A DNA stretch of 64,000 nt, from NCBI GenBank assembly GCA_028277845.1, contig JANQFL010000070.1:62001-126000 (forward strand). The letters are read 5' to 3'. The translations under genes and the position numbers were made by a program. The notes beneath the pieces were generated by a model. The model had not been told where the DNA came from. It saw only the letters and a list, made by a program, of their open reading frames with translations, and did no database searches. Positions 1-64,000 of the stretch are shown piece by piece. How positions within the stretch are numbered: the stretch's first letter is position 1; each line of letters begins with the position of its first letter. Source of the stretch: Sneathiellales bacterium. GTDB taxonomy: Bacteria; Pseudomonadota; Alphaproteobacteria; JANQFL01.

Positions 1-471
1 CTCGATCGCCTCAATCCGCTTCGTCAAATTCCGACGCTTGTCGTCGACGGCGAGCGAGCCGTTTTCGACAGCCGGACGATCTTCGACGTGATGGCCCGAT
101 GGTCGGGCCGGGAGGATGTTCTTCCCGGTTGCGAAGACGCGCAGGCCACGAGGATTGCCCTTATGTTGGGCGCGACCGAAGCTTGTCTGCAGTACCGGAT
201 GGAGATCGTTCGCCCGGAGGGGGAGCGTAGCCGGACCGTCGAGGAAAAGCTTTTGACGAGATTGGATCGTTGCCTGGATCATCTCGAAAGCATTGCCGGG
301 CAAATTACCGACGGACCATTCCGTCTCGAACAAGTCGTCGCAGCCTGCACCTTGGAGTACGTCGATTATCGATACGCGCGGTCCTGGCGCGATCGCTGCC
401 CGCGTCTGGATTCGTGGAGCAACGCATTCGCACAGCGTGGAAGCATGGTGCGCAGCCGGCCGGCCGAATGA
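1..471 (+). CDS. Glutathione S-transferase family protein (5' truncated by window edge)
   Basis: The reading frame is open from base 1 and ends at a TGA at 469-471, so the start lies outside the window. The first residues carry the thioredoxin-fold hallmark of GSTs: NPLRQIPTLVVDG, with the cis-proline, followed by FDSRTIFDVM, the usual glutathione-contact region. The rest is an all-helical C-terminal domain ending in the familiar pattern of CPRLDSW, then an arginine-serine-methionine stretch. GSTs are cytosolic and conjugate or reduce electrophiles with glutathione; the substrate cannot be read from sequence. It converges with the LysR gene that follows. Confidence 0.8.
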   Translation, partial: LDRLNPLRQIPTLVVDGERAVFDSRTIFDVMARWSGREDVLPGCEDAQATRIALMLGATEACLQYRMEIVRPEGERSRTVEEKLLTRLDRCLDHLESIAGQITDGPFRLEQVVAACTLEYVDYRYARSWRDRCPRLDSWSNAFAQRGSMVRSRPAE

Positions 472-486
472 CCGCAGCCAAGCTGT

Positions 487-1422
487 TCAATCTAGCTCTT
501 CGCCACCGACCAGGGAGGTGATGTTGCGGAGCGTCACTTCGGTGCGACAGTATTCCCGGAATGCCTGCGCCTGATCGGACATCGGCTTGTTGGGACTCCA
601 TGCCAAGCCGATGTCCATCGGTGGTACGGCCTCCTTGAGGTCTATGCTTTCGATGCGTTCGGCTTCGAGCGACCAAGGACGGAAAAGCATGTCCGACAGG
701 ATAGTGACGCCACGCCCGGAGGCCACCATCGAGCGAACGGCCTCGACGGACTGGGTCGCGAACTGGATGTTTGGTTCAACACCGTACTCCGCCCAATAGG
801 TTTGGGTCGTGCGTTTCGCGTCGTCGATCATCAATTGAATATAGGGTTCGCGGGACACATCCAGTAGGCTCACGACGGATTTGCCCGACAACCTATGACC
901 CGCCTGGGTCCACAGGCGGCGGGGGGATCTTATCAGGGTTTCGGAGGAGAGCTTATCGGCTTGGCCCAAGTTCGAAACCAACATCAGGGCGATATCCAAC
1001 TCTCCCTCAATCAATTTGTTTTCCAGTTCGACGCGGTCGTACTCAAGAATTTCGATATCGATGCCGCGGTAGGCACGGCTGAAACGGGCCAAGGGCGAAC
1101 TCAGGAAGTAACCGGCAATCGTCACCGTCACGCCCAGGCTCAGTTTTCCGGTCACGGTCAGCTTGTTCCTGGGAATGTCCTCCAACGCGATGGCGACAGA
1201 AGCCATGATTGTGTTGCAGTGACGCAGGAAACGCTGGCCTTCCGGTGTCGGATACACGCCGCGCCGGTGCCGTTCGATTAGCTTCACGCCGACCAAGTCC
1301 TGCAAATCCTTGATGGCGCTGCTCACCGCGGACGCGGAAACGTTGAGCTGTGAAGCCGCGACGTTGATCTTTCTCACCTGGCAGACGGTGATGAAATATT
1401 TGATCTGGCGAAGGGAAATCAA
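487..1422 (-). CDS. LysR-family transcriptional regulator
   Basis: 311 aa, normal length for the family. Residues 1-65 form the winged helix-turn-helix (MISLRQIKYFITVCQ, then NVAASQLNVSASAVSSAI). The rest is the two-lobed effector-binding domain. The start is a TTG at 1420-1422, chosen because a strong AGGAGG lies about six bases upstream and the TTG places the family N-terminus exactly. It is divergent from the LamB/YcsF gene across about 260 AT-rich bases, so it is the natural candidate regulator of the lactam-carboxylase locus and of itself. The effector is unknown. Confidence 0.9.
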   Translation of the reverse strand: MISLRQIKYFITVCQVRKINVAASQLNVSASAVSSAIKDLQDLVGVKLIERHRRGVYPTPEGQRFLRHCNTIMASVAIALEDIPRNKLTVTGKLSLGVTVTIAGYFLSSPLARFSRAYRGIDIEILEYDRVELENKLIEGELDIALMLVSNLGQADKLSSETLIRSPRRLWTQAGHRLSGKSVVSLLDVSREPYIQLMIDDAKRTTQTYWAEYGVEPNIQFATQSVEAVRSMVASGRGVTILSDMLFRPWSLEAERIESIDLKEAVPPMDIGLAWSPNKPMSDQAQAFREYCRTEVTLRNITSLVGGEELD

Positions 1423-1459
1423 CCCGTCCTCCTGTGAGAATCCGGATATGGAGAATTAC

Positions 1460-1488
1460 GAATTCGAGATTTAAATAATATCGAATTC
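1460..1488. promoter_or_regulatory. Inverted repeat in LysR/pxpA intergenic region (candidate operator)
   Basis: Eight-base arms GAATTCGA (1460-1467) and TCGAATTC (1481-1488) are separated by 13 AT-rich bases containing TTTAAATAATA. The repeat sits about 40 bases upstream of the LysR start, where a LysR dimer typically autoregulates. Each arm contains an EcoRI-like palindrome, so some of the symmetry could be chance in AT-rich DNA. The role as operator is inferred from position and symmetry only. Confidence 0.35.
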
Positions 1489-1685
1489 AAATTCAACCAA
1501 AAATGATTTGTCTAATTCGGACGGCATCGTAATACTTGAATGATCCGAATTTCATTGGATTAATCAAATAATTCCGAAGAAATACGGATGATGATAACAA
1601 TCATCCCCGTTTTCTGTGATTTCGGAAAATCAGAATTCTAGTACAGAGCTGAAATTTTCGTGGGCGATGAATCGAGGAGAAAGTA

Positions 1686-2399
1686 ATGAAGGCCGAAATT
1701 AACTGCGATATGGGCGAGGGGTTTTCGATCTACAGGGTCTGCGACGACGCTGAGATGATGAAGCATATCAACATCGCCAATGTGGCCTGCGGCTTTCATG
1801 CCTCAGATCCGGTTGTCATGCATCACACCGTGAAACTGGCGAAGGACAATGGGGTACGTGTTGGCGCGCACCCCTCCTATCCCGATAAGCAGGGTTTTGG
1901 GCGGCGAGAGATGAAAATCGAGCGAGAGGAGCTTCGTGATCTGCTGATTTTTCAGGTTGGCGCGTTGAAGGGCTTCCTGGACTTGCACGACATGGCGCTA
2001 AATCACATCAAACCTCACGGCGCGCTTTATGGCGTCGCGGCCCGTGATGAGGGTGTCGCCAATGCGATTGCCGATGTTGCCGAACTCTTTGGGGTTCCGC
2101 TTTTCGGTATGGCCAATACCGAACATGAGCGCGTCTACAAGGAGCGTGGAATCGAATTCGTGGCCGAGCTGTATGCCGACCTGAATTATCGCAGCAACGG
2201 ACAATTGATCATCCAGCGCCAGCCTCCGAAAGTGACGCCGGAGCAAGTCATCAGTCGCTGCCTGAAAGCGATCGAGCACGGCGTTGTCGACACCGTAGAC
2301 GGCGAAGATGTGCAAATCGATTTCGACGTTATCTGCGTCCACTCGGACACACCAGGCTCGATCGCTGCCGCCGAGGCGCTGACGGCTGCGCTGAGATAG
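1686..2399 (+). CDS. pxpA: LamB/YcsF family protein, 5-oxoprolinase subunit A-like
   Basis: 237 aa, typical for PxpA (about 245). It opens with the family signature INCDMGEGF and continues with ANVACGFHASDP, GVRVGAHPSYPD, GFGRREM, IKPHGALY and the C-terminal CVHSDTPGS. PxpA proteins work with PxpB and PxpC in ATP-dependent opening of 5-oxoproline; homologues serve other lactams or amides. PxpB/PxpC-like genes lie at 9.1-10.9 kb, separated by a transporter and biotin-carboxylase genes, so the true substrate may differ from 5-oxoproline. A GAGGAGAAAGTA ribosome site precedes the ATG. It is transcribed divergently from the LysR gene. Confidence 0.88.
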   Translation: MKAEINCDMGEGFSIYRVCDDAEMMKHINIANVACGFHASDPVVMHHTVKLAKDNGVRVGAHPSYPDKQGFGRREMKIEREELRDLLIFQVGALKGFLDLHDMALNHIKPHGALYGVAARDEGVANAIADVAELFGVPLFGMANTEHERVYKERGIEFVAELYADLNYRSNGQLIIQRQPPKVTPEQVISRCLKAIEHGVVDTVDGEDVQIDFDVICVHSDTPGSIAAAEALTAALR

Positions 2400-2674
2400 C
2401 AGCGCCAGGGCTCATCGGGGCGACCGCGAACACCACTGTACCGTTACCGTTTGCTCGACGGAGGTGGTGACATCACGGTTGCCGGCCGGTTTGCCTTTCC
2501 TGCCTCAACTGTCATTGGGCACTGGAGAATAGAATCAAGATTTTCCGAATTTAGATCGGGTGAATGTCGAATCGATGGCTTTTATGGTCATCGATCGCAC
2601 GCCTATCACCATCTTAAGCCGACGACGCCATGCCCCTCGGATAGAACGACGTCGGACAGCATGAGGATCAAATC

Positions 2675-3088
2675 ATGGCCAAAGCGTACTCTTCCGCGAC
2701 GCTCGAAGCGTCCGCGAGTGATGTCTGGGACATCGTGCGAGGTTTCAATAATCTTCCAGGCTGGCATCCGGCCTTCGCCGAAAGCGATTTCGACAGTGTC
2801 AGCAATTCACGTGTTATGAAATTGTCGGACGGGTCGCCGTTGGTCGAGTCTCTCGAGGCTTTTGACAACGAGCAGTGGACGATGCGTTACTCAATTACCA
2901 TGACCGAACTGCCAATCACGCGTTATCTCGGCACGATCAAAGTGAGCGAGGCGGACGAGGGACATAGTGTGATCGAATGGTTCGCGGATTTCGACGCGGA
3001 GACCGGCCAGACCGAAGACATGAAAACCGCACTGGAAAGCGTGTATGAGGCAGGTTTCAATGCATTGAGGCAGCACTTGGGCGGCTGA
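2675..3088 (+). CDS. SRPBCC-family protein (polyketide cyclase/START-like fold)
   Basis: 137 aa. It matches the small helix-grip SRPBCC family: N-terminal strand followed by SASDVWDIVRGFNNLPGWHP, a characteristic VW...F..L..WHP motif; mid-protein LVESLEAFD; and a long C-terminal helix ending in GFNALRQHLGG. Such proteins bind small hydrophobic ligands or act as cyclases or hydratases; the sequence does not show which. No signal peptide is visible. It stands alone between the PxpA-like and TorT-like genes, with about 275 bases before it and 570 after it, so membership of either operon is uncertain. Confidence 0.75.
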   Translation: MAKAYSSATLEASASDVWDIVRGFNNLPGWHPAFAESDFDSVSNSRVMKLSDGSPLVESLEAFDNEQWTMRYSITMTELPITRYLGTIKVSEADEGHSVIEWFADFDAETGQTEDMKTALESVYEAGFNALRQHLGG

Positions 3089-3657
3089 ATTTCGCTGCCG
3101 CTGTTCGGTCGACTAATTCCAAATTCGAGAGCTTGACGATACGACGTGGGCCTGTCTGTTCGGGTCTCGAAACAGGGCAAGAATCCAATCGTCCGGAAAT
3201 CGCCGAGACGACTACACCGGCTCCTCCACGAAGGCGGGTGTCCCATCCTGTCGTTCTTTTCTGGCGTCCACGAATTTCACCACCGGTGGCGACGCGCGAA
3301 TTGATTTGTGACGCGTGTGGCGCATCGATGGTTCGTCCATAAGGCTATCCGGTGGAGCGACAAGAATACGCGACGGCGCCGAGTTCGGTTCCGCCGGGAG
3401 ACTCCACCACGAATTCCGATCTGTTCGATGAGGTGCCGAGACGAGGTGCACGTGGGCACTTGATAATGGGCCCTCGCAGGTTCAGGTTTTGTGAGTTAAA
3501 TAAAATCGATGTCACGTTGAAGAAATCAATGTTTTCCAAAATTTTCCCGCCAATGCAGATTGAATTCAGCGGATGGAGCATGCCGCTCCGCCGTGGCAGC
3601 AAGAGGCGCATGCCTGAATTGTTCGGCATGGAAACGCCTGGATACGTAAATGGGAGA
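3089..3657. other. 569-base non-coding stretch upstream of the TorT-like gene
   Basis: I see no credible gene here. The frame of the downstream gene stays open back to an ATG at 3352, but those codons lack family similarity and precede the evident signal peptide. The final 180 bases are AT-richer (around 3490-3560) and probably hold the promoter of the transporter operon. I could not pick a convincing -35/-10 pair, terminator or operator. Confidence 0.5.
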
Positions 3658-4743
3658 ATGAACGTGAGACACCGCGCCAACATCGTCAAAATCGGCATCG
3701 GCCTGACTTCTCTTGTTTTTGGGATGCAAGCGGCTGATGCCGCCGATTGGTATCCCATGACGGTGGACGTTTGGACCGACGCCTTCAACATGGAAGGGCC
3801 TCGAAAGAACGTCGAATACACGCCCTTGGCCAAGGCCGAGAAGAAGTGGGACATCTGCGTCTCCTTCCCGCACATGAAGGACGCCTACTGGACCGCCGTG
3901 AACTACGGCGTGGTCGACGAATCGAACCGCCTGGGCGTCAAGATGCAACTGGTCGAGGCCGGCGGCTACACCAACCTGAACAAGCAGATCTCGCAGATCG
4001 AGGACTGCGTCGCCAGCGGCGCCGACGCCGTGGTCATCGGCGCGATCTCGTTCGACGGCATGAACAACCTGGTCAAGGAAGTCCGCAGCAAAGGCATCCC
4101 GGTGATCGACGTGATCAATGGCATGTCGTCGAAGGAACTGTCGGCGAAATCGCTGGTCTCGTTCGGCGAAATGGGCTTCAAGGCCGGCGAGTACGTGGCC
4201 AAGAAGCATCCGGCCGGCGGCAAGGCGGTCAAGGTCGCCTGGTTCCCCGGACCTCCCGGCGCGGGCTGGGTTGAGGCCGGCAACACCGGTTTCCAGAAGG
4301 CGGTCATGGGCAGCGCCGTCGAGGTGGTCGAGACCAAGTACGGCGACACCGGCAAGGAAGTACAGCTCAAGCTGGTCGAAGACACGCTGGAGGCGCATCC
4401 GGACATCGAATACGTGATCGGCACCGCCGTCACCGCCGAGGCCGCCGTCGGACTGCTGCGCTCGCGCGGCCTGCTCGGCAAGGTCAAGATCATGTCCTAC
4501 TACTTCACGCCGGGTGTCTATCGCGGCATCAAGCGGGGTCAGATCATGGCCGCGCCGACCGACTCGACCGTGATCCAGGGCCGCATCGCCATCGACCAGG
4601 CTGTGCGCATCCTCGAGGGCAAGGACTACCAGAAGCACGTGGGGCCGAAGCTCTACGTCATCGACGGCGGCAACGTGAACACGTTCGACCGCAATTCGTC
4701 GTTGGCGCCCGACAGCTTCAAGCCGACGTTCACGGTCAACTGA
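3658..4743 (+). CDS. TorT-like periplasmic substrate-binding protein of an ABC transporter
   Basis: 361 aa from the ATG at 3658. A GTG at 3664 is an equal or better start, because GGGAGA ends directly before the ATG but six bases before the GTG. Residues 1-27 are a signal peptide ending near AADA. The mature protein is a type I periplasmic binding fold closely resembling TorT: WDICVSFPHMKDAYWTAVNYG, then LVEAGGYTNLNKQ, later GTAVTAEAAVG, GVYRGIKRGQ, APTD and a terminal PTFTVN. E. coli TorT partners the TorS sensor kinase; here the next two genes are a ribose-type ATPase and permease, so it most likely delivers a ligand to them. The ligand is unknown. Confidence 0.85.
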   Translation: MNVRHRANIVKIGIGLTSLVFGMQAADAADWYPMTVDVWTDAFNMEGPRKNVEYTPLAKAEKKWDICVSFPHMKDAYWTAVNYGVVDESNRLGVKMQLVEAGGYTNLNKQISQIEDCVASGADAVVIGAISFDGMNNLVKEVRSKGIPVIDVINGMSSKELSAKSLVSFGEMGFKAGEYVAKKHPAGGKAVKVAWFPGPPGAGWVEAGNTGFQKAVMGSAVEVVETKYGDTGKEVQLKLVEDTLEAHPDIEYVIGTAVTAEAAVGLLRSRGLLGKVKIMSYYFTPGVYRGIKRGQIMAAPTDSTVIQGRIAIDQAVRILEGKDYQKHVGPKLYVIDGGNVNTFDRNSSLAPDSFKPTFTVN

Positions 4744-4776
4744 ACCAGTCTTGGTTCTCCCTGGGGGATTGTCACG

Positions 4777-6333
4777 ATGACACCGGCTCCTTTTCATTCT
4801 GACAAAGCGTTCTCCGCTGATACGGCGGCGGAGAACGCGCCCCTCCTGGAGCTATGCGGGGTCAGTAGGCGCTTCCCCGGTGTGCTCGCCCTCGACAACG
4901 TCTCCTTTGAACTGCAGCCCGGCGAGGTGCACGTGTTGTTCGGCGAGAACGGTGCCGGCAAGTCGACCATGATCTCGATGATCGCCGGGGTGTACGAACC
5001 GAGCGATGGCGAGATCCGCTTCCGCGGCCAACCGGTCGAGCTGCATTCGGTGCACCACGCCCGCAGCCTGGGCATCAGTGCCGTGTTCCAGGAATTCTCG
5101 CTGGTCGAGCAGCTCAACGTCGAGCAGAACCTGTTCCTCGGCGACGAGCAAACCACGCGCGGCTTGCTCAACCGCCGCGCCCTGCACGAAGAGGCCGAGC
5201 GCATCCTCGCCCGTCTGGGCTTTCCCTTGAAGCCGAAGCAGAAGGTTGCGTACCTGTCGCGCGCCGAGCAGCAGATGGTCGAGATCGCCAAGGCCTTCCG
5301 CTCCCGGCTTTCCGTGCTCATTCTCGATGAACCGACCGCCTCGCTGACCGAACGTGAAACCGACCGCCTGTTCGAGCTGGTCGCGCAGGTCAAGGCGCAG
5401 GGCGTCGGCATCATCTACATCACCCACCGCATGGCCGAGATCCGCCGCATCGCCGATCGCATCACGGTGCTGCGCGACGGTCGCCACATCGACACCGTCG
5501 ATGCCGCCGCGACCAGCGAGGACCAGTTGGTCAGCCTGATGACCGGGCGGGTGATCGACCAGATCTTTCCCGACATCGCGAACGCGCCGGCCGAGACCCT
5601 GCTGTCGATCGACAACCTGACCACCGAGGACCGGCGGGTCGACGACGTCTCGATCCACGCGCGACGGGGCGAGGTCGTCGGCCTCGCCGGTCTGGTCGGC
5701 GCCGGAAAATCGAAGCTGCTGCGCGCCTGTTTCGGGCTCGAGGAGGTCGCCGCCGGCCGCGTCACCTTCGACGGCGAGGACGTCACCGGCGCCTCGACCC
5801 GCGACATGCTCGACCGCGGCTTCTTCTACAGCCCGCCCGACCGCCGCGCCGAGGGCCTGGTGATGATCCGCAATTGCCGCGAAAACATCACACTGCCGTC
5901 GCTGCACCTGCCGGCGTTCCAGAAATGGAACCTGCTGCGCCGCCGCGTCGAGTGGAAGAGGGCGCTCGACCTGGCAACGCGGCTGCAGCTGCATCCGCTG
6001 AAGATCGAGCGCGAGGTCGACCACTTCTCCGGCGGCAACCAGCAGAAGGTGCTGCTGGCCAAGTGCCTGACCCGTGACGTCAAACTCTACGTCTTCGACG
6101 AGCCCACCGTCGGCGTCGACGTCGGCACCCGGGTCGAGATCTACAAATTCATCGCCGAGCTCTGCGAGCAGGGTGCCGCCGTGATCGTCATCTCGTCGGA
6201 CCTGCCCGAGGTGCTGCACCTCAGCCACCGCCTGTACGTGATGCACCGCGGCCGGCTGCAGGCCGAGTTGACCGGCGACGCCATCACGCAGGAGAACGTG
6301 CTGCGCAATTTCTTCGACAAGGAGGCCGCCTGA
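4777..6333 (+). CDS. Sugar-type ABC transporter ATP-binding protein (RbsA/MglA-like, two ATPase domains)
   Basis: 518 aa, standard for the CUT2 family. The N-terminal ATPase has Walker A GENGAGKST (near residue 50), the signature LSRAEQQMVEIAKAF and Walker B LSVLILDEPTAS. The C-terminal half has the altered Walker A GLVGAGKSK and the intact signature FSGGNQQKVLLAKCL, followed by VFDEPTVGVDVG. A degenerate second site is usual for the family. It sits 33 bases after the TorT-like gene and one base before the permease, so the three form one importer. It would energise uptake at the inner face of the membrane. Confidence 0.93.
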   Translation: MTPAPFHSDKAFSADTAAENAPLLELCGVSRRFPGVLALDNVSFELQPGEVHVLFGENGAGKSTMISMIAGVYEPSDGEIRFRGQPVELHSVHHARSLGISAVFQEFSLVEQLNVEQNLFLGDEQTTRGLLNRRALHEEAERILARLGFPLKPKQKVAYLSRAEQQMVEIAKAFRSRLSVLILDEPTASLTERETDRLFELVAQVKAQGVGIIYITHRMAEIRRIADRITVLRDGRHIDTVDAAATSEDQLVSLMTGRVIDQIFPDIANAPAETLLSIDNLTTEDRRVDDVSIHARRGEVVGLAGLVGAGKSKLLRACFGLEEVAAGRVTFDGEDVTGASTRDMLDRGFFYSPPDRRAEGLVMIRNCRENITLPSLHLPAFQKWNLLRRRVEWKRALDLATRLQLHPLKIEREVDHFSGGNQQKVLLAKCLTRDVKLYVFDEPTVGVDVGTRVEIYKFIAELCEQGAAVIVISSDLPEVLHLSHRLYVMHRGRLQAELTGDAITQENVLRNFFDKEAA

Positions 6334-6334
6334 C

Positions 6335-7393
6335 ATGCCCGCCGATCCGCAAGCCAGCCATGCGGCCGCCGATGTCGCGGCTTTGGATGCCGAACCGAGC
6401 AAGGGCCCGATGTATTATCTGCAGCTGATGTTCGTGCGCCTGGGGGTGCTGCCGTTCCTGCTGCTGATCGCGGTGGTCGTATTCACCGCCATCTCCGACA
6501 ACTTCCTCTCGGGCCGCAACCTGCTGAACGTGGTGCGCCAGTCGTCCTACCTGACCCTGGTCGCGGTGGGGCAAATGTTCGCGTTGCTGACCGGGGGCTT
6601 CGACCTGTCGGTCGGCACCATTATCGCGTTGACCTCGGTGGTCGGCGCCACCGCCATGGCCGCTACCTATGCCGCCATACCGGATGCGATCTGGTTCGCC
6701 GTCACCCTCGGCATCATGGCCGGCATCGCCGCCGGCGCCCTGATCGGTGCCTGCAACGGCATCGGCGTTGCCATGTTCGGCGTGTCGCCGTTCATGATGA
6801 CGCTGGGCATGTCCTCGGTCGGTTTCGGCATCGCGCTCTATATGACCGGCGGCACCCCCGTCTACGGCATGCCGGCCGAGTTCGGTGACGTGTTCGGCTT
6901 TGGCCATCTGCTCGGCCTGCCGGCACCGGTGTTCGTCGGCATCATGCTGATCGCGCTCCTGTACCTGCTGCTCAACTGGACACGGCTGGGGCGCTACTTC
7001 TACGCCGTCGGCGGCAACATCAAGGCGGCCGGCCTATCGGGCATCAACACGCGGCTGAACCTGTTTCTCGCCTACCTGATCTGCGGCGGCGTCGCCGCCG
7101 TCTCGGGCATGCTGCTGACGGCGCGGCTGGATACCGGCGAGGCCAACATCGGCGCCGCCATGCCGCTCGAATCCATCGCCGCTTGCGTCATCGCCGGGGT
7201 CAGCCTGCGCGGCGGTGTCGGCCGGCTGGAGAACGTGGTGCTGGGGGCGCTGTTCATCGGCTTGGTGCAGAACGGCATGAACCTGGCGCGCATCGAATCC
7301 TACCTGCAGACAGTGGTCATCGGCGCACTGCTGATCATCGCCGTGATCGCCGACCAGGCGCGCCTGCGCATCATGGCCAACATGCAGGACTGA
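6335..7393 (+). CDS. Sugar-type ABC transporter permease (RbsC-like)
   Basis: 352 aa with about ten hydrophobic segments, typical of CUT2 permeases. Diagnostic stretches are LTGGFDLSVGTIIAL, ACNGIGVAMFGVSPFMMTLGM, YAVGGNIKAAGLSGI and IAACVIAGVSLRGGVG. An N-terminal cytosolic tail of about 25 residues precedes the first membrane segment. It begins one base after the ATPase stop. There is only one permease gene in this operon, so the channel is presumably a homodimer. A 40-base gap then leads into the biotin carrier gene, suggesting uptake and enzymatic genes are co-transcribed. Confidence 0.92.
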   Translation: MPADPQASHAAADVAALDAEPSKGPMYYLQLMFVRLGVLPFLLLIAVVVFTAISDNFLSGRNLLNVVRQSSYLTLVAVGQMFALLTGGFDLSVGTIIALTSVVGATAMAATYAAIPDAIWFAVTLGIMAGIAAGALIGACNGIGVAMFGVSPFMMTLGMSSVGFGIALYMTGGTPVYGMPAEFGDVFGFGHLLGLPAPVFVGIMLIALLYLLLNWTRLGRYFYAVGGNIKAAGLSGINTRLNLFLAYLICGGVAAVSGMLLTARLDTGEANIGAAMPLESIAACVIAGVSLRGGVGRLENVVLGALFIGLVQNGMNLARIESYLQTVVIGALLIIAVIADQARLRIMANMQD

Positions 7394-7433
7394 ATGGCTC
7401 CAGTCCACATCGAGGAAAAGGGAAAGAAACAAT

Positions 7434-7673
7434 ATGTCTGATACGCAAATTCTCTCGCCCTTGCCAGGGACCTTTTACCGCCGGCCATCTCCGGACCAAC
7501 CCGAATATGTGACCAAGGGCGGTACAGTCGCTGTTGGAGACGTCATAGGCCTTGTCGAAGTCATGAAGTCCTTTCACGAGGTCAAGGCCGACAAGGCGGG
7601 AACCGTGATCGCCATTCTCGTCGAGGACGCCGAGGCGGTGAACGCAGGACAGCCTCTTATGGAGATCGGGTAA
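7434..7673 (+). CDS. Biotin carboxyl carrier protein, short single-domain form (AccB-like)
   Basis: 79 aa, only the biotinyl/lipoyl domain, without the N-terminal linker of canonical AccB. The biotin-accepting lysine is K45 in VEVMKSFHEV, a variant of the usual EAMKM. SPLPGTFYRRPSP near the N-terminus and the closing NAGQPLMEIG match the acetyl-CoA-carboxylase type. It lies 23 bases before the biotin carboxylase and precedes the carboxyltransferase-like genes, so it should shuttle carboxybiotin between them. BioY further downstream supplies biotin. Being separate from the housekeeping fatty-acid genes, it is probably dedicated to this pathway. Confidence 0.88.
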   Translation: MSDTQILSPLPGTFYRRPSPDQPEYVTKGGTVAVGDVIGLVEVMKSFHEVKADKAGTVIAILVEDAEAVNAGQPLMEIG

Positions 7674-7696
7674 AGGCTCGGTCAGGGAGACGTAGG

Positions 7697-9064
7697 ATGC
7701 CTATCAATACGATCCTGGTGGCCAACCGTGGCGAGATCGCGGTCCGCATCATTCGGGCCGCTCGGGAACTGGGAATTCGAACCGTTCAAGTCCATTCGGA
7801 AGCCGACCTGGAGTCGCTGGCCGTCAAAATGGCCGACGTCGCCGTCAACATTGGTCCGCCCCAGGCGGCCAAGTCATACCTCAACACGGCAGCGATCCTG
7901 GCCGCGGCGAGGGACACAGGCGCTGACGCGGTGCACCCCGGTTACGGGTTCTTTGCTGAAAACGCCGAATTCGCCGATGCCGTCGAAGCGGCGGGCATGG
8001 TGTTCATAGGTCCGTCCGGTGACACAATCCGCACCATGGGTGACAAGGTCGCCGCGCGGCGGACCGCGGCTGCGGCGGGTGTGCCCATCGTGCCTGGCAG
8101 CCCGGGGCGGATCGATGACCTGGCAGAGGCCAGAAGCATTGCCGAGGCCACGGGTTTCCCCATCATGGTCAAGGCTGCCGCCGGCGGCGGCGGTCGCGGT
8201 ATCCGAGTTGTCGAGAACCTCGAGCAATTCGATCGCCTTGCACCTCAGGCCGGTGCGGAAGCGCTGGCGGCCTTCGGTGATGGAGGTCTCTACATCGAAA
8301 AGCTTATCGGGAAATCGCGCCATATCGAAGTTCAGGTGCTTGGGGACGGTGAACGGGCCGTACACCTGTTCGAACGGGAATGCTCTCTTCAGCGACGCCG
8401 CCAGAAAGTTTGGGAGGAAGCCCCGTCAGCCACGCTCGCGCGGGATGTCGCCGACCGAATGTGTCGCGCATCGGTCCAGCTTGCCGAAGCCGTCGGCTAT
8501 CGCGGTGCCGGAACCGTCGAGTTCCTGTACGACGATGACACCCGGGAGTTCTATTTCATCGAGATGAACACCCGTATCCAGGTCGAACATCCGGTGTCGG
8601 AATTCATCACCGGAATCGACCTAATCCGGGAAATGATCGCGATCGCAGGTGGCAAGAAGTTGACCGTCGATCAGAACGAGATCCAGATCAATGGGCATGC
8701 GATCGAAGTGCGCATCAACGCCGAAGATCCGTCCAAGGATTTCATGCCGTTCCCGGGCATCGTCAATGGTCTGACCATGCCTGGCGGTCCGGGCGTCCGG
8801 TTCGACGGAATGATCTATCCGGGCTATGCCATCCCACCGTTCTATGACTCCTTGCTCGGCAAACTGATCGTTTGGGATCACGACCGCGGATCCGCAATCG
8901 ATCGCATGAAGCGGGCGCTCGACGAATTCAATGTCGACGGTGTCATCACCACCAAGCCGTTGTTCCGTGCACTTGCAGACGATGCAAGCGTTCGTGCGGG
9001 GGCATTCGACACCAAATGGCTGGAAGGTTGGCTGGCTGACAATGCGGCGCGGCTGACGCAGTGA
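7697..9064 (+). CDS. Biotin carboxylase (AccC-like)
   Basis: 455 aa, matching AccC length. Motifs in order: ILVANRGEIAVRIIRA, VHPGYGFFAENAEFA, the glycine-rich ATP loop KAAAGGGGRGIRVV, HIEVQVLGDG, RECSLQRRRQKVWEEAPS, EFYFIEMNTRIQVEHPV and GHAIEVRINAEDP. It carboxylates biotin on the carrier protein with ATP and bicarbonate in the cytosol. The gene context (carrier before it, PxpB/PxpC-like subunits after it, BioY) points to a dedicated carboxylase whose carboxyl acceptor is not acetyl-CoA. A GGGAGACGTAGG ribosome site precedes the start. Confidence 0.93.
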   Translation: MPINTILVANRGEIAVRIIRAARELGIRTVQVHSEADLESLAVKMADVAVNIGPPQAAKSYLNTAAILAAARDTGADAVHPGYGFFAENAEFADAVEAAGMVFIGPSGDTIRTMGDKVAARRTAAAAGVPIVPGSPGRIDDLAEARSIAEATGFPIMVKAAAGGGGRGIRVVENLEQFDRLAPQAGAEALAAFGDGGLYIEKLIGKSRHIEVQVLGDGERAVHLFERECSLQRRRQKVWEEAPSATLARDVADRMCRASVQLAEAVGYRGAGTVEFLYDDDTREFYFIEMNTRIQVEHPVSEFITGIDLIREMIAIAGGKKLTVDQNEIQINGHAIEVRINAEDPSKDFMPFPGIVNGLTMPGGPGVRFDGMIYPGYAIPPFYDSLLGKLIVWDHDRGSAIDRMKRALDEFNVDGVITTKPLFRALADDASVRAGAFDTKWLEGWLADNAARLTQ

Positions 9065-9079
9065 ACTAGGGAGACGGAT

Positions 9080-9955
9080 ATGCACACACGCTATGCCTTC
9101 GGCGGCGACGAACACATCTTCGTCGAGGTCGACGAGGAGATGTCGCTGGACGCCTTCTTCAAGAGCCTCTCCATGACCAACGCGGTGCGCGAGCAGGGCA
9201 TCGATGGGGTTACCGAGATCTGCCCCGCCAACGCCTCGTTCCAGATCAAGTTCGACCCGGACGTCATCGCGCCCGGCGACATGCTGGCCGAACTGAAAAA
9301 GATCGAGGATGCGGCCGAGCACGCCGATCACACCATTGCGACGCGGATCATCGAGATCCCGGTCTACTACCGGGACCCCTGGACGAACGAGACGCTTATG
9401 CGCTTCCGCGAGCGGCACCAGGACCCGGACGGCACCGACCTGGATTACGCCGCGCGCATCAACGGCTACGACTCGGTCGAGGCGTTCATCGCCGCGCACC
9501 ACGGCTCGCCCTGGTTCGTGACCATGGTCGGTTTCGTCGCCGGGCTGCCGTTCATGTACCAGATGGTCGAGCGCGAACGGCAGATCGAGGTGCCCAAATA
9601 CCTGCGTCCGCGCACCGACACGCCGAAGCTGACCGTCGGCTACGGCGGCTGCTTCTCGTGTATCTATTCGGTGCGCGGCGCCGGCGGCTACCAGATGTTC
9701 GGCATCACGCCGATGCCGATCTACGACCCGGCGCAGGAGATCAGCTACCTCCGCGACTTCATGGTCTTCTTCAAGCCGGGCGACATCGTCAAGTTCAAGC
9801 CGATCGACCGCGAGGCCTACGATGCCACCGTGGCGGAGGTGGAGGCCGGCCGCTTCGCGCCGACGATCCGGCCTGTTGACTTCTCGCTCGACGCTTTCCA
9901 GGCGGACGTCGACGGCACCAACCAGCAGCTGATGGAGGCTCTCAATGGCGATTAA
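9080..9955 (+). CDS. pxpB: 5-oxoprolinase subunit B / KipI-type carboxyltransferase-like subunit
   Basis: 291 aa, longer than E. coli PxpB (about 218) but like the long forms in biotin-linked clusters. The AHS1 core is visible as IEIPVYYRDPWT, GYDSVEAFIAAHHG, FVAGLPFMYQMVERE, LTVGYGGCFSCIYSVRGAGGYQMFGITPMPIYDP and FKPGDIVKFKPID; each is a familiar KipI/allophanate-hydrolase element, interrupted here for listing. The first 90 residues form an extra N-terminal domain. It overlaps the PxpC-like gene by 11 bases, as expected for a tight complex. With PxpC it resembles the carboxyltransferase part of urea carboxylase, fitting a biotin-dependent reaction. Confidence 0.88.
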   Translation: MHTRYAFGGDEHIFVEVDEEMSLDAFFKSLSMTNAVREQGIDGVTEICPANASFQIKFDPDVIAPGDMLAELKKIEDAAEHADHTIATRIIEIPVYYRDPWTNETLMRFRERHQDPDGTDLDYAARINGYDSVEAFIAAHHGSPWFVTMVGFVAGLPFMYQMVERERQIEVPKYLRPRTDTPKLTVGYGGCFSCIYSVRGAGGYQMFGITPMPIYDPAQEISYLRDFMVFFKPGDIVKFKPIDREAYDATVAEVEAGRFAPTIRPVDFSLDAFQADVDGTNQQLMEALNGD

Positions 9956-10949
9956 GGTCAAATCCCCGGGCCTGGCGACCACTGTCCAGGACCTGGGCCG
10001 ACCCGGTTTCTATCACCTGGGTATCCCGCTCTCCGGCGCCATGGACCGCTTCGCCCTGCGCGCCGCCAACCTGCTGGTCGGCAACGACGAGGGCGCGGCG
10101 GCGCTGGAAGCCGTCTTCATGGGGCCCGAACTCGCGTTCACCGAGGACGCCGTCGTCGCCGTGACCGGCGCCGAGCTGCCGCCCAAGATCGACGGCGAGG
10201 TGCAGGACACCTGGACCTCGTTCGAGGTCAAGGCCGGGCAAACGCTCAGCTTCGATTTTCTCAAGTCGGGCGCGCGTGGCTATGTCGCCGTGTCCGGCGG
10301 CATCGACGTGCCGGTGGTGCTGGGCAGCCGTTCGACCTATGCGCTGGGGGCTCTCGGTGGTTTCGAGGGTCGTCCGTTGGCCGCCGGCGATACGCTGCCG
10401 GTGGGCGACGCCGGACCGAACATCCGCGCCGGCCGCCGCGTGCCCGAGGCGTTGCGCCGCGGGCCCGGCGATCCGGTCGAGTTGCGTATGCTGCCGGACA
10501 TCTACTGGCACCGGCTGACCGAAGAGTCGCAGGCGCAGTTTCTCGCCGACACCTGGGCGGTGGCGCCGGAAGCCGATCGCATCGGTTACCGATTCAGGGG
10601 CGGTGAGCCGCTCGCCTTCGTCAAGCGTGAACAGCCCTTTGGCGCCGGCTCGGATCCGTCCAACATCGTCGACGGCTGCTACCCCTACGGCTCGATCCAG
10701 GTGCCCGGCGGCACCGAGCCGATCGTGCTGCACCGGGATGCGGTGTCGGGCGGTGGCTACTTCATGGTCGGCACAGTGATCTCGGCCGACATGGACCTAA
10801 TCGGACAACTGCAACCGCACACCCCGGCGCGCTTCGTCGCCGTCGACATGGACACGGCGCTGGCGGCCCGGCACGCCCGGCGCAAGATGCTCGCCGACCT
10901 GCGCGCCGCGCTGGCCACGGCAGATGAAAAGGAAAGGATTTCCGCATGA
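9945..10949 (+). CDS. pxpC: 5-oxoprolinase subunit C / KipA-type biotin-dependent carboxyltransferase subunit
   Basis: 334 aa. The AHS2 signature is clear: VKSPGLATTVQDLGRPGF, GIPLSGAMDRFALRAANLLVGND, ALEAVFMGPEL, ARGYVAVSGGIDVPVVLGSRST and, later, PSNIVDGCYPYGSIQVPGG with PIVLHRDAVSGGGY. The start overlaps the PxpB-like gene, and its stop overlaps the BioY start in ATGA, so all are translationally coupled. With PxpB it should bind the substrate and accept the carboxyl group from carboxybiotin, or, without biotin, a phosphoryl group as in PxpABC. The adjacent biotin carboxylase favours the former. Confidence 0.9.
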   Translation: MAIKVKSPGLATTVQDLGRPGFYHLGIPLSGAMDRFALRAANLLVGNDEGAAALEAVFMGPELAFTEDAVVAVTGAELPPKIDGEVQDTWTSFEVKAGQTLSFDFLKSGARGYVAVSGGIDVPVVLGSRSTYALGALGGFEGRPLAAGDTLPVGDAGPNIRAGRRVPEALRRGPGDPVELRMLPDIYWHRLTEESQAQFLADTWAVAPEADRIGYRFRGGEPLAFVKREQPFGAGSDPSNIVDGCYPYGSIQVPGGTEPIVLHRDAVSGGGYFMVGTVISADMDLIGQLQPHTPARFVAVDMDTALAARHARRKMLADLRAALATADEKERISA

Positions 10950-11533
10950 ACACCACGCTTGCGGCGACACTTTGGTCGCCCTCCCGCGATTCCCTGATGC
11001 GTCAAGCTCTACTGGCTGTGGTCGGCACCGCCTTGCTGACGCTGTCAGCCAAGATCCAGGTGCCGTTCTATCCGGTGCCGATGACCTTGCAGACCCTGGT
11101 CGTGCTCGGCCTCGGCATGGCCTACGGATGGCGCCTGGCCGGCGCCACCCTGCTGCTCTATCTGCTCGAGGGCGCCGCCGGCCTACCCGTACTCGCCGGT
11201 ACGCCGGAGAAGGGAATCGGTCTCGCTTACATGCTTGGCGGTACCGGTGGATATCTGCTTGGCTTCGTGCTGGCGGCGACGCTGGTCGGCTACCTGGCGG
11301 AGCGCGGCTGGGACCGCAACGTCGCCACCACGGCGCTGGCGATGCTGCTCGGCAACGTGGCGATCTACGTGCCGGGCCTGCTGTGGCTGGGTGCGCTGTA
11401 CGGCTGGGACAAGCCGATTCTGGAATGGGGCCTGACGCCCTTCCTGCTCGGCGACCTGACCAAGCTCGCCCTGGCGGCGGCCGTGCTACCACTGTGCTGG
11501 CGGACGGTCGGCCGGCGCTCACCGAAGGAATAA
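10946..11533 (+). CDS. bioY: Biotin transporter BioY (substrate-binding S component)
   Basis: 195 aa with about six membrane segments. Family motifs: SAKIQVPFYPVPMTLQTLVVLGLGMAYGWR (split for listing at VPFYPVPMT), LLYLLEGAAGLPVLAG and YMLGGTGGYLLGFVLAA. BioY binds biotin with high affinity and works alone or with an ECF energising module; no such module is here. It starts within the stop codon of the PxpC-like gene and ends just before a strong terminator. Placing a vitamin transporter as the last gene of a biotin-enzyme operon couples cofactor uptake to enzyme demand. Confidence 0.93.
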   Translation: MNTTLAATLWSPSRDSLMRQALLAVVGTALLTLSAKIQVPFYPVPMTLQTLVVLGLGMAYGWRLAGATLLLYLLEGAAGLPVLAGTPEKGIGLAYMLGGTGGYLLGFVLAATLVGYLAERGWDRNVATTALAMLLGNVAIYVPGLLWLGALYGWDKPILEWGLTPFLLGDLTKLALAAAVLPLCWRTVGRRSPKE

Positions 11534-11552
11534 CCCTCCCTGTCAACTCGCT

Positions 11553-11591
11553 GGGGTGCCGGCGCCGGGTGCGTCGGTGCCCCGTTTTTTT
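11553..11591 (+). terminator. Rho-independent terminator after bioY
   Basis: A 12-bp stem (11553-11564 with 11572-11583, three G-U pairs) with a seven-base loop is followed by G and a run of seven T at 85-91 of that hundred. It lies 20 bases after the bioY stop and before the aldehyde dehydrogenase, ending the transporter/carboxylase operon. It also argues against an upstream start at 11556 for the next gene, which would place the hairpin inside its coding sequence. Confidence 0.85.
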
Positions 11592-11642
11592 GTTTTCGAG
11601 ACCGAACGGGGCTCCGGCTCCGAGCCGGAGAGTCTTGCCGAG

Positions 11643-13091
11643 ATGAACTTGATCAGAACAGATGCTTTTATCGCCGGCGCCTGGCACAGCGCCGGACACG
11701 GCGGCACTTACGATGTGGTCAATCCGGCCAGCGGCGCGACGATCGCCACCGTTCCGGACATGGGCGCCGAAGATGCGCGCGCGGCGATCGTCGCCGCCGA
11801 GGCGGCGTTACCCGCATGGCGCGGGCTTTCCGCTAAAGAGCGCGCAACGGTGCTCACGCGCTGGCACGACTTGATCCTCGCCAATACCGATGATTTGGCC
11901 GCGGTGGTCACGGCCGAATGCGGCAAGCCGCTGGCCGAAGCCCGTGGCGAGGTCGCCTATGGCGCCTCGTTCATCCAGTGGTTCGCCGAGGAGGGCAAAC
12001 GGGTCTATGGCGAGGTGATACCGTCGCCCGGAGGGGGTAGGCGGCCACTGACCCTGAAGCAGCCGGTGGGTGTCTGTGCGGCGATCACGCCGTGGAATTT
12101 CCCGATCGCCATGATCACGCGGAAGGCCGGGCCGGCGCTCGCGGCCGGCTGCACCATGGTTGTCAAGCCGGCGGAAGCGACACCGCTCTCGGCGCTGGCG
12201 CTGGCCGACCTGGCGGCCGAGGCCGGTCTGCCGGCGGGCGTGCTCAATGTGATCACCGCCGCGTCGGGTGTCGAGATCGGCCGGGAATTTTGCGCTAGTC
12301 CGGCCGTGCGCAAGCTTTCCTTTACCGGCTCGACCGCCACCGGCAAAATCCTGCTGCGCCAATGCGCCGACACGGTCAAGCGGGTGTCGATGGAACTGGG
12401 CGGAAACGCGCCGTTCATCATTTTCGACGACGCGGATTTGGACGCGGCGGTCGCCGGCGCCATGGCCTCGAAATACCGCAACAGCGGCCAAACCTGCGTC
12501 TGCGCCAACCGCTTTCTGGTCCAAGCCGGGGTTTACGACGCCTTCGCCAAAAAGTTGGCCGAGGCGGTCTCCGCCTTGACCGTTGGCGACGGCGCGGATC
12601 CGAGTGTCAGCCAGGGGCCACTGATCAATGACGCCGCGCTGGACAAGGTCGAGGCGCACGTTGCCGACGCGCTCGGCAAGGGTGCGCATCTGGTCTGCGG
12701 TGGCCGGCCTCATGCCAGGGGCGGCACGTTTTATGAACCGACCGTGCTCACCGACGTCACCGCCGATATGGCGGTGGCACGCGAGGAGACATTCGGCCCG
12801 GTCGCACCACTCTTCCGCTTCGACACCGAGGACGAGGCCATCGCAATGGCCAACGCCACCGAATTTGGCCTCGCTGCCTACTTCTACAGCCGCGACGTGC
12901 AGCGCGTGTTCCGTGTCGCCGAAGCGCTGGACTACGGCATGGTCGGCGCCAACGAAGGCATCATCTCGACCGAGATGGCGCCGTTCGGCGGCGTCAAGCA
13001 GTCGGGCCTCGGACGGGAGGGTGGCACCGAGGGCATCGAGGAGTATTTGGAAACCAAATATGTGTGTCTCGGGGGCATGAATGCGGCTTGA
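11643..13091 (+). CDS. NAD(P)-dependent succinate-semialdehyde-type aldehyde dehydrogenase
   Basis: 482 aa from the ATG at 11643, preceded by GGAGAG and lying beyond the terminator. Motifs: ITPWNFPIAMITRKAGPALAAGC, split here from VVKPAEATPLSALAL, then KLSFTGSTATGK, catalytic Glu in SMELGGNAPFI, catalytic Cys in NSGQTCVCANR, and EETFGPVAPLF. The overall pattern is that of GabD, which oxidises succinate semialdehyde or similar omega-carboxy aldehydes in the cytosol. Beside a lactam/amide-opening system this would suit a degradation chain from a lactam through an amino acid and semialdehyde, but the aminotransferase step is not in the neighbourhood. Substrate is inferred. Confidence 0.85.
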   Translation: MNLIRTDAFIAGAWHSAGHGGTYDVVNPASGATIATVPDMGAEDARAAIVAAEAALPAWRGLSAKERATVLTRWHDLILANTDDLAAVVTAECGKPLAEARGEVAYGASFIQWFAEEGKRVYGEVIPSPGGGRRPLTLKQPVGVCAAITPWNFPIAMITRKAGPALAAGCTMVVKPAEATPLSALALADLAAEAGLPAGVLNVITAASGVEIGREFCASPAVRKLSFTGSTATGKILLRQCADTVKRVSMELGGNAPFIIFDDADLDAAVAGAMASKYRNSGQTCVCANRFLVQAGVYDAFAKKLAEAVSALTVGDGADPSVSQGPLINDAALDKVEAHVADALGKGAHLVCGGRPHARGGTFYEPTVLTDVTADMAVAREETFGPVAPLFRFDTEDEAIAMANATEFGLAAYFYSRDVQRVFRVAEALDYGMVGANEGIISTEMAPFGGVKQSGLGREGGTEGIEEYLETKYVCLGGMNAA

Positions 13092-13129
13092 CGGGAGGCT
13101 CACCGCGCGCCGCGAATTGGATGGCTGCA

Positions 13130-13507
13130 ATGACTGATTTCGAAGCGATAAGTGCGCTACTGGAGCGATATTTCACCTTCCTGCACGAAGCAGATGTCGA
13201 TGCAATCGATGAAGTGTTCCTATCGGAATGCGATCTGATTTGTCCAATGGCGGACGGGACACTGGTACACATGACCCGCGACGCTTACGCCGAAGCGGTG
13301 GCAGGGAGAGAAAGCCCGAAATCGCAAGGATATCCAAGACATGGCGTGATTCAGATGATCGATCAGAGTGGCCCGATGACGGCCCTGGCAAAAGTCGACT
13401 GCGCGGTGCAACCACGCTACTTTCGCGACTATTTGATTTTGGTAAAAAGGCACGGAGACTGGAAGATCGCCGCCAAGGTTTTTTGCGTGACAAAAACTGG
13501 CGATTAG
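13130..13507 (+). CDS. NTF2/SnoaL-like small protein (putative lumazine-binding family)
   Basis: 125 aa from the ATG at 13130; an in-frame ATG at 13121 is also possible. It looks like a compact cone fold: long first helix EAISALLERYFTFLHEADVDAIDEVF, cut here after the first twenty residues, then VHMTRDAYAEAV, and a C-terminal sheet with FRDYLILVKRHGDWKIAAKVF. The closing DYLILVKR.G.WKI..KVF pattern is characteristic of the NTF2-like group. Some members are hydrolases or dehydratases and many have no known activity. It follows the aldehyde dehydrogenase by 38 bases and may share its transcript. Confidence 0.65.
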   Translation: MTDFEAISALLERYFTFLHEADVDAIDEVFLSECDLICPMADGTLVHMTRDAYAEAVAGRESPKSQGYPRHGVIQMIDQSGPMTALAKVDCAVQPRYFRDYLILVKRHGDWKIAAKVFCVTKTGD

Positions 13508-13973
13508 GTCGTACAATTCAAAACCTCGAAACACGTCAAGGGCATCCCGGTCCACGCGCGATAGCAAACCCAGGAATTTGGACGGGAGCGGAATTAGGGT
13601 TTGAATGTGAAAACATAAGATATTTCTTGTATCGTGTCCGTCGACTGTGGAAAGCGGCGACCGATCGTTTGCGGAGGCGGGATTGATGTCTTCGCGCGGT
13701 ATGGGACCTTGAGCCCGTTCTTGGCGAGTCCCTCAAAGATTCCTTATCAACGATCAAAAACGCGTTGAGTGTCAAGAAATCACGTATTTACCCAGGGACC
13801 CGCGATAACTACATGCGGCACAATCGAAATACATCCGCCTAGGTTCAGTGGTAACTTATTGATATAGAACGAAATTGAGCTTTCTCTCGTCAGGCTCATA
13901 ACCTGAAGGTCGCAGGTTCGATTCCTACTCCCGGTTTGAACCAACGTCCAGTCGCCCGAAGCTTCATTTCTGT
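13508..13973. other. 466-base non-coding, AT-richer stretch carrying a tRNA fragment
   Basis: No credible gene in either strand. The base composition is visibly more AT-rich than the flanks around 13590-13640 and 13740-13880. The only recognisable item is the initiator-tRNA 3' fragment listed separately. The stretch divides the lactam-carboxylase locus from the IclR-controlled operon and could be the edge of an inserted block. Confidence 0.5.
13886..13943 (+). pseudogene. Partial initiator tRNA-Met (CAT) gene, 3' half only
   Basis: From CTCGTCAGG the sequence follows an alphaproteobacterial initiator tRNA: a perfect 5-bp anticodon stem around CTCATAA (13891-13907 region, anticodon CAT), AAGGTCG variable region, T arm GCAGG-TTCGATT-CCTAC with one mismatch, and CTCCCG, after which the 3' end diverges (GTTTGAACCA instead of a paired acceptor and CCA). 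Upstream of 13886 no D arm or 5' acceptor strand can be aligned. The molecule could not fold as a tRNA. A 3' tRNA remnant like this is what integrative elements leave at an attachment site; no integrase is in the window. Confidence 0.6.
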
Positions 13974-14717
13974 TCATTTCCCGATTTCGTCCAATGCGCT
14001 CGTAAGGGATTTCAGAAATGACTGTTCGTTTCCTTTGAAAATATCGGAAAGGCCGCCAATACCTAACGCCATGGGGCGGCTGTTTGCCCCCAGGTCCAGA
14101 TATACGGCCAGCATGCCGGCATTCGGCGTATAGATACCGTCGGACAGGAAAAACCCGTCCTTTCTGGCCTGATTGACCTTTTCAAAAACGTCGCGTCCGA
14201 CGGCTTTGTGGCGGGGGTCGGTATTGATGGCATTTGCGTGGTTGAGAATGCGCTTGATTTCGTCGTCCGACTTCCGCGCCAGCATGACAATCCCGGTCGC
14301 CGTCATGTGGATCGGGCGGGAGACGCCGGGATTGATGATCATGCGCAGGATCTCCGTTGATTCGATGACGTTGACATATTGCGCGCGCAAGCCTTGTTGC
14401 ACCACCAGGGCCACCGTCTGCCCGGTCTCCTCGTGGACACGTCGCATGGCGTTCAGTACATCCGCCGTCCCGGTCGGATTACCCAGCACCCATGTTCCCA
14501 GCATGGCGACGCGCACGGATGGCCGATAGGTTCGCGAATCCGGATCGAAATCCAAAAACCCCAACGTCCTGAGGCTTTTGATCAGTAGTGACGCGCTGGA
14601 CTGTGGGATACCCACGGCCGCCGCAATTTCGGACACGCGCAGATCCTTTCCCGCGGCGTCGAGGATCTCCAATATCCGCATCGCCCGGCCAGCGGACTTA
14701 ACGACGCTTCCCGCCAT
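13974..14717 (-). CDS. IclR-family transcriptional regulator
   Basis: 247 aa from the ATG at 14715-14717. The frame is open further upstream to 14876, but that extension would run across the operator region and has no family similarity. Residues 1-70 are the winged HTH (KSAGRAMRILEILDAAGKDL, then EIAAAVGIPQSSASLLIKSL). The rest is the IclR effector domain with RPIHMTATGIVMLAR and a C-terminal PMALGIGG. It is divergent from the aldehyde dehydrogenase operon, and two identical palindromes lie between them. It probably controls that operon and itself; the inducer is unknown. Confidence 0.9.
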   Translation of the reverse strand: MAGSVVKSAGRAMRILEILDAAGKDLRVSEIAAAVGIPQSSASLLIKSLRTLGFLDFDPDSRTYRPSVRVAMLGTWVLGNPTGTADVLNAMRRVHEETGQTVALVVQQGLRAQYVNVIESTEILRMIINPGVSRPIHMTATGIVMLARKSDDEIKRILNHANAINTDPRHKAVGRDVFEKVNQARKDGFFLSDGIYTPNAGMLAVYLDLGANSRPMALGIGGLSDIFKGNEQSFLKSLTSALDEIGK

Positions 14718-14743
14718 TTCGAATCCTTCCCACCGATATTCAT

Positions 14744-14774
14744 CACATATGTGAATTATACCTACACATATGTG
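14744..14774. promoter_or_regulatory. Paired palindromic operators for the IclR regulator
   Basis: Two exact copies of CACATATGTG lie at 14744-14753 and 14765-14774. Each is a perfect 10-bp palindrome, and their centres are 21 bases apart, two turns of the helix, so two dimers could bind the same face. They sit 27 and 48 bases upstream of the IclR ATG and about 93 bases before the aldehyde dehydrogenase ATG. IclR proteins commonly bind paired short palindromes in divergent promoters; assignment to this regulator is by position. Confidence 0.7.
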
Positions 14775-14866
14775 AAATAATGTTGACCCGTTTTCAAGTC
14801 CGAAAATATGCTCCCGGGCGATTGCGGGAGCAGAAGAGGCGACACCGTCCGCAGGGGAAAGTGCCC

Positions 14867-16294
14867 ATGGCAACACAATGGAACCATTTCATTGACGGCA
14901 AGGACGTCGCGGGGGATCGCCATCTGGCGGTATTCAACCCATGCAGTGGCCGCCAGGAAGGACATGTTGCCGCGGGATCGTCCCGCGAAGTCGACATTGC
15001 GATCGCTGCAGCGGCCGCGGTCCTGCCGGAGTGGCGGGGGCGCAGGCCAATCGTACGGGGCCGCATCCTGACGGAGATCGCCCGGGAAATTCGCGCCAAC
15101 ATCGACAAGCTCTGTGAAACGGAACGTGCCGAAACCGGCAAGCCGACATGGCAAGCCAAAGCGGAAATCGAAATCGCGGCTCAGTATTTCGAATTCTATG
15201 GCGGTATGTGCAACGTTTTCCAAGGTGAGACAATTGGCCTGGGCGAAGCCTATCACTCCTACACGCGGCGGGAACCTTATGGCGTCGTCGGGGTGATAAC
15301 GCCCTGGAACGCACCCTTGAACCAGGCGGCACGCGGTATTGCCCCGGCCCTGGCGGCAGGCAACGCGGTCGTCTCCAAGCCTTCTGAATTCACTTCCGGC
15401 AGCACCATCGAACTGGCCCGCCTGGCTCTGAAATGTGGCCTGCCGGCGGGCGTGCTCAATGTGGTGCTGGGATCCGGCGACGAAGTTGGATCAGCCATCG
15501 TTTCCCATCCGGACATTCGCAAGGTGGCGTTTACGGGCTCGATACGGGCAGCCAAGGAAATCGGCAAAATTGCCGCCGACAGGATTATCCCCCTGACCCT
15601 GGAACTCGGGGGAAAGTCGCCGAACATCGTGTTCGATGACGCCGATTTCGATGAGGCGGTAACCGGAGCGGTACGGGCGTTCGTGCTCAACGCCGGCCAA
15701 ATTTGTCTCGCCGGCACGCGCTTGCTGGTGCAGCGCGATATTGCGGATGAGTTCGTGAACAGGCTTGTCGCGGCGCTCGGGGAGGTCGACGTCGGCCCCG
15801 ACGAGGCGGCCGCCGTTGGCGCGTTGACGACCCGCGCACAATATGAACGCGTGCAATACTTTTTTGACATCGCCCGGGAAGAAGGCGCCACGGTCGCAAT
15901 GGGTGGCGTGGCAGAGAAGAAGCCCGAATGGGGAGACGGCTGGTTCTTGCCTTTGACGGTCTATACCGACGTCACCAACGACATGCGTATCGCCCGGGAG
16001 GAGATATTTGGTCCGGTTCTGGTCGTAATTCCTTTTGAAGACGAAGCGGACGCGATCGCCATTGCCAACGATACCAACTACGGCCTGGCGGCCGGAATCT
16101 GGACGCAAAATCTTGGCCGGGCGCACCGCGTGGCCGCCGCCGTGGAGGCGGGCCAGGTATACGTCAACGAGTACTCCGCCGGCGGTGTGGAAACGCCATT
16201 GGGCGGTTTCAAGCAAAGTGGATACGGGCGGGAAAAAGGGATCGAAGCCCTGCACCACTATACACATCTCAAATGTGTCACCATCAGGCTCTGA
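14867..16294 (+). CDS. Aldehyde dehydrogenase (betaine-aldehyde/aminobutyraldehyde type)
   Basis: 475 aa from the ATG at 14867 with AGGGGAAAG before it. An upstream ATG at 14780 would overlap the regulatory region and is rejected. Motifs: GVVGVITPWNAPLNQAARGI, SKPSEFTSGSTIELARLA, VAFTGSIRAAKEIG, catalytic Glu in TLELGGKSPNIVF, catalytic Cys in NAGQICLAGTR and EEIFGPVLVVIPF. It oxidises an aldehyde to an acid with NAD(P). It leads a co-directional operon with CoA-thioester enzymes and a GMC alcohol oxidase, so it probably converts the aldehyde produced by that oxidase into the acid activated by the CoA-transferase. Confidence 0.9.
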   Translation: MATQWNHFIDGKDVAGDRHLAVFNPCSGRQEGHVAAGSSREVDIAIAAAAAVLPEWRGRRPIVRGRILTEIAREIRANIDKLCETERAETGKPTWQAKAEIEIAAQYFEFYGGMCNVFQGETIGLGEAYHSYTRREPYGVVGVITPWNAPLNQAARGIAPALAAGNAVVSKPSEFTSGSTIELARLALKCGLPAGVLNVVLGSGDEVGSAIVSHPDIRKVAFTGSIRAAKEIGKIAADRIIPLTLELGGKSPNIVFDDADFDEAVTGAVRAFVLNAGQICLAGTRLLVQRDIADEFVNRLVAALGEVDVGPDEAAAVGALTTRAQYERVQYFFDIAREEGATVAMGGVAEKKPEWGDGWFLPLTVYTDVTNDMRIAREEIFGPVLVVIPFEDEADAIAIANDTNYGLAAGIWTQNLGRAHRVAAAVEAGQVYVNEYSAGGVETPLGGFKQSGYGREKGIEALHHYTHLKCVTIRL

Positions 16295-16319
16295 CCCGCT
16301 GGATCCGTGGTGACGCCAT

Positions 16320-16814
16320 ATGTCTGACACCGTCGTCAACAGGTTGAAGGAGCGCGCCGTGACCTGGTCGCGCGGCAACCATTTCGAAGATTTCTCGGTT
16401 GGTCGGGAATTTGTCCATCACTGGGGGCGAACGATTACCGAGAGCGACAATACGCTGTTTACGGTGCTGACGCTGAACTACAACCCGATCTACACCAACA
16501 GCGACTACGCGCGTGCCGAAGGTCATGCCCGCTCCGTGGTTTGCCCCCTTCTGTTGTTCAACACCGTATTTGGATTGTCGGTGGAGGAATTGTCCGAGAT
16601 CGGAGGCCCGTTCCTGGGAGTCGACGATCTCGTATATCTGCGGCCGGTTCTGGTCGGGGAGACCGTCTACGCCTCATCCCGTGTTCTCGCATGCCGTGAA
16701 ACCGAAAATCGACCGGGCTTCGGCATTGTCACGTGGAAGACCACCGGCATAAACGAGGCCGCCGAACCCGTCATTACCTTTCAGCGCGCCAACCTTGTCA
16801 GGAAAAGACCATGA
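16320..16814 (+). CDS. MaoC-family hydratase/dehydratase (first of two)
   Basis: 164 aa hot-dog protein. FEDFSVGREFVHHWGRTITESDN is the family entry (split at FSVG), followed by TLNYNPIYTNSDYA, where many active hydratases have a D...H pair; here an asparagine replaces the usual histidine-containing motif. The C-terminal half has the strand LRPVLVGETVYASSRVL. The second MaoC gene at 18.1 kb looks like the other half of a double-hot-dog enzyme such as mesaconyl-CoA hydratase, so the two may form a heterodimer. The start codon follows directly after the aldehyde dehydrogenase; its stop overlaps the next start in ATGA. Confidence 0.82.
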   Translation: MSDTVVNRLKERAVTWSRGNHFEDFSVGREFVHHWGRTITESDNTLFTVLTLNYNPIYTNSDYARAEGHARSVVCPLLLFNTVFGLSVEELSEIGGPFLGVDDLVYLRPVLVGETVYASSRVLACRETENRPGFGIVTWKTTGINEAAEPVITFQRANLVRKRP

Positions 16815-18055
16815 GCGGTAGTCCCGATCCCGCCGTCCGTGCCGGCTATATGACCGAAGAGCGGCGTATGATCCGCGACACGGCCCGCCGCTTCACCGAG
16901 GAAGAGGTTCTGCCGGTCGCCAACGAACTCGATCCGGTTGAAGGAAGCATTCCGGACCATGTCATCCGGAAAATGGCCGACCTGGGCTTTTTCGGTATCA
17001 CCATTCCGGAAGAGCACGGAGGCCTGGGACTCGGTTCTTTTGAGTATTGCCTGGTTGCGGAACAGCTCTCGCGCGGCTGGATGTCCGTGGCTTCCCTGAT
17101 CGCGCGGGCGAATACCGGGGTTCTGTCCGACGGCTTACGGGGCGACACAGAAAAGTTGAAGGCGTTATTGCCCCGTGTCGCCGCCGGCGAATATCTGACG
17201 GCCTACGCTCTCTCCGAACCGGCGACAGGCTCGGATCTTTCGTCAATCAGTTGTCGGGCCGATCGCCAGGACAACGGCGACTGGCTGATAAACGGAAACA
17301 AATACTGGTGCACTTTTGCCGATGGCGCCGACGCCATCGTCGTCTTTGCGCGCACCGCCTCGCCGCCGTCGGCGGACAAAAGACACCTCGGTATTTCCGC
17401 GTTTTTGGTCGACAAGCCTCGTGGCGAACTGCCGGACAATTGCCGGGGAGCGACAATCCCGAAGATTGGCTACCATGGCTGGAAAACGTTCGAACTCTCC
17501 TTCGAAAACTGCCGCGTGCCTGCCGACAAACTGTTGGGAGTGGAAGGAAAAGCGTTCTATCTGATGGCGCGCTTTCTGGATGTGGCCCGCGCTCACACGG
17601 CGGCGCGCTCCATCGGTCTGGCGCAAGGAGCACTTGACGACTCCGTAGACTATGTTCGTGAACGCCAGCAGTTCGGCCGCCCAATTTCGGAATTTCAGGC
17701 CATCCGTTTCAAGATCGCGTCCATGGCCACCAAGATCGAGGCGGCGAGGCAGCTTCTCCATCATGTTTGCACCGAAATCGATTCGGGCCGCCGCTGCGAC
17801 AGCGAGGCCTCCATGGTCAAGTACTTCGCTTCCGAAATCGCCGAAGAAGTGACATCCGAAGCCATCCAGATTCATGGCGGCGCGGGATACACCCGTCATT
17901 TTGCCGTGGAACGGTATTGGCGGGATGCCCGTCTTACGAAGATTTTCGAGGGAACATCCGAAATCCAGCAACGCATCATCTCGGACAACATCCTCGGCCG
18001 CTCGGACGTGGATCGCCAGATCATTGCGGACGCGTTCGAACAGCAGTTCGGGTAG
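16811..18055 (+). CDS. Acyl-CoA dehydrogenase
   Basis: 414 aa. Begins inside the stop codon of the MaoC gene. Typical elements: GFFGITIPEEHGGLGLGSF, YALSEPATGSDLSSISCRAD (FAD/substrate contact), GNKYWCTFADGADAIVVFAR, YVRERQQFGRPISEFQAIRF, IQIHGGAGYTRHFAVERYWR and the terminal KIFEGTSEIQQR with the usual catalytic glutamate. It oxidises an acyl-CoA at the alpha-beta bond using FAD and passes electrons to ETF. In this operon it sits between the CoA-transferase (activation) and MaoC hydratases, giving a beta-oxidation-like order. The acyl group is unknown. Confidence 0.92.
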   Translation: MSGSPDPAVRAGYMTEERRMIRDTARRFTEEEVLPVANELDPVEGSIPDHVIRKMADLGFFGITIPEEHGGLGLGSFEYCLVAEQLSRGWMSVASLIARANTGVLSDGLRGDTEKLKALLPRVAAGEYLTAYALSEPATGSDLSSISCRADRQDNGDWLINGNKYWCTFADGADAIVVFARTASPPSADKRHLGISAFLVDKPRGELPDNCRGATIPKIGYHGWKTFELSFENCRVPADKLLGVEGKAFYLMARFLDVARAHTAARSIGLAQGALDDSVDYVRERQQFGRPISEFQAIRFKIASMATKIEAARQLLHHVCTEIDSGRRCDSEASMVKYFASEIAEEVTSEAIQIHGGAGYTRHFAVERYWRDARLTKIFEGTSEIQQRIISDNILGRSDVDRQIIADAFEQQFG

Positions 18056-18064
18056 GACACGACC

Positions 18065-18562
18065 ATGCACCGCAGCACCGCCGAACTGACGTCGGCAAAC
18101 AATTACTACGAGGATTTCGAAGTCGGGCAGGTCATCCGCCACGCCCGGGGCAAAACCGTAACCGAGATGGACAACGTGTTGATCACCAACATGGTGATGA
18201 ACACGGCACAGGCCCATTTCGATGAGCATTTCATGAAGGATTTCATGCCGGACGTGCCGGGCTTCCAGACGCGCGTGGTTTACGGCGGCGTCAACTTTTC
18301 GATGGTGATGGGATTGGCCGGGCAGGACACGGGCGAGCAGGTGATTGCCGAGCTCGGTCTCGATCGCGTCCGCCTGAGAGCGCCTGTGCACCACGGAGAT
18401 ACACTCTACGCCTACAGCGAAGTCCTCGAAAAACAGAATTCGGATCGTGGGGATGCCGGGATAGTCACGTTCCGCCATTTCGGCGTCAACCAGAACGACG
18501 TGCTGGTGTTCGAGGGCGACCGGAAAGTTCTTATGAAACGCCGGCAAAAACTGCCGTCATGA
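18065..18562 (+). CDS. MaoC-family hydratase/dehydratase (second of two)
   Basis: 165 aa. Contains NNYYEDFEVGQVIRHARGKT, then TEMDNVLITNMVMNTAQAHF with DEHFMKD, VVYGGVNFSMVMGLAGQDTG and LRAPVHHGDTLYAYSEVLEK. The NTAQAHFDEHF segment provides the residues expected at the hydratase active site, unlike the first MaoC copy, so this is probably the catalytic partner. Hydrates an enoyl-CoA to a hydroxyacyl-CoA, which the CitE-like lyase could then cleave. It ends overlapping the CoA-transferase start by four bases, showing translational coupling. Confidence 0.85.
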   Translation: MHRSTAELTSANNYYEDFEVGQVIRHARGKTVTEMDNVLITNMVMNTAQAHFDEHFMKDFMPDVPGFQTRVVYGGVNFSMVMGLAGQDTGEQVIAELGLDRVRLRAPVHHGDTLYAYSEVLEKQNSDRGDAGIVTFRHFGVNQNDVLVFEGDRKVLMKRRQKLPS

Positions 18563-19788
18563 GTGGACCTCCGTCGCTGGGGCCCCTGGATGGCCTTGTG
18601 GTTCTTGATCTGACTTCCATGCTGGCCGGGCCGTACACCACCATGATCCTGGGCGACCTGGGCGCGCGGATCATCAAGATCGAGCCCCCCGACGGCGACA
18701 TGGTGCGCGCGTCCGCACGTCTCCCCGGCGACGACGACCGCAAAAGTTTCGGCGGTTACTTCCAATCCATCAACCGGAACAAGCAAAGCATCGTTCTTGA
18801 TCTGAAAACCGAAGCCGCAAAGAACGTGTTCCGTAGGATGGTCCGCGACGCCGATGTCGTTGTCGAGAACTACCGGGCCGGCGTGATGTCGCGGTTGGGC
18901 CTCGATTATGAGGACCTCAAGGAACTCAATCCGCGCCTGGTGTATGGCGCGCTGCGTGGGTTTGGCGACGCCCGTACCGGAAAAAGCCCGTACGAACGGT
19001 GGCCGGCCTTTGACGTCGTCGCCCAGGCCATGGGCGGCATCATGGGCATTACGGGTCCGAAGGGCGGCGCGCCCCTTAAGGTGGGGGCGGGGATCGGCGA
19101 CACCGTGCCCGGCCTGTTTCTGGCGGTCGGTCTGCTGGCGGCCCATCACCGCGTCCAGCGAACCGGCGAGGCGCAATTCGTGGATGTCGGCATGTATGAC
19201 AGCGTTCTCGCCGTCTGCGAACGCATCATCTATCAGAACTCCTATCTCGGCGAAAACCCGGCGCCGGAAGGCGACAGTCACCCCCTGCTATCGCCGTTCG
19301 GCGTGTTTCCGGCAACGGACGGCCACATCGCCATCGGCTGTCCTCGCGATCATTTTTGGCGTCAGCTCGTCGAAAAGATGGGCCGCGCGGAGCTCGCGGA
19401 CGACGCGCGCTACAAGACCAACGAAGACCGGGTGCGCCATCGCCGTGAAGTGGATGAAATCGTCGGCCGGTGGACCCGGGACCGCAGCAAGGAATCGATC
19501 ATGGAAACGCTCGGCGGGATCATCCCCATCGGTCCCGTCAATCGCGCCGCCGATATCGTTGCCGATCCCCATGTGGCGGCACGCAACATGCTGGCCACGG
19601 TGGAACAGCCGGGCCCCGAAGGCGGCGACGTGCGCATTGTGAATTGTCCCATCCATTTTCTGGAAAGCCCCAGTGGCGTCCGACACCGCGCGGCCCGCCT
19701 CGGAGAAGACACGGCCGGCGTGCTGGCGGGTTTCGGCTATTCGGAGCAGGAAATTCGAGAGTTATACGAAATCGGAGCCGTCGCCTGA
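18559..19788 (+). CDS. Class III CoA-transferase (CaiB/BaiF family)
   Basis: 409 aa. Family motifs: GPLDGLVVLDLTSMLAGPYT, LGDLGARIIKIEPPDGDMVR with catalytic Asp in the later VVENYRAGVMSRLGLDYEDL (split at VMSRLG), RNKQSIVLDLKTEAAKNVF, and GTGPYDRW-like SPYERWPAFDVVAQAMGGIM. The transferase moves CoA between carboxylates, often from succinyl-CoA or the pathway product. Next to an aldehyde dehydrogenase that makes the acid and a dehydrogenase that uses the thioester, it would activate the substrate; mesaconyl- or citramalyl-type CoA-transferases are in the same family and share this lyase neighbour. Confidence 0.9.
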   Translation: MSGPPSLGPLDGLVVLDLTSMLAGPYTTMILGDLGARIIKIEPPDGDMVRASARLPGDDDRKSFGGYFQSINRNKQSIVLDLKTEAAKNVFRRMVRDADVVVENYRAGVMSRLGLDYEDLKELNPRLVYGALRGFGDARTGKSPYERWPAFDVVAQAMGGIMGITGPKGGAPLKVGAGIGDTVPGLFLAVGLLAAHHRVQRTGEAQFVDVGMYDSVLAVCERIIYQNSYLGENPAPEGDSHPLLSPFGVFPATDGHIAIGCPRDHFWRQLVEKMGRAELADDARYKTNEDRVRHRREVDEIVGRWTRDRSKESIMETLGGIIPIGPVNRAADIVADPHVAARNMLATVEQPGPEGGDVRIVNCPIHFLESPSGVRHRAARLGEDTAGVLAGFGYSEQEIRELYEIGAVA

Positions 19789-19830
19789 CGTTGTGAAGAC
19801 GACGATCGTCGTGCCAGGAGGATTTTAGCC

Positions 19831-20748
19831 GTGTTGAAGACAGATCGCCCCTTTCGCCTTCGCCGTTGCCAATTGGCCGTCCCGGGCAGTTCCGAGAAAA
19901 TGATGAAAAAGGCCAGCGGGCTGGACGTCGACTATGTCTTCCTCGACCTGGAAGACGCCGTGACACCGGAAGAGAAAAAGCCGGCCCGCGAAAAGATCGT
20001 CGAGGCCCTCAATACCTTGGACTGGGGCGACACCACCCGTTGCGTCAGGGTCAACGACCCCGCTTCCGGCTACTGCTACGGCGATATTATCGACATCGTT
20101 GCCGGCGCGCGGGAACGTCTCGATGTGATCATGGTGCCCAAGGTCATGGGCCCGGCGGATGTGCTTTTCGTCGACAAACTGCTGACGCAGCTGGAAATCG
20201 ATCTGGGGCTGACGAAATCCATCGGCCTGGAATGCCTGATAGAGGAAGTGGAAGCGCTGGTGCAGGTGGACGAAATCGCGTCGTCCACCCCGCGGCTCGA
20301 AGCCATGATATTTGGCATGGGCGACTACTCGGCCAGCCAGGGTATCCCTTTTGCCGAACTGGCCGGTGACGGCGATTATCCCGCTGATATCTGGCACTAT
20401 CAACGTCAGCGCATCATCGTCGCCTGCCGCGCCAATCACATAGACGCCGTCGATGGACCGTACCCCGACTTCAACGATCCCGACGGCTATCGAAGGGAAT
20501 GCCGCCGCGCGTTGTTGCTGGGGGCGACCGGCAAGTGGGCCATCCATCCCAATCAGGTCGCGGCGGCGCAGGATATATTCTCTCCTTCCGCCGAGGAAAT
20601 AGAACAGGCGCGTGCCATCAAGGCTGCCTATGACGATGCCACCGCGCGGGGACTGGGAGCCGTTACCTACGAAGGCAAGATGATCGATGTCGCCTTGATC
20701 CGCATGGCGCAGAACGTGATCGATCGGGCCGACGTCATCGGCGCCTGA
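19831..20748 (+). CDS. CoA ester lyase of the HpcH/HpaI (CitE-like) family
   Basis: 305 aa. RRCQLAVPGSSEKMMKKASG, YVFLDLEDAVTPEEKKPARE, CVRVNDPASGYCYGDI, DVIMVPKVMGPADV, LECLIEEVEALVQVDEIA, AMIFGMGDYSASQG and KWAIHPNQV are the standard malyl/citramalyl-CoA lyase motifs, including metal-binding Glu and Asp. These enzymes cleave or form beta-hydroxy- or 3-hydroxydicarboxyl-CoA, giving glyoxylate or pyruvate plus acyl-CoA. Following the MaoC hydratases and CoA-transferase, it is the likely chain-breaking step. A GCCAGGAGGATTTTAGCC ribosome site precedes a GTG start. Confidence 0.9.
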   Translation: MLKTDRPFRLRRCQLAVPGSSEKMMKKASGLDVDYVFLDLEDAVTPEEKKPAREKIVEALNTLDWGDTTRCVRVNDPASGYCYGDIIDIVAGARERLDVIMVPKVMGPADVLFVDKLLTQLEIDLGLTKSIGLECLIEEVEALVQVDEIASSTPRLEAMIFGMGDYSASQGIPFAELAGDGDYPADIWHYQRQRIIVACRANHIDAVDGPYPDFNDPDGYRRECRRALLLGATGKWAIHPNQVAAAQDIFSPSAEEIEQARAIKAAYDDATARGLGAVTYEGKMIDVALIRMAQNVIDRADVIGA

Positions 20749-20762
20749 GGATGGAGGCGTCA

Positions 20763-22379
20763 ATGCCGGAGGAATTTGACTATATCATCGTCGGGGCGGG
20801 TACCGCCGGATGCATCTTGGCCAACAGGCTGACGGCCGACGGCAAGCATACGGTTTGCCTGCTGGAGGCGGGGCCCCGCGACAGGCATCCTTACATCCAT
20901 ATCCCCGCCGGCTTCATCAAGACCCTGACGAATCCGAAGATAAATTGGATGTTCGATTCAGAGCCTGTTCCGAGCCTCGATGGCCGGGTGATCGCGCTTC
21001 CCCGGGGCAAAACGCTGGGGGGGTCGAGCTCGATCAACGGACACATCTACAACCGGGGCCAGCCCATGGACTTCGATGCCTGGGCACAGATCGGCAATCG
21101 CGGTTGGGGTTATGCCGACGTCCTGCCCTATTTCAAGCGCAGCGAGCGGCGCATCGGCGGACAAGCCAACGCGTTCCGCGGCCGCGACGGCGAATTGCCC
21201 GTTACCGATCTGGATGTGGATCACCCTCTGTGTGACGCCTTCATCCAGGCGGCCGGCGAACTCGGCATTCCACGCAACCCGGACTACAATGGTGCGACGC
21301 GGGAAGGCATCTCGTACGTCCAGCGCACGGTCCATCGGCGCTTGCGCGTCAGCTCGGCAAAGGCGTTCCTGAACCCGGCAAAAAAACGAGGCAACCTGTC
21401 CGTGCGCACCCAAGCGCATGTCACCGGCCTGGTGTTTGACGGCAATAGAGCGGCCGCGGTGACGTACAACAAGGGTGGACGCGCCGGCCCTTCGGTCCGG
21501 GTCGACGCGCGCAAGGAGGTGATCCTCTCCGGCGGCGCCATCAATTCTCCGCAACTTCTTCAGATCTCCGGTGTCGGCACGCCCGAACTGCTGGACCGGT
21601 TCGGCATTCCCGTTCGGCATAAACTGGACGGTGTGGGCGAAAACCTGCGGGATCACTTCGCTCCCCGCATCAGCATGCGGGTCAAGGGCGTGGAGACGCT
21701 GAACGAGCGGGCGAAGCCGTCCCGCCGCGTGGGCGAAGTGTTAAAGTACTTGTCGGGTGGCGACAGCATTTTGTCGCTCAGTCCGTCCATGGTTTACGGA
21801 ACATGGCACGCGGATGAAGATGTGCGGGCCACGGACCTGCAGTTCATCTTCACGCCGGCCAGCTACAAGGTCGGCGTGCACGGACTGCTGAACGACTACC
21901 CGGGCTGCACGGCCGCCGCATGGTTTCAACGTCCCGAAAGCAGGGGCTGGGTGCGCATCAGGTCGAACGATCCCTTCGATAAACCTGGCATCCAGCCAAA
22001 CTATTTGCGCGAGGAGATCGATCGACAAAAGACCGTCGCGGCATTGAAATTGCTGCGGCGGTTGTTCGATGCCAAAGCGTTGGCACCCTATTTGGACGGT
22101 GAAGACTCACCCGGTGCGGATGTTCAGAGCGACGAGGAACTTCTCTCGTCCGCAAAGGAATGGGGCATCAGCACTTTTCATCTGATGGGCAGTTGCCGTA
22201 TGGGTCCGGACAATGATCCAAGTGCCGTCGTCGACGATCGCCTGCGCGTCAAGGGTTTGCAGAATGTCCGGGTCGTCGACGCGTCGGTAATTCCCCGAAT
22301 GGTTTCGGCGAACCTCAATGCCACCGTCATGATGATTGCCGAGAAGGGTGCGGATTTCATCCTCGAAGAGACGGCCTAA
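20763..22379 (+). CDS. GMC-family FAD-dependent oxidoreductase (choline dehydrogenase-like)
   Basis: 538 aa from the ATG at 20763, preceded by GGAGG six bases away; an ATG at 20751 overlaps that site. N-terminal FAD loop YIIVGAGTAGCILANRLT, GMC signatures LPRGKTLGGSSSINGHIYNRG and EVILSGGAINSPQLLQISGVG, and C-terminal FHLMGSCRMG (active-site His) with VVDASVIPRMVSANLNATVM. It oxidises an alcohol to an aldehyde, probably at the membrane face or cytosol. In this operon it would feed the first-gene aldehyde dehydrogenase. Its stop overlaps the TetR stop by four bases. Confidence 0.92.
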   Translation: MPEEFDYIIVGAGTAGCILANRLTADGKHTVCLLEAGPRDRHPYIHIPAGFIKTLTNPKINWMFDSEPVPSLDGRVIALPRGKTLGGSSSINGHIYNRGQPMDFDAWAQIGNRGWGYADVLPYFKRSERRIGGQANAFRGRDGELPVTDLDVDHPLCDAFIQAAGELGIPRNPDYNGATREGISYVQRTVHRRLRVSSAKAFLNPAKKRGNLSVRTQAHVTGLVFDGNRAAAVTYNKGGRAGPSVRVDARKEVILSGGAINSPQLLQISGVGTPELLDRFGIPVRHKLDGVGENLRDHFAPRISMRVKGVETLNERAKPSRRVGEVLKYLSGGDSILSLSPSMVYGTWHADEDVRATDLQFIFTPASYKVGVHGLLNDYPGCTAAAWFQRPESRGWVRIRSNDPFDKPGIQPNYLREEIDRQKTVAALKLLRRLFDAKALAPYLDGEDSPGADVQSDEELLSSAKEWGISTFHLMGSCRMGPDNDPSAVVDDRLRVKGLQNVRVVDASVIPRMVSANLNATVMMIAEKGADFILEETA

Positions 22380-23017
22380 CTCGAATTCAATTCGGCCTGC
22401 TTTTGCTCGGCATATATGCCGGCCAGAAAGTACTGCACACCCTTTCTCACCTCATTCCGGTGTGTATCCAGCGTCACGGCATCGTCGGATACGAAATCCA
22501 GGAACAATTTCGATTTCATCGAAAACAGGAAGTGCGCGGCGAGTTCGATATCCATGTCGCTTCGTATCTGCTTGTCGCGGGCAAGGGACTTCATGAGTTC
22601 GACCACCAGGTTTTCGTGGTTTTTCGTGGTGATCGTATATTGACGGCCGAAGGCGGAATCGGCATTGGTCAGCGCTGCCGCCGATACGTGCTTCCAGACA
22701 GATTTGCTAAGTTGTCCGACGCAATACTCTGATGCCAGAACCATAAGGTCCGTCAATTCATCAATGGCCGGGCCGTGTGGGCCGGCGATCATGGCCTGGG
22801 CTTCCTCGAGATAACGGTCGTCTGACTCCGAGATCAGGGCGAGGAGCATTTCGCCTTTTGAGCGGAAATAGTTGTATGTCGTCCCGACACCGACATCGGC
22901 GCGCTCGGCGATGTCTTCCATGGTCGTTTCTTCATACGGTTTCACCTGTAGCAGATCATGTGCGGCGTCCAGAATGGCCTTTCTCGTTCGCGCCTTTTTT
23001 CGTTCTCGCAGACTCAT
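22376..23017 (-). CDS. TetR/AcrR-family transcriptional regulator
   Basis: 213 aa. The N-terminal HTH is classical: RKAILDAAHDLLQ, then TTMEDIAERADVGVGTTYNYF and SKGEMLLALI. The C-terminal domain is a ligand-binding helical bundle. Oriented divergently from the PotD-like gene with a 15-bp inverted repeat between them, and converging with the GMC gene. It probably represses the transporter operon and itself. The N-terminus is rich in Lys and Arg (SLRERKKARTRK), which is normal for the family. Confidence 0.9.
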   Translation of the reverse strand: MSLRERKKARTRKAILDAAHDLLQVKPYEETTMEDIAERADVGVGTTYNYFRSKGEMLLALISESDDRYLEEAQAMIAGPHGPAIDELTDLMVLASEYCVGQLSKSVWKHVSAAALTNADSAFGRQYTITTKNHENLVVELMKSLARDKQIRSDMDIELAAHFLFSMKSKLFLDFVSDDAVTLDTHRNEVRKGVQYFLAGIYAEQKQAELNSS

Positions 23018-23068
23018 GGATTCATTGTCCCAATTCGAGCTTGACTAAATTTTATAGCCCATTCATAT

Positions 23069-23083
23069 TTGAATTGCATTCAA
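23069..23083. promoter_or_regulatory. Inverted repeat between tetR and the transporter operon (candidate operator)
   Basis: TTGAAT-TGC-ATTCAA, six-base arms around three bases. It lies 52 bases upstream of the TetR start codon and about 100 before the binding-protein ATG. A TTGACT at 23041-23046 with CATATT 17 bases later forms a weak plausible promoter overlapping it on the plus strand. Assignment to the adjacent TetR protein is by position and symmetry. Confidence 0.45.
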
Positions 23084-23185
23084 TATTCGATCAAAAACAA
23101 CCTATAGATCAGATAAATTGCTGCCTGTCCATCGCTACAGCTTTTTCGATCGACAAAACCAGATCGCAGCAAAGAGGAGGTATCG

Positions 23186-24331
23186 ATGAAGAAGATTGGA
23201 AACAAAAATACACCGCCGCGCAGCCGGTCGCGACGTAAATTCCTTAGGCAGGGGGTGGCCGCGGGCGCGGTTGCTTTGTCGGCGCCGATGCTGATCAGGC
23301 CGGCGAAGGCGGACAAACAGGTCCTGAATTGGCTGACCTATTCCGGTCATTCGGCCGAGGAAGTCATCGGACCGTTCACCGAAGCCACGGGAATCAAGAT
23401 TCAAGCGAAGGAATATGCCGACGGCGAAAAGATGCTGGCGCTGATCCATGGTTCGCCTGCGGGCACCTTCGATCTGGTGACCAGCGATGCGCCCTATGTG
23501 GAACTTCTCGTCAAATCGAACTTGCTTCAGGCGATGAAGCCCGAAGACTACGATTTGGACTCCTTCTTTCCGGAGTTCCGGTCATGGGAACAGCATTGGT
23601 TCGACGGCAAGCTGATGGCATTGATGACCAGTTGGGGATACAACGGCCTGGCCTACAACACCGAAAAGCTGTCTGCCGCGGATGTGTCGTCCTACGATGT
23701 GATGTGGCGGGACGATTTGAAGGGCAAGTTGGGCATGCGCGACTGGTATTTGCCGATCATGGGCTGCATCAGTGCGGGAATGGGTCACAAGGATCCCTAT
23801 AACATCACGAACGAACAGTTCGATGCGCTCAAGAAGCGCATGTTCTCGTTAAAACCAAACGTCGCCGGATTCTGGAATTTTGCCGGTGTGTTTGATTCGC
23901 TGGCCAATGGCGGCGCTTATGTCATACCGGGGTGCGGTGACTGGATCGCTGGCCTTCTTCAACGTGCGAACCACAAGATCGCGAGCGCCGTACCGAAGGA
24001 AGGCGCCATCATGTGGACCGAATCGGTTTCCATCGTTCGCGGGACGCCGCGTCTGGAGCAAGCCAACAAGCTTGTGCGTTACCTGACGGGGGTCGAGGGG
24101 CAGACGCGCCTGATGACCAAATCCTCGTATATGGCGAACGGTCCAAGTCGCACGGCCTGGGATCATCTCGCCAAGATCAATCCGCGCGAGGCCGAAATGC
24201 TTCATATGACGGAGAAGGAGGACAATATTATGAACGTGCTTCGGGACGGTCGTATTATTCCTCGCCGTCTGCCGTCAAACCAGTCGATGGAAACATGGCA
24301 GGAAGCGTACACCCAGTTCCAGAACCTATAA
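23186..24331 (+). CDS. Spermidine/putrescine-type ABC transporter substrate-binding protein (PotD-like)
   Basis: 381 aa, starting after a strong AGAGGAGG. The N-terminus carries a twin-arginine signal: SRSRRKFLRQG followed by a hydrophobic stretch and cleavage near RPAKA. The mature protein has the PotD-like fold (NWLTYSGHSAEEVIGPFTEA, split at VIGPF; LVTSDAPYVELL; SWGYNGLAYNTEKL). Export already folded by Tat is common in this family. It delivers its ligand to the two permeases that follow. Despite family naming, ligands range over polyamines, amino-alcohols and opine-like compounds; the ligand here cannot be read. Confidence 0.9.
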   Translation: MKKIGNKNTPPRSRSRRKFLRQGVAAGAVALSAPMLIRPAKADKQVLNWLTYSGHSAEEVIGPFTEATGIKIQAKEYADGEKMLALIHGSPAGTFDLVTSDAPYVELLVKSNLLQAMKPEDYDLDSFFPEFRSWEQHWFDGKLMALMTSWGYNGLAYNTEKLSAADVSSYDVMWRDDLKGKLGMRDWYLPIMGCISAGMGHKDPYNITNEQFDALKKRMFSLKPNVAGFWNFAGVFDSLANGGAYVIPGCGDWIAGLLQRANHKIASAVPKEGAIMWTESVSIVRGTPRLEQANKLVRYLTGVEGQTRLMTKSSYMANGPSRTAWDHLAKINPREAEMLHMTEKEDNIMNVLRDGRIIPRRLPSNQSMETWQEAYTQFQNL

Positions 24332-24349
24332 CGTTGCTGATCGGTACGG

Positions 24350-25267
24350 ATGGGAAAATCTCGCTTGAAATCAACCGGTAGCGGCTCTCATCCAAGGCCT
24401 GACCGAATATCCCGGCGGCTCTACGCCGGGGTATTCGGCGCGCCCTTGGGGATCTGGCAGGGTGCATTCTTTGTGGCGCCGGTCGTCTTCATGGTCGTGA
24501 TGACATTCTGGACCGTTCGGAACTTCCAACTGGCGCCGGATTTCTCGTTTTCGAATTGGGTGACAATTCTCAGCGCGGACTATGTCTGGGATGCCTATGC
24601 CAGATCGTTTTTGGGGGCGGGGTTGGCTTCGGTTCTCGTTACCCTGCTGGCATTTCCCTGCGCCTATTATCTCGGACTCAAAGCGTCTCCCAGGGTGAGG
24701 CTCATCGGAGCCTGCCTGATCATGGCGCCTTTTTTCACCAGTTTTCTGGTGCGCGCATACACCTGGCGCACGATGTTGGGCGACCAGGGCGTGATCAACG
24801 CGATACTCGGGTGGTTCGGCTTCGAACCCGTGCAAATGATCAACAACCTATTTGGTTCCATAATCGGGTACCTGACGTTGGTCATGCCGCTGGTTTTGCT
24901 GTTGCAGCTTTTCAGCCTGTCGGCCATAGACCGCCGTTTGATCGAAGCGGCACACAATTTGGGCTGTGGGCCGTACTGGGCGATCCTGCGCGTGGTGGTG
25001 CCGGCCGCCAAAACCGGAATCATCCTCGCCGCCGCTTTTTCGTTCGTACTTGCGTTCGGCGACTTGATCAGTCCGCAGGTTTTGGGTGGGTCGAATCCGC
25101 CGACATTGAGTATTCTGATCGTCGACCAGGTGCGCGGTGGTTTGCAGTGGCCGCGCGCAGCAGTGATCGCCGTCGTGATGGTTCTGACCCTGATCACCGT
25201 GGTGACGGCGGCGATGGTCATGACGTACGGCGGCAACAGACGTCAATCCATTCGCGGGAAAAGCTAG
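24350..25267 (+). CDS. ABC transporter permease (PotB-like)
   Basis: 305 aa, about six membrane segments. The cytosolic EAA loop is recognisable as DRRLIEAAHNLGCGPYWAIL, which contacts the ATPase. PCAYYLGLK, FFTSFLVRAYTWRTMLGDQG and FAFGDLISPQVLGG-like AFGDLISPQVLGGSNPPT match spermidine-type permeases. It starts 18 bases after the binding-protein stop and ends three bases before the second permease. A basic 25-residue N-terminal tail precedes the first membrane helix. Confidence 0.92.
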   Translation: MGKSRLKSTGSGSHPRPDRISRRLYAGVFGAPLGIWQGAFFVAPVVFMVVMTFWTVRNFQLAPDFSFSNWVTILSADYVWDAYARSFLGAGLASVLVTLLAFPCAYYLGLKASPRVRLIGACLIMAPFFTSFLVRAYTWRTMLGDQGVINAILGWFGFEPVQMINNLFGSIIGYLTLVMPLVLLLQLFSLSAIDRRLIEAAHNLGCGPYWAILRVVVPAAKTGIILAAAFSFVLAFGDLISPQVLGGSNPPTLSILIVDQVRGGLQWPRAAVIAVVMVLTLITVVTAAMVMTYGGNRRQSIRGKS

Positions 25268-25270
25268 ATC

Positions 25271-26059
25271 ATGGGCCTGTTTCTCCTGCGATCCTACGTC
25301 GTGTTGATCTTTCTGTTTATCTTCGCGCCGATTCTCGTCAGCTTCGTGTTTTCGTTCAGCGAGAACCGGTTTCCAAGCCTCCCTCTAACCGAATACAGCC
25401 TGGTCTGGTATCAGCGCGTGCTCGACGAACCCGCCTTCCTCGATTCGTTCAAGCGAAGCCTGACCGTGGCCGGCTGGACGTCCGTCCTGTCCACGTGCTT
25501 GGGATTCGGCGGGGCATATGTCGACTATCGCTACCGTTTCCTCGGTCAGAAGGTTTATGTGGCGTTGGGTATCGTGCCGCCGATGATCCCGGTGTTGATT
25601 CTCGGTGTGGCGATGTTGATCTTTTTGTCGCGGATAGGCCTTTCGGGTGCCCAGCATTCTGTGGTTATCGCGCACGTTGTGTTGTGCACTCCGTTCTCCA
25701 TGGCGATCAACCGGTTGAAGCTGTCCCAGATGGATCAGAATTTGGAAGCCGCGGCATGGAATTTGGGCGCTACACCGTGGGCTACCATGAGAACGGTCAT
25801 CCTGCCGTTTTGCCTGCCGGCCATCCTGGCGTCCTTCTTTATTACGGCGGCCATTTCCTTGGATGAATTTGCAATTGCCTGGTTCGTTTCCGGGCTCGAA
25901 GAAACGTTGCCCGTAAGGGTTCTCAATTTGGTGGCGCGTCAATCAAGCCCCAGCGTCAACGCGATCGGCAGTTTTACATTCACGATGTCCCTGACGCTGA
26001 TCATCCTGGCGCAATTGGTCTTGATCGTCAGCCAGCGACGCTCAGGGCGTAACGAATGA
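25271..26059 (+). CDS. ABC transporter permease (PotC-like)
   Basis: 262 aa with six membrane segments. EAA loop: DQNLEAAAWNLGATPWATMR. Other family features are FSENRFPSLPLTEYSLVWYQ and SLDEFAIAWFVSGLEETLPV, the latter typical of PotC-type subunits. Pairs with the preceding permease to form the channel. Its stop overlaps the ATPase start by four bases (ATGA), so the subunits are translationally coupled. Confidence 0.92.
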   Translation: MGLFLLRSYVVLIFLFIFAPILVSFVFSFSENRFPSLPLTEYSLVWYQRVLDEPAFLDSFKRSLTVAGWTSVLSTCLGFGGAYVDYRYRFLGQKVYVALGIVPPMIPVLILGVAMLIFLSRIGLSGAQHSVVIAHVVLCTPFSMAINRLKLSQMDQNLEAAAWNLGATPWATMRTVILPFCLPAILASFFITAAISLDEFAIAWFVSGLEETLPVRVLNLVARQSSPSVNAIGSFTFTMSLTLIILAQLVLIVSQRRSGRNE

Positions 26060-27177
26060 CCGACATAGCCATACTCGGCGATGAAACCACGCCGTTATTG
26101 GAATTTAGAAACGTGGAGAAACGTTTCGGCGGTTCCATCGTTGCCGTCAAGGATCTGAATCTCAAAATCGGGCGTGGCGATTTCGTCGCCATCATGGGGC
26201 CGAGTGGCTGCGGCAAGACAACGACCCTGCGTATGCTGGCGGGGCTCGAGGAACCGACGAGCGGCACGCTTCTGTACAACGGTCTGCCCGTCAACGACCT
26301 TCCCGCCTGGAAAAGGCAGATGCCCCTGGTGTGGCAGAGTTACGCCCTGTTTCCGTTCATGTCCGTGCTCGACAACGTAGCCTTCGGCATGCGGAGCCGT
26401 AAGATGCCCAAAGCGGAGCGGAATAAGCGGGCCCAGGCCTGGTTGGATAGGCTGGGGATCGGAGAAATGGCCGCCCGCAGCCCGTCGACTCTTTCGGGCG
26501 GGCAGGCGCAGCGCGTCGCGCTGGCCAGGGCATTGGTGCTGGAACCCGAAGTGCTTCTTTTGGACGAACCCTTGTCCGCGCTCGACGCACATATGGTCGT
26601 GCGCATGCAGTCGGAGCTGGCCGAATTGCAGCGCTCGTTGGGCATCACCTTCATTTACGTCACGCACAATCAGTCCGAGGCCTTCGCCATGGCCAACCGC
26701 GTGGTGATCATGAACGAAGGTGAGTTGCAACAGGTCGGGCATCCGATGGACGTGTACCGCGCGCCTCGCACCAGATTTGTGGCGGAGTTCGTCGGCGCCA
26801 ATAACATTGTCGACGGCGAGATTGTGAAAGTCGGCGAAGCGGCCTACGTCGTCGACACGCCAATCGGAAAACTGACATCGTCAAATCCGTCGGGTCTTGA
26901 AGCGCAAACAGGGCAGCGTGTCCATTTGGTGGTCAGCGCCGACATGGTACATGTGGGTGCGGACCATTCTGACGAATCGGCAAATCTAATCGATGCGCGC
27001 CTGGTCGGTGAGAGTTTCGTCGGCAACGTGGTGACTTTGGTTTTCGAGACCAACGGTAACTACGAGTTGAAGGTCCAGCTTCAGCAGCGCGCTCTTTCGG
27101 ATCTCGACCTCAATATCAATGACACGGCGACGCTGGCGTTCGGCCACGATGACGCATTGTTGATTCCCTCTTCCTGA
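26056..27177 (+). CDS. ABC transporter ATP-binding protein (PotA-like)
   Basis: 373 aa. Walker A GPSGCGKTT (near residue 48), Q loop in LVWQSYALFPFMSV, signature LSGGQAQRVALARAL, Walker B VLLLDEPLSALDAH and switch histidine in YVTHNQSEA. Residues from about 240 form the C-terminal TOBE/OB domain normal for PotA/MalK-type ATPases. Energises uptake by the two preceding permeases. The creatininase-family gene follows after 26 bases, in what looks like the same transcript. Confidence 0.93.
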   Translation: MTDIAILGDETTPLLEFRNVEKRFGGSIVAVKDLNLKIGRGDFVAIMGPSGCGKTTTLRMLAGLEEPTSGTLLYNGLPVNDLPAWKRQMPLVWQSYALFPFMSVLDNVAFGMRSRKMPKAERNKRAQAWLDRLGIGEMAARSPSTLSGGQAQRVALARALVLEPEVLLLDEPLSALDAHMVVRMQSELAELQRSLGITFIYVTHNQSEAFAMANRVVIMNEGELQQVGHPMDVYRAPRTRFVAEFVGANNIVDGEIVKVGEAAYVVDTPIGKLTSSNPSGLEAQTGQRVHLVVSADMVHVGADHSDESANLIDARLVGESFVGNVVTLVFETNGNYELKVQLQQRALSDLDLNINDTATLAFGHDDALLIPSS

Positions 27178-27203
27178 CACCAAACGAAAAAGGAAAACGG
27201 ACT

Positions 27204-27995
27204 ATGTCCTCAAGAACCGTCCATATGGAGCAGATGAACTGGATGGACTATGCCGCTCTGATCGAGACCCAGCCGGTTGTCTTTCTGCCTGTTGGGGCGT
27301 TGGAGCAGCACGGGCCGCATTTGCCGATGAACTGCGATGAAATCATTCCCCGGGAAATCTCCGAGGAAGTGGCGAAAAACATTGGCGGTTTGGTCGCGCC
27401 ATCTCTCTATTACGGTTACAAGTCACAGCCCCGTACCGGTGGCGGAAATCACTTCCCGGGCACGACCAGTCTAAGCGCCGAGGCGGTCATAAAGAGTGTG
27501 CGCGACGTCGTCACGGAGTTCGGACGCCACGGCATGCGCCGTATGGTTTTGATGGACGGACACTCCGAGAACACCATGTTCATCATCGAAGGCATCGATC
27601 TTGCGTTGACCGAATTGCGGCGTGAGGGCATCGGCGACATGAAGGTGCTACGAATAGGGTATTACGAATTTACCAGCCCCGAGACGGAAAAGGTCGTGTG
27701 GCCGGACGGATTCCCGAGCTGGCCGCTCGAACATGCCGGCGTGATGGAGACGTCGGTAATGTTGTACCGGCACCCAGAATTGGTCGATCTGTCCAAATTG
27801 CCGAAGGACACGCCCGCCGAATTCGAACCCTACGACGTCTACCCGGTGACGTTCGAAAACCTGCCGGGCTTGCCCCGATCCGGCGCTTTGAATTCCGCCA
27901 ATCTGGCGACCGTCGAGAAAGGCAAGTTAATGTTCGACGAGTATGTTGCCGGGATTACGGCGGCGGTGATCAAGGAGTTTGGGTTGCAAATCTGA
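27204..27995 (+). CDS. Creatininase-family amidohydrolase
   Basis: 263 aa. The metal-binding signature is present: FLPVGALEQHGPHLPMNCDE supplies Glu, His and Asp, MVLMDGHSENTMF replaces the usual NGHGGN, and EHAGVMETSVML carries the last acidic ligand region. The family includes creatinine amidohydrolase and formamide or peptide-amide hydrolases (FAPy deformylase, MftE). A hydrolase of cyclic or N-acyl amides next to a polyamine-type importer suggests that the imported compound contains an amide bond. Standard AAAAGGAAAA ribosome site. Confidence 0.88.
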   Translation: MSSRTVHMEQMNWMDYAALIETQPVVFLPVGALEQHGPHLPMNCDEIIPREISEEVAKNIGGLVAPSLYYGYKSQPRTGGGNHFPGTTSLSAEAVIKSVRDVVTEFGRHGMRRMVLMDGHSENTMFIIEGIDLALTELRREGIGDMKVLRIGYYEFTSPETEKVVWPDGFPSWPLEHAGVMETSVMLYRHPELVDLSKLPKDTPAEFEPYDVYPVTFENLPGLPRSGALNSANLATVEKGKLMFDEYVAGITAAVIKEFGLQI

Positions 27996-28303
27996 TTCCG
28001 GCTTCCTCGGGAAGTCTGCTCGAAGCCGTCACCGACCATCGAAATGTAATATGTCCCGTGAGCATCGTTTATGGAAAAGACGCCGCAGTTCTTGCCTCGA
28101 TCCCGACTATTTCAACCTCCACCGTCATCGTGACCGCTGCAACATCCTCAAGCAAAACCGCTCAGCTGCCTTAACCAAGTAGCGTCTTCCGGCATCGTTT
28201 TTGCCATGGCGAACAGCCAGTTCGCCAGTTCTCTGTGGTCGTCGTTCATGCCCGTTCCCGTTTCACGCGCTTACCGGCTGGACCGCAGAATCAGGAGCGC
28301 TTT
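27996..28303. other. 308-base convergent intergenic region
   Basis: Lies between the stop codons of the creatininase and the minus-strand hydrolase. It contains one 7-bp hairpin (GGCGAAC/GTTCGCC, 28208-28226) without a T tract on either strand. I see no gene, and termination here may be Rho-dependent. Confidence 0.4.
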
Positions 28304-29143
28304 CTAGACGTCGGCGATGACCATCTGGCGCTGCCTTCCAAGGCCTTCGATATTGAGTTCCATGACATCGCCGACATTGACGAACCCCGGCGGGTTCATG
28401 CCCATGCCGACACCCGGCGGGGTGCCTGTCGAAATCACGTCGCCGGGGTGCAGCGTGAAAAGCTGGCTGAGATAGGAAACCAGATACTGAACGCCGAAGA
28501 TCATGGTCCTGGTCGAGCCGTTTTGGCGTGTCTCGCCGTTGACTTCCAACCGCATGGAGAGGTTCTGCGGGTCCGGAATTTCGTCCTTGGTAACGACGTA
28601 CGGACCAAGCGGGCCGAATGTGTCGCAGGACTTGCCCTTGGTCCACTGGCCTTCCCGTTCGATCTGGAAAACCCGCTCCGACACATCGTTGACGATGCAG
28701 TAGGCCGCAACGTGGTCCAACGCATCGGCCTCCGCAACATATTTCGCCGTCTTGCCGATGACGATGCCCAGCTCCACTTCGTAGTCGAGCTTCTCGGCAC
28801 CCCGCGGTTTGACAACGGCGTCGTTGGGACCGGTGATCGCCGACGTCGCCTTCATGAAAACAACCGGTTCCGTCGGTATGGGGTTGCCGGTTTCCTCGGC
28901 ATGGTCGGAATAGTTCAACCCGATACAGACGAGTTTGCCCACATTACCGACGCAGGGGCCGAGGCGTTGCGGGCCGTCGACGATCGGCAGCGACGACGGG
29001 TCCACGTTTTCGAACACCGACATGTCCGCAAGCAACGGGCCGTTGATATCCGAGCAGAGGCCCGACAGGTCGCGAAGCGTCCCGTCCGGCTCGACGAGTG
29101 CCGGTTTTTCTGCCCCCGGCGCGCCATAGCGAGCAAGTTTCAT
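28304..29143 (-). CDS. Fumarylacetoacetate hydrolase-family protein
   Basis: 279 aa, typical of the single-domain bacterial FAH family. Motifs: CIGLNYSDHAEETGNPIP, VFMKATSAITGP, LDYEVELGIVIGK (metal Glu residues), YCIVNDVSERVFQIERE, QWTKGKSCDTFGPLGPY and VISTGTPPGVGMG. Members include 2,4-diketo-3-deoxy-L-rhamnonate/fuconate hydrolase, ureidoglycolate lyase and acylpyruvases. Being last in a minus-strand operon after an SDR and an IlvD-type dehydratase, it most plausibly hydrolyses a 2,4-diketo-3-deoxy sugar acid to pyruvate and a hydroxyacid. That pathway assignment is inference. Confidence 0.9.
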   Translation of the reverse strand: MKLARYGAPGAEKPALVEPDGTLRDLSGLCSDINGPLLADMSVFENVDPSSLPIVDGPQRLGPCVGNVGKLVCIGLNYSDHAEETGNPIPTEPVVFMKATSAITGPNDAVVKPRGAEKLDYEVELGIVIGKTAKYVAEADALDHVAAYCIVNDVSERVFQIEREGQWTKGKSCDTFGPLGPYVVTKDEIPDPQNLSMRLEVNGETRQNGSTRTMIFGVQYLVSYLSQLFTLHPGDVISTGTPPGVGMGMNPPGFVNVGDVMELNIEGLGRQRQMVIADV

Positions 29144-29206
29144 GATTTTCCTTTTCGAGAGTCTGAGTGTTTCACGAGGCCGAACCAGCCGTTCTAAATA
29201 TTGACG

Positions 29207-29989
29207 TCAGGTCCAACCGGCATCGACGATGAAGTTCTGCGCGGTGCACATTTTGGAGTCGTCGGAGCCGAGGAAAAGTGCCATGCGCGCCACTTCGTGG
29301 GGCTGGATGTGCGTCTTGATGCATTGGCGGATCTGCAGCACCTGCTCGCCTTCCTCGTTGTACCACTTCTCCTTCTGGCGTTCGGTGAATATCCAGCCCG
29401 GAACCAGCGTATTGGCGCGAATGCCATGCTTGCCGTAATAACGGGCGAAACCGCGGGTCAGTCCGTGAACCGAGGCCTTGGAAGCTGCATAGGCGGGCAG
29501 GTCGTCCTGGGCCTGCATCCAGGAAATCGAACCGAAACTGATGATCGAGCCCGATCCCGCCTCCACCATCTGCGGTGCCGCGGCCTGTGTCGCGAAAAAT
29601 ATGTGGCGCATGTTCACGGCCAAGCGGTCTTCCCAGTATTCCAGGGTAACCTCGGCCAGGTCGTGACGTTCGTCATGGGCTGCGTTGTTGAGCAACACGG
29701 TGATGTTGCCGAGATCCCGGCCGACCTGCGTCACCGTCGCCTGCAATTTCTCCACGTCGCTCACGTCACATTCGATGAATCTCGGCGTCGGAAGTCCCAG
29801 TTCGGCAATTGAATCGGTGAGCGCATTCGCGGCATCGACGTTGATATCGACGAAGGCCACTTTCGATTTTTGTGCGCAGAAGTGCGCCACCATGCTGGAA
29901 CCGATGCCCGCCGCGCCGCCGGTGATGAACACGGTCCGGCCTTCCAGGCTCGGGTAAATGGTCTCCGTCAGGTTGATTTCCTCTGCCAT
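29207..29989 (-). CDS. SDR-family dehydrogenase, XylB-like (aldose 1-dehydrogenase type)
   Basis: 260 aa. Rossmann motif FITGGAAGIGSSMV, NNAAHDERHDLAEVTLEYW, catalytic Ser in SFGSISW and Tyr-Lys in AYAASKASVHGLTRG, then LVPGWIFTERQKEKWYNEEG and a terminal TAQNFIVDAGW. The DERH, QKEKWY and DAGW details resemble the Caulobacter D-xylose dehydrogenase XylB. It would oxidise an aldose to the aldonolactone with NAD, upstream of the IlvD-type dehydratase in the next gene. A strong GGAGG precedes the start. Which sugar it prefers cannot be decided here. Confidence 0.88.
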   Translation of the reverse strand: MAEEINLTETIYPSLEGRTVFITGGAAGIGSSMVAHFCAQKSKVAFVDINVDAANALTDSIAELGLPTPRFIECDVSDVEKLQATVTQVGRDLGNITVLLNNAAHDERHDLAEVTLEYWEDRLAVNMRHIFFATQAAAPQMVEAGSGSIISFGSISWMQAQDDLPAYAASKASVHGLTRGFARYYGKHGIRANTLVPGWIFTERQKEKWYNEEGEQVLQIRQCIKTHIQPHEVARMALFLGSDDSKMCTAQNFIVDAGWT

Positions 29990-30038
29990 GCGCGGCGCCT
30001 CCTTTTAACGGTCTGATTTGCGGCGGGCTTCGAGAGAC

Positions 30039-31763
30039 CTAGTGGGAATCCCGTTCCACGACGACCCCCCGCTTGCTGGCGAGAATGTCCCAGTCGCAGC
30101 CCTGATCGGCCTGCTCCACGTGGTTGTGGTAGAGCCGCTGGTAACCCGTCTCCATGGTTGGCGGCGGCGCCATCCAGCGCGACCGGCGGGCCGCCAGTTC
30201 ATCCTCGGGCACCAGCAGGTCTATGCGCCGTTCGTCGACGTTGATTTCGATTTCGTCGCCGTTCTCGACCAGCGCCAGCGGGCCGCCGACGGCGGCTTCC
30301 GGCGCCACGTGCAGGATGACGGTACCGTAGGCCGTACCGCTCATGCGCGCATCCGAGATGCGGACCATGTCGGTGACTCCCTTTTTCAGGATCTTCGGCG
30401 GCAATCCCATATTGCCCACTTCCGGCATGCCCGGATATCCGCGCGGACCACAGTTCTTCAGGACCATGATGCAGGTTTCGTCGATATCCAGGTCCGGGTC
30501 CTCGATCTTGGCGTGGTAGTCCTCGATGGTCTCGAACACCACGGCCCGGCCCCTGTGGTTCATCAGATCGGGTGTCGCGGCCGAGGGTTTCACGACGCAA
30601 CCGCTCGGCGCCAGATTGCCTTTGAGGACCGCAATCCCACCATTGGCCGTGAGGCCGTTTTGCCATGGACGGATAACGTCGTCGTTATGGTTGACGGCGT
30701 CCCGGCAGTTTTCCGAGACGGTTTTGCCGGTCACGGTACGGTGTCCGCCGTTCAGTTTGCCGTGCTCCAGAAGCGCCTTGTTGACGGCCTGCAGGCCGCC
30801 GGCGTAGTGGAAGTCCTCCATCAAGTGGTCGCCGGCGGGCATCAGATTGACGATCGTCGGGATGTCGCGCCCGATCTCGTCCCAGTCGTCCAAAGACAAG
30901 GGGACACCCAGGCGTTTGGCGATAGCTTGCAAATGAATGACGGCATTGGTCGATCCGCCGATGGCGGCGACGGTGCGGATGGCGTTCTCGAACGCGTCGC
31001 GGGTCAGAATGTGGGACAGCTTGATATCCTGATGGACCATGTCGACGATACGGCGGCCCGACTGCTGGGCCAGCACCTTGCGGTGGGCGTCGACGGCGGG
31101 GATGGTGCCGTTGCCCGGCAGCGCGATGCCCATGGCCTCCATCAGACAGGCCATGGAGGACGCGGTGCCCATAGTCATGCACGATCCGTTCGACCGGTGC
31201 ATGCCGCTTTCGGCCGACATGAACTCGGCGACCGAAATCTCGCCGGCCTTGACCTCCTCGGCGAAGCGCCAGACATCCGTCCCGGACCCCAGCGTGCCGC
31301 CTTTGAAGCGGCCGTTCAACATCGGCCCGCCGGAAATCACGATGGTTGGGATATCGCAGCTCGCCGCCCCCATGACCAGGGCCGGCGTGGTCTTGTCGCA
31401 ACCGACCAGCAGGACGACACCGTCCAGGGGATTGGCGCGGATCGATTCCTCGACATCCATGCTGATCAGGTTTCTGAACAACATGGCGGTCGGTTTGACG
31501 ATCGATTCGCCGACGCTCATGACCGGGAACTCGAACGGGTAGCCGCCCGCCTCCAGGACGCCGCGCTTCACTTTCTCGGCGAAGTCGCCCAGATGGGCAT
31601 TGCAAGGCGACAGTTCCGACGCCGTGTTGCAAATGCCGATGACCGGGCGACCGTCGAAGGCCTCATCCGGTGTTCCCTGGTTGCGCAGCCACGACCGTTT
31701 GAGAAAACCGTCACGGTTGACCTTGCCGAACCATTCCGTTGACCGAAGTGTTTTTTTTGTCAT
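30039..31763 (-). CDS. IlvD/Edd-family sugar-acid dehydratase (arabinonate/xylonate dehydratase-like)
   Basis: 574 aa from the ATG at 31761-31763, which has AGGA upstream; a start at 31778 lacks one. Iron-sulfur cysteines are in GICNTASELSPCNAHL, LVGCDKTTPALVMGA and LKNCGPRGYPGMPEVG; DARMSGTAYGTVILHVAPE is the closing family motif. IHRSNGSCMTMGTASSMA-like MHRSNGSCMTMGTASSMACL is typical of the sugar-acid branch rather than amino-acid IlvD. Converts an aldonate to 2-keto-3-deoxyaldonate. First gene of the minus-strand operon, divergent from the FadR-type regulator. Confidence 0.92.
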   Translation of the reverse strand: MTKKTLRSTEWFGKVNRDGFLKRSWLRNQGTPDEAFDGRPVIGICNTASELSPCNAHLGDFAEKVKRGVLEAGGYPFEFPVMSVGESIVKPTAMLFRNLISMDVEESIRANPLDGVVLLVGCDKTTPALVMGAASCDIPTIVISGGPMLNGRFKGGTLGSGTDVWRFAEEVKAGEISVAEFMSAESGMHRSNGSCMTMGTASSMACLMEAMGIALPGNGTIPAVDAHRKVLAQQSGRRIVDMVHQDIKLSHILTRDAFENAIRTVAAIGGSTNAVIHLQAIAKRLGVPLSLDDWDEIGRDIPTIVNLMPAGDHLMEDFHYAGGLQAVNKALLEHGKLNGGHRTVTGKTVSENCRDAVNHNDDVIRPWQNGLTANGGIAVLKGNLAPSGCVVKPSAATPDLMNHRGRAVVFETIEDYHAKIEDPDLDIDETCIMVLKNCGPRGYPGMPEVGNMGLPPKILKKGVTDMVRISDARMSGTAYGTVILHVAPEAAVGGPLALVENGDEIEINVDERRIDLLVPEDELAARRSRWMAPPPTMETGYQRLYHNHVEQADQGCDWDILASKRGVVVERDSH

Positions 31764-31846
31764 GGTTTTGGTCCTCATCGATCGATGTGAGATACGCGGC
31801 CACGGCGAGGGCAGAAGCCAACAGAGACAAAGTTGTATATTGAATT

Positions 31847-31929
31847 ACAAATTTTTACAAATTGTATTTTAACACAACCTATTGATATCGATGAAATATC
31901 GGCAAATTTGTCAATTTATTTGTAAAATC
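31847..31929. promoter_or_regulatory. AT-rich regulatory region between dehydratase and fadR-type regulator
   Basis: Contains a 16-base element ACAAATTTTTACAAAT (31847-31862), an adjacent TACAA-A-TTGTA (31856-31866), a TTGTA...TACAA pair (31833-31850), and a second element of 22 bases at 31908-31929 beginning TTGTCAATTTATTTG. Both the 16-base and the 22-base elements recur upstream of the transporter operon at 32.9 kb. FadR-subfamily GntR proteins bind short GT/AC-type palindromes, so these are candidate operators for the regulator encoded next to them. Confidence 0.5.
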
Positions 31930-31988
31930 ATGTGGTTTACGCTACTAAGGGGCGGTCACCCGAAAGTTTGCAGCACTCGGATTTTGAG

Positions 31989-32768
31989 ATGAGCGACAGC
32001 GTGTTTGAAGGACGGTCCGGCAACGGGTTCAGCCTCGGGCAAATCAAATTTGAACCGGTCCCGGCGCGCAAAACGCGGCAACTCTCGGACTATGTCTACG
32101 AGAGCATTCTGGAAAAACTGATCTCCGGCCAATTGGACGAGGGCGTCAAGCTGCCGACGGAGAACGAACTGGCGCGGCTGTTCGAAGTCTCGCGTCCGAC
32201 GGTGCGCCAGGCGCTTTCCAGATTGCAGGCGGATGGGCTTGTCGTTTCCCGCAAGGGGTCGGGCAATTATGTCTCCCGGCGTCCCTCGACATCGCTGTTG
32301 AACCTGAACCCCGGCGAAGGCGCCATATCGGAAATGCTCAAAAGCCATGAGTTGCGCATCGCTTTGGAGGGCGATGCCGCGGCGCTGGCAGCGGCCCGGC
32401 GCAGTTCGGCCGAACTGTCGAATATGAAGGACGCGCTTGATCTGCAGGCGAAATCGGCCACGATATCGAAGCAGGACGTCAGCCGTGCCGACGCGATCTT
32501 TCATGAAACGATTGCCGAGGCGACCCGCAATCATTTGTTCGTCGATGTCATCAAGTCGCTGACCGAAGCGGCACGTAATTCCTGGGTCATATGGACCAAG
32601 CTGTCCAGCCATGATTACGAAAAGGTCGTGGCGACCGTCGTCGGTGAACATAGAAAAATCTATGATGCCATCGAACGGCAGGATCCGGACCGAGCCCGTT
32701 CGGCCATGCGCGTGCACCTTAGCACCGCGGTAGACCGGATGCTGGGGGCGGCGGATTCCGGCGCTTGA
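31989..32768 (+). CDS. FadR/GntR-family transcriptional regulator
   Basis: 259 aa from the ATG at 31989; the frame opens at 31932 but the earlier codons carry no domain. The winged HTH is residues ~30-95: YESILEKLISGQLDEGVKLP, then SRPTVRQALSRLQADGLV with a wing ending GSGNYV. The C-terminal helical FCD domain (residues ~110-250) has HELRIALEGDAAALAAARR and VVGEHRKIYDAIERQD, where the family places metal-coordinating residues. Located between the sugar-acid operon and the importer, it is the likely regulator of both; the effector is presumably a pathway sugar acid. Confidence 0.88.
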   Translation: MSDSVFEGRSGNGFSLGQIKFEPVPARKTRQLSDYVYESILEKLISGQLDEGVKLPTENELARLFEVSRPTVRQALSRLQADGLVVSRKGSGNYVSRRPSTSLLNLNPGEGAISEMLKSHELRIALEGDAAALAAARRSSAELSNMKDALDLQAKSATISKQDVSRADAIFHETIAEATRNHLFVDVIKSLTEAARNSWVIWTKLSSHDYEKVVATVVGEHRKIYDAIERQDPDRARSAMRVHLSTAVDRMLGAADSGA

Positions 32769-33106
32769 CCGGCACGCGCACGCCCCTTCGTAACACTCGA
32801 ACTCGATCGGCTTGCCTCACATTGGCGCTTCCGTCGCATGCCGGCGCTCCCGCTGCCATGTGCCATGTGTACCGACCTCTAACGCGTGACGCCACGCAAA
32901 TTCATAGTCAATCTGACATATGTTGTCATTTATTTGGCAAAATCTGTTTTATAGATTGACAAATTTTTACAAATAATAAACTCTTTGGATCGTTGCTGCA
33001 GCAACGCGCCAACCAACAAGCCTGCAAATCGGCGTTGTGAGCAGTTCGGAAGGGGCTTTCAGGTCAAGAGGCCAGGCCCGATCAACACCGGATGGAGGGA
33101 AAGATC
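32769..33106. promoter_or_regulatory. 338-base upstream region of the second sugar importer
   Basis: No gene. It holds two elements shared with the 31.85-31.93 kb region: a 22-base relative at 32923-32944 (TTGTCATTTATTTGG...) and an exact ACAAATTTTTACAAAT at 32959-32974. TTGACA at 32956-32961 overlaps the latter and could be a -35 box. About 20 bases further is a perfect 16-bp palindrome (separate entry). This is probably the promoter and operator region of the importer operon. Confidence 0.5.
32991..33006. promoter_or_regulatory. Perfect 16-bp palindrome upstream of the importer
   Basis: CGTTGCTGCAGCAACG is its own reverse complement, 101 bases before the binding-protein ATG and 17 bases after the shared AT-rich element. 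It could be a second operator (even-length palindromes are usual for LacI-type proteins) or part of an untranslated-leader hairpin. No such regulator is encoded in this window, so the binding protein is unknown. Confidence 0.4.
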
Positions 33107-34132
33107 ATGATGCTACGGAAAAGATCGTTTCTGACGGGCCTTGCGGCAATGTCGCTCATCGCAGCGGCGGGCATCGGCGCCCCGTCCCAGGCAGCGGGAG
33201 ACAAGCGCATCGCGTTCTTCGTTTCCGATCTGTCGAACGTGTTCCACCAATCACAGGCCGCCGAGGCCAAACGCTATGCCAAGGAAAAATATGGTGCCGA
33301 AGTCGTCGTCTTCGACGGTCAAGCCGATTCCGCGGTCATGACCCAGAATGTCGACCAAATCGCCGCCGGGGCGTTCGATGGCGCCACGCTGCACATCTGG
33401 GACGCGGAAGCCGCTACCCCGGGTGTCAACGAGGCGCTGGGCGAGAAAATCGCCATGACCTCGTTCTTCAGCCCGATCTCGGACACCGGCATTCCGACGG
33501 CACGCAGCGACGAGGCCGGCGTGTCCTACGAAATGGGCCGGCAGATGGCGACCGCCTGGAAGGAAGCCCACCCGGACAAGCCGATCGTCATGGTGCAGCT
33601 CGGTTGGCCGAACCACACCGAGGTGAATTCCGGCCGCACGGCGCCGTTTGTTCAGGGCGTTCTGTCCGTCGACCCGAAGGCCGAAAACCTCGGCTGCCTC
33701 GACTCCAGCAAAGGCCAGGAAGCGGCGAAGCAGATCATCGTCGACCTGCTGACCCAACGGCCCGAAGTCAACCTGATCTATTCGGAAGCCTCGAACCTCA
33801 CCGTCGGCACCATGGCCGGCCTGTCTCAACTCGGCCGCGGCAAGTTCGACAACGGCAAGCCGTTGACCGAGATCGTCGCCAGTGTCGATTTCGACAGCGT
33901 CGAATACGACCAGGTTTACGATCCGAACTCGAGCCTCAAGGTCTCCATGGGCCTGCCGCCGGTCGAAACGGCGCGCGGACGGGTGGATCTGGTCATGGAC
34001 GTCATCAACGGCAAGGTCGAGCCGTCGACGAGCCCGGCCAAGGAGTTCTTCTACAAGGCCTACACCATCTCCTATTGGACGATGGCCCAGGACAAGGCGA
34101 AGGCCTGGCTGCAGAACCAGTTCGGCATCTAA
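33107..34132 (+). CDS. Sugar ABC transporter substrate-binding protein (ribose-type)
   Basis: 341 aa from the ATG at 33107, six bases after GGAGGGA. Residues 1-30 are a signal peptide with cleavage near SQAA. The mature part is a type I periplasmic binding fold: AFFVSDLSNVFHQSQAAEAK, NVDQIAAGAFDGATLHIWDA, MVQLGWPNHTEVNSGRTAPF, ending in AYTISYWTMAQDKA. It binds a sugar or sugar acid in the periplasm and passes it to the CUT2-type transporter that follows. An 11-bp hairpin separates it from the ATPase gene. Confidence 0.88.
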   Translation: MMLRKRSFLTGLAAMSLIAAAGIGAPSQAAGDKRIAFFVSDLSNVFHQSQAAEAKRYAKEKYGAEVVVFDGQADSAVMTQNVDQIAAGAFDGATLHIWDAEAATPGVNEALGEKIAMTSFFSPISDTGIPTARSDEAGVSYEMGRQMATAWKEAHPDKPIVMVQLGWPNHTEVNSGRTAPFVQGVLSVDPKAENLGCLDSSKGQEAAKQIIVDLLTQRPEVNLIYSEASNLTVGTMAGLSQLGRGKFDNGKPLTEIVASVDFDSVEYDQVYDPNSSLKVSMGLPPVETARGRVDLVMDVINGKVEPSTSPAKEFFYKAYTISYWTMAQDKAKAWLQNQFGI

Positions 34133-34141
34133 ACCGAAGCG

Positions 34142-34182
34142 CCGGCCTTGCGTCCGTTGCCCTGTTGCGGGCGCAAGGCCGG
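34142..34182 (+). other. Intercistronic hairpin after the binding-protein gene
   Basis: Perfect 11-bp arms CCGGCCTTGCG (34142-34152) and CGCAAGGCCGG (34172-34182) with a 19-base loop, nine bases after the stop. There is no T run, so it is more likely an mRNA-stabilising or partial-processing structure that keeps binding protein in excess over membrane components than a terminator. The ATPase start follows 71 bases later. Confidence 0.6.
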
Positions 34183-34253
34183 ACGTTCCGCGCCTGGGTG
34201 GGTATGCGTCGTTTGAACCACCGGGGCCGCGGCCTTCCGTACACACAAAACGG

Positions 34254-35777
34254 ATGGGTTTCCAAGTGTCGGACCAGCGATTCCCATATGTGCTCTCCAT
34301 CGAGGGCCTCACCAAGGACTATCCCGGTGTGCGGGCCGTCGATGACGTGAGCTTCTCGATCGAGCGCAGTACGGTGCACTGTCTCGTGGGCGAGAACGGC
34401 GCCGGCAAATCCACTCTCGTCAAAATGCTGACCGGCGCGCTGGAGCCGACCAGCGGCCGCATGCAGATCCTCGGCGCGGACTATGCCCCCGCCAGTCCGA
34501 GCGAAGCCCGCGAGCGGGGCATCGCGACGCTGTTTCAGGAACTCCACGTCGTCAACGAACTCACCGTGCAGGAAAACCTCACCCTCGGCATGGAACGGAG
34601 CAGGTTCGGGTTCCTCGTTAAGTCGGACCTCGACGAGCGCGTCGTGGCAACGCTGGCCGCGATCGAACCGTCCATCGATCCGGCGGCGGACGTGTCCAGC
34701 CTGAGCGTGGCACAGAAGCAGATCGTCGAGATCGCCCGTGCCGCGTCTTCCGGCGCCAATGTCATCATCATGGACGAGCCGACCGCCGCGTTGTCGGAAC
34801 GCGAGGTGGACCGCCTGTTCGACGTCATCCGCCGTTTGCGGGAGACGGATGTGACCGTGATCTACATCTCCCACAAGCTCGATGAAATCTTCAAACTCGG
34901 CGACGCCGTGACCGTTCTGCGCGACGGCAAGCACATCGCGACCAAGAAACTGGCCGACGTCGACGGACGGTCCGAACTGATCGAGATGATGATCGGCCGC
35001 GCGGTGTTCCACGACTACGCGCCAAGAGCAAACGTCAGCGACGAGACGGTGCTGACGGCCGAGGGCCTGAGCAACGACCTGCTCAAGGATGTCTCGTTCC
35101 ACATCGGCAAGGGCGAGATCGTCGGCTTCTACGGGCTCGTCGGCGCCGGCAAGACCGAGATCGCCCGCGCCCTGTTCGGCGCCGATCCCGTGTCGGGCAC
35201 CATCACGTTCAAGGGGCGGGTCGTCGACCATTCGCCCAAGAGCGCGATCGCGTCCGGCATCGCCCTGGTGCCCGAGGAGCGCCGCACCCAGGGCCTGTTC
35301 ACCAGCCTCACCATCGCGCGCAACATCCCGATCATGAACATGGGGAAGCTGTCCGACCGTGGCGTGGTCCGGTCCGCCGACGAACGGGCGACGGCGATCG
35401 ACTATGTCGGGCGATTGCGCGTGGCGACGGAAAGCGTCGACAAATACGTGGAAAAACTCTCCGGCGGCAATCAGCAGAAAGTCGTCTTCGCCAAGTGTCT
35501 GTTCGCGGATGCCGATCTTCTGTTGCTCGATGAGCCCACGCGCGGCGTGGACGTCGGCGCCAAGACCGAAATCTACGACATCATCCGGACACTGGCCGAT
35601 GAGGGTAATTCGGTCGCCATTTTTTCGTCCGAGCTCGAAGAGGTGCTTGGGCTGTGCGACCGCATCTTCCTGCTGTTCGACGGATCGCTTGAAGACGAGG
35701 TCGCCAACGGCCCGGATGTGGATATCCCCCACATCCTCAACGTGGTGACGGGCGGCGCCCAGGGAGCCGTGCCATGA
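34254..35777 (+). CDS. Sugar ABC transporter ATP-binding protein (two ATPase domains)
   Basis: 507 aa from the ATG at 34254; the frame is open far upstream through the hairpin, which is rejected because the family N-terminus (LSIEGLTKDYPGVRAVDDVS) begins about 14 residues after this ATG. Walker A GENGAGKSTLV, signature SVAQKQIVEIARAAS, Walker B VIIMDEPTAALSE; second half GLVGAGKTEIA, LSGGNQQKVVFAKCL and LLLDEPTRGVDVG. CUT2-type energiser for two downstream permeases. Its stop overlaps the next start by four bases. Confidence 0.92.
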   Translation: MGFQVSDQRFPYVLSIEGLTKDYPGVRAVDDVSFSIERSTVHCLVGENGAGKSTLVKMLTGALEPTSGRMQILGADYAPASPSEARERGIATLFQELHVVNELTVQENLTLGMERSRFGFLVKSDLDERVVATLAAIEPSIDPAADVSSLSVAQKQIVEIARAASSGANVIIMDEPTAALSEREVDRLFDVIRRLRETDVTVIYISHKLDEIFKLGDAVTVLRDGKHIATKKLADVDGRSELIEMMIGRAVFHDYAPRANVSDETVLTAEGLSNDLLKDVSFHIGKGEIVGFYGLVGAGKTEIARALFGADPVSGTITFKGRVVDHSPKSAIASGIALVPEERRTQGLFTSLTIARNIPIMNMGKLSDRGVVRSADERATAIDYVGRLRVATESVDKYVEKLSGGNQQKVVFAKCLFADADLLLLDEPTRGVDVGAKTEIYDIIRTLADEGNSVAIFSSELEEVLGLCDRIFLLFDGSLEDEVANGPDVDIPHILNVVTGGAQGAVP

Positions 35778-36826
35778 GCGTGCTGTCGCACCTGCCGGCA
35801 GGCGCGCAGTCAACGGCCGAACGGCCGCGGGACTCGGGCGGCCGCCGCATGAGCGACGAGAGTTTCATCAACCTGCTGGTCGCATCCGTCGCCATCGTGC
35901 TGTTCCTGGCCGCCTCCGCCATGGTGCCGAACTTCTTCCAGTTCCAGAACATGGTCAATCTGGTGACCAACAACTGGGCGGTCATTTCGCTCGGCGTCGG
36001 CGTCACCTTTCTGCTCGTCTCGGGTAATTTCGATCTTTCGGTCGGCGGCCAGGTCGCGTTGTCGGGCGTGCTCGCCGTCTGGTTCGCGCAGTCAACGGCC
36101 GGCGCCAATCCGCTGGCAACCGGTTTGGGGCTTCCCACCTGGCTGGCCATGGCCTGCGCCCTGGCCGGCGCGATGGCCATCGGCGGCCTGAACGCGCTCT
36201 TCGTCGTGCGTTTTCGTGTGCCCTCGATCATCGTGACGCTGGGCACCATGATGGTGGCCCGCGGCATCGCCAAGGTGATCACGGAGGGCTCGCAACGGAA
36301 CACCAACCTGCCCGATGATTTCGGCGCGCTCGGCAACCTGGCCATGTTCGGCACCTCGATCAAATTCCCCGTCGTCCTGATGGTGGTGCTGGTACTCGTC
36401 GCCGTGTTCATCGAGCGCAAGACCGTGTTCGGCCGCCTGACCTACTGGATCGGCGCCAATCCGGTGACGTCCCGCCTGTCCGGCGTCGACAACGCGCGGC
36501 ACCTGACCTGTCTCTACCTGTTCAGTTCCGCCATCGCCGGCGTCGTCGGCATTCTTCTCGCATCCGAGTTCAAGTCCGGTTTCTCGGCCCGCGGTACGCT
36601 GATGGAATTCGACGCGCTGGTGATCGCGCTGCTCGGCGGCGTGGCCATCGCCGGCGGCTTCGGCTCTGTGATCGGCATGTTCTTCGGCGCCCTGATCCTC
36701 GCCGTGGTCACCTCGGCCGCGACGGGTCTGGTGCTGTCGCCCGACTGGCAGTTCATCCTTAAGGCGGTCGCGGTGTTTCTCGCCATCATGACCCAGACCT
36801 GGGCCCTGGCCCGCAGGAACCGGTGA
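35774..36826 (+). CDS. Sugar ABC transporter permease 1
   Basis: 350 aa CUT2 permease with about ten membrane segments. Key stretches: LVSGNFDLSVGGQVALSGVL, GGLNALFVVRFRVPSIIVTL, YWIGANPVTSRLSGVDN and VIALLGGVAIAGGFGSVIGM. A hydrophilic N-terminal tail of about 35 residues. It begins inside the ATPase stop codon, and its own stop overlaps the GTG start of the second permease, so all three are translationally coupled. Confidence 0.92.
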   Translation: MSVLSHLPAGAQSTAERPRDSGGRRMSDESFINLLVASVAIVLFLAASAMVPNFFQFQNMVNLVTNNWAVISLGVGVTFLLVSGNFDLSVGGQVALSGVLAVWFAQSTAGANPLATGLGLPTWLAMACALAGAMAIGGLNALFVVRFRVPSIIVTLGTMMVARGIAKVITEGSQRNTNLPDDFGALGNLAMFGTSIKFPVVLMVVLVLVAVFIERKTVFGRLTYWIGANPVTSRLSGVDNARHLTCLYLFSSAIAGVVGILLASEFKSGFSARGTLMEFDALVIALLGGVAIAGGFGSVIGMFFGALILAVVTSAATGLVLSPDWQFILKAVAVFLAIMTQTWALARRNR

Positions 36827-37869
36827 CGGCGATGTCGGAAACACACGCACACCAACCCGGTACTGAAAAACCGTTCGCCGCAATGGCCGCCGGGTTCCTG
36901 CGCGACTACTACATCTATTTCGTCCTGCTCGGCATCGTCGTCATCCTGAGCGTCGCCAACATCGACCGCTACGACCTGTTCGAGCGCGGCAATTTCCTCT
37001 ACCCGAAAAACATCATCAACGTGCTGCGCGTCTCGGCGCCGTTGCTCATGCTGGCGGGCGCGTTCTGCCTGCTCATGGTGTCGGGCTATATCGATCTCTC
37101 CGTCGGCAGCGCCATGAGTCTGGGCGCCGTCGTTTATGCCCTTCTGGCCATCAACGGCGTGCCGATCGTCGCCTGTGTCGCCATCACCGTTGTGGTCGGG
37201 GTGGGGCTGGGGGCGATCAACGGGTTCCTGGTCGTCCGGCTCAAGATCACGCCGGTCATCGCGACCCTGATCACCCTCAGCCTCTACAAGGGTATCGCCT
37301 TGCTTCTGGTCGAGGACGGCGTGTCGGCGATCAAATCGGGCGGCGGCCTGAAGATGCCGGCCTGGTTCAACGACTTCGGCCGCGACGGGGTGCTGCTCGG
37401 GCTGCCGATGGCGTTCTGGCTCGCCGTCGCCGTGACCGTCGCCCTGATCATCGCCCAGAACCGAAGCCTGCTCGGCAAGTACGCGGCGGCCACCGGCGGC
37501 AATCCGACAGCCGCGAAGCTGTCCGGCATCAACACCGGCAGGGTCGTGTTCGGGCTTTACGTGCTGGTCGGTGTTGCGGCGGCGCTCGCCGGCATGGCCC
37601 GGTCGAGCTTCATGTCGCTGGGCGATCCGCTGTCGGGCGACGGCATGGAGCTCAGCGCCATTCTCGTGGTCCTGCTCGGCGGCACGGCGTTCAGCGGCGG
37701 TGAAGGCAAGGTGCTCAGATCGTTCATCGGCGCGCTGATCATCATGGCGCTGACGGTAGGCATGCTCACCCTCGTGCCGGCCTACTACCAGACCCTGGTC
37801 ATCGGCGCGGCGCTGCTTGCCGCAGCGGCATCGAACCACCTGATCAGCCGCAAGAAATCGGCGTTCTGA
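36823..37869 (+). CDS. Sugar ABC transporter permease 2
   Basis: 348 aa, GTG start in a GTGA overlap with the preceding stop; an ATG nine bases later is an alternative. Contains LMVSGYIDLSVGSAMSLGAV, GAINGFLVVRLKITPVIATL, KYAAATGGNPTAAKLSGINT and VLLGGTAFSGGEGKVLRSF. With permease 1 it makes a heterodimeric channel, which distinguishes this importer from the single-permease TorT-like one at 3.7 kb. Confidence 0.92.
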   Translation: MTAMSETHAHQPGTEKPFAAMAAGFLRDYYIYFVLLGIVVILSVANIDRYDLFERGNFLYPKNIINVLRVSAPLLMLAGAFCLLMVSGYIDLSVGSAMSLGAVVYALLAINGVPIVACVAITVVVGVGLGAINGFLVVRLKITPVIATLITLSLYKGIALLLVEDGVSAIKSGGGLKMPAWFNDFGRDGVLLGLPMAFWLAVAVTVALIIAQNRSLLGKYAAATGGNPTAAKLSGINTGRVVFGLYVLVGVAAALAGMARSSFMSLGDPLSGDGMELSAILVVLLGGTAFSGGEGKVLRSFIGALIIMALTVGMLTLVPAYYQTLVIGAALLAAAASNHLISRKKSAF

Positions 37870-37918
37870 GTCCGGGCAGCCAGGTGCTGTGCGTTTCAAT
37901 CGGCAAAGGTGATATGTC

Positions 37919-38935
37919 ATGAAAGCTGTGGGTTTCCTGAAGTCGCTGCCCATCACGGAGGCCGACAGTCTGTTCGACGTTGAGGTACCCGAACCGGCGC
38001 CTCTGGCCAACGATCTCCTGGTCAGGATCGAGGCGATTTCGGTCAATCCGGCCGACGCCAAACGGCGCATCCGCACCGCCGTGGACACGCCGCACGAGGC
38101 GCCTTTCATTCTGGGCTACGACGCCGTCGGGATCGTCGAGGCGGCCGGAGATGCCGTATCCGGTTTCGAACCGGGCGACCGGGTCTGGTATGCCGGCGAC
38201 GCCAACCGCCCCGGATCGTATGCCGAACTGCAGTGCGTCGACCACCGGATTGCCGCCAGGGCGCCGACGACGGCCGCGCCGGAACGTGCCGCCGCGCTGC
38301 CCCTGACCACGCTGACGGCATGGGAGATGTTGTTCGACCGGCTGCAGGTCCCGGTCGATGAAAGCCCCGCGAGCGTGTTGGTCATCGGCGCCGCCGGCGG
38401 CGTCGGTTCGATCACGATACAGCTCGCCCGCAAGCTGACCGGGTTGCGCGTCATCGCCACGGCATCGCGGCACGAAACCGCCGACTGGTGCCGGCGCATG
38501 GGGGCGCACCATATTGTCGATCATCGCGACCTCGTCGCAAGCATGCGTGAGTTGGGCTGGGAGACGACCGACTACATCGTTCAATATGCCGATACCGCTC
38601 AGCATTGGGATGCCATGTGCGAGTTGGTGGCGCCGCAGGGCAAAATCGGCACGATCGTCGAAACCGACGAACGCCTCGACATTTCCGATTTGCAGGGGAA
38701 GTCCGCTGCCCTCTGTTGGGAACTGATGTTCACCCGTGCGCTGTTCCAGACGGAGGACATGTACAAACAGGGGCGGATTTTGGACCGCGCTGCCGCGATG
38801 GTCGACGATGGCATCATCGAAACGACCGAAACGATCATCCTGAACGGCCTGTCCGCCGAGACCCTAAAGCAAGCGCACGCCATGATCGAGAAAGCCGCGA
38901 CCATCGGCAAGATCGTCGTCGATTACGGAAACTGA
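37919..38935 (+). CDS. Medium-chain dehydrogenase/reductase (quinone-oxidoreductase-like)
   Basis: 338 aa. MDR architecture: GroES-like N-terminal domain with ISVNPADAKRRIR and PFILGYDAVGIVEAAGDAVS, a Rossmann domain with VIGAAGGVGSITIQLARKLTG, split here after GSITIQ, and YIVQYADTAQHWDAM. The usual catalytic-zinc cysteine/histidine ligands are absent, as in the zinc-independent quinone oxidoreductase branch. NADPH-dependent reduction of an enone or quinone is the typical activity. It follows the importer by 50 bases and may supply the oxidoreductase step of the sugar-acid pathway, but this is not certain. Confidence 0.82.
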   Translation: MKAVGFLKSLPITEADSLFDVEVPEPAPLANDLLVRIEAISVNPADAKRRIRTAVDTPHEAPFILGYDAVGIVEAAGDAVSGFEPGDRVWYAGDANRPGSYAELQCVDHRIAARAPTTAAPERAAALPLTTLTAWEMLFDRLQVPVDESPASVLVIGAAGGVGSITIQLARKLTGLRVIATASRHETADWCRRMGAHHIVDHRDLVASMRELGWETTDYIVQYADTAQHWDAMCELVAPQGKIGTIVETDERLDISDLQGKSAALCWELMFTRALFQTEDMYKQGRILDRAAAMVDDGIIETTETIILNGLSAETLKQAHAMIEKAATIGKIVVDYGN

Positions 38936-39161
38936 TCCGAAACAAGTCGGGAAATACCAAACCGGCGCGGAGCCGGTCAGTTTCATCCGCGACGATCGGA
39001 TTGCGCTATTTGTCGCCGGCCATCTCGGCAACCGGACAATGACCTCAGGCGCAAACCGCCATTACCCCGAGGAGACGGATTGTCGTGCTAGGTGTTTGAA
39101 GATTGATCGACACTTTACGGCGCCATTTGGCGGAGGGCCCCAAAACCAAACAAATTTCCTG

Positions 39162-39971
39162 TCACCTCGTCGGCTGACAAGGAATGCGACCGGAGACCGG
39201 TTCGCAGCAGGCTGTTGGTTCAGCCACAAACTGCCTTTGCTTCAGAGAAACTTCGCGCGATGCCGGTGCCCGGACAGCGAGTGCACCGATGTATTCCGGT
39301 GCTGTTTCGATGTTGAGCAGAGTCCAGTCACTGATTGCGCCATAGCACTCTTCAATAGACCGAACGGCAGGGGGCTGATCGGGATCGACCGTCACCTCGA
39401 AGGATTTCAGCGGCATGGCCAGACCTTCCCCCGTTGCCTTGATGACGGCTTCCTTGCGTGTCCAGCAGCTGAAGAACGCCCGAGACCGGTCCGCAGCCGG
39501 TGTTTGCCGCAATTGGCATTGCTCGCCTTCGGAAAACTGCGCCGCGGCGATGGCGTCTCTGTCCGGCAATTCGCGCAGTTTCTCGAGATCGATGCCTACG
39601 GGGGCACTTCGTGTTACGGCGATGAGGGCGCGGTCCGCGGCGTGCGATAGACTGAAGTGAAGTCCGCCGCTATTTCGCTTCAGCTCGGGTTTTCCGTTTG
39701 CACCGTAATAAAAATCTATCTGACCGGGCGTTTTGTCCAAATAGCGGGACAACACGCAACGCAATGCCGCTCGTGACGCGACCCAGCGCATACGGTCATC
39801 GTCGAACCGGAAACGTCCGGCTCTGTCCCGCTCGTCGCCGCTCAACAGGTCCACGCAGGTGTCGCGCCTATCATCGGTCGCGGTCAGGTCGCACTCCCAG
39901 ACATGGATATCGCGGTCTGCCAGGACCGGGCTCGTGGCCGACTGGTGATTGCGATTATTCCGTTTCGTCAT
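39162..39971 (-). CDS. 4'-phosphopantetheinyl transferase (Sfp type)
   Basis: 269 aa, typical Sfp-type length. Motifs: FRFDDDRMRWVASRAALRCV (split at MRWVASRAALR), GKPELKRNSGGLHFSLSHAA, VGIDLEKLRELPD (metal Asp/Glu) and the second site FFSCWTRKEAVIKATGEGL. It transfers phosphopantetheine from CoA to the conserved Ser of carrier proteins, activating the NRPS T domains and the stand-alone carrier. Transcribed divergently from the NRPS operon across a 417-base AT-rich region, a common layout. Confidence 0.92.
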   Translation of the reverse strand: MTKRNNRNHQSATSPVLADRDIHVWECDLTATDDRRDTCVDLLSGDERDRAGRFRFDDDRMRWVASRAALRCVLSRYLDKTPGQIDFYYGANGKPELKRNSGGLHFSLSHAADRALIAVTRSAPVGIDLEKLRELPDRDAIAAAQFSEGEQCQLRQTPAADRSRAFFSCWTRKEAVIKATGEGLAMPLKSFEVTVDPDQPPAVRSIEECYGAISDWTLLNIETAPEYIGALAVRAPASREVSLKQRQFVAEPTACCEPVSGRIPCQPTR

Positions 39972-40388
39972 CGGCGCGTTTCCCTTTGCCGTCCGCTTCG
40001 CTTGTCGTTATCGCCGCCGCCGCGATTGACTCTGATGAATACTCGTATCTAATTCATAAGGTTGAATTGCTAGTCATTCTTCTAGTTAAACAGGAACAGA
40101 CAAAACCTTAACAGTCGATGGTGTTATCCTTGAGGGTTAATTTTTGTTTACTATTTGATACAGTCGTCAAGAAATTTGTTCATTTGTATTATTTCAATAC
40201 AATTCTGGTACCAATTTCGTAAAATTGAATAGTTCATGAGCTTTGTATCAAAAGGCATATGAAACTGCCGGCAGGTATTGTCGGCCAACAAGAACAAGGT
40301 TTGACGGCGCTTCGGTACGCATTGATCCAATCTGAGACCTGAGCCGTACTCTGTATGCCGTTATACGATCTGTCGGGCACCGCGATAA
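39972..40388. promoter_or_regulatory. 417-base divergent promoter region of the NRPS cluster
   Basis: Strongly AT-rich from about 40030 to 40250 in contrast to coding flanks. It contains the TTGTATT/AATACAA inverted repeat (separate entry). No cluster regulator gene is in the window, so control may come from outside or through a global regulator. I saw no lux-type box. Confidence 0.5.
40184..40202. promoter_or_regulatory. Inverted repeat upstream of the NRPS operon
   Basis: TTGTATT-ATTTC-AATACAA, perfect seven-base arms around five bases, about 190 bases before the first NRPS start. Resembles a dimer-binding operator; the AT-rich stem without a T run makes a terminator unlikely. The cognate regulator is not identified. 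Confidence 0.4.
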
Positions 40389-42896
40389 ATGAAGAACGTC
40401 GCCGATATCTATCCCCTTTCGCCCATGCAGGAGACCATGCTGCTGCACGCGATCTCCCGGCCCGGCGACGATGTCCTGTTCAATCAGTTCGTCTACGAAA
40501 TTAACGGGGATTTGGATCAATCGGCCATGCGTGGCGCCTGGCAGGCACTCGTCGACAGGCACGCCATTCTGCGCTCCGCATTTGTATGGGAAGATGTCAA
40601 GCAACCGCTTCAGGTCGTCCGTATTTCGGTCGATCTGCCCTACCGGCAGTACGATTGGCGGCAAAAAGGCGGCGCCGAACGGGACACGGCTCTGGAAGCG
40701 CTGCTCGACGCGGATCGCGAAAGCGGGTTTGCCCTCGGTGAAGCCCCGCTGACCAGGCTGTGTGTCATCCGTATGGACGAGAACCGTCACGTCATGGTGT
40801 GGAGCAGCCACCACCTGCTGGTCGATCGCTGGTGTCTGGGGACATTGTTTACGGAACTGGCGGAACTTTACAACGCAAGCCGGTCCGGCCGTGCACCGCA
40901 GTTGAATGAAGCGCGGCCCTATCGGGACTATATCGGCTGGATTGCCCGCCAGGACGACAATGCGGGGCGGCAGTTCTGGCACCACCGCCTTGCCGGCATG
41001 AGGGAGCCGGTGCCGCTGACCACATGGTGCGGGAAAATCGATCAGCCGCGCGAACGCCAGGCGACGTTGACGCTGGACGACGACGTCCGTGCCGGATTGA
41101 CGGCGCTTTCCCGGCGGCTCGGCGTGACACCAAGTACCTTCCTGCAAGGTGCATGGGCGTTGACAATCAACCGCATAACCGGTCGGCAAGACGGCGCATT
41201 CGGCATCGTTACGTCCGGGCGGCCGCCCGACTTGCCGCACGTGGAAGGCATTGTCGGCACGTTCATCAACAATCTGCCCGTCCGTATGCGCATGCCGCGG
41301 CAAATGACGATGCAGAGTTGGCTCAAGGCATTGCAGGCCGAACAGCAGGCGCGCATGCCGTTTGAGCACGTTTCCCCGACCGACATTGATCTGATTGCCG
41401 GGTCCGCTCCCGGCAGCCGTCTGTTCGACAACTTGTTCCTCTGGCTCGCGGGCGAAGCGTTGCCGCAGTTCGACGGCATCTCGTTGCGCGCGGTGTCGGG
41501 AGACATGTCGACCGCGGTGCCGCTTACTCTGAGTGTTTCCGAAAACGACGAACTGGCGCTGGAGCTGCGCTGTCAGGCAGGGGTGGACACCGTGATGCCG
41601 TTCGACGACATCCTGCCTTGCCTGCTGAATGTGATGCAGGGACTGCTGGCCGCCGATCCTGCGGGCCCGCTGGCGGATCTACCGGGTTTCCGGCTGGATG
41701 CGGAGGAACCGGACGATATCCCGGCACCGGACTCGAAGGAAATTGCTGTCGCGGCAGCGTCCGGGGGAGGCGTGTCGCCGGCCAGCGAGGCTGTTCCCGG
41801 TGGGCGCGAAGCAGCGGATTACGAAACCATTCGGGATTTGATGACGGGTGCCTGGCAGGAGGTTCTTGGGAAAGTACACGTCGATGCCGACGACAACTTC
41901 TTCGATATCGGCGGTAACTCCATCCTGGCGGCACAACTGCACGCGCTTGCGGAGCGAAGGGTCGGAAAACGCATTCCGATGCTCGCTCTTTTCAAGGCGC
42001 CGACGATCCGCGACATGGCCAGAACCTTGGCGAACGACGAATGGCCCCTTAGCGGCCAGGTGATTACGCCGTTACGCACCCAGGGTACTTTGCCGCCGCT
42101 GTTCTGCATCTCATCACCCGAGGTTAATTCGGTCGGTTACGCATTGCTGGCACAGCACCTCAATCATGAGCGGCCCGTCTATGTCCTGCAGGCGCCGCCA
42201 CAGTCCGGCACCGTCACGAAGATATCCCCGAAAGCGTTGCCGGAATTGGCGAGCACTTACATTGCGGCCATGCGTGAAGTCCAGGAGGCGGGTCCATATC
42301 ACTTGCTGGGTATGTGTACGGGGTCGCACCTGGCGCATAGAATAGCGGTGCAGCTTGAAGCCGAAGGGCAGGCGGTTCCTTTCGTCGGAATCGTAAACAC
42401 CTGGGCGCTCAACACCATTTCCAAGTTTTACTACGTACAACGCGTGATTAACCGGTTGAGGTATTACCGCGGCAGACTCCGTGAATTGGCCCGTCAAAAG
42501 CCCAGCGAGCAACTGGCGGTATTGAGCCAGGTGGCGGCGCGGCGGTTTTCGCGTGCCGCACAGGCCGTTGCGCCAGTATCCGGATTTGGGGATGGCGCCA
42601 CGACCACTCCGTCTCCTGTTTCCGATGCATCACAGCGTGACGAATGGATCGAGGATGTTGGTTGGGCTACCGGCGACAACGATGCGCCGAAGTTCGGCGG
42701 TACGGTCACGGTTTTTCGTCTGCGGCGGCAAAGTTGGTGGCGGATCCGCGACAGGGGACTCGGCTGGGGCTTGCACGCCGATCATGTGGATATCATCGAT
42801 TGTCCTGGCGACAGTCACTTGACCATTCTACGCAATCCCAACGTCGGGTCGCTGGCCGAACGGCTGCAAGCGTCCCTGGTCGACATGACGCACTAG
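40389..42896 (+). CDS. NRPS terminal module: condensation - carrier - thioesterase (C-T-TE), no adenylation domain
   Basis: 835 aa. C domain residues ~5-430 with HHLLVDRW (H141, H142, D146). Carrier domain ~480-550, phosphopantetheine Ser511 in DIGGNSILA. Type I thioesterase ~565-830: the nucleophile elbow is G641-M-C643-T-G645, so Cys replaces the usual Ser; His810 lies in PGDSHLTIL; the usual acidic residue after the next strand is Asn670 in GIVNTW. There is no A domain, so the carrier is either loaded in trans or the C domain uses another acceptor. Although first in the operon, TE makes it the last biosynthetic step. Cys thioesterases are known for strained or unusual release (for example obafluorin beta-lactone). 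Confidence 0.9.
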   Translation: MKNVADIYPLSPMQETMLLHAISRPGDDVLFNQFVYEINGDLDQSAMRGAWQALVDRHAILRSAFVWEDVKQPLQVVRISVDLPYRQYDWRQKGGAERDTALEALLDADRESGFALGEAPLTRLCVIRMDENRHVMVWSSHHLLVDRWCLGTLFTELAELYNASRSGRAPQLNEARPYRDYIGWIARQDDNAGRQFWHHRLAGMREPVPLTTWCGKIDQPRERQATLTLDDDVRAGLTALSRRLGVTPSTFLQGAWALTINRITGRQDGAFGIVTSGRPPDLPHVEGIVGTFINNLPVRMRMPRQMTMQSWLKALQAEQQARMPFEHVSPTDIDLIAGSAPGSRLFDNLFLWLAGEALPQFDGISLRAVSGDMSTAVPLTLSVSENDELALELRCQAGVDTVMPFDDILPCLLNVMQGLLAADPAGPLADLPGFRLDAEEPDDIPAPDSKEIAVAAASGGGVSPASEAVPGGREAADYETIRDLMTGAWQEVLGKVHVDADDNFFDIGGNSILAAQLHALAERRVGKRIPMLALFKAPTIRDMARTLANDEWPLSGQVITPLRTQGTLPPLFCISSPEVNSVGYALLAQHLNHERPVYVLQAPPQSGTVTKISPKALPELASTYIAAMREVQEAGPYHLLGMCTGSHLAHRIAVQLEAEGQAVPFVGIVNTWALNTISKFYYVQRVINRLRYYRGRLRELARQKPSEQLAVLSQVAARRFSRAAQAVAPVSGFGDGATTTPSPVSDASQRDEWIEDVGWATGDNDAPKFGGTVTVFRLRRQSWWRIRDRGLGWGLHADHVDIIDCPGDSHLTILRNPNVGSLAERLQASLVDMTH

Positions 42897-42922
42897 GGGA
42901 AACAAGTGAATTTTGTAAGGCA

Positions 42923-43060
42923 ATGAATATTCGGGCGATAATTCCTAGTAATAGTTGTGTTATCAGGCTGGAAATGTGCCGAATAGTGGCGAACGTTAAT
43001 GTTAACTATTTGAATGCATTAAGACGAGCTCATGTTTTGAATCGCCAACTGCAGGATTGA
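42923..43060 (+). CDS. Possible 45-residue peptide in the C-T-TE/dehydrogenase gap
   Basis: An AT-rich reading frame of 45 codons starts at an ATG preceded by GTAAGGCA and ends 46 bases before the prolyl dehydrogenase. The composition (many Asn, Ile, Val, Arg) differs from neighbours. No family is recognised. It may be only a chance frame in the 210-base gap between C-T-TE and dehydrogenase genes, which is the only large gap within the cluster. Confidence 0.15.
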   Translation: MNIRAIIPSNSCVIRLEMCRIVANVNVNYLNALRRAHVLNRQLQD

Positions 43061-43106
43061 TGTTTAGTCTATACAATAGTTATGCGAGTAAAAGGTTGTT
43101 TCAAAA

Positions 43107-44258
43107 ATGGATTTTGACTGGTCGGATGAACAGCTTAACTTTAAGGCCAGAGTTGTTGAGTTTGCGCGTCAGCAACTGAACAACGATACCGTTGAACGTG
43201 ATCGCAACGGTGCTTTCTCCTTGCAGGATTGGAAACGGAGTGCAGCGTTCGGTATTCAACGAATGTCCGTTCCGGCGGCGTATCACCAAGGAGACGAAAC
43301 AGATTTCCTGACCGCCATGCTGGCGATGGAGGGATTGGGATACGGGTGCAGGGACAACGGCCTGACCTTTGCGCTCAACGCGCAGATGTGGACCGTGCAG
43401 TTGCCGATCGTCCACTTTGGTACCGAGGCGCAAAAGGAAAAATACCTGCCCGGCCTCTGTTCCGGCGACTTGATCGGAGCGCATGCGATTACAGAACCCG
43501 ATGCGGGATCGGATGTTTTCAACATACGCACGACGGCGGAAAAGCAACCCGGTGGCGGGTACGTTTTGAATGGCGAAAAGCGTTATATTTCGTTGGCTCC
43601 CATTGCCGACATTGCACTTGTGTTCGCCACCATTGATCCGGACATCGGTAAGTGGGGTATCACGGCTTTTCTCGTCGATCTCAAGGCACCGGGCGTGCGC
43701 ACCGGCCCGGTGCGCGACAAGATGGGCCTGCGCACGGTCCCGATGGGCGATCTCTTTTTTGAGAATGTTCATTTGCCCGAAGAAGCCAGGCTCGGGAAAG
43801 ATGGCACGGGCCTCAGCCTATCCACGAATTCCCTGGAATGGGAGCGCTGCTGCATCCTGGCCAGCCAGCTGGGCGCCATGGAACGGCAGCTGGAAGAGTG
43901 CGTCGCCTTCGCCCGCGACCGCGAGCAGTTCGACCAGCCCATCGGCAAGTTCCAGTCCGTGGCCAACCGGATCGCCGACATGCGCCTGCGGCTCGAAACC
44001 TCGCGCCTGCTTCTCTACAAGGTGGCCTGGCTGAAAAGCGAAGGGCGGCCGGCGATGATGGAGGCAGCGCTGCTGAAACTGCATCTCAGCGAATGCTTCG
44101 TGGACTCGAGCCTCGATGCCATCCGTATCCACGGCGGGCACGGCTATATGAGCGAGGCGGAAATCGAACGCAATCTGCGCGACGGCATCGGCGGCACGAT
44201 CTATGCCGGCACGTCGGATATCCAGCGCAACATCGTGGCCGGTCTGTTGGGCCTGTAG
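43107..44258 (+). CDS. Acyl-CoA-dehydrogenase-like L-prolyl-carrier protein dehydrogenase (PltE/RedW type)
   Basis: 383 aa flavoprotein. Family parts: AHAITEPDAGSDVFNIRTTA, RDREQFDQPIGKFQSVANR, IRIHGGHGYMSEAEIERNLR. The catalytic base is in the isovaleryl-CoA-dehydrogenase position, LEWER (E244/E246), while the usual C-terminal Glu is Ala in IYAGTSDIQR. That combination, plus the following prolyl-type adenylation enzyme and free carrier, marks the enzymes that oxidise prolyl-S-carrier to pyrrole-2-carbonyl-S-carrier in pyoluteorin, undecylprodigiosin and coumermycin pathways. Needs FAD. The 3' neighbour starts after 24 bases. Confidence 0.85.
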   Translation: MDFDWSDEQLNFKARVVEFARQQLNNDTVERDRNGAFSLQDWKRSAAFGIQRMSVPAAYHQGDETDFLTAMLAMEGLGYGCRDNGLTFALNAQMWTVQLPIVHFGTEAQKEKYLPGLCSGDLIGAHAITEPDAGSDVFNIRTTAEKQPGGGYVLNGEKRYISLAPIADIALVFATIDPDIGKWGITAFLVDLKAPGVRTGPVRDKMGLRTVPMGDLFFENVHLPEEARLGKDGTGLSLSTNSLEWERCCILASQLGAMERQLEECVAFARDREQFDQPIGKFQSVANRIADMRLRLETSRLLLYKVAWLKSEGRPAMMEAALLKLHLSECFVDSSLDAIRIHGGHGYMSEAEIERNLRDGIGGTIYAGTSDIQRNIVAGLLGL

Positions 44259-44282
44259 GACAGGGCAGGGGGAAACGGCAGC

Positions 44283-45869
44283 ATGGCTTTCACTTTGCCG
44301 CAACTGGTCGACGAATGGGCGGAACGCACACCCGATGCCGACGCCATCGGCTTCCTCGGCGAACGCCTGACCTACGCCGAGTTGTCCAGGCGCTCCGACG
44401 CTCTGGCGCGCGCCCTAATCGACGCCGGCGTGCGGCGTACCGACCGGGTCGGCATCCACATGGACAAAAACCTGCACACGGCGGTGGCCATGTACGGCAT
44501 CATGAAGGCCGGCGCGGCCTATGTGCCGCTGGACCCCTCGGCGCCGCCGCAACGCACCGCCGGCGTGATAGGGGATTGCGGCATCCGCCACCTGATCACG
44601 GACGACGCCATGGCGGCCGGCCTGCGCGCCATGGCGGATGCGCTGCCGGACGCGATGTGCCTGATCGGCGTCACGCCGGACCGGGGCTTGCCGGGCCGCG
44701 CCATCCCGTGGGACGCGGTCGCCACCCTTGACGGCAGCACCGCCGCCTTGCCCGCCGTGATCGAGAACGATCTCGCCTATATCATTTACACCTCCGGCTC
44801 GACCGGCGTGCCCAAGGGCATCATGCACACCCATCACAGCGGCCTGAGCTTCGCCCGCTGGGCCGTGCGGGAATACGGCTTCCGCAACGACGACCGCTTG
44901 GGCAATCACGCGCCGCTGCATTTCGATCTGTCGATCCTGGACTTCTTCGCCGGTGCCCTGGCCGGCGCCGCCACTGTCTTGATACCGGAGGAATACACCC
45001 GGCTGCCGGCGAGCTACTCGAAACTGATCGCCGATCAGAGGATCACCGTGCTGTTCACGGTGCCGTTCGCCCTGATCCAGTTGCGCACCAAGGGCGTGCT
45101 GCACGACCGCGACCTGGGCGCGTTGCGCTGGATCCTGTTCGGCGGCGAGCCGTTTCCGACCAAGTATCTGCGCAAGCTGATGGCAGACCTGCCCCATGTC
45201 CGGTTCGACAACATCTACGGCCCGGCCGAAGTCAACGGCGTGACCCACTATGTCGTCACATCGGTGGGCGAGGATGACCAGTCCGTGCCCATCGGACCCA
45301 TCGCCGACATCGCCGAGGACCTGGTCGTGGATGACAACGACGAACCGGTCCCGGTGGGCGAAATCGGCGAACTGCTGGTGCGCACGCCGACCATGATGCA
45401 GGGCTATTGGGAGCGGCCTGAACTCAACGCCAAGGCGTTTTACCGGCGGCCCGTCAGCTCGACCTACGATCACGTGTTCTACCGCACCGGCGATCTGGTC
45501 CGCAAAGGCGCCGACGGCATTTTCGAGTTTCTCGGACGCAAGGACCGGCAGGTCAAGGTGCGCGGATACCGCGTCGAGCTGGACGAAACGGAAGCGGCGC
45601 TCGTGGCCGACGAAACCGTCGAGGAAGCGGCGGTGTTCGCCGTGCCGCTGGCGGACGGCACCCAGGAAATCCGCGCGGCCGTCATTCTGAACGGTGCGGC
45701 CGGGGCGACCAAGAACGAGTTGCTGAACGGACTGCGCGACCGCGTGCCCTGGTACGGCCTGCCGGCCGACCTGGTGATCCACGACAGTTTTCCGCGTACT
45801 TCGACGGGCAAGATCGACAGGAAGGTTCTCCGCGCGCAGGCCATGGAGAACATGGAAGAAACGGCATGA
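44283..45869 (+). CDS. Stand-alone adenylation enzyme, L-prolyl-AMP ligase type (PltF/RedM-like)
   Basis: 528 aa single A domain. Core motifs: LAYIIYTSGSTGVPKGIMHT, IYGPAEVNGVTHYVV, FYRTGDLVRKGADG, DRQVKVRGYRVELDE, RTSTGKIDRKVL. HFDLSILDFFAGALAGAATV and the rare GPAEVNGVTHY segment are characteristic of the proline activators that serve pyrrole-forming carriers. It would load L-proline on the carrier protein encoded next. Pocket positions read by eye as D-L-L at the first three. ATP-dependent, cytosolic. Separated by 24 bases from both neighbours, so the three genes form a compact starter set. Confidence 0.85.
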   Translation: MAFTLPQLVDEWAERTPDADAIGFLGERLTYAELSRRSDALARALIDAGVRRTDRVGIHMDKNLHTAVAMYGIMKAGAAYVPLDPSAPPQRTAGVIGDCGIRHLITDDAMAAGLRAMADALPDAMCLIGVTPDRGLPGRAIPWDAVATLDGSTAALPAVIENDLAYIIYTSGSTGVPKGIMHTHHSGLSFARWAVREYGFRNDDRLGNHAPLHFDLSILDFFAGALAGAATVLIPEEYTRLPASYSKLIADQRITVLFTVPFALIQLRTKGVLHDRDLGALRWILFGGEPFPTKYLRKLMADLPHVRFDNIYGPAEVNGVTHYVVTSVGEDDQSVPIGPIADIAEDLVVDDNDEPVPVGEIGELLVRTPTMMQGYWERPELNAKAFYRRPVSSTYDHVFYRTGDLVRKGADGIFEFLGRKDRQVKVRGYRVELDETEAALVADETVEEAAVFAVPLADGTQEIRAAVILNGAAGATKNELLNGLRDRVPWYGLPADLVIHDSFPRTSTGKIDRKVLRAQAMENMEETA

Positions 45870-45893
45870 CCCAATGTTCGACAAGGTGAGAGT

Positions 45894-46166
45894 ATGAGTG
45901 AAGGATCGGTTGCGGCGAAGCTCGGAGAATTCATTTCGGGCGAATTGCTGGGCAACAGGCCCGTGAACGGTGACGACAATCTGTTGGCCGCCGGCATGGT
46001 CAGTTCGCTGGGCATGGTACGGCTTGTCGCCTACATCCTCGACACCTTCGGCTACGACGTCCCGCCCGAGGACTTCACCATCGAGAATTTTCGCACCATC
46101 AACGACCTCGACGCCTATCTTCAGCAGGCGCTGAACGGGGAAGGGGCGGCGGCCGATGCCCCTTGA
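45894..46166 (+). CDS. Free-standing peptidyl carrier protein for the pyrrole starter (PltL/RedO type)
   Basis: 90 aa acyl-carrier fold. The phosphopantetheine Ser is S38 in GMVSSLGMV, where a Ser replaces the usual Asp of DSL. Ends LDAYLQQAL as in PltL-type carriers. It would carry prolyl, then pyrrole-2-carbonyl, and hand it to the C domain of the next protein. Its stop lies 11 bases inside the next gene, an overlap consistent with stoichiometric coupling of starter carrier and first elongation module. Confidence 0.87.
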   Translation: MSEGSVAAKLGEFISGELLGNRPVNGDDNLLAAGMVSSLGMVRLVAYILDTFGYDVPPEDFTIENFRTINDLDAYLQQALNGEGAAADAP

Positions 46167-49100
46167 GCAGGAAAGCAGCCTCGCCGATCTGTCCAATCTG
46201 ACCCACAGTCAGGTGCTGATTTGGACGGGGCAGCTTTTGGCTCCGGACGACCCGCTATACAACATGGTGCTGGCGTTCCGCATCGGTGGCGCAGTGGATC
46301 CGGTCGTTTTCCAACAGGCCTTTCAGCGGCTGGTGGACGACTGCGATGTCTTGCGGACGGTGATCACGACCGAGAAGGGGGTTCCGCAGCAGCGGGTGCT
46401 GCCGGAGTTCGCCTACGCGGTGCCGCTTATCGATTTCAGCCAGGATGCCGCCCCGGAGCAACGCTATGCCGAGTGGCTCGCGCGCAGCAAGCAGCGCACA
46501 TTCGATCTGTCGCGCTGTCATTTCGATACGGCACTCGTCAAGTTGGGTGATGACGACTTCGTCTGGTATCTGAACCAGCATCATGTCCTGACGGACGCGT
46601 GGTCCGTGTCCGTGCTGTACCGGAAAATGCAGCACTATTACGGGCTGGCGCGGCAGGGCAGGCTGGACCAGGCCGAACCGCTGCCGGCGTATCAGGATTA
46701 CGTTGCGCAGGACCGCCGGGACCGCCGGTCGGACCGGTACGCCAAGGCACAGGCCTTTTGGTCGGAGAAACTCAAAACGCCGGTGCCGCCGTCCAGCTTC
46801 TACCGCAGGCGCGGCAGCACGCGCAGTGGCCGGACCGTCCGGATCCCGTGCCGTTTGGGTGCGGAGCGAACGCGGCGGGTGCGTGCACTGACCGGGGACC
46901 GCGCATTCCAAGCCTTTACCCCGGATTTGGCGCTGTTCCAGATCTTCGCCACCGTGCTGTTCGCCTATCTGCACCGGCTGAGCGGACAGCGCGCCGTTTC
47001 CATCGGGGCGCCGGCCCACAACCGCACCACGGCGGAGCAACAGGAATCGGCCGGGCTGTTCATCGAAGTGTTTCCGTTGTCGGCCGAAATCGGGGAGGCG
47101 GACAGTTTCGCCGATTTGTACAGGACGGTCTCGGCGGACGCCCGGCATTTCCTGCTCAACGCGGTACCGGGCACCGGCGGAGCGGAGACCAATCGCGCTT
47201 TCGACGTGATTCTCAATTACATCACTGCCCGCTTCGGCGACTTCGACGGACTGCCCATGCGTTCCGAATGGGTCCATGCCGATCATGGCGACGCCAATCA
47301 TCTGCTGCGGCTGCAAGTGCAGGACTTCGATCAGACGGAAGATCTCGAACTGTATTTCGACCTCAACGAAGCGGTCTTCGTGAACGCGGAACGGCAATGG
47401 GTGGGCGATCATTTCCTGCGCTTGCTGGACGCGCTGCTCGACGACCCCGACACCGAGATCGCGTCCGTGCCGCTGTTGTCCGACGATGAATTCGGCCGGT
47501 TCGAGAGCGAAGTGAACGCGTCGCCGGACGTGCCGCCCGAAGGCGAGACGGTGATACAGATGTTCGAGGCGCAGGTAGCGAAAACGCCGCAGGCGACGGC
47601 ACTGAGGTGTGAGGACGCTGCCCTCACATATCAGGACCTCAACGCGCGCGCCAACCGCGTCGCCCACGACCTGAGCGGTCGCGGGATTGGTCCCGGCAAT
47701 ACAGCGGCCATTTCGATGATGCGGTCGGTGGATATGGTGGTGGCGATATTCGGCGTCCTGAAAAGCGGCGCCGCCTACGTGCCGGTGGACCCGGGATATC
47801 CCGCCGACAGGGTCGCCTATTTGCTGGAAAACTCGGGCGCCGACCTGATCATCGTCGACGACCATGCCGCCGGCATGATCCCCGCCATCGACGTGCCGGT
47901 GGCCAAGCTCGCCGATTTGGGAGACGTAGGCGATGCGGCCGCCACCGGCAATCCGCCAAACCGGGCGGGCTCCGATGACACGGCATACGTCATGTATACG
48001 TCCGGATCGACCGGGCGGCCCAAGGGTGTTGCCATCGGCCATGACGGGTTGGCCAATTACGTATCCTGGTGCAAGCGATTCTATCTGCGGGGCGACGTGC
48101 TCGATTTTCCCTTGTTCACGTCGTTCTCGTTCGACCTGACCGTCACGTCACTTTATGTCCCGCTGGTTTCGGGCGGCACGCTGGTCGTCTATCCCGAACA
48201 TCCGGACCGGCGTGACGTGGACGTGCAGAAAGTCGTGGAAGACAACGCCGTCGATATCGTCAAGCTGACTCCGGCACACCTGTCCGTCGTTCAGAACACG
48301 GATTTCAGCACCTCGAGAATCCGCGCGCTGATCGTCGGCGGGGAAGATTTCAAATCCGATCTCGCCCGGATCATCAACCGGCGCTTCGGTGGTGACGTTG
48401 AAATCTACAACGAATACGGCCCGACCGAGGCCACCGTCGCCTGCGCCATCCATCGTTTCGACCGCGACGACGATACCGGGTCCTCGGTTCCCATCGGCCG
48501 GTCCATCGACAACCTGCAGGCCTATGTTCTGGATGCGGCGCGCCATCCGGTTCCTCAGGGCGTGACGGGCGAGATCCATATCGGCGGCGCCGGCGTGGCG
48601 AAAGGCTATGTCAACAACGCGGATGAGACAGCGGAGCGGTTCGTCGCGAACCCGTTTCGGCCGGGACAGCGCCTGTACAAGACGGGAGATCTCGGACGGT
48701 GGAACCCCGACGGCCGGCTGGACTACCTCGGACGCGCGGACACCCAGGTCAAGATCCGCGGCATCCGCATGGAACTGACCGAAATCGAGGGCGCCATACT
48801 GACCCATCCCGACGTATCCGAAACGGCCGCCGCTGTTTTCGAGCAGCGGCAATCTCCGTTACGCGCCGAAGAACAGGACTACTGCGTCCGCTGCGGTTTG
48901 TCGGGCAATCATCCCAGTGCGCAACTCGACGGGGATTGTCTTTGCCGATTGTGCCGGGTGTTCGAGAGCCAACGCGATCTGGCGATGGACTATTTCGGAA
49001 CCATGAACGAGTTGCGGTCCATCGCGCAAGACGTGAAGGCCTCCGCCCAGGGTCCGCACGACTGCATCATGCTGCTGAGCGGCGGCAAGGACAGCACATA

Positions 49101-51756
49101 CGCGCTATGCCAGCTGGTCGACCTGGGCCTGAAGCCGCTGGTCTTCTTTCTCGATAACGGCTTCATATCCGACGGTGCGAAGGCCAATATCCGCCGTATC
49201 GTCGACCAGTTGGGCCTGGATCTGCATGTCGGATCGACACCCGCCATGAACGACATATTCGTCGACAGCCTGAAACGGTTCAGCGACGTCTGCGACGGAT
49301 GCTTCAAGACCATCTACACGTTGAGCATGAACCTGGCGCGCGAGAAGGGCATCCGGTACATCTTCACCGGTTTGTCGCGCGGCCAGATCTTCGATACCCG
49401 GGTCGCGGATTTCTTCAATCAGCGGATCTTCGATCCCGATGAAATCGACCGCATGGTGATCGAGGCGCGCAAGGCGTACCACCGCATGGATGATGTGCCG
49501 TGCCGGAAACTGGACGTCGCGATGTTCAAGGACGATGCGGTGTTCGAAGAAATCCGCTTCGTCGATTTCTACCGCTACAGCGATGTATCGCTGGAAGGTA
49601 TTTTTGACTACCTCGACACCAAGGTGCCTTGGATCCGTCCGCTGGATACGGGCCGGTCCACCAACTGCCTGATCAACAAGGCCGGTATCCATGTTCACAC
49701 CAACGAACGGCGGTTCCACAACTACTCGTCGCCCTACAGTTGGGATGTCCGGCTGGGACACAAGAAAAGGGACGAGGCGCTTGCGGAACTGCAGGACGAC
49801 ATTGCGCCGGCCGAGGTGTACGACATCCTCCAGACCATAGGGTACCGAAGCGAAATCGCGGCCGCCGAGGACAAGCGACTGGTGGCCTACTATGTATCGC
49901 CGGTTCGGCTGCCCGCCGGGGAACTGGAGCGTCATCTGGCCGCCAAGCTCCCATCCGAATTCGTGCCCAAGGACTTCGTCCGGCTCGACAGCCTTCCTCT
50001 GACCGCCAATGGAAAGGTCGATCGCAGGGCACTGCCCGAGCCGGATGACGGGACCGGCGAACGGCCGGGCACGTTTATCGCCCCGGGCACGGAGACCGAA
50101 AAGGCCCTGGCCAGGATCTGGCGGCAGGTTCTGGGCTTGGATGATATCGGTATCCACGACGATTTCTTTGCCCTGGGGGGCGATTCGATTCACGGCATTC
50201 AGATCGTCAACCAGGCGCGGCGTGTCGGCCTGACGATCAATCCGCAACAAATCTTCGATCATCCCACCATTGCCGAGCTGGCCGCCGCCGCCGGGTCGGT
50301 GGCCGTCCGGCAGGCCGAGCAGGGCGCGGTCACCGGCCTCGTCGCACTGACACCGGCGCAGCGCCGGTTTTTCGATCAGCACGGTCCCGATCCCGAACCG
50401 TACAGCCAGGCCGTTTTGCTCGAAATCGAAGACGGCCTGGATATCGCGACGCTTGAAAACGCCATCCGTGAGGTCCTCGTCCATCATGATGGCCTACGAT
50501 GCAGTTTTTCGCGTACGGAATTGGGATGGCATGGTGTGCTGCATGACATCGACACGGCCGCGATTGCCATCGATTGGGTCGACCTGATCGGAACGCCGCC
50601 GGATGGGATCAGGGCCGCCATCGACCGGCATGCCCGGTCGGTCCACAAGACCCTCGACATCGGTGCGGCACCACTGTTCCGGGCGTGCCGTTTTTCGACG
50701 CCGGAAGGCGGCCCCGACTTGCTTCTCTTCATCGTCCATCACCTTGTGATCGACGGATTGTCCTGGCGGATCATGCTCGAAGACCTGGAAACGGCCTGCG
50801 AACAACTGATCGCGGGGCGCCGGGTCCGGCTGCCGGCCAAAACGGCATCACAGAAGGACTGGACCGAGGCTTTGCAGGACTACGCCTTTTCGGACGAACT
50901 GCGGGAGGAAACAGCCTATTGGACCAACACCACCGACGTGAATGCGGCGCTTCCGGGCCAATTGCCCCCGGGAACAGTCGACCGGCACGTGGAAGCGAGC
51001 ACCGTTTCCGCCGCCCTGACCAGGGATGAGACCCGTCAACTGATACACGATCTGCCGCAAGCCCTGGATATCCGCCTGCCCGAGGTTTTGGCGACGGCCT
51101 TGGCGCAGTCCTTCGCGGACTGGGCGGGCAGGGATGGCATCCTTGCCGATTTTGAAGGCCATGGCCGGGAGGCGATCGCCGACGGCCTGGATCTTCTGCG
51201 CTCGGTCGGATGGTTCACGTCCGTGTATCCCGTTGGCCTGCAATTGGGGCACTGCACCGGGTCCGTAGCGGCGATGAATGCGGTCAAGCGGCAGTTCCGG
51301 TCCGTTCCGAACCGGGGCATCGGGTATGGCGTGTTGCGTTACCTGGCGGGTGACAACGGAGCCCGCACCGCGCTGGAGCAACGCCCACAAGCGGACCTTT
51401 TGTTCAATTTCCTTGGCCACTGGGACAAAACGATTTCGGCGGAATCCAGGTTCCGGTTCACCGGGCCGGTTTATGTGTATTGGGGAGACGACAGCCGGCG
51501 CGCCTATGCGCTGGAGGCCAATGCGGCGGTGTTTGACGGCGCGTTCGTCATCGACTGGACGTTCAACGAGCGGCGTCACGCGCGCGCCGAGATCGAACGG
51601 TTTTCCGATACCTACATGCACCATCTGCGCCGCTTGATTGCCGACGGTGTGCGGGGAAGCGCCGAGGACCGGGCGGAGCCGGATTTCTCGCACGCCGACC
51701 TCGATGAACAGGGAATGGCCGATGTGCTCGCAGAATTCGGTCAGGACGCGGATTGA
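46156..51756 (+). CDS. NRPS elongation module C - A (interrupted by a PP-loop ATPase domain) - T - E
   Basis: 1866 aa. C ~15-430 (HHVLTDAWS, H142/H143, D147). A core ~463-890: YTSGSTGRPKGVAIGH, IYNEYGPTEATVACA, YKTGDLGRWNPDGR, QVKIRGIRMELTEIE. Residues ~905-1235 are a foreign domain: zinc-ribbon-like CVRCGL...CLCRLC, PP-loop SGGKDST (975-981), CDGC (1046-1049). A9-A10 resumes ~1240 with LPLTANGKVDRR. T: Ser1344 in LGGDSIHG. E ~1390-1800: HHLVIDGLSW, FEGHGREA, VGWFTSVYPV. Pocket by eye D-L-T-K-I-G-E-V-A, close to asparagine codes. The insert resembles N-acetyl-sugar amidotransferases (WbpG), which convert an amide into an amidine. Accepts pyrrole-carbonyl and yields a D-residue. Confidence 0.9.
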   Translation: MPLEQESSLADLSNLTHSQVLIWTGQLLAPDDPLYNMVLAFRIGGAVDPVVFQQAFQRLVDDCDVLRTVITTEKGVPQQRVLPEFAYAVPLIDFSQDAAPEQRYAEWLARSKQRTFDLSRCHFDTALVKLGDDDFVWYLNQHHVLTDAWSVSVLYRKMQHYYGLARQGRLDQAEPLPAYQDYVAQDRRDRRSDRYAKAQAFWSEKLKTPVPPSSFYRRRGSTRSGRTVRIPCRLGAERTRRVRALTGDRAFQAFTPDLALFQIFATVLFAYLHRLSGQRAVSIGAPAHNRTTAEQQESAGLFIEVFPLSAEIGEADSFADLYRTVSADARHFLLNAVPGTGGAETNRAFDVILNYITARFGDFDGLPMRSEWVHADHGDANHLLRLQVQDFDQTEDLELYFDLNEAVFVNAERQWVGDHFLRLLDALLDDPDTEIASVPLLSDDEFGRFESEVNASPDVPPEGETVIQMFEAQVAKTPQATALRCEDAALTYQDLNARANRVAHDLSGRGIGPGNTAAISMMRSVDMVVAIFGVLKSGAAYVPVDPGYPADRVAYLLENSGADLIIVDDHAAGMIPAIDVPVAKLADLGDVGDAAATGNPPNRAGSDDTAYVMYTSGSTGRPKGVAIGHDGLANYVSWCKRFYLRGDVLDFPLFTSFSFDLTVTSLYVPLVSGGTLVVYPEHPDRRDVDVQKVVEDNAVDIVKLTPAHLSVVQNTDFSTSRIRALIVGGEDFKSDLARIINRRFGGDVEIYNEYGPTEATVACAIHRFDRDDDTGSSVPIGRSIDNLQAYVLDAARHPVPQGVTGEIHIGGAGVAKGYVNNADETAERFVANPFRPGQRLYKTGDLGRWNPDGRLDYLGRADTQVKIRGIRMELTEIEGAILTHPDVSETAAAVFEQRQSPLRAEEQDYCVRCGLSGNHPSAQLDGDCLCRLCRVFESQRDLAMDYFGTMNELRSIAQDVKASAQGPHDCIMLLSGGKDSTYALCQLVDLGLKPLVFFLDNGFISDGAKANIRRIVDQLGLDLHVGSTPAMNDIFVDSLKRFSDVCDGCFKTIYTLSMNLAREKGIRYIFTGLSRGQIFDTRVADFFNQRIFDPDEIDRMVIEARKAYHRMDDVPCRKLDVAMFKDDAVFEEIRFVDFYRYSDVSLEGIFDYLDTKVPWIRPLDTGRSTNCLINKAGIHVHTNERRFHNYSSPYSWDVRLGHKKRDEALAELQDDIAPAEVYDILQTIGYRSEIAAAEDKRLVAYYVSPVRLPAGELERHLAAKLPSEFVPKDFVRLDSLPLTANGKVDRRALPEPDDGTGERPGTFIAPGTETEKALARIWRQVLGLDDIGIHDDFFALGGDSIHGIQIVNQARRVGLTINPQQIFDHPTIAELAAAAGSVAVRQAEQGAVTGLVALTPAQRRFFDQHGPDPEPYSQAVLLEIEDGLDIATLENAIREVLVHHDGLRCSFSRTELGWHGVLHDIDTAAIAIDWVDLIGTPPDGIRAAIDRHARSVHKTLDIGAAPLFRACRFSTPEGGPDLLLFIVHHLVIDGLSWRIMLEDLETACEQLIAGRRVRLPAKTASQKDWTEALQDYAFSDELREETAYWTNTTDVNAALPGQLPPGTVDRHVEASTVSAALTRDETRQLIHDLPQALDIRLPEVLATALAQSFADWAGRDGILADFEGHGREAIADGLDLLRSVGWFTSVYPVGLQLGHCTGSVAAMNAVKRQFRSVPNRGIGYGVLRYLAGDNGARTALEQRPQADLLFNFLGHWDKTISAESRFRFTGPVYVYWGDDSRRAYALEANAAVFDGAFVIDWTFNERRHARAEIERFSDTYMHHLRRLIADGVRGSAEDRAEPDFSHADLDEQGMADVLAEFGQDAD

Positions 51757-51770
51757 CGGGGCGGCGGGAC

Positions 51771-54596
51771 ATGTCACGGGATAACAACATACAGGCCGTC
51801 CGCCGGCTGACCCCGATCCAGGAAGGCATTCTTTTTCATACCCTGGAGGCCAAGCGCAGCGGCGTTTATTTCGAGCAGTACAGTTGCCTGTACGAGGGAC
51901 GGGTGGACACCGACAGATTGCGGCGGGCATGGTTTAGGGTTGTCGAGAGGCACGAAGTGCTGCATACCCTGTTTACCTGGGAAGGCCGCGACAAACCGCT
52001 GCAGATCGTGCGTCATACGGTGCCGTTGCCGTGGGAGGAACTGGACTGGCGCGATGCCGACGAGCATGAAGCCGCCGAGCGCTGGCAAGATTTCCTCGAC
52101 CGCGACCGCGCGCGCGGTTTCGAGCTGGACAAGGCGCCGCTGATCCGCCTGACCCTGGTGCGGGTGGCGGACGACCGCTACCGGTTTCTGTGGTCGTTTC
52201 ATCATCTGCTGATCGATGGCTGGTCGATGCGGCTGATCCTCAACGAAGTGACGGCGCTGTATGCCGGCGGCGACGGGTCCAGCCCGTTGCCCAGACCGCG
52301 ATCCTTCGGCGATCTGATCGCGTGGATGGAGGGTCAGGACACCGCGAAACAGGAAGCCTTCTGGACCGACGCGTTGAGCGGGTTCACCGAACCGACGTCC
52401 CTGTCGGCCATTGTCGGAAGCCAACAATTGCCCGTTTCCGGGCATCCGCACGACACGCAGGAAACCGTTCTCGACGCATCGCTGACCGCGCAGGTCCGCG
52501 CATTCGCCCGGGCCGAGCGCCTGACGTTGAACACCGTTCTTCTGGGGGCCTGGTCGCTGGTTCTCGGCCGTTACTGCGACAGGGCGGATGTGGTGTTCGG
52601 GACCACGGTGTCGGGCCGGCCGGCGGAACTGGATGGCGTCGACGGCATCGCCGGCATGTTCATCAATACGCTGCCATTGCGTGTTGACATTCCGGAAAAC
52701 GAGACGCCTGGCGCCTGGCTGTCGCGGCTGCAGGCCAGACAGATGGCCATGCGTGCCCATGAGCAGACGTCGCTGGCGGCGGTGCAGCGCTGGAGCGACG
52801 TTCCCGCGGGTTCGGCGTTGTTCGAAAGCATATTCGTTTTCGAAAACTTCCCCGAAAAAGCGGCGGGCGGTGCGCTGGTGCCCGAGCTGTACCCGCGGGA
52901 TGAACGGTACATCGAGTACAGCAATTATCCGCTGGCCATTTTGGCGGTGCCGGGCGAACAGATACGGCTGATTGCGGTCCACGATCCGGCCATATTCACG
53001 GCTGAGACGGCGAAACGGCTGCTGGAGAACTTGGCCACGGCGGTGGCCTCTCTGACCGCCGCCGCAACGGAGACGGTGTCGGCCGTCACCATCGTGCCGG
53101 CAGCCGAAAGGACGCGGCTGCTGGAGCAGTGGAACCGGACCGCGGCACCCTATCCGTCCGACCGGTGTATCCATCATCAGATCGAGCATTTCGCCCGGAC
53201 CACGCCGGATGCCGTCGCCTTGGCCGATACCGGGACGGCGGTCAGCTATGACGAATTGGACTCCAGAGCCAACCGGTTGGCCGTATTGCTGCAGAGCCGG
53301 GGGATCGGTGTCGGTGCCATCGTGCCCGTGTTTCTGGACCGCGGCATCGATGCAATAGTCGCCATGCTCGCCGTTCTGAAAGCCGGTGGTGCCTATGTCC
53401 CGCTCGACCCGACATTCCCGAAGGACCGTATTCGTCACATTCTCGAGGACATTGCGGCGGCAGACACGGGCCGGACCGGGCAACTGATCGTTCTGAGCAA
53501 CGTCGCGCTCTCGCACAATCTCCCAACGTCGGTTGTCGAGCCCGTCTGCCTCGACGACGGCGATCTTCCGTCCGATACCGGTCCGTTTGTCGAACCCGGT
53601 GTCACGCCGGACGACCTGGCCTATGTCATATACACCTCCGGGTCGACGGGACGGCCGAAAGGCGTCATGGTCACGCACCGGAATCTGGTCAACTCGACCC
53701 ACGCGAGACACGCGTTCTTCGGGGAACCGCTGTCGTCCTTCCTGCTGCTCTCTTCCCTGGCGACCGACAGTTCGGTCGCGGGCACGTACTGGGCGCTCTG
53801 CTCCGGTGCAAGCCTGGTCCTGCCGCCCCGACGCATCGAACAGGACATACCGGCCTTGACCGACCTGGTCGCCCGCCGGCAGGTCTCGCACTATCTCTGT
53901 GTGCCATCGCTGCATGCACTCATTCTCGAGCACAGTTCGGCTGATCGGCTTGCAAGCTTGAAGGGCGTCATGGTTGCGGGTGAGGCATGCACCGAAGATG
54001 TGGTGCTGAACCACTACACCGCACTGCCCGACGTGACTTTGTACAACGAATACGGACCAACCGAAGCAACCGTCTGGGCAACCGGGTGCACGTTGAAACC
54101 GGGCGAACCGGTGAGTATTGGCCGCCCCATCGCGAATACGACGGCGTACGTACTGGATTCCCATCAGCGCTTGTTGCCGGCCGGCGTACCGGGTGAGTTG
54201 TGCATCGGCGGCGTCAACGTGGCCCGGGGGTATCTCAATCAACCGGAACTCACGGCCGAGCGTTTCATTACCGACCGCTACGCGGACGATCATGGTGCGC
54301 GGCTCTATCGAACCGACGATCTGGTGCGGCACCGGGAGGACGGCACCATCGTGTTTCTGGGCCGGGTCGACAATCAGGTCAAGATCCGCGGTTTCCGCGT
54401 CGAACCGGAGGAAATCGAACGAGTCATCCTGGAATGCGGAGCGGTGAGCGAGGCTGCCGTCATTGCCACGGGGACCGGTTCGGACGGCGCCGACCCCACG
54501 GCACTGCTGTCGCAGTTGCAGGCGATGCCATCCGACGAGGCCGAACGACTGCTCACCGAAATCGAAACGCTGGAGATGGAGGCGGCGGCGATATGA
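51771..54596 (+). CDS. NRPS C - A core (adenylation domain lacking its C-terminal subdomain)
   Basis: 941 aa from the ATG at 51771 (a TTG at 51753 overlaps the previous stop). C domain ~10-440 opens VRRLTPIQEGILFHTL, a pattern fitting a D-residue donor, with HHLLIDGWS (H144/H145, D149). A core ~465-890: YTSGSTGRPKGVMVTH, VTLYNEYGPTEATVWATG, RTDDLVRHREDG (TGDL altered), QVKIRGFRVEPEEIE (A8). It then ends with an acidic helix (LLTEIETLEMEAAAI) instead of A9-A10. The missing subdomain opens the protein encoded two genes on, with a methyltransferase between: an interrupted A domain split into separate genes. Pocket by eye D-S-A-L-M-A-E-V-W; no confident substrate. Confidence 0.9.
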   Translation: MSRDNNIQAVRRLTPIQEGILFHTLEAKRSGVYFEQYSCLYEGRVDTDRLRRAWFRVVERHEVLHTLFTWEGRDKPLQIVRHTVPLPWEELDWRDADEHEAAERWQDFLDRDRARGFELDKAPLIRLTLVRVADDRYRFLWSFHHLLIDGWSMRLILNEVTALYAGGDGSSPLPRPRSFGDLIAWMEGQDTAKQEAFWTDALSGFTEPTSLSAIVGSQQLPVSGHPHDTQETVLDASLTAQVRAFARAERLTLNTVLLGAWSLVLGRYCDRADVVFGTTVSGRPAELDGVDGIAGMFINTLPLRVDIPENETPGAWLSRLQARQMAMRAHEQTSLAAVQRWSDVPAGSALFESIFVFENFPEKAAGGALVPELYPRDERYIEYSNYPLAILAVPGEQIRLIAVHDPAIFTAETAKRLLENLATAVASLTAAATETVSAVTIVPAAERTRLLEQWNRTAAPYPSDRCIHHQIEHFARTTPDAVALADTGTAVSYDELDSRANRLAVLLQSRGIGVGAIVPVFLDRGIDAIVAMLAVLKAGGAYVPLDPTFPKDRIRHILEDIAAADTGRTGQLIVLSNVALSHNLPTSVVEPVCLDDGDLPSDTGPFVEPGVTPDDLAYVIYTSGSTGRPKGVMVTHRNLVNSTHARHAFFGEPLSSFLLLSSLATDSSVAGTYWALCSGASLVLPPRRIEQDIPALTDLVARRQVSHYLCVPSLHALILEHSSADRLASLKGVMVAGEACTEDVVLNHYTALPDVTLYNEYGPTEATVWATGCTLKPGEPVSIGRPIANTTAYVLDSHQRLLPAGVPGELCIGGVNVARGYLNQPELTAERFITDRYADDHGARLYRTDDLVRHREDGTIVFLGRVDNQVKIRGFRVEPEEIERVILECGAVSEAAVIATGTGSDGADPTALLSQLQAMPSDEAERLLTEIETLEMEAAAI

Positions 54597-55384
54597 CGAA
54601 ACGGCTCAAACGCCACCGCGACTTCGAAATCTCGGTGCAGATCAAAAACGACGACTTCATTCGGCCGCCCCGCGACGCGCAACGCAATTGGTTGTTGAAC
54701 GGGACCTTGAACGAGTTTTCGGACAACTTGCTGGCGCTGAATACCCTGGCGCGCCGCTATGTGCCGGGTTCGGATGCGCTGCCCACAGGCGATCGAAGCC
54801 AGGCCGTGATGCACGATGAAGACATCATGGAAGACTGGCAACTGCCGCTGATGCAGGCCATGGCCGAGGGGGTGACCGAGGGTCACGGCCATGTGCTGGA
54901 AATCGGTTTTGGGCGCGGCGCCGCATCCACCATGATCCAGCGGTGCGGCGTCGAAAGCCACACCATTATCGAATGCAACGACTCCATCGTCGGACGTTTC
55001 AATACCTGGAAGGACGACTATCCGGGACGGGATATCAAAATGGTGCACGGCATGTGGCAGGATACCCTGCCGTCCCTCGGCACCTTCGACGGCATATTCT
55101 TCCACACCTATCCGCTGAACGAAGCCGAATTCGTCGAGCAGATCGGCGAAAGCACCACGTTTGCGGAGCATTTCTTCGAACATGCGGCGCAGCACTTGGT
55201 GGACGGCGGGCGTTTCACCTATCTGTCCAACGAAATGGATTCCCTGAGCCGGACTCACCAGCGGCTGCTGTTCCGTTACTTCGATCGCATCTCGATCCGG
55301 ATCGTCGAGAACCTGAACCTGCCGGAGACTGTCAGGGACGCCTGGTGGGCCGATTCGATGGCCGTTGTCGTGGCGTTCAAGTAG
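54593..55384 (+). CDS. SAM-dependent N-methyltransferase, guanidinoacetate/arginine type (GAMT/RMT2-like)
   Basis: 263 aa, start in ATGA overlap with the preceding stop after a clear GGAGG. Features strikingly like guanidinoacetate methyltransferase: DIMEDWQLPLMQAMA, SAM loop VLEIGFGRGAAST, SHTIIECNDSIVGRF, HGMWQDTLPSLGTFDGIFF, HTYPLNEAEF and GGRFTYLSNEMD. That family methylates guanidino nitrogens. It occupies exactly the gene position where interrupted adenylation domains carry an embedded methyltransferase (between A8 and A9), so it probably assembles with the A halves on each side and methylates a guanidino or amidino side chain of a carrier-bound residue. Cytosolic. Confidence 0.87.
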   Translation: MTKRLKRHRDFEISVQIKNDDFIRPPRDAQRNWLLNGTLNEFSDNLLALNTLARRYVPGSDALPTGDRSQAVMHDEDIMEDWQLPLMQAMAEGVTEGHGHVLEIGFGRGAASTMIQRCGVESHTIIECNDSIVGRFNTWKDDYPGRDIKMVHGMWQDTLPSLGTFDGIFFHTYPLNEAEFVEQIGESTTFAEHFFEHAAQHLVDGGRFTYLSNEMDSLSRTHQRLLFRYFDRISIRIVENLNLPETVRDAWWADSMAVVVAFK

Positions 55385-55388
55385 GCGG

Positions 55389-57410
55389 ATGATGGGTATG
55401 GAAACGACGGAGCGCACTTTGCAGGAACGGCTGAACGCCCTGTCGCCCGGGCAACGCGCCGAACTGGCGCGCCGGTTGTCCGGCAACGCCGGTCCGCGGC
55501 GGACGGAGCGGGACGCCCTGATCGCCTTTGTGGTCGGCCGGAACGGGGCGGTGGACGAAGACGCCGTGCGGGCGCGTCTGCGCGACCGTCTGCCCGACTA
55601 CATGGTGCCGCGCGATATCGTGGTGCTCGACTCGCTGCCGCGGCTGCCCAACGGCAAGATCGACCGCAACGCCTTGCATGCCGTCGATTGGACGCAACCG
55701 GAACCCGACGGGAGCGACATCGTCGCGCCGCGAAACGAGGCCGAACGGACCTTGTCGGATATATGGTGCGATGTGCTCGGACTCGACAGCGTCAGCATCC
55801 ATGACGATTTTTTCGAAGTCGGCGGCGATTCGTTGATCAGTATCCGTATTCTTTCGCGCGCCAATCAGGCCGGCTTGAAAATCAGACCCGAGCTGTTCTT
55901 CGAATATCCGACCATCGCCGGGCAAGCGGCCGCCTCCGGCGGGGCTACGGTCGTCACAGCCGAACCCGGCCTGGTGACGGGCACGATGCCTTTGATGCCT
56001 ATACAGCACTGGTTCTTCGAGAGAATTCCGGTCGATCCCCAACAGTGGAACCAGTCGGCGCTGTACACCGCGCCGGAAGGGTTCAGCGCCGACCGTCTGG
56101 AACGCAGCGTTCAGCATCTGATGAAGCATCACGATGCCCTGCGTCTGCGGTTCCCAATGGCCGGCGGGAAACGCCAAGCGACGTTCGATGACATGCCGGC
56201 GGAGCTGCCCGTGGTGCACGTCGACCTGTCCGGCGCCGATCCATCCGACGTCGAGGGCGAGATCGTGAAAACCGCCGAAAAGTATCATGCCCGGTTCGAT
56301 CTCGAGACCGGTCCGCTGGTCTGTTTTGTCCATTTCACCCTACCGGCCGGGCAGGACGCAAAAGTCCTTGTCATCGTGCATCATCTACTGGTTGATGCCG
56401 TTTCCTGGTGTTTGCTCAGCGAGCACTTCGACTTGATTTGTGGTCAGATTATGAGCGGCGAGGCCATCGCCCTGCCGGACAAGACAACGTCGCTTCAACA
56501 GTGGGCGATGCGGCTGAAGAACCGGGCTGAAGCACAGGACATCCAGTCGGAAGCCGCTTACTGGCGCGGCAACCTTGCCGAGGAAGGCGATCGGCTGCCG
56601 ACGGATTTTCCCGCGGAGGTCACCGACAATCGTTTTGCCGATACCGAGTATGTGTCCCGGTCCCTGGATGAGGAGGCGACGCAAACCCTGTTGCAGGACG
56701 TCTGCCAACGGCACAGGGCGCAAATCGACGAAATCCTGATGGCCGCGCTCGCCGGCACGGTCTGTGCCTGGACCGGGCGACCATCGGTGACATTCGATCT
56801 GGAGGGGCATGGCCGGGAGGCCATGTTCGACGACATGGATGTGTCGCACACCGTCGGTTGGTTTACGACCGTCTTTCCGGTGCGTATCGCGCTGGGGCAA
56901 AGCGACGAAACGGCCGACCATCTTGCCTCGGTCAAGGACCGGTTGCGCCGGATCGCCAATGGCGGCATCGGATACGGCTTGCTGCGGGACATGATGCCGG
57001 GCACGGAGATATCCGACGCGCTTCGCCAAGCGCCCAGGTCCGAACTGCTGTTCAACTATCTTGGACAGGTGGATTTGCTGGCCGGCGAGTTGAAGCATCT
57101 GCGGCTGGAAGACGACCAGTTTACGGCGGCGCGCAGTCCTCGCGGCATCCGAGCCTACGTTCTTGAAGTCAATGCGCGGATATCGTGCGGTAGGCTCCGG
57201 GTGGATTGGTCCTACGCTTCGCGTTTGCACAACCGTGACACCGTATTGGGGCTGGCGAACGATTTCATGGCGCGCCTGCAATCGTTGATCGGTTCGCACG
57301 GAGAGGAATCGCAACCCGTGGTGACCGCCGCCGATTTCCCGCTCGCAAACCTCGATCAAGACGAATTCGCCGCATTGGCGCAACTGCTCGACGAAGACAA
57401 TAAACAATAG
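55389..57410 (+). CDS. NRPS A C-terminal subdomain - T - E
   Basis: 673 aa from the ATG at 55389; ATGs at 55392 and 55398 are alternatives. Residues 1-45 form a short helical linker (LNALSPGQRAELARRLSG). Residues ~50-100 are the adenylation C-terminal subdomain with RLRDRLPDYMVPRDIVVLDS and A10 LPRLPNGKIDRNAL, whose Lys completes the active site of the core encoded two genes upstream. Carrier domain: Ser148 in VGGDSLIS. E domain ~200-640: HHLLVDAVSW (H331/H332, D336), LEGHGREAMF, VGWFTTVFPV, GGIGYGLLRD, FNYLGQ. It completes module two and gives a second D-residue, handed to the C-T-TE protein. Confidence 0.88.
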   Translation: MMGMETTERTLQERLNALSPGQRAELARRLSGNAGPRRTERDALIAFVVGRNGAVDEDAVRARLRDRLPDYMVPRDIVVLDSLPRLPNGKIDRNALHAVDWTQPEPDGSDIVAPRNEAERTLSDIWCDVLGLDSVSIHDDFFEVGGDSLISIRILSRANQAGLKIRPELFFEYPTIAGQAAASGGATVVTAEPGLVTGTMPLMPIQHWFFERIPVDPQQWNQSALYTAPEGFSADRLERSVQHLMKHHDALRLRFPMAGGKRQATFDDMPAELPVVHVDLSGADPSDVEGEIVKTAEKYHARFDLETGPLVCFVHFTLPAGQDAKVLVIVHHLLVDAVSWCLLSEHFDLICGQIMSGEAIALPDKTTSLQQWAMRLKNRAEAQDIQSEAAYWRGNLAEEGDRLPTDFPAEVTDNRFADTEYVSRSLDEEATQTLLQDVCQRHRAQIDEILMAALAGTVCAWTGRPSVTFDLEGHGREAMFDDMDVSHTVGWFTTVFPVRIALGQSDETADHLASVKDRLRRIANGGIGYGLLRDMMPGTEISDALRQAPRSELLFNYLGQVDLLAGELKHLRLEDDQFTAARSPRGIRAYVLEVNARISCGRLRVDWSYASRLHNRDTVLGLANDFMARLQSLIGSHGEESQPVVTAADFPLANLDQDEFAALAQLLDEDNKQ

Positions 57411-57486
57411 GCGGAAAACAGTGCCCGTATGTGGGGACTTTGACAACGGACGACAAAACCGATTCAGGCAATAATAGTGGGACCCA

Positions 57487-58698
57487 ATGAATATGGCTGA
57501 TTACGAATCGAGAACCGCCCGCATCCGGAATCGTGTCCGTTTCTGGGTGCTGTCGGCGGTATTGTCCGCCGCCGTGATGGTGGCGAGCACGGGCGCCGTC
57601 CTTGCGCATGCGTTGGGTGAGGGAGTGGTCTTTCTGTCCATTCAAAAGGACACCATCGAAGGGCATGTCGATTTTCCCCTGACGGACGTGAACGACATCG
57701 TTTTTGCCGGCGAGGTGAACGACGGCATTCTGACGCCGGAGGAGCTGGACCAGAGGATCGGGCGCCTCAAGGACTACATTGCCGAACGGGTGTCCATCGC
57801 CATGCCGGAAGGTGCGCTGACATTCCGATTCACGGGCCACGAAGTCGTGGAACCGCCCAAGGTTCCGTTCGGCTTCGTCCAGGTCTTCTTTTCCGTCGAC
57901 ACGTTGCCGGCGGTCCCCAGTGTACTGGAAATCCGGTATTCGGCCTTGTTCGATGTCAGTCCCCTGCACCGCGGTCTGTTGGTCATCGACCGAAACGCCC
58001 TGACGGGCTACCAGAACGACACCGAAGCGGTATCATTGATTTTCACGGAAGGAAGCCAGGTTCAGGAACTCGATCTGGCCGGGCAGTCGGGATGGGATTT
58101 GTTCGGCGACTATGTCGGCCACGGCATCTTCCACATCGGTATCGGTTTCGACCATATTCTGTTTCTCATCGCCCTGCTGCTGACCGCGGTGTTCGAGTGG
58201 AAGGATGGCAAGCGGGTCGCCTGTCAGTCGTTTCGCAAGGCCTTCTACAATGTGGTGGCCATCGTCACCCTGTTCACGCTGGCCCACAGCATTACCTTGA
58301 CCTTGGCGGTTTTGGACATCGTGACCCTGCCGTCACGGTTCGTGGAAGCCGTGATCGCCCTGACCGTCATCGCGGCGGCCGTTCACAACCTGTATCCGAT
58401 CCTGGGCAACAAGGCCCGCCTGATCGTGTTCGTCTTCGGGCTGTTCCACGGATTCGGTTTTGCCGGCGTGCTGACCGATCTCGGGTTCCAGAGTTCGGCC
58501 CTGTTCACGACCTTGTTCGGCTTCAACATCGGCGTCGAAATCGGCCAGATCATGATCGTCTCGCTGGTGTTCCCCTTGCTGTACTGGGCCAGGAACAGCG
58601 ACGGTTACGCCCGCTTCGGCGTCGGCGGCGGATCCCTGGCCATCGCCGGGTTCGGCGGGTTCTGGATCCTCGACCGGACCTTGGGACTGCCGTTCTGA
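57487..58698 (+). CDS. HupE/UreJ-family membrane protein
   Basis: 403 aa. N-terminal signal/anchor (~18-42), an extracytoplasmic domain of ~160 residues, then about seven membrane segments containing the HupE/UreJ core: GIFHIGIGFDHILFLIALLL, AIVTLFTLAHSITLTLAVL, FGLFHGFGFAGVL and FNIGVEIGQIMIV. The repeated His residues in membrane helices (FHIG, AHS, FHGFG) suggest metal handling; relatives are linked to nickel or to copper systems. Begins 76 bases after the last NRPS gene and leads a tail of membrane-protein genes. Function within the cluster is unknown. Confidence 0.85.
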   Translation: MNMADYESRTARIRNRVRFWVLSAVLSAAVMVASTGAVLAHALGEGVVFLSIQKDTIEGHVDFPLTDVNDIVFAGEVNDGILTPEELDQRIGRLKDYIAERVSIAMPEGALTFRFTGHEVVEPPKVPFGFVQVFFSVDTLPAVPSVLEIRYSALFDVSPLHRGLLVIDRNALTGYQNDTEAVSLIFTEGSQVQELDLAGQSGWDLFGDYVGHGIFHIGIGFDHILFLIALLLTAVFEWKDGKRVACQSFRKAFYNVVAIVTLFTLAHSITLTLAVLDIVTLPSRFVEAVIALTVIAAAVHNLYPILGNKARLIVFVFGLFHGFGFAGVLTDLGFQSSALFTTLFGFNIGVEIGQIMIVSLVFPLLYWARNSDGYARFGVGGGSLAIAGFGGFWILDRTLGLPF

Positions 58699-58741
58699 TG
58701 GGCGGCAGGCGGCGACTTTCGCGGACGGGGACCCATTAGGC

Positions 58742-59422
58742 ATGGGTCACGCGCCGAAACTGCTGCTGGCGTCCCTGCTCGTTTGTTTTCTGGGACTCGC
58801 CCTGCTCGGTTTCAAGGCCCTGGGGACGTACCGGATCGACTGGTTGGCGGCTCGAACGCTCTTGCCGGCGCAATCGGACGCCGTGGTGAATGCCGAATTT
58901 GTCGCGCAGGTCGGCGGATTCCACGAGGTCGTCATCGAGTACGATTCGGTGCTGCCCGAGCGGCAGTTGACGGAACGGTTGACGCGGACCGGCGACCAGG
59001 CGGCCAGCGACGTGTCCTGGACGGTGACCAAGGACGGGCAACCGTTTGCCGCCGGCGGCAGCAACCGGTTGCTGTACAGTTCGTCCGGCGGCCGGACCGG
59101 TTTGGGCCGGATCAAACGGTGGCTGCTCAGCATCCCGTTTCACAGGGATGGCGCCTCGTTCATCCAGGTCGTCGGCCGGTTCCGTGCCTCGCCGGACTCA
59201 CGCTACGCGCTTGCCGCGGAGTTGCGTTCGATCGACCCGGTATTTGTGAAAGCGCGGGCACGGATGGCCGTCCGGCCCGGGCGGGAACTCTGGAACGACC
59301 ACCACGGCTCGACCGTGGCTATTGCCTATGCGGGACTGGCGTTTGTCGCATTGGGCCTTGTACTGGGAGGGCTGGCGATCCTGATGGTGCTGTATGTTCG
59401 GTTGAGACCGGCCGTGACGTAG
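58742..59422 (+). CDS. Hypothetical bitopic membrane protein
   Basis: 226 aa, family not recognised. One hydrophobic segment at the N-terminus (LLLASLLVCFLGLALLGF) and one near the C-terminus (VAIAYAGLAFVALGLVLGGL) flank a ~160-residue domain rich in beta-type alternation, presumably extracytoplasmic. Found between HupE/UreJ and HTTM-like genes and spaced 43 and 58 bases from them, so probably part of the same membrane complex. Confidence 0.7.
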   Translation: MGHAPKLLLASLLVCFLGLALLGFKALGTYRIDWLAARTLLPAQSDAVVNAEFVAQVGGFHEVVIEYDSVLPERQLTERLTRTGDQAASDVSWTVTKDGQPFAAGGSNRLLYSSSGGRTGLGRIKRWLLSIPFHRDGASFIQVVGRFRASPDSRYALAAELRSIDPVFVKARARMAVRPGRELWNDHHGSTVAIAYAGLAFVALGLVLGGLAILMVLYVRLRPAVT

Positions 59423-59480
59423 GGACGCCGCCGGTGCCGGCGGTTTGCCGGAACCGCCGGGTGGAAGGGGGAAAGACGCG

Positions 59481-61169
59481 ATGACTTCATTCAGCGTGGC
59501 GCGGCCGGTTCCCGTCTTGCCGAACGCCGTGCAAGGTGCCATCAGTCGTCTGCCCCCGTCCGTCCATGCTGTCTTCGCGCGCTGGCCGTCGGTGCTGCTG
59601 TGCCTCCAGGCGGTCGCCGTGCTGGCGCTGTTTCTGGTGATCGACCGCTTGACCGAGTACAAGACCGTGTTGACTGCGGAGGGATACCGGCAACCGATCC
59701 TAGCGGTCGAAATCGTCACGTCGATCGGTGCGCCGCTGATGGCGGTTCTGCTCGTCGGAGCGGCCGTGCTGTATCGTTTCGGGCATCTGTCCGCGGCCTG
59801 GACGGACATGCACGGCGGCAAGACGCTGCGGTGGTTCGTGTTCGCCCTGGCGGCGCTGATGGCCTGGCCCTTTACGGCCTACGGCTACAATTTCAATTAC
59901 GACCAGGGCCACTATTGGGACCGCTTGCTGATCCTGCTGTTCCTGGTTCTGCTGTGGTTCCGTCCGGCGTTCATTTTTCCGTTTTTCCTGCTGGTGTTCG
60001 GCGTGATGTGGCAGTTGAGCGAACCGATGCTCGGCGGCAGCCTCATACCGCACAAACTGCAGGTGCTGCACGCCCTGGTCCTGTTCGGCGCGGCGTTTCT
60101 TCTGTTCGCCGCCACGGGCTGGCATATCGGCCGCGTCTATGTGTTCATGGTGTGCTGCCTCGTCGGCGCCGCCTATTGGGAAGCGGCGCTGGCCAAGATC
60201 GACATCAACTGGCTGTCAAGCGTGGGGCTGTCTTGGATCCCCATTCCGTCCTACGCCCATGGCTGGCTGGCACAGCTCGACAGCGGCACGATCATTGCGT
60301 TCTCCGAACTGCTGCGTCTTGTGGAATTCCCGGCCGTCATCGCCGTTCTGGTGCTGGAGGCGGGCTGCGTGCTGTTCCTGATCCACCGCAAGGTGTCGCT
60401 GGCCCTGCTCGTCGCGGTGATATGTTTTCACTTCGGCGTATTCGTGCTGTTCGGATTTCTCTTCTGGACCTGGATCTTCCTCGACGCGGCGTTGCTGATA
60501 GTGTTGTGGCGCGATCGGCATGATCCGGTGTTTCCGGTCTACGGCCGCGCGTCTTTCGTCCTGTCGGTGCCGCTGATCCTGTACGGCGCCCTGTGGGCGC
60601 ACCCACCGCATCTGGGGTGGTTCGATACCAAGCTGGCATACACCTACCGTCTGGAGGCGATCGGCGCCAGCGGCACGGTGTACCGACTGCCGGCGTCCTA
60701 TTTTGCACCCTATGAAGACGCCTTTACGATGACGAGCTTCGGGTATCTGCCGGAGTCCCACGGCATGCTGGTTGGACCCTATGGCGTCACGCATTTCGCC
60801 GGGGTGGCCGAGGCGGTCAACGCGGCGACATCGGCGGACGAGATATTCGAACTGGAAAAACGCATGGGGACGCAGCGGCACGACGACGCCCGGGCCGAAC
60901 GGTTTTACGGGTTCGTCCGGCGTTATGTCGCCAACCGCAACGCCGCGGGGACGCCCATGCTGGATCTGCACGGCCCGATGCAGTTCTGGAGTCAAACTCC
61001 GGGAGAGGTGCCGCCTGATGACGACAAGATCGTCACCGTGATTGTGAAGGAGCTGACGACGTTTTACGACGGCCAGGACATCCGGACGATCCGTGAACTG
61101 GAACTGGCGCGCCTGAGCGTTGCCGCCGAGCCCGGGCCCGCGAACGGAGGAACCAAGCCATCGCCATGA
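59481..61169 (+). CDS. HTTM-like polytopic membrane protein
   Basis: 562 aa from the ATG at 59481 (GGGGGAAAG before it). About ten membrane segments to residue ~390, then a ~170-residue soluble tail ending in repeated charged stretches. GYNFNYDQGHYWDRLLI, AAYWEAALAKIDINWLS, AVICFHFGVFVLFGFLFWTW resemble the horizontally transferred transmembrane (HTTM) family related to vitamin K-dependent gamma-carboxylase, with conserved Tyr, Lys and His in membrane helices. Its stop overlaps the following HTTM-DCC start by four bases, so the pair is probably a complex. Activity unknown. Confidence 0.65.
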   Translation: MTSFSVARPVPVLPNAVQGAISRLPPSVHAVFARWPSVLLCLQAVAVLALFLVIDRLTEYKTVLTAEGYRQPILAVEIVTSIGAPLMAVLLVGAAVLYRFGHLSAAWTDMHGGKTLRWFVFALAALMAWPFTAYGYNFNYDQGHYWDRLLILLFLVLLWFRPAFIFPFFLLVFGVMWQLSEPMLGGSLIPHKLQVLHALVLFGAAFLLFAATGWHIGRVYVFMVCCLVGAAYWEAALAKIDINWLSSVGLSWIPIPSYAHGWLAQLDSGTIIAFSELLRLVEFPAVIAVLVLEAGCVLFLIHRKVSLALLVAVICFHFGVFVLFGFLFWTWIFLDAALLIVLWRDRHDPVFPVYGRASFVLSVPLILYGALWAHPPHLGWFDTKLAYTYRLEAIGASGTVYRLPASYFAPYEDAFTMTSFGYLPESHGMLVGPYGVTHFAGVAEAVNAATSADEIFELEKRMGTQRHDDARAERFYGFVRRYVANRNAAGTPMLDLHGPMQFWSQTPGEVPPDDDKIVTVIVKELTTFYDGQDIRTIRELELARLSVAAEPGPANGGTKPSP

Positions 61170-62431
61170 TAAGTTCGTTGGGCACGGATCTGCGCTCGCT
61201 CGCCTTGTTTCGCGTCGCCCTGGGCTGCATCTTACTGGCGCGGAGCGTTTCGGGGTTGCACGACGTGTTCGCGGGCGAGGCGCCGGGATGGTCCTTGGCG
61301 CCCCACGCCCTGGCCGCCGGTACGGTCATCTTCGATGGTCTTGTGGCGCTGTCGGCGCTGTCGGCGGCGTGCGTCGTTCTGGGCTATCGCACGCGCGCCG
61401 CCTTGGCCATCCATTGGCTGCTGCTGGTGTCGCTGTACCTGTCGTTTCCCGGTGGCGTTCAGGCGTCGCATACGGTGATGGCGGCGCAGACATTCCTTGC
61501 CTTGTGCCTGCCGCTCAACGCGTTCTGGTCGGTCGACGCGGCCCTCGACCGCGCGCCGCCGGACAACACCCGCATTACGACCCTGCCCGCGGCCGTGCTG
61601 GTGACCCTGGGCGTTCTGTGCCTGTTCGTGCCGTCGTTGCTGGCCTTCGCGGACGCTGCCCGGCCGCCGTCCCAAGACGCCTGGCACATGACGGCCTACG
61701 GCGTCGGTCTTGCCGTGCCGGTGTTGGCTTTCCTGCCGTTATGGACGCCGGTTCTCCGCCTGGTGGCCATGGTTGTTTCCGCCGGCGTCGTGCTGGTGGC
61801 CGGCCCGGGGCCGGCGGTCTTACCGGTGCTGGCCGGATTGCTGCCACTGACGCCACCCGCCATATGGAATCGGTTTGCACGCAGCCCGGGCGGACGGCGC
61901 CGGTCCGGGCTGGCCATCTACTACGACCGGGATTGCGGGTTTTGTTTGAAGACGTGCCTGCTGTTCCGGACGTTTTTCGCATTGGGGCCGGTCCCCGTCG
62001 CACCGGCGCAGGACACCCCGGACATGTACCGCATCATGGAACAACACGATTCGTGGGTTGTTCGGGATCACGATGGTGAAACGTACATACGCTGGCACGC
62101 GGTGTTGTTGCTGTTGTGGCGTTCGCCTATTTTCTGGCCTCTGGGGTGGTGCCTGACTGCTATCGGCATGGGCCGATGGGCCGATGGACTCTATGGGCTG
62201 ATCGGCCACAACAGATGGCTGTTCAGCCGGTTGACCAAGCATGTACTGCCCTACCGGCCCGTGGCCGTTGAAACCAGCCGTGCCGGTACCGTTGCCGCGG
62301 CCGCCTGGGTTCTGTTGCTCGTACTGGCGAATTTCGCCCGCTTGGACGCGCTGCCCCCCGATCTGGCCGATATTCTGGCTTGGGCCGGCAACGGGTTGGG
62401 TCTCGTAACGGACTGGCGGGCATTGCTATAG
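61166..62431 (+). CDS. HTTM domain fused to DCC1-like thiol-disulfide oxidoreductase domain
   Basis: 421 aa. Residues ~1-235: membrane region starting LRSLALFRVALGCILLARSV, the HTTM entry pattern (ALFRI..g..ll..). Residues ~248-360: DCC domain with IYYDRDCGFCLKTCLLFRTF, whose D..CGFC motif is the family mark and redox-active cysteine pair. A last membrane helix follows at ~375-400. DCC proteins have a thioredoxin-like fold. It overlaps the preceding HTTM-like gene. An NRPS-linked redox membrane complex is suggested; no substrate evidence. Confidence 0.8.
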   Translation: MISSLGTDLRSLALFRVALGCILLARSVSGLHDVFAGEAPGWSLAPHALAAGTVIFDGLVALSALSAACVVLGYRTRAALAIHWLLLVSLYLSFPGGVQASHTVMAAQTFLALCLPLNAFWSVDAALDRAPPDNTRITTLPAAVLVTLGVLCLFVPSLLAFADAARPPSQDAWHMTAYGVGLAVPVLAFLPLWTPVLRLVAMVVSAGVVLVAGPGPAVLPVLAGLLPLTPPAIWNRFARSPGGRRRSGLAIYYDRDCGFCLKTCLLFRTFFALGPVPVAPAQDTPDMYRIMEQHDSWVVRDHDGETYIRWHAVLLLLWRSPIFWPLGWCLTAIGMGRWADGLYGLIGHNRWLFSRLTKHVLPYRPVAVETSRAGTVAAAAWVLLLVLANFARLDALPPDLADILAWAGNGLGLVTDWRALL

Positions 62432-62469
62432 TACCGGTTCGTATAAGACTACTCCCTCAAAGGTGACGA

Positions 62470-63693
62470 ATGGCGTTCGACATTTCCGGTGTTCTCAGTG
62501 CACGTGCTTCCACGGCTTCCGTGCGGTGGCAAGGTTACCCGCCGTTTCATTTTATCGGTGGCAATATCGACGAACCGACCGTGCCGGTCGATGGTTTGGC
62601 CGCTGCACTCGACAAGGTCATCAAGGCGGACGGCCATTCCATGGCGAAATACGGCATGGAAAGCGGACCGCAGGGATATCTGCCGCTCAGGCAATTCGTA
62701 GCGGCCAATCTGAACCGCCGCACGGAGATGGAAGTGGGGGCCGACGAGGTCCTGATCACATCGGGTTCGCTGCAAGCCATGGATCTGGTCAATCAGTTAC
62801 TGCTCGAGCCCGGCGATACCGTCGTGTTGGAGTCGGCCAACTATGGCGGCGCCTTGACGCGCCTCAATCGGTTGGAGGTGGACTATGCCGGCGTCGATCT
62901 GGACGATGGCGGCATGCGCATGGATCATCTGCGTACGGTCCTGGCCGATCTCAAGAACCGTGGGCGCAGGGCGAAGTTCATCTACACCATACCCACCATT
63001 CAGAATCCCACCGGCACGATCATGAGCCGCGCGCGCCGGCTGGAAATGCTGGAAATCGCCGCGGAATTCGACCTGCCTATCTTCGAAGACGATTGTTACG
63101 CCGATTTGATCTGGGACGGGAGCCGCCCGCCGGCCATCTATGCCCTGGATACGGAAGACCGGGTGATCTATTGCGGTTCCTTCTCCAAGACCATCGCTCC
63201 GGCTCTGCGGGTCGGCTATCTGGTGGCGCCCTGGGCCGTCCTGCGGCATGTCCTGCCGCTGAAAACCGACGCCGGCACCGGGTCACTCGAGCAGATGGTG
63301 CTGGCCGAGTATCTGCCACAACATTTCGATACCCATGTCGACAGTCTGCTGCCCGTGCTCAAGGCCAAGTCCGACACCATGGTCGAAGCGCTGTCCGAAC
63401 ACTTCGGCACGGCCGCCACATTCGAGGTACCGGTCGGCGGAATCTACATCTGGGTAACCTTGCCCGAGCAGGTCGACAGTTTGCGTCTGTCCGCCGTGGC
63501 CGCGGAGGAGGGCATCGCCCTCAATCCCGGCCCGGAATGGACCGTCGACGGAGACGCCAACCGCAACCGCGTGCGACTGTGCTTCGGTCACCCCAGTATC
63601 GACACCATCCGCCGCGGTGTCGCCAAGCTCGCCGACGTCTGTCATCGCGAGTTCGGCGTGCCGGAACGCAGCGGCAACGTCGAACGTGACTAA
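62470..63693 (+). CDS. PLP-dependent aminotransferase (fold type I, 2-aminoadipate/MocR-like)
   Basis: 407 aa without a DNA-binding domain. KYGMESGPQGYLPLRQFVAA, GSLQAMDLVNQLLLEPGDTV, IYTIPTIQNPTGTIMS, FEDDCYADLIWDG, PLP-lysine in YCGSFSKTIAPALRVGYL, and terminal VRLCFGHPS match the class I/II group containing 2-aminoadipate and aromatic aminotransferases. It follows the membrane genes by 38 bases. In this cluster it could make a nonproteinogenic amino acid for module two or the carrier without an A domain; precise substrate not visible. Confidence 0.88.
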   Translation: MAFDISGVLSARASTASVRWQGYPPFHFIGGNIDEPTVPVDGLAAALDKVIKADGHSMAKYGMESGPQGYLPLRQFVAANLNRRTEMEVGADEVLITSGSLQAMDLVNQLLLEPGDTVVLESANYGGALTRLNRLEVDYAGVDLDDGGMRMDHLRTVLADLKNRGRRAKFIYTIPTIQNPTGTIMSRARRLEMLEIAAEFDLPIFEDDCYADLIWDGSRPPAIYALDTEDRVIYCGSFSKTIAPALRVGYLVAPWAVLRHVLPLKTDAGTGSLEQMVLAEYLPQHFDTHVDSLLPVLKAKSDTMVEALSEHFGTAATFEVPVGGIYIWVTLPEQVDSLRLSAVAAEEGIALNPGPEWTVDGDANRNRVRLCFGHPSIDTIRRGVAKLADVCHREFGVPERSGNVERD

Positions 63694-63832
63694 CCTGACA
63701 ACTTGCCAAAACTGAAGAAGTTATTGTGCCGGCGATCCGGAGATCCTATGTAGCCAACGTGTTGCTGTTGCGGTCGCTTGCCATGTTGATGATACGCGCG
63801 GCAGTACCGCCAGGTAAGTGGGGCGCCATAGC

Positions 63833-64000
63833 ATGTACCGGTCGGGGGCGAAACCAGCCCTATGGTTCGCGATTTTTGTCGTGCTCATCGACGCCCTCGG
63901 CATGTCGATCATATTTCCCATTCTGCCGGACCTGTTGATCGAACTGACCGGGCGGCAGGTCGCCGATATTGCCATTGTTGGTGGAGCACTGATCGCCTGT
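63833..64000 (+). CDS. MFS transporter, start only (cut by window edge)
   Basis: The first 56 codons are visible. After a short basic start the sequence is FAIFVVLIDALGMSIIFPIL PDLL in family terms: the VLIDALGMSIIFPILPDL segment is the first membrane helix signature of the TCR/Tet drug-exporter branch. It follows the aminotransferase by 139 bases in the same direction. An exporter at the end of an NRPS cluster usually exports the product or gives self-resistance; here that is inference from position. The rest of the gene is outside the window. Confidence 0.8.
   Translation, partial: MYRSGAKPALWFAIFVVLIDALGMSIIFPILPDLLIELTGRQVADIAIVGGALIAC

What the first reader, a model, noticed from the sequence alone, without database searches (positions are those of the whole stretch)
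46156..51756. Interrupted module appears to select asparagine: amide-to-amidine (or thioamide) conversion hypothesis
Pocket residues aligned by eye to PheA read D-L-T-K-I-G-E-V-A plus the A10 Lys, which differs from known Asn codes only around one position. An Asn side chain ends in a carboxamide, the same functional group that WbpG-type enzymes turn into an amidine. The module could therefore make a carrier-bound D-3-amidinoalanine (or the thioamide). The next enzyme in the line is a methyltransferase of the guanidino type, which would suit an amidine acceptor.
Basis: inference. Interest (0 to 1): 0.8.

Follow-up and report, generated by a model that had tools for sequence, protein, structure and literature searches.

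The report
Nitrile-making domain within a peptide synthetase
A peptide-building enzyme picks asparagine and carries a built-in ATP-using domain that, by analogy with two studied antibiotics, most likely turns the side-chain amide into a nitrile rather than the amidine first proposed; the same module recurs in many bacterial phyla with no product known to us.

Summary
Window 46156-51756 encodes C-A-PCP-E with a ~330-residue WbuX-like PP-loop domain inserted between A8 and A10. The pocket code reads DLTKIGEVA+K; the 75 other complete codes among 82 relatives all fit D[LM]TK[IVM]GEV[GA]K. Asn is well supported.

The amidine reading is not the best one. Papers describe a ~38 kDa SGGKD insert in Asn-activating A domains: AlbIV (albicidin; code DLTKIGEVGK) and CysH (cystobactamid, "AMDH"). 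CysH dehydrates carrier-bound Asn to beta-cyanoalanine (-18 Da). I therefore read the window insert as an AMDH domain: Asn-S-PCP to beta-cyanoalanyl-S-PCP, then epimerised. I could not fetch AlbIV or CysH for direct comparison.

The guanidinoacetate-type methyltransferase is no support for an amidine: it splits the A domain of the next module, whose code (DSALMAEVW) is one letter from a published His code.

New here: all 83 aligned inserts carry PP-loop plus CxxC...C, the hallmark of [4Fe-4S] PP-loop enzymes (TtuA, NcsA, LarE). The profile's best PDB hit is [4Fe-4S] LarE. This would explain the reported brown colour of CysH and keeps a thioamide outcome open. A His-type module accompanies it in 41 of 80 loci.

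The parts
46156..51756 (+). NRPS gene, 1866 aa: C - A(interrupted) - PCP - E
46201..47505 (+). condensation domain (motif HHVLTDA in place of HHxxxDG)
   Evidence: boundaries approximate
47563..48840 (+). A domain, N-terminal part (A1-A8), pocket DLTKIGEVA
48874..49845 (+). inserted AMDH-type PP-loop domain (residues 907-1230, 37.0 kDa)
48883..48954 (+). tetracysteine motif C910-x2-C913 ... C930-x2-C933 (zinc-binding in the relative 8wex)
49078..49095 (+). PP-loop SGGKDS (ATP)
49291..49302 (+). C1046-x2-C1049, aligned with CxxC of [4Fe-4S] LarE
49666..49668 (+). C1171, third invariant cysteine of CxxC...C
49873..50040 (+). A domain, C-terminal part with A10 Lys (LTANGKVDR)
50104..50289 (+). 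carrier domain (PCP)
50338..51654 (+). epimerization domain
   Evidence: E motifs by eye
40389..42896 (+). C - PCP - thioesterase, no A domain
43107..44258 (+). acyl-CoA dehydrogenase-like, closest to PigA/RedW (below their cut-offs)
44283..45869 (+). free-standing A domain of the starter
45894..46166 (+). free-standing carrier protein
51753..54596 (+). next module C - A(1-A8), pocket DSALMAEVW (His-type), stops after A8
54593..55384 (+). guanidinoacetate-methyltransferase-like gene inside the split A domain
55389..57410 (+). A(A10) - PCP - E-type domain of the split second module (ORF listed from 55365)
57487..58698 (+). HupE/UreJ-family membrane protein

Best explanation
The insert is an AMDH-type domain. 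Shown by sequence: an Asn-type A domain, an in-cis PP-loop domain, a carrier and an epimerase in one chain. Inferred: the A domain loads L-Asn on the PCP; the insert binds ATP at SGGKDS, activates the side-chain carboxamide oxygen (as O-AMP or O-phosphate), and the activated imidate loses its leaving group and a proton to give the nitrile, beta-cyanoalanyl-S-PCP (+114 to +96 Da on the carrier). The E domain then gives the D residue, probably after condensation with the upstream acyl group (pyrrole-2-carbonyl is the best guess). No CysJ-like Asn hydroxylase lies on the contig, so the dehydratase branch, not the aminomutase branch, is expected. A [4Fe-4S] cluster on C1046, C1049 and C1171, with one free iron as Lewis acid at the amide, is a likely but unproven part of the mechanism.
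For: Architecture, motif, size and code match published AlbIV/CysH: 342-aa or 38-kDa insert, SGGKD, Asn preferred in ATP-PPi exchange (AlbIV), AlbIV code DLTKIGEVGK. CysH incubated with Asn goes from +114 to +96; without AMDH it only loads Asn. The PP-loop (S, G, G, K, D, S) is invariant in 83 of 83 aligned inserts. All 82 relatives keep at least one flank of an A domain next to the insert in the same ORF, 80 of 82 both flanks; all 76 complete codes are Asn-type. Model pLDDT 92.5; folds found include nitrile synthetase ArtA (9lei, Z 11.2, rmsd 3.0, 169 aligned). No TauD match on contig C119 (4 elsewhere).
Against: AlbIV and CysH were not compared directly: no record named Xanthomonas or Cystobacter is among the 80 loci kept (of 223 found), so this clade is probably not their closest. 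The nearest fold and sequence family is an amidotransferase family. CxxC...C is otherwise known from sulfur transferases. AlbIV and CysH give L residues and feed a separate line; here an E domain follows. The product is unknown.
Confidence: 0.72

Rival explanations
1. One reading: the insert activates the Asn amide and ammonia adds, giving D-3-amidinoalanine.
For: TIGR03573 match (108 bits); closest solved fold is N-acetyl sugar amidotransferase 8wex; same tetracysteine and PP-loop.
Against: Score far below the family cut-off of 203.2; CysH precedent is dehydration; no PF00117 amidotransferase on the contig; the two WbuX sequences that resemble WbpG as I recall it (L017, L022) lack the CxxC...C set that the insert has; AMDH rows and the nine WbuX rows separate in the tree (SH-aLRT 95).
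Confidence: 0.07
2. Thioamide: the CxxC...C site holds a [4Fe-4S] cluster that passes a bound hydrosulfide to the ATP-activated Asn amide, as LarE and TtuA do, giving thio-Asn.
For: Invariant CxxC...C in 83 of 83 rows; best PDB profile hit is [4Fe-4S] LarE, with the CxxC aligned; TtuA/NcsA folds at Z about 12; LarE and TtuA chemistry.
Against: CysH, of the same architecture, gave the nitrile in vitro, and albicidin and Cys871 contain cyanoalanine; no sulfur carrier or desulfurase family was seen in the window genes scanned.
Confidence: 0.1
3. Aminomutase branch: carrier-bound Asn (or beta-hydroxy-Asn) is turned into iso-Asn, as in cystobactamid.
For: The same domain in CysH does both reactions.
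Against: In CysH the choice between the two reactions is said to depend on CysJ hydroxylation; the four TauD proteins of this genome lie on other contigs. Some iso-Asn was still made without CysJ in vivo, so this is not decisive.
Confidence: 0.07
4. The insert is catalytically silent and only positions the module; plain D-Asn is incorporated.
For: Not tested biochemically.
Against: The PP-loop and all seven cysteines are invariant in 83 of 83 aligned inserts.
Confidence: 0.04

Closest known systems
AlbIV (albicidin, Xanthomonas albilineans)
   Same: Asn-activating A domain with a 342-aa SGGKD insert; code DLTKIGEVGK versus DLTKIGEVAK here; makes cyanoalanine (PMC12283262, PMC8949500, passages read)
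   Different: Stand-alone A-T module acting in trans, L residue; here an in-line C-A-PCP-E module, D residue expected. Direct identity not measured.
CysH AMDH domain (cystobactamid, Cystobacter velatus)
   Same: 38-kDa insert with SGGKD in an Asn A domain; dehydrates carrier-bound Asn (PMC7966384, passages read)
   Different: Works with hydroxylase CysJ to give hydroxylated iso-Asn; no such gene on this contig. Direct identity not measured.
N-acetyl sugar amidotransferase / WbpG / WbuX (TIGR03573; 8wex)
   Same: PP-loop fold, N-terminal tetracysteine, closest solved structure
   Different: Acts on sugars as a free enzyme; 14-15% identity over the fold; score below the family cut-off
[4Fe-4S] LarE, TtuA, NcsA
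   Same: SGGxDS plus CxxC...C; LarE 8cnz is the best profile hit (E 2.5e-9)
   Different: Sulfur transferases on a nucleotide cofactor or tRNA; no N-terminal tetracysteine in the aligned part
ArtA nitrile synthetase (9lei/9leh) and QueC
   Same: PP-loop superfamily; ArtA is named for nitrile formation in its PDB title
   Different: Distant (Z 11.2, 15% identity); not embedded in an NRPS as far as the PDB title tells

Membership tests
AMDH domain (CysH/AlbIV type) | about 38 kDa domain inserted in an A domain | tested here: met
   residues 907-1230, 37.0 kDa, between A8 and A10
AMDH domain (CysH/AlbIV type) | SGGKD ATP-binding motif | tested here: met
   SGGKDS at 49078-49095
AMDH domain (CysH/AlbIV type) | host A domain selects Asn | tested here: met
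   DLTKIGEVA+K versus published DLTKIGEVGK; by code only
AMDH domain (CysH/AlbIV type) | clear sequence identity to CysH/AlbIV inserts | not tested
   sequences could not be fetched
AMDH domain (CysH/AlbIV type) | dehydrates carrier-bound Asn | not testable with these tools
   needs protein MS
AMDH as aminomutase (CysH with CysJ) | CysJ/SyrP-like hydroxylase in the cluster | tested here: not met
   4 TauD matches in the genome, none on contig C119; that CysJ belongs to TauD (PF02668) is recalled
N-acetyl sugar amidotransferase TIGR03573 | score above the curated cut-off | tested here: not met
   108 versus 203.2 bits
N-acetyl sugar amidotransferase TIGR03573 | PP-loop and tetracysteine | tested here: met
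N-acetyl sugar amidotransferase TIGR03573 | glutamine amidotransferase partner nearby (recalled for WbpG: HisH/HisF types) | tested here: not met
   14 PF00117 matches, none on C119
[4Fe-4S] PP-loop enzymes (TtuA/NcsA/LarE) | SGGxD[S/T] plus CxxC...C | tested here: met
   83 of 83 rows; LarE alignment; motif definition in PMC9821441
[4Fe-4S] PP-loop enzymes (TtuA/NcsA/LarE) | bound Fe-S cluster | not testable with these tools
   needs spectroscopy; CysH reported dark brown
Interrupted A domains | auxiliary domain between a8 and a9, in frame | tested here: met
   location rule in PMC8949500

The most novel reading that the evidence does not exclude
AMDH domains are [4Fe-4S] enzymes of the TtuA/NcsA/LarE kind recruited into NRPS A domains: the three-cysteine cluster's free iron takes part in turning the ATP-activated Asn amide into a nitrile (or, in some clades, a thioamide), and a cyanoalanine-histidine assembly line built on it is spread over many phyla with no known product.
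Probability: 0.55. Interest if true: 0.68.

Novelty: new member of a known kind. Interest (0 to 1): 0.52.

Why it matters
Carrier-bound nitrile formation is rare, and the authors of the CysH study call its mechanism unknown. If the CxxC...C set binds a [4Fe-4S] cluster, the brown colour they reported and the chemistry get a testable explanation and link nitrile formation to tRNA thiolation. The wide spread of the same Asn* module, often with a His-type module, points to a common, unidentified natural product.

Tried and rejected
Looked for AlbIV or CysH for direct comparison and failed: 398 genomes of the phylum held no other match at E <= 1e-50; a 16S pattern meant to mark Xanthomonadaceae matched 0 of 250 class genomes; plasmids gave 3 records, none of them these. 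Looked for a published product of this cluster: searches listed none that I recognised; one search listed no paper that I recognised as reporting an Fe-S cluster in AMDH. Only open-licence papers are held, so this is weak.

Tried to read the starter amino acid: the free A domain reads D-L-L-F-L-G-I-G-V by eye from the alignment, not a canonical Pro code as I recall it; the dehydrogenase is PigA/RedW-like but below cut-offs. A pyrrole starter is likely, not settled.

Families not listed by VIA-align were not used as negative evidence.

Bias to note: 65 of 80 loci match the scan pattern that contains the CxxC; 15 match only the PP-loop pattern. L026, L027, L113 and L114 came from protein searches. 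These 19 all keep the CxxC; C1171 is in neither pattern.
Full report
What was checked. The ORF at 46156-51756 is real and in frame. Pfam gives condensation, AMP-binding 470-818, AMP-binding_C 1240-1287, carrier 1317-1378 and a second condensation-type domain 1395-1833, which by motif is an epimerase. Residues 907-1230 form the insert; alone it matches TIGR03573 (WbuX, N-acetyl sugar amidotransferase) at 108 bits, below the cut-off of 203.2.

Substrate. Reading the pocket on the alignment gives DLTKIGEVA with K at A10. PMC12283262 (passages read) treats DLTKIGEVGK among the Asn codes and states that it also serves the cyanoalanine module of albicidin; it also says that Asp and Asn domains share DLTKVGHVGK and that these classes can be hard to tell apart. 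CysH itself also loads Gln, iso-Asn and cyanoalanine in vitro. Asn is therefore well supported but by code only.

Relatives. In the window's class, 33 of 385 genomes match the insert at E <= 1e-12, but only three (the window's own, G183, G306) have a close copy (51% identity or more), all inside large ORFs. A scan of genome contigs with the three-sequence alignment found 223 relatives and kept 80 loci. With L026 and L027 this makes 82: every one has at least one A-domain flank in the same ORF and 80 have both (L067 and L073 lack one). All 76 complete pocket codes among the 83 rows fit D[LM]TK[IVM]GEV[GA]K; seven rows are incomplete. These sequences are related, so the codes are not independent. 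The origin labels in the tree name 16 phyla for the 80 loci, counted by eye; many are metagenome bins, so single assignments may be wrong.

Known counterpart. PMC7966384 (passages read) names a 38-kDa AMDH domain inserted in CysH, 69% identical to the one in AlbIV, with an SGGKD motif. CysH with Asn goes from +114 to +96; without AMDH it stays at +114; with the hydroxylase CysJ the domain acts as an aminomutase. The authors report numerous homologous domains in clusters of unknown function. PMC8949500 (passages read) describes the 342-aa SGGKD insert of AlbIV and Asn preference in ATP-PPi exchange. The window insert fits this in place, size, motif and host code. I could not fetch AlbIV or CysH, so membership rests on those features, not on measured identity.

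Why not amidine. No glutamine amidotransferase (PF00117) lies on contig C119, though 14 lie elsewhere; the assembly has 124 contigs and is 98% complete, so a distant partner is possible. The methyltransferase is not evidence for an amidine acceptor: it overlaps the end of the next C-A gene (ATGA overlap at 54593), and the A10 half of that A domain follows it (55389 on). That A domain reads DSALMAEVW; PMC12283262 gives DSALIAEVWK for His. A His-type code is found in 41 of 80 loci, and a homologous methyltransferase in 17 of 80, all among those 41. Methylation of a His residue is the simpler guess.

Fold and a possible cofactor. The AlphaFold model has mean pLDDT 92.5. VIA-align ranks 8wex first (Z 20.3, rmsd 4.7, 300 aligned), then NcsA and TtuA (Z about 12; NcsA 6scy rmsd 4.0, 200 aligned), with ArtA nitrile synthetase at 11.2 (rmsd 3.0, 169 aligned). 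A profile of 83 inserts finds [4Fe-4S] LarE (8cnz, E 2.5e-9) before 8wex (9.6e-8), and the alignment lays VCNGC on LarE's CxxC. C1046, C1049 and C1171 are present in 83 of 83 rows, and in L113 and L114 by eye. PMC9821441 and PMC9283937 (passages) define PP-loop plus CxxC...C as the Fe-S hallmark, with TtuA C130, C133 and C222 as ligands. The CysH authors saw a dark brown protein and, finding no CxxCxxxC motif, thought a radical mechanism unlikely and left the metal open. I infer a three-cysteine cluster. Against over-reading: 65 of 80 loci match a scan pattern containing the CxxC; the 19 not so selected also keep it (15 loci, plus L026, L027, L113, L114). Seven of nine free-standing WbuX sequences also have CxxC plus a later Cys; L017 and L022 do not. 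The relative 8wex was found with zinc at the tetracysteine.

Cluster. Upstream lie a PigA/RedW-like dehydrogenase, a free A domain and a carrier, which suggest a pyrrole-type starter. Homologues of the free A domain (350 bits or more) are in 40 of 80 loci, of the dehydrogenase (250 bits or more) in 39, both in 34, of the HupE-like protein (100 bits or more) in 33; no hits at the set thresholds for the HTTM or aminotransferase genes (0 of 80). An E domain follows the AMDH module in 18 of 80. Many loci are cut by contig ends, so absences mean little. No TauD match is on the contig.

Verdict. Observation confirmed; Asn and amide activation supported; amidine unlikely; nitrile most likely. The module is a new member of a known kind. 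The CxxC...C finding and the spread of the Asn*-His line are the parts worth following.

Noticed in passing
window 51753-57410: The second module's A domain is split over three genes (C-A to A8; methyltransferase; A10-PCP-E). In 17 of 17 relatives with this methyltransferase the A gene shows no A10-like motif; the methyltransferase is a separate ORF in 14 and fused to A in 3 (L028, L042, L045); an A10-like motif starts the next ORF in 8 of 17 by a strict pattern.
   Followed up: partly
L028-L107: The interrupted Asn module together with a His-type module, starter A, dehydrogenase, carrier and HupE-like gene recurs across many phyla; 41 of 80 loci have the His-type code. Product unknown to me; HupE might hint at a metal link.
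   Followed up: partly
L061, L058 (Microvirga, Bradyrhizobium) and L065 (Gemmatimonadetes): A minimal set: TubC_N-thioesterase, A(insert)-PCP and an acyl-CoA dehydrogenase, with a PPTase gene also beside it in L061. It suggests a one-residue product such as an unsaturated cyanoalanine.
   Followed up: no
L113 14001-14939 (Streptomyces plasmid NZ_CP108680.1): A 44% identical AMDH-type domain stands at the N terminus before a condensation domain, not inside an A domain, near asnB.
   Followed up: no
L027 33-8968: By eye: a formyltransferase-like start, then C-A(insert)-PCP, then a cyclisation-A-oxidase-PCP protein and a ketosynthase gene; not checked by family search.
   Followed up: no
window 58742-62431: Two genes without Pfam match (58742-59422, 59445-61169) and an HTTM/DCC1-like gene (61166-62431) follow HupE; the two unmatched genes have few relatives in the other clusters (1 and 3 of 80), the HTTM gene none.
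   Followed up: partly

Follow-up and report, generated by a model that had tools for sequence, protein, structure and literature searches.

A PP-loop ATPase domain embedded at the A8/A9 site of an asparagine-type adenylation domain, a possible in-cis amide-modifying enzyme of pyrrolyl peptide pathways

Introduction

Interrupted adenylation (A) domains of nonribosomal peptide synthetases (NRPSs) host a second domain within their fold, and the guests listed in the openly licensed papers are methyltransferases, oxidases, ketoreductases and monooxygenases (PMC11355689, PMC8097286). In TioS, KtzH and McyA, a methyltransferase sits between motifs A8 and A9 of an A domain that is otherwise complete, and is presumed to tailor the carrier-bound residue in cis. 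The NRPS described here (named N1) shares the site, the otherwise complete A domain and the presumed in-cis tailoring with these proteins, but its guest is a PP-loop ATPase, of a type known to exchange an amide oxygen for sulfur or nitrogen.

The closest described relatives of the guest are the N-acetyl sugar amidotransferases WbpG, WbuX and LpNASAT (TIGR03573; PDB 8wex). They have in common with it the tetracysteine zinc ribbon, which binds Zn in LpNASAT (PMC10607449), the SGGKDS PP-loop, profile-profile similarity over the full length and the best fold match. Unlike these enzymes, the insert is embedded in an A domain, scores below the family cut-off, has no HisF/HisH nearby and is diverged in its C-terminal half; it also has an invariant CXXC-C motif, which most sampled family members lack.

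A PP-loop together with CXXC-C is a published signature of the tri-Cys [4Fe-4S] sulfur insertases (PMC9283937). Among them, CtaC, the thioamide synthetase of closthioamide, makes thioamides on carrier-bound substrate only, and changes of its cluster cysteines lower the activity (PMC6772006). Compared by its published layout (D77, C154xxC157, C284; PMC6772006), CtaC resembles the insert in being a PP-loop ATPase with the [4Fe-4S]-type CXXC-C motif, the spacing to the third cysteine being 127 in that layout versus 122 in the insert. In contrast to the insert, CtaC is a separate protein that acts with carrier proteins in a pathway without NRPS. [4Fe-4S] LarE and TtuA also combine the PP-loop with CXXC-C, and the CXXC of the insert aligns column for column with that of LarE; however, both act on nucleotides or tRNA rather than on amino acids bound to a carrier, and the third cysteine of LarE is closer to its CXXC.

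Results

Domain architecture of N1

The window, that is, the whole 64,000-nucleotide stretch of Sneathiellales contig JANQFL010000070.1 that was analysed, encodes N1 (46156-51756, + strand; 1866 aa) in an ORF that is open throughout, with no interruption. Its layout, derived from Pfam and sequence motifs, is condensation (C), Asn-type A with the PP-loop insert, carrier (T) and epimerisation (E) domain. The Pfam domains are Condensation in two stretches, AMP-binding at residues 470-818, AMP-binding_C from residue 1240 only and PP-binding at residues 1317-1378. The A-domain core (47563-48846, +; residues 470-897) reaches up to A8, with the motif VKIRG at residue 865. The A domain resumes at residue 1240 with the strand KRLVAYYVSP, and this C-terminal subdomain (49873-50034, +) contains the A10 lysine (NGKVD, residue 1285). 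The T domain of module 1 follows (50104-50289, +; Pfam), and the final C-like domain is of the epimerisation type (50338-51654, +), based on Pfam and on the E-type motif HHLVIDGLSW.

The core and the C-terminal subdomain of the A domain thus flank a second domain of about 340 residues (48847-49872, +; residues 898-1239), as in interrupted A domains of the A8/A9 type. The preliminary description of this DNA had located an insert between A8 and A9-A10, at the site used by the methyltransferases of other interrupted A domains; its coordinates proved right, and the motif positions in N1 support the assignment of the site. In agreement with this, the guest is positioned between the pair of strands flanking the site in an AF2 model of the A domain plus the insert (pLDDT 84.5, pTM 0.59). 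We regard the architecture and homology described here as virtually certain.

Motifs, family and fold of the insert

Three elements were identified in the insert: a tetracysteine zinc-ribbon motif (C910xxC913...C930xxC933, with CVRCG at residue 910; 48883-48954, +), the PP-loop SGGKDS (residues 975-980, read as SGGKDST from residue 975; 49078-49095, +) and a CXXC-C triad. The first two cysteines of the triad lie in CDGC (residues 1046-1049; 49291-49302, +), and the third, the invariant C1171 (49666-49668, +), lies in STNC (residues 1168-1171). CDGC had been singled out before and is indeed found at residue 1046, but it represents a variant form of CXGC, which is itself invariant and with which the further invariant cysteine 1171 is grouped.

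When analysed alone (48835-49872), the insert matched no Pfam family. It did match NCBIfam TIGR03573 (WbuX, N-acetyl sugar amidotransferase) with an E-value of 6e-31 over profile positions 2-320 of 344, and both the tetracysteine motif and the SGGXDS PP-loop of the members are present in it. The family expected from the preliminary description is the closest one, but the score of 108.1 bits remains under the curated cut-off of 203.2 bits. The AF2 model of the insert alone (pLDDT 93, pTM 0.91) gave the N-acetyl sugar amidotransferase 8wex as the first Foldseek match in the PDB (1e-9, TM ~0.6), followed by asparagine synthetase, YcfA (which we take to be a 6-thioguanine biosynthesis enzyme), TtuA, NcsA and [4Fe-4S] LarE. 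HHalign aligned the insert with NASAT over the full length (E 5e-36) and with LarE over 121 columns (E 5e-14), CXXC falling on CXXC and the spacing from PP-loop to CXXC being 71 in both; of these two, NASAT is the nearer. The profile match, HHalign and the fold search together bear out the proposed PP-loop and zinc-ribbon make-up and the homology to WbpG/WbuX. Judged by these comparisons, the nearest relatives of the insert by descent are amidotransferases.

Substrate code and neighbouring genes

In N1, the interrupted A domain has the specificity code DLTKIGEVC; all 18 members have either this code or DLTKVGEVC, and Roseovarius has DLTKVGEVG. DLTK[LI]GEVG is what we take to be the asparagine code, and by this reading the interrupted A domains are Asn-type in every embedded case examined, so that a primary carboxamide would be present on the loaded residue.

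Upstream of N1 are a C-T-thioesterase release protein (40389-42896, +; Pfam) and an acyl-CoA dehydrogenase (43107-44258, +) nearest to the prolyl-PCP dehydrogenases PigA/RedW of pyrrole formation, although its scores of 405 and 370 bits do not reach the equivalog cut-offs. A stand-alone adenylation enzyme, presumed to activate proline (44283-45869, +), and a free-standing carrier protein of 90 aa, presumably the carrier of a pyrrolyl starter (45894-46166, +), complete the region. The combination of a stand-alone A enzyme, an acyl-CoA dehydrogenase and a carrier protein is the one that converts proline into pyrrole-2-carboxyl starters. Counterparts of the 90-aa carrier are an equally long ORF in the corresponding gap of cluster L015 and an annotated phosphopantetheine-binding protein in the Roseovarius cluster. 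Across the clusters, the NRPS with the interrupted A domain usually adjoins the pyrrole-forming genes (proline A, acyl-CoA dehydrogenase, PCP) and HupE, and the HupE-like, dehydrogenase and ProA genes are found again in most of them. An ornithine cyclodeaminase-family gene (3096-4217 in cluster L016) that the cyanobacterial and Verrucomicrobiaceae clusters share may be the source of proline for the pyrrole starter.

Downstream of module 2 runs a series of membrane-protein genes (57487-62431), comprising HupE/UreJ, two proteins without Pfam matches and one with a DCC1-like domain; it recurs in part in other clusters and possibly serves export or metal handling. The HupE/UreJ-family protein (57487-58698, +) is conserved in the clusters, a second membrane protein (58742-59422, +) has a homologue in the Verrucomicrobiaceae cluster L026, and a third (59445-61169, +) has homologues in L010 and in L020, where the gene lies between the halves of a split A domain. 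An aminotransferase-like protein (62470-63693) scores against MppQ and GntC, enzymes of cyclic-guanidine amino acids, its best score being for a MocR-type regulator; its gene was not seen among those shared by other clusters.

The split A domain of module 2

The A domain of the second module is distributed over three genes at the A8/A9 site (51753-57410), a feature absent from the preliminary description. The first piece (51753-54596, +) consists of a C domain and an A core with the code DSASMAEVW, and ends about 70 aa past A8; across clusters, the module 2 code is of the DSACIAEVW type. Exactly at the break lies a guanidinoacetate-N-methyltransferase homologue (54593-55384, +; PDB 3orh, 1e-21), which overlaps the preceding stop codon as ATGA. 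The third piece (55390-57410, +; Pfam, TIGR01720) resumes with the C-terminal subdomain of the A domain, followed by T and E domains.

Five other clusters have an A domain split likewise. L010 and L011 show the same break with the same methyltransferase gene, and the Leptolyngbya clusters L016, L017 and L020 have another methyltransferase and a glycosyltransferase between the A-domain halves. In L013, the A core and the methyltransferase form a fusion, although the contig stops before A9, and in L012 and L014 the A domain of module 2 is whole. A sequencing frameshift was considered as the cause of the break and rejected, because of the ATGA overlap, the same break in all five clusters and the other genes between the cyanobacterial halves. 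The A8/A9 site thus both takes up guests and is the point at which the gene is broken.

Distribution and conservation of the architecture

A scan of GTDB contigs revealed 17 relatives of the insert with 47-65% identity, which we assign to Pseudomonadota, Gemmatimonadota, Nitrospirota, Cyanobacteriota, Actinomycetota, Acidobacteriota, Desulfobacterota and Verrucomicrobiota. Every one of the 17 copies is embedded in an NRPS ORF (1155 to 2005 aa) with a lengthwise match to N1, and the insertion is thus not a product of chance. A further copy, on a Roseovarius plasmid, belongs to a 2697-aa NRPS whose layout reads C-A-T-C-A-T-TE. The insert occupies the same A-domain site in the 17 relatives and in the Roseovarius copy, so the architecture does recur elsewhere, and the named strains with it include Leptolyngbya PCC 7375, Roseovarius pelagicus and Desulfosediminicola flagellatus. 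The architecture is rare within any single phylum. One of 398 genomes sampled from the window's own phylum gave a strong match, the window's own genome (557 bits), the next best reaching 93 bits over positions 2-167 only; one of 292 cyanobacterial genomes matched, the seed genome itself.

C1046, C1049 and C1171 (A2 positions C140, C143 and C265) and SGGKDS are invariant in 18/18 inserts, and the motifs ARKAYHR and HNY..P.WxVR.GH vary little or not at all among the eight phyla. In a maximum-likelihood tree of 45 WbuX and 16 insert rows, the latter including Streptomyces and Roseovarius, the inserts group in a single clade (100/100) distant from the sugar enzymes, with a stem that measures 2.4 changes per site; the tree program warns of long branches meeting.

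A Streptomyces plasmid has the PP-loop domain (43% identical) at the N-terminal end of a condensation-type protein of 726 aa, which is encoded after a complete A-T protein and asnB. The cysteine triad is intact in this copy (CNGC, SSNC), and the domain is therefore presumably able to work outside an A domain. The locus (L059, 14190-20112, Streptomyces sp. NBC_01216) has a gene for tyrosine 2,3-aminomutase at a distance of about 10 kb and is apparently a different natural-product cluster employing the same domain.

Discussion

The features above suggest that the insert probably activates some amide oxygen in cis on the carrier. Our leading reading, to which we assign a probability of about 40%, is that it is an in-cis Asn-amide-activating domain with sulfur as the incoming atom, i.e., a thioamide synthetase. 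The A domain of N1, with its code and integrity, would load Asn, the C domain would add the pyrrole-2-carbonyl starter, and the carrier-bound pyrrolyl-Asn would then reach the insert. As throughout the superfamily, ATP would adenylate an amide oxygen, most simply that of the Asn side-chain carboxamide or else that of the pyrrole-CO-NH amide. A [4Fe-4S] cluster on C1046, C1049 and C1171, predicted from the triad and from CtaC, would hold the sulfide that displaces O-AMP to give the thioamide. Finally, the E domain would invert the residue, and module 2, made of three separate proteins, would add the second one.

The combination of SGGXDS and CXXC-C, the signature of [4Fe-4S] sulfur insertases of the CtaC/TtuA/TtcA/LarE type, is present in 18/18 inserts, and because PP-loop sulfur insertases use this triad, sulfur insertion is at least as likely as amidotransfer. 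HisF/HisH genes were located in the vicinity of 34 of 50 ordinary WbuX loci and of none of the NRPS loci searched, which also makes us lean towards sulfur. A point against sulfur is that the insert-NRPS clusters showed no gene for a sulfur donor, although the CtaC gene cluster likewise has no sulfur-mobilising gene (PMC6772006). The Streptomyces copy, encoded beside the A-T protein and asnB, counts for the Asn-amide reading.

We had considered CXXC-C as near-proof of sulfur insertion, and have toned this claim down. Most WbuX proteins sampled have no triad, but a CWHC-type minority has CXXC and a later cysteine, and in L130 (8984-11578) the gene of such a CWHC-type sugar amidotransferase with the triad has hisH and hisF immediately behind it. 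For this reason, the matter is not settled by the triad alone. The L130 case also raises the question of Fe-S cluster binding by some sugar amidotransferases.

The same L130 gene speaks for an embedded amidotransferase, in which ATP would adenylate an amide oxygen, either in carrier-bound Asn or in the pyrrole-Asn amide, and ammonia would replace it to form an amidine. This was the reading of the preliminary description, and the WbpG/WbuX homology on which it was built holds: the family is the closest by the TIGR03573 profile, by full-length profile-profile alignment and by fold, and shares the zinc tetracysteine motif (PMC10607449). The function does not follow from it, however, given the score below the curated cut-off, the triad, the separate long-stem clade and the HisF/HisH-free NRPS loci, where no other glutaminase was identified among the shared neighbours either. 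Furthermore, a sensitive profile matched the ordinary WbuX proteins of the 398 genomes in the N-terminal half only (at most positions 2-171). Collectively, we consider an amidotransferase rather unlikely.

A dehydrating activation is likewise doubtful, and slightly the more so. Here, the adenylated Asn carboxamide would lose AMP to give a nitrile (beta-cyanoalanine), or a neighbouring amide nitrogen would close a ring. ATP-dependent amide-to-nitrile enzymes exist, one of them for an NRPS product (PMC13060819), and no external donor would be necessary, in agreement with clusters lacking donor genes. QueC is the commonest weak Pfam match among the inserts (17/18 members, best 1e-6) and nitrile synthetase is among the weak PDB matches of the insert; however, QueC is matched in the PP-loop region that the whole superfamily shares, the fold search points to NASAT, YcfA and TtuA instead, and the invariant triad would be left without an obvious role. 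That the insert is catalytically idle or structural, the A domain alone doing the work, is very improbable: interrupted A domains do tolerate foreign domains at A8/A9 (PMC11355689), but eight phyla show full or almost full conservation of the PP-loop, the zinc ribbon, the triad and motifs such as ARKAYHR and HNY..P.WxVR.GH, and in Streptomyces the domain is retained at the N-terminal end of a separate protein.

The known A8/A9 guests are mostly methyltransferases, and a PP-loop guest would extend the in-cis repertoire of NRPSs by the conversion of amides to thioamides (or amidines, or nitriles). Thioamides are exceedingly rare among known nonribosomal peptides (PMC6772006). For engineers, the clusters offer a natural portable guest domain and an A domain that is apparently used despite the gene being cut at the hinge. 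Because the architecture is present in named strains, both the product and the reaction are directly testable.

In the openly licensed papers searched, we found no description of a PP-loop domain within an A domain, consistent with the preliminary description, which knew of no characterised NRPS with this insert. Since it also occurs in about 20 bacteria of eight phyla, the arrangement is probably the signature of modified peptides that form an unknown family. On the whole, we think it reasonably probable that these pathways yield pyrrolyl-Asn nonribosomal peptides of a widespread and undescribed family, and that their A domains have their own amide-oxygen-replacing PP-loop enzyme, which may form thio-Asn or amidino-Asn in cis. 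In the same pathways, a second A domain is split into separate proteins at the same hinge, and the A8/A9 site would thus serve both domain capture and gene fission.

What the first reader, a model, noticed from the sequence alone, without database searches (positions are those of the whole stretch)
51771..57410. An interrupted adenylation domain split into three genes around a methyltransferase
Seen: the 941-aa protein stops after A8; the next gene is a complete stand-alone methyltransferase; the gene after that starts with the missing A9-A10 subdomain, then T-E. In normal interrupted A domains these three parts are one chain (A core, MT, A sub). Here the order is kept, but with stop/start junctions: ATGA overlap and a 4-base gap. 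The A domain must reassemble from separate proteins to work, which is unusual.
Basis: seen in the sequence. Interest (0 to 1): 0.82.

Follow-up and report, generated by a model that had tools for sequence, protein, structure and literature searches.

The report
Amino-acid-activating enzyme split into three proteins
One catalytic domain of a peptide-making bacterial enzyme is encoded as two separate proteins with a separate methyl-adding enzyme gene between them, and 17 other bacterial genomes in at least three phyla keep the same split, so it is a stable design and not a sequencing error.

Summary
NRPS2 (51771-54596) is C-Acore and stops after motif A8; a stand-alone methyltransferase (54593-55384) overlaps it by ATGA; NRPS3 (55389-57410) starts with the missing A9-A10 subdomain, then T-E. 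It is not an artefact: the same three-gene order occurs in 17 further genomes (Alteromonadaceae, Anaerolineae, Flavobacteriaceae) with different junctions; in one the methyltransferase is a non-catalytic remnant. No fused A-MT-A form was found. One genome (Rhodohalobacter) has the same A domain as one uninterrupted chain with the methyltransferase gene elsewhere, so the pieces are halves of one A domain. Split halves carry tails and heads that the unsplit version lacks, probably docking helices. The A code is a published histidine code. The methyltransferase is guanidinoacetate-methyltransferase-like with two substrate acids replaced in 17/17 members; I propose side-chain N-methylation of carrier-bound histidine. 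A two-gene split A domain that works in trans is published (corallorazine Crz1/Crz2), so this is a new variant of a known kind: three pieces, a free methyltransferase, deep conservation. Complex formation, activity and methylation are inferred, not shown.

The parts
51771..54596 (+). NRPS2: C domain (about 51771-53135) and A-domain core to A8 (about 53157-54485), no Asub, no T; His-type code DSALMAEVWK
   Evidence: Pfam, code, published His code
54483..54593 (+). C-terminal tail of NRPS2 after the A core (TALLSQLQAMPSDEAERLLTEIETLE...), proposed docking helices
   Evidence: present in all 17 split homologues, absent from the unsplit Rhodohalobacter A domain
54593..55384 (+). Stand-alone GAMT-like methyltransferase, 263 aa, with an N-terminal extension of about 70 aa
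   Evidence: PDB 3orh E=1.3e-21; Foldseek best hit 3orh; family alignment
55389..57410 (+). NRPS3: N-terminal helical head, Asub with A9-A10 (about 55497-55682), T (about 55737-55943), E (about 55977-57308)
   Evidence: Pfam and NCBIfam, alignment, model
55389..55490 (+). N-terminal head of NRPS3 (LQERLNALSPGQRAELARRLSG), predicted helical hairpin, proposed docking partner
   Evidence: helices 3-16 and 20-30 in the model; absent from unsplit A
46156..51756 (+). NRPS1: C-A(Asn/Asp-like code)-T-E; its A domain is interrupted at A8/A9 in one chain
48871..49860 (+). WbuX / N-acetyl sugar amidotransferase-like PP-loop insert in the NRPS1 A domain
   Evidence: TIGR03573 E=5.4e-31, below its family cut-off; 50-64% identical in homologous clusters
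43107..44258 (+). Acyl-CoA-dehydrogenase-like, nearest to prolyl-carrier dehydrogenases
   Evidence: NF053553 E=3e-121 and NF045652 E=1e-110, both below cut-off
44283..45869 (+). Stand-alone adenylation enzyme, probable prolyl-carrier ligase by context
   Evidence: TIGR01733; conserved neighbour
45894..46166 (+). Carrier protein for the starter unit
   Evidence: PF00550
40389..42896 (+). C-T-TE protein, probable release module
   Evidence: same architecture next to the split genes in homologues

Best explanation
The three genes encode one NRPS module in three proteins. C-Acore and Asub-T-E come together non-covalently, probably through the helical tail and helical head that flank the break, and form one histidine-activating A domain that loads the T domain beside Asub. 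The free GAMT-like methyltransferase then N-methylates the side chain (imidazole) of the carrier-bound histidine in trans. Shown here: the anatomy, the conserved split, an unsplit version with the same substrate code, the added tail and head, and the MT family with changed active-site residues. Inferred: complex formation, docking through these helices, histidine as substrate (from the code), the acceptor and site of methylation.
For: Same split in 17 other genomes with varying junctions. Rhodohalobacter has the same A domain in one chain, with its MT gene elsewhere. Tail and head occur only in split forms; head predicted helical; similar tail/head style at the ordinary NRPS1/NRPS2 junction of L006. 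A8 and A10 motifs intact on their halves. Code DSAL[M/I/L]AEVWK in 18/18 A2 domains, against published His code DSALIAEVWK. MT: GAMT fold, E46 to Q/L and D135 to H in 17/17. Precedent: Crz1.2 inactive alone, active with Crz2.
Against: No protein-protein or activity data. The tail was not modelled and no complex could be predicted. Histidine rests on a code. The acceptor of the MT is a guess; main-chain N-methylation or another acceptor is possible. Roles of GAMT E46 and D135 are from memory.
Confidence: 0.72

Rival explanations
1. The MT is a structural bridge: Acore, MT and Asub form an obligate ternary complex that mimics a fused interrupted A domain.
For: Gene order Acore-MT-Asub matches fused interrupted A domains and is kept in 17 of 18 other genomes. 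The MT has a conserved N-terminal extension of about 70 residues that GAMT lacks.
Against: In Rhodohalobacter the MT keeps that extension although the A domain is unsplit and the gene lies elsewhere. In G995 the MT is an 87-aa remnant that diverges faster (N-terminus 45-55% identical to relatives against a mean of 64% among intact ones) while the A core is as conserved as elsewhere. Crz halves need no third protein, although there the MT is fused to the core.
Confidence: 0.2
2. The MT acts on a different acceptor: an amidine or guanidine made by the NRPS1 insert, or the main-chain nitrogen, and not the histidine side chain.
For: GAMT methylates a guanidine, and the NRPS1 insert resembles N-acetyl sugar amidotransferases, which (general knowledge) make amidines. 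In Rhodohalobacter the MT gene sits directly after NRPS1.
Against: In 18 genomes, window included, the MT or its remnant sits in the histidine module. The residues that I recall as binding the guanidine in GAMT are both replaced.
Confidence: 0.25
3. Sequencing or assembly error, or a decaying module: the genes are really one, or the module is dead.
For: Known interrupted A domains are one chain; the window comes from a draft assembly of 124 contigs.
Against: Independent genomes show the split with junctions from a 4-base overlap to a 24-base gap; the MT lies in another frame than both A halves; all three proteins are conserved across phyla with A8, A10 and carrier motifs kept.
Confidence: 0.02

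Closest known systems
Corallorazine synthetase Crz1/Crz2 split A domain (PMC11342130)
   Same: A domain broken after A8 by a stop; A9-A10 at the start of the next gene, followed by T; shown to adenylate only when both proteins are mixed.
   Different: Two genes, with the N-MT fused to the core on Crz1; glycine; terminal reductase. Here three genes, a free GAMT-like MT, a His code, and an E domain after T.
Interrupted A domains with MT at A8/A9 (KtzH, TioS, McyA, PchF; listed in PMC11355689)
   Same: MT coded between A8 and A9.
   Different: There one polypeptide; here three proteins, and the MT is of another type.
Guanidinoacetate N-methyltransferase (PDB 3orh, 1xcj)
   Same: Fold; LExGFG, IIECND and TYPL motifs.
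   Different: N-terminal extension of about 70 residues; E46 to Q/L and D135 to H; lies in NRPS clusters.

Membership tests
Split A domain (Crz type) | Core to A8 on one gene, A9-A10 then T on the next | tested here: met
Split A domain (Crz type) | Adenylation only when both proteins are present | not testable with these tools
   needs protein; the Crz result is
Split A domain (Crz type) | MT fused to the core protein | tested here: not met
   MT is a separate reading frame here and in every homologue
Interrupted A domain (A-MT-A) | MT inserted between A8 and A9 in a single chain | tested here: not met
   gene order fits, single chain does not
Guanidinoacetate N-methyltransferase | Class I MT fold with GAMT sequence motifs | tested here: met
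Guanidinoacetate N-methyltransferase | Acidic guanidine-binding residues E46 and D135 (human numbering; role from memory) | tested here: not met
   Q/L and H in 17/17 members; kept in three plain GAMT-like proteins
His-activating A domain | Code DSALIAEVWK or near it | tested here: met
   DSAL[M/I/L]AEVWK, with V for A at the third place in two, in 18 A2 domains (position 278 re-read by aligning the conserved proline); published code in PMC12283262
His-activating A domain | Activates histidine in vitro | not testable with these tools
   needs assay

The most novel reading that the evidence does not exclude
A phylum-spanning NRPS family in which the A domain is a multi-protein machine: Acore and Asub held by dedicated docking helices, with a GAMT-derived enzyme as a new class of carrier-bound histidine side-chain N-methyltransferase, next to a module whose A domain carries a built-in amidotransferase.
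Probability: 0.35. Interest if true: 0.8.

Novelty: new variant of a known kind. Interest (0 to 1): 0.6.

Why it matters
The small subdomain of an A domain swings by a large angle in each catalytic cycle, so a natural A domain whose two halves are separate proteins tests how much covalent linkage that motion needs. Nature supplies matched split, MT-less and unsplit versions with the same substrate code, a ready comparison set. The tail and head, if they dock, are a natural cut-and-join site inside an A domain for NRPS engineering. The MT family is an uncharacterised branch of the creatine-making methyltransferase with a changed active site.

Tried and rejected
Frameshift or assembly error: rejected by conservation. 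All homologues fused: rejected. Close relatives of the window genome: its family holds no other genome, and 385 genomes of its class gave none. Viral contigs and plasmids: no relatives. The GAMT-like genes L002 and L003 from the same phylum are not in NRPS clusters. MAFFT placed code position 278 one residue off; I read it by the conserved proline. The unsplit A domain is unresolved on the A-core tree (AU p=0.41), while its MT nests inside the split clade (95/93; AU p=0.033, group named after the tree was seen). Literature on histidine N-methylation in NRPS, GAMT in NRPS, or amidotransferase inserts: nothing relevant in the held library. The 2020 survey of interrupted A domains (10.1039/d0cb00092b) is not held, so I could not check whether it lists this family.

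Full report
Observation. The three reading frames are as described. NRPS2 (51771-54596, 941 aa) holds a condensation domain and an AMP-binding core, but neither AMP-binding_C nor a carrier domain. It stops soon after A8. The next gene starts inside its stop (ATGA, 54593) and encodes 263 aa. After a 4-base gap NRPS3 (673 aa) starts with AMP-binding_C including the A10 lysine, then a carrier domain and an epimerase-type domain.

The methyltransferase. Pfam and NCBIfam give no match at the default limits. The solved structures give human guanidinoacetate N-methyltransferase, E=1.3e-21, and the predicted model (mean pLDDT 72.7) finds the same fold first. The first 70 or so residues have no counterpart in GAMT but are conserved within the family. 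GAMT's E46 and D135, which I recall as the residues that hold the guanidine, are Q/L and H in all 17 family members, whereas three plain GAMT-like proteins keep E and D. So it is a GAMT-derived family that probably has another acceptor.

Conservation of the split. A scan of a collection of 84,980 species gave seven full-length relatives with 51-63% identity. Six lie between an A core and an A subdomain on separate genes. Profile searches of Flavobacteriaceae and Alteromonadaceae added ten more with the MT between the halves, one of them frame-broken, and one (G995) in which the MT is an 87-aa remnant between still separate halves. In all, 17 other genomes share the split. The first junction ranges from a 4-base overlap to a 24-base gap in the seven clusters measured. 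The MT was never found fused. By contrast, in NRPS1 the insert at the same A8/A9 site stays in one chain wherever the gene is complete.

The natural control. In Rhodohalobacter the MT follows NRPS1, and the A2 domain is one uninterrupted chain (C-Acore-Asub-T-E, 1505 aa) with the same substrate code. Between A8 and A9 it has only a short loop, whereas the split versions have an extra tail on the core and an extra head of about 30-45 residues before the subdomain. The head is predicted as a helical hairpin followed by a low-confidence linker. Tails and heads of similar style occur at the ordinary NRPS1/NRPS2 junction of the Anaerolineae cluster. I read them as docking helices that replace the covalent link; this is inference. 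The Rhodohalobacter MT nests among the split Bacteroidota ones (95/93; AU p=0.033, borderline and with the group named after seeing the tree). Its A core does not resolve, so whether the unsplit A domain is a reversal, a replacement or the older state is open.

Substrate. The A2 code is DSAL[M/I/L]AEVWK, with V for A at the third place in two, in all 18 A2 domains (with position 278 read by aligning the conserved proline). DSALIAEVWK is a published histidine code (PMC12283262). A1 reads DLTKIGEVAK, one residue from DLTKIGEVGK, which that paper discusses in its Glu/Gln, Asp/Asn section. The starter genes resemble a prolyl-carrier dehydrogenase and a ligase, which would give a pyrrole-2-carboxyl cap (the dehydrogenase matches lie below family cut-offs).

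Mechanism. Acore and Asub-T-E reassemble into a His-activating A domain, and the free MT methylates the His side chain on the carrier. The reassembly step has direct precedent: corallorazine Crz1.2 is inactive alone and active when Crz2 is added (PMC11342130). The MT is unlikely to be an obligate bridge, since Rhodohalobacter keeps it apart and G995 has lost its catalytic part while the A core is as conserved as elsewhere (one genome only).

Novelty. Interrupted A domains and a two-gene split A domain are known. New here are the three-piece split with a free methyltransferase, a GAMT-type methyltransferase in an NRPS module, conservation across phyla, and matched split, MT-less and unsplit forms. 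The library held no paper on this, but the main survey of interrupted A domains was not available.

Noticed in passing
48871-49860: The NRPS1 A domain carries a WbuX / N-acetyl sugar amidotransferase-like PP-loop domain at A8/A9, conserved in all homologous clusters where it could be seen, with an Asn-like code; possibly Asn amide to amidine. No paper found; arguably as novel as the split.
   Followed up: partly
57487-58698: HupE/UreJ-like membrane protein (name from sequence look, no family match) that recurs beside the split genes in the Bacteroidota and Rhodohalobacter clusters at 34-39% identity.
   Followed up: partly
59481-61169: Large membrane protein without a family match that recurs in several Flavobacteriaceae clusters (25-31% identity).
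   Followed up: no
62470-63693: MocR/MppQ-type PLP enzyme (enduracididine MppQ E=2e-56, below cut-off) downstream; unclear whether it belongs to the cluster.
   Followed up: no
L045:9938-10201: Methyltransferase reduced to an 87-aa open frame made of its N- and C-terminal parts, still between separate A halves.
   Followed up: partly
40389-42896: Terminal C-T-TE protein has no A domain, so how its carrier is loaded, or whether it joins two chains, is unclear.
   Followed up: no
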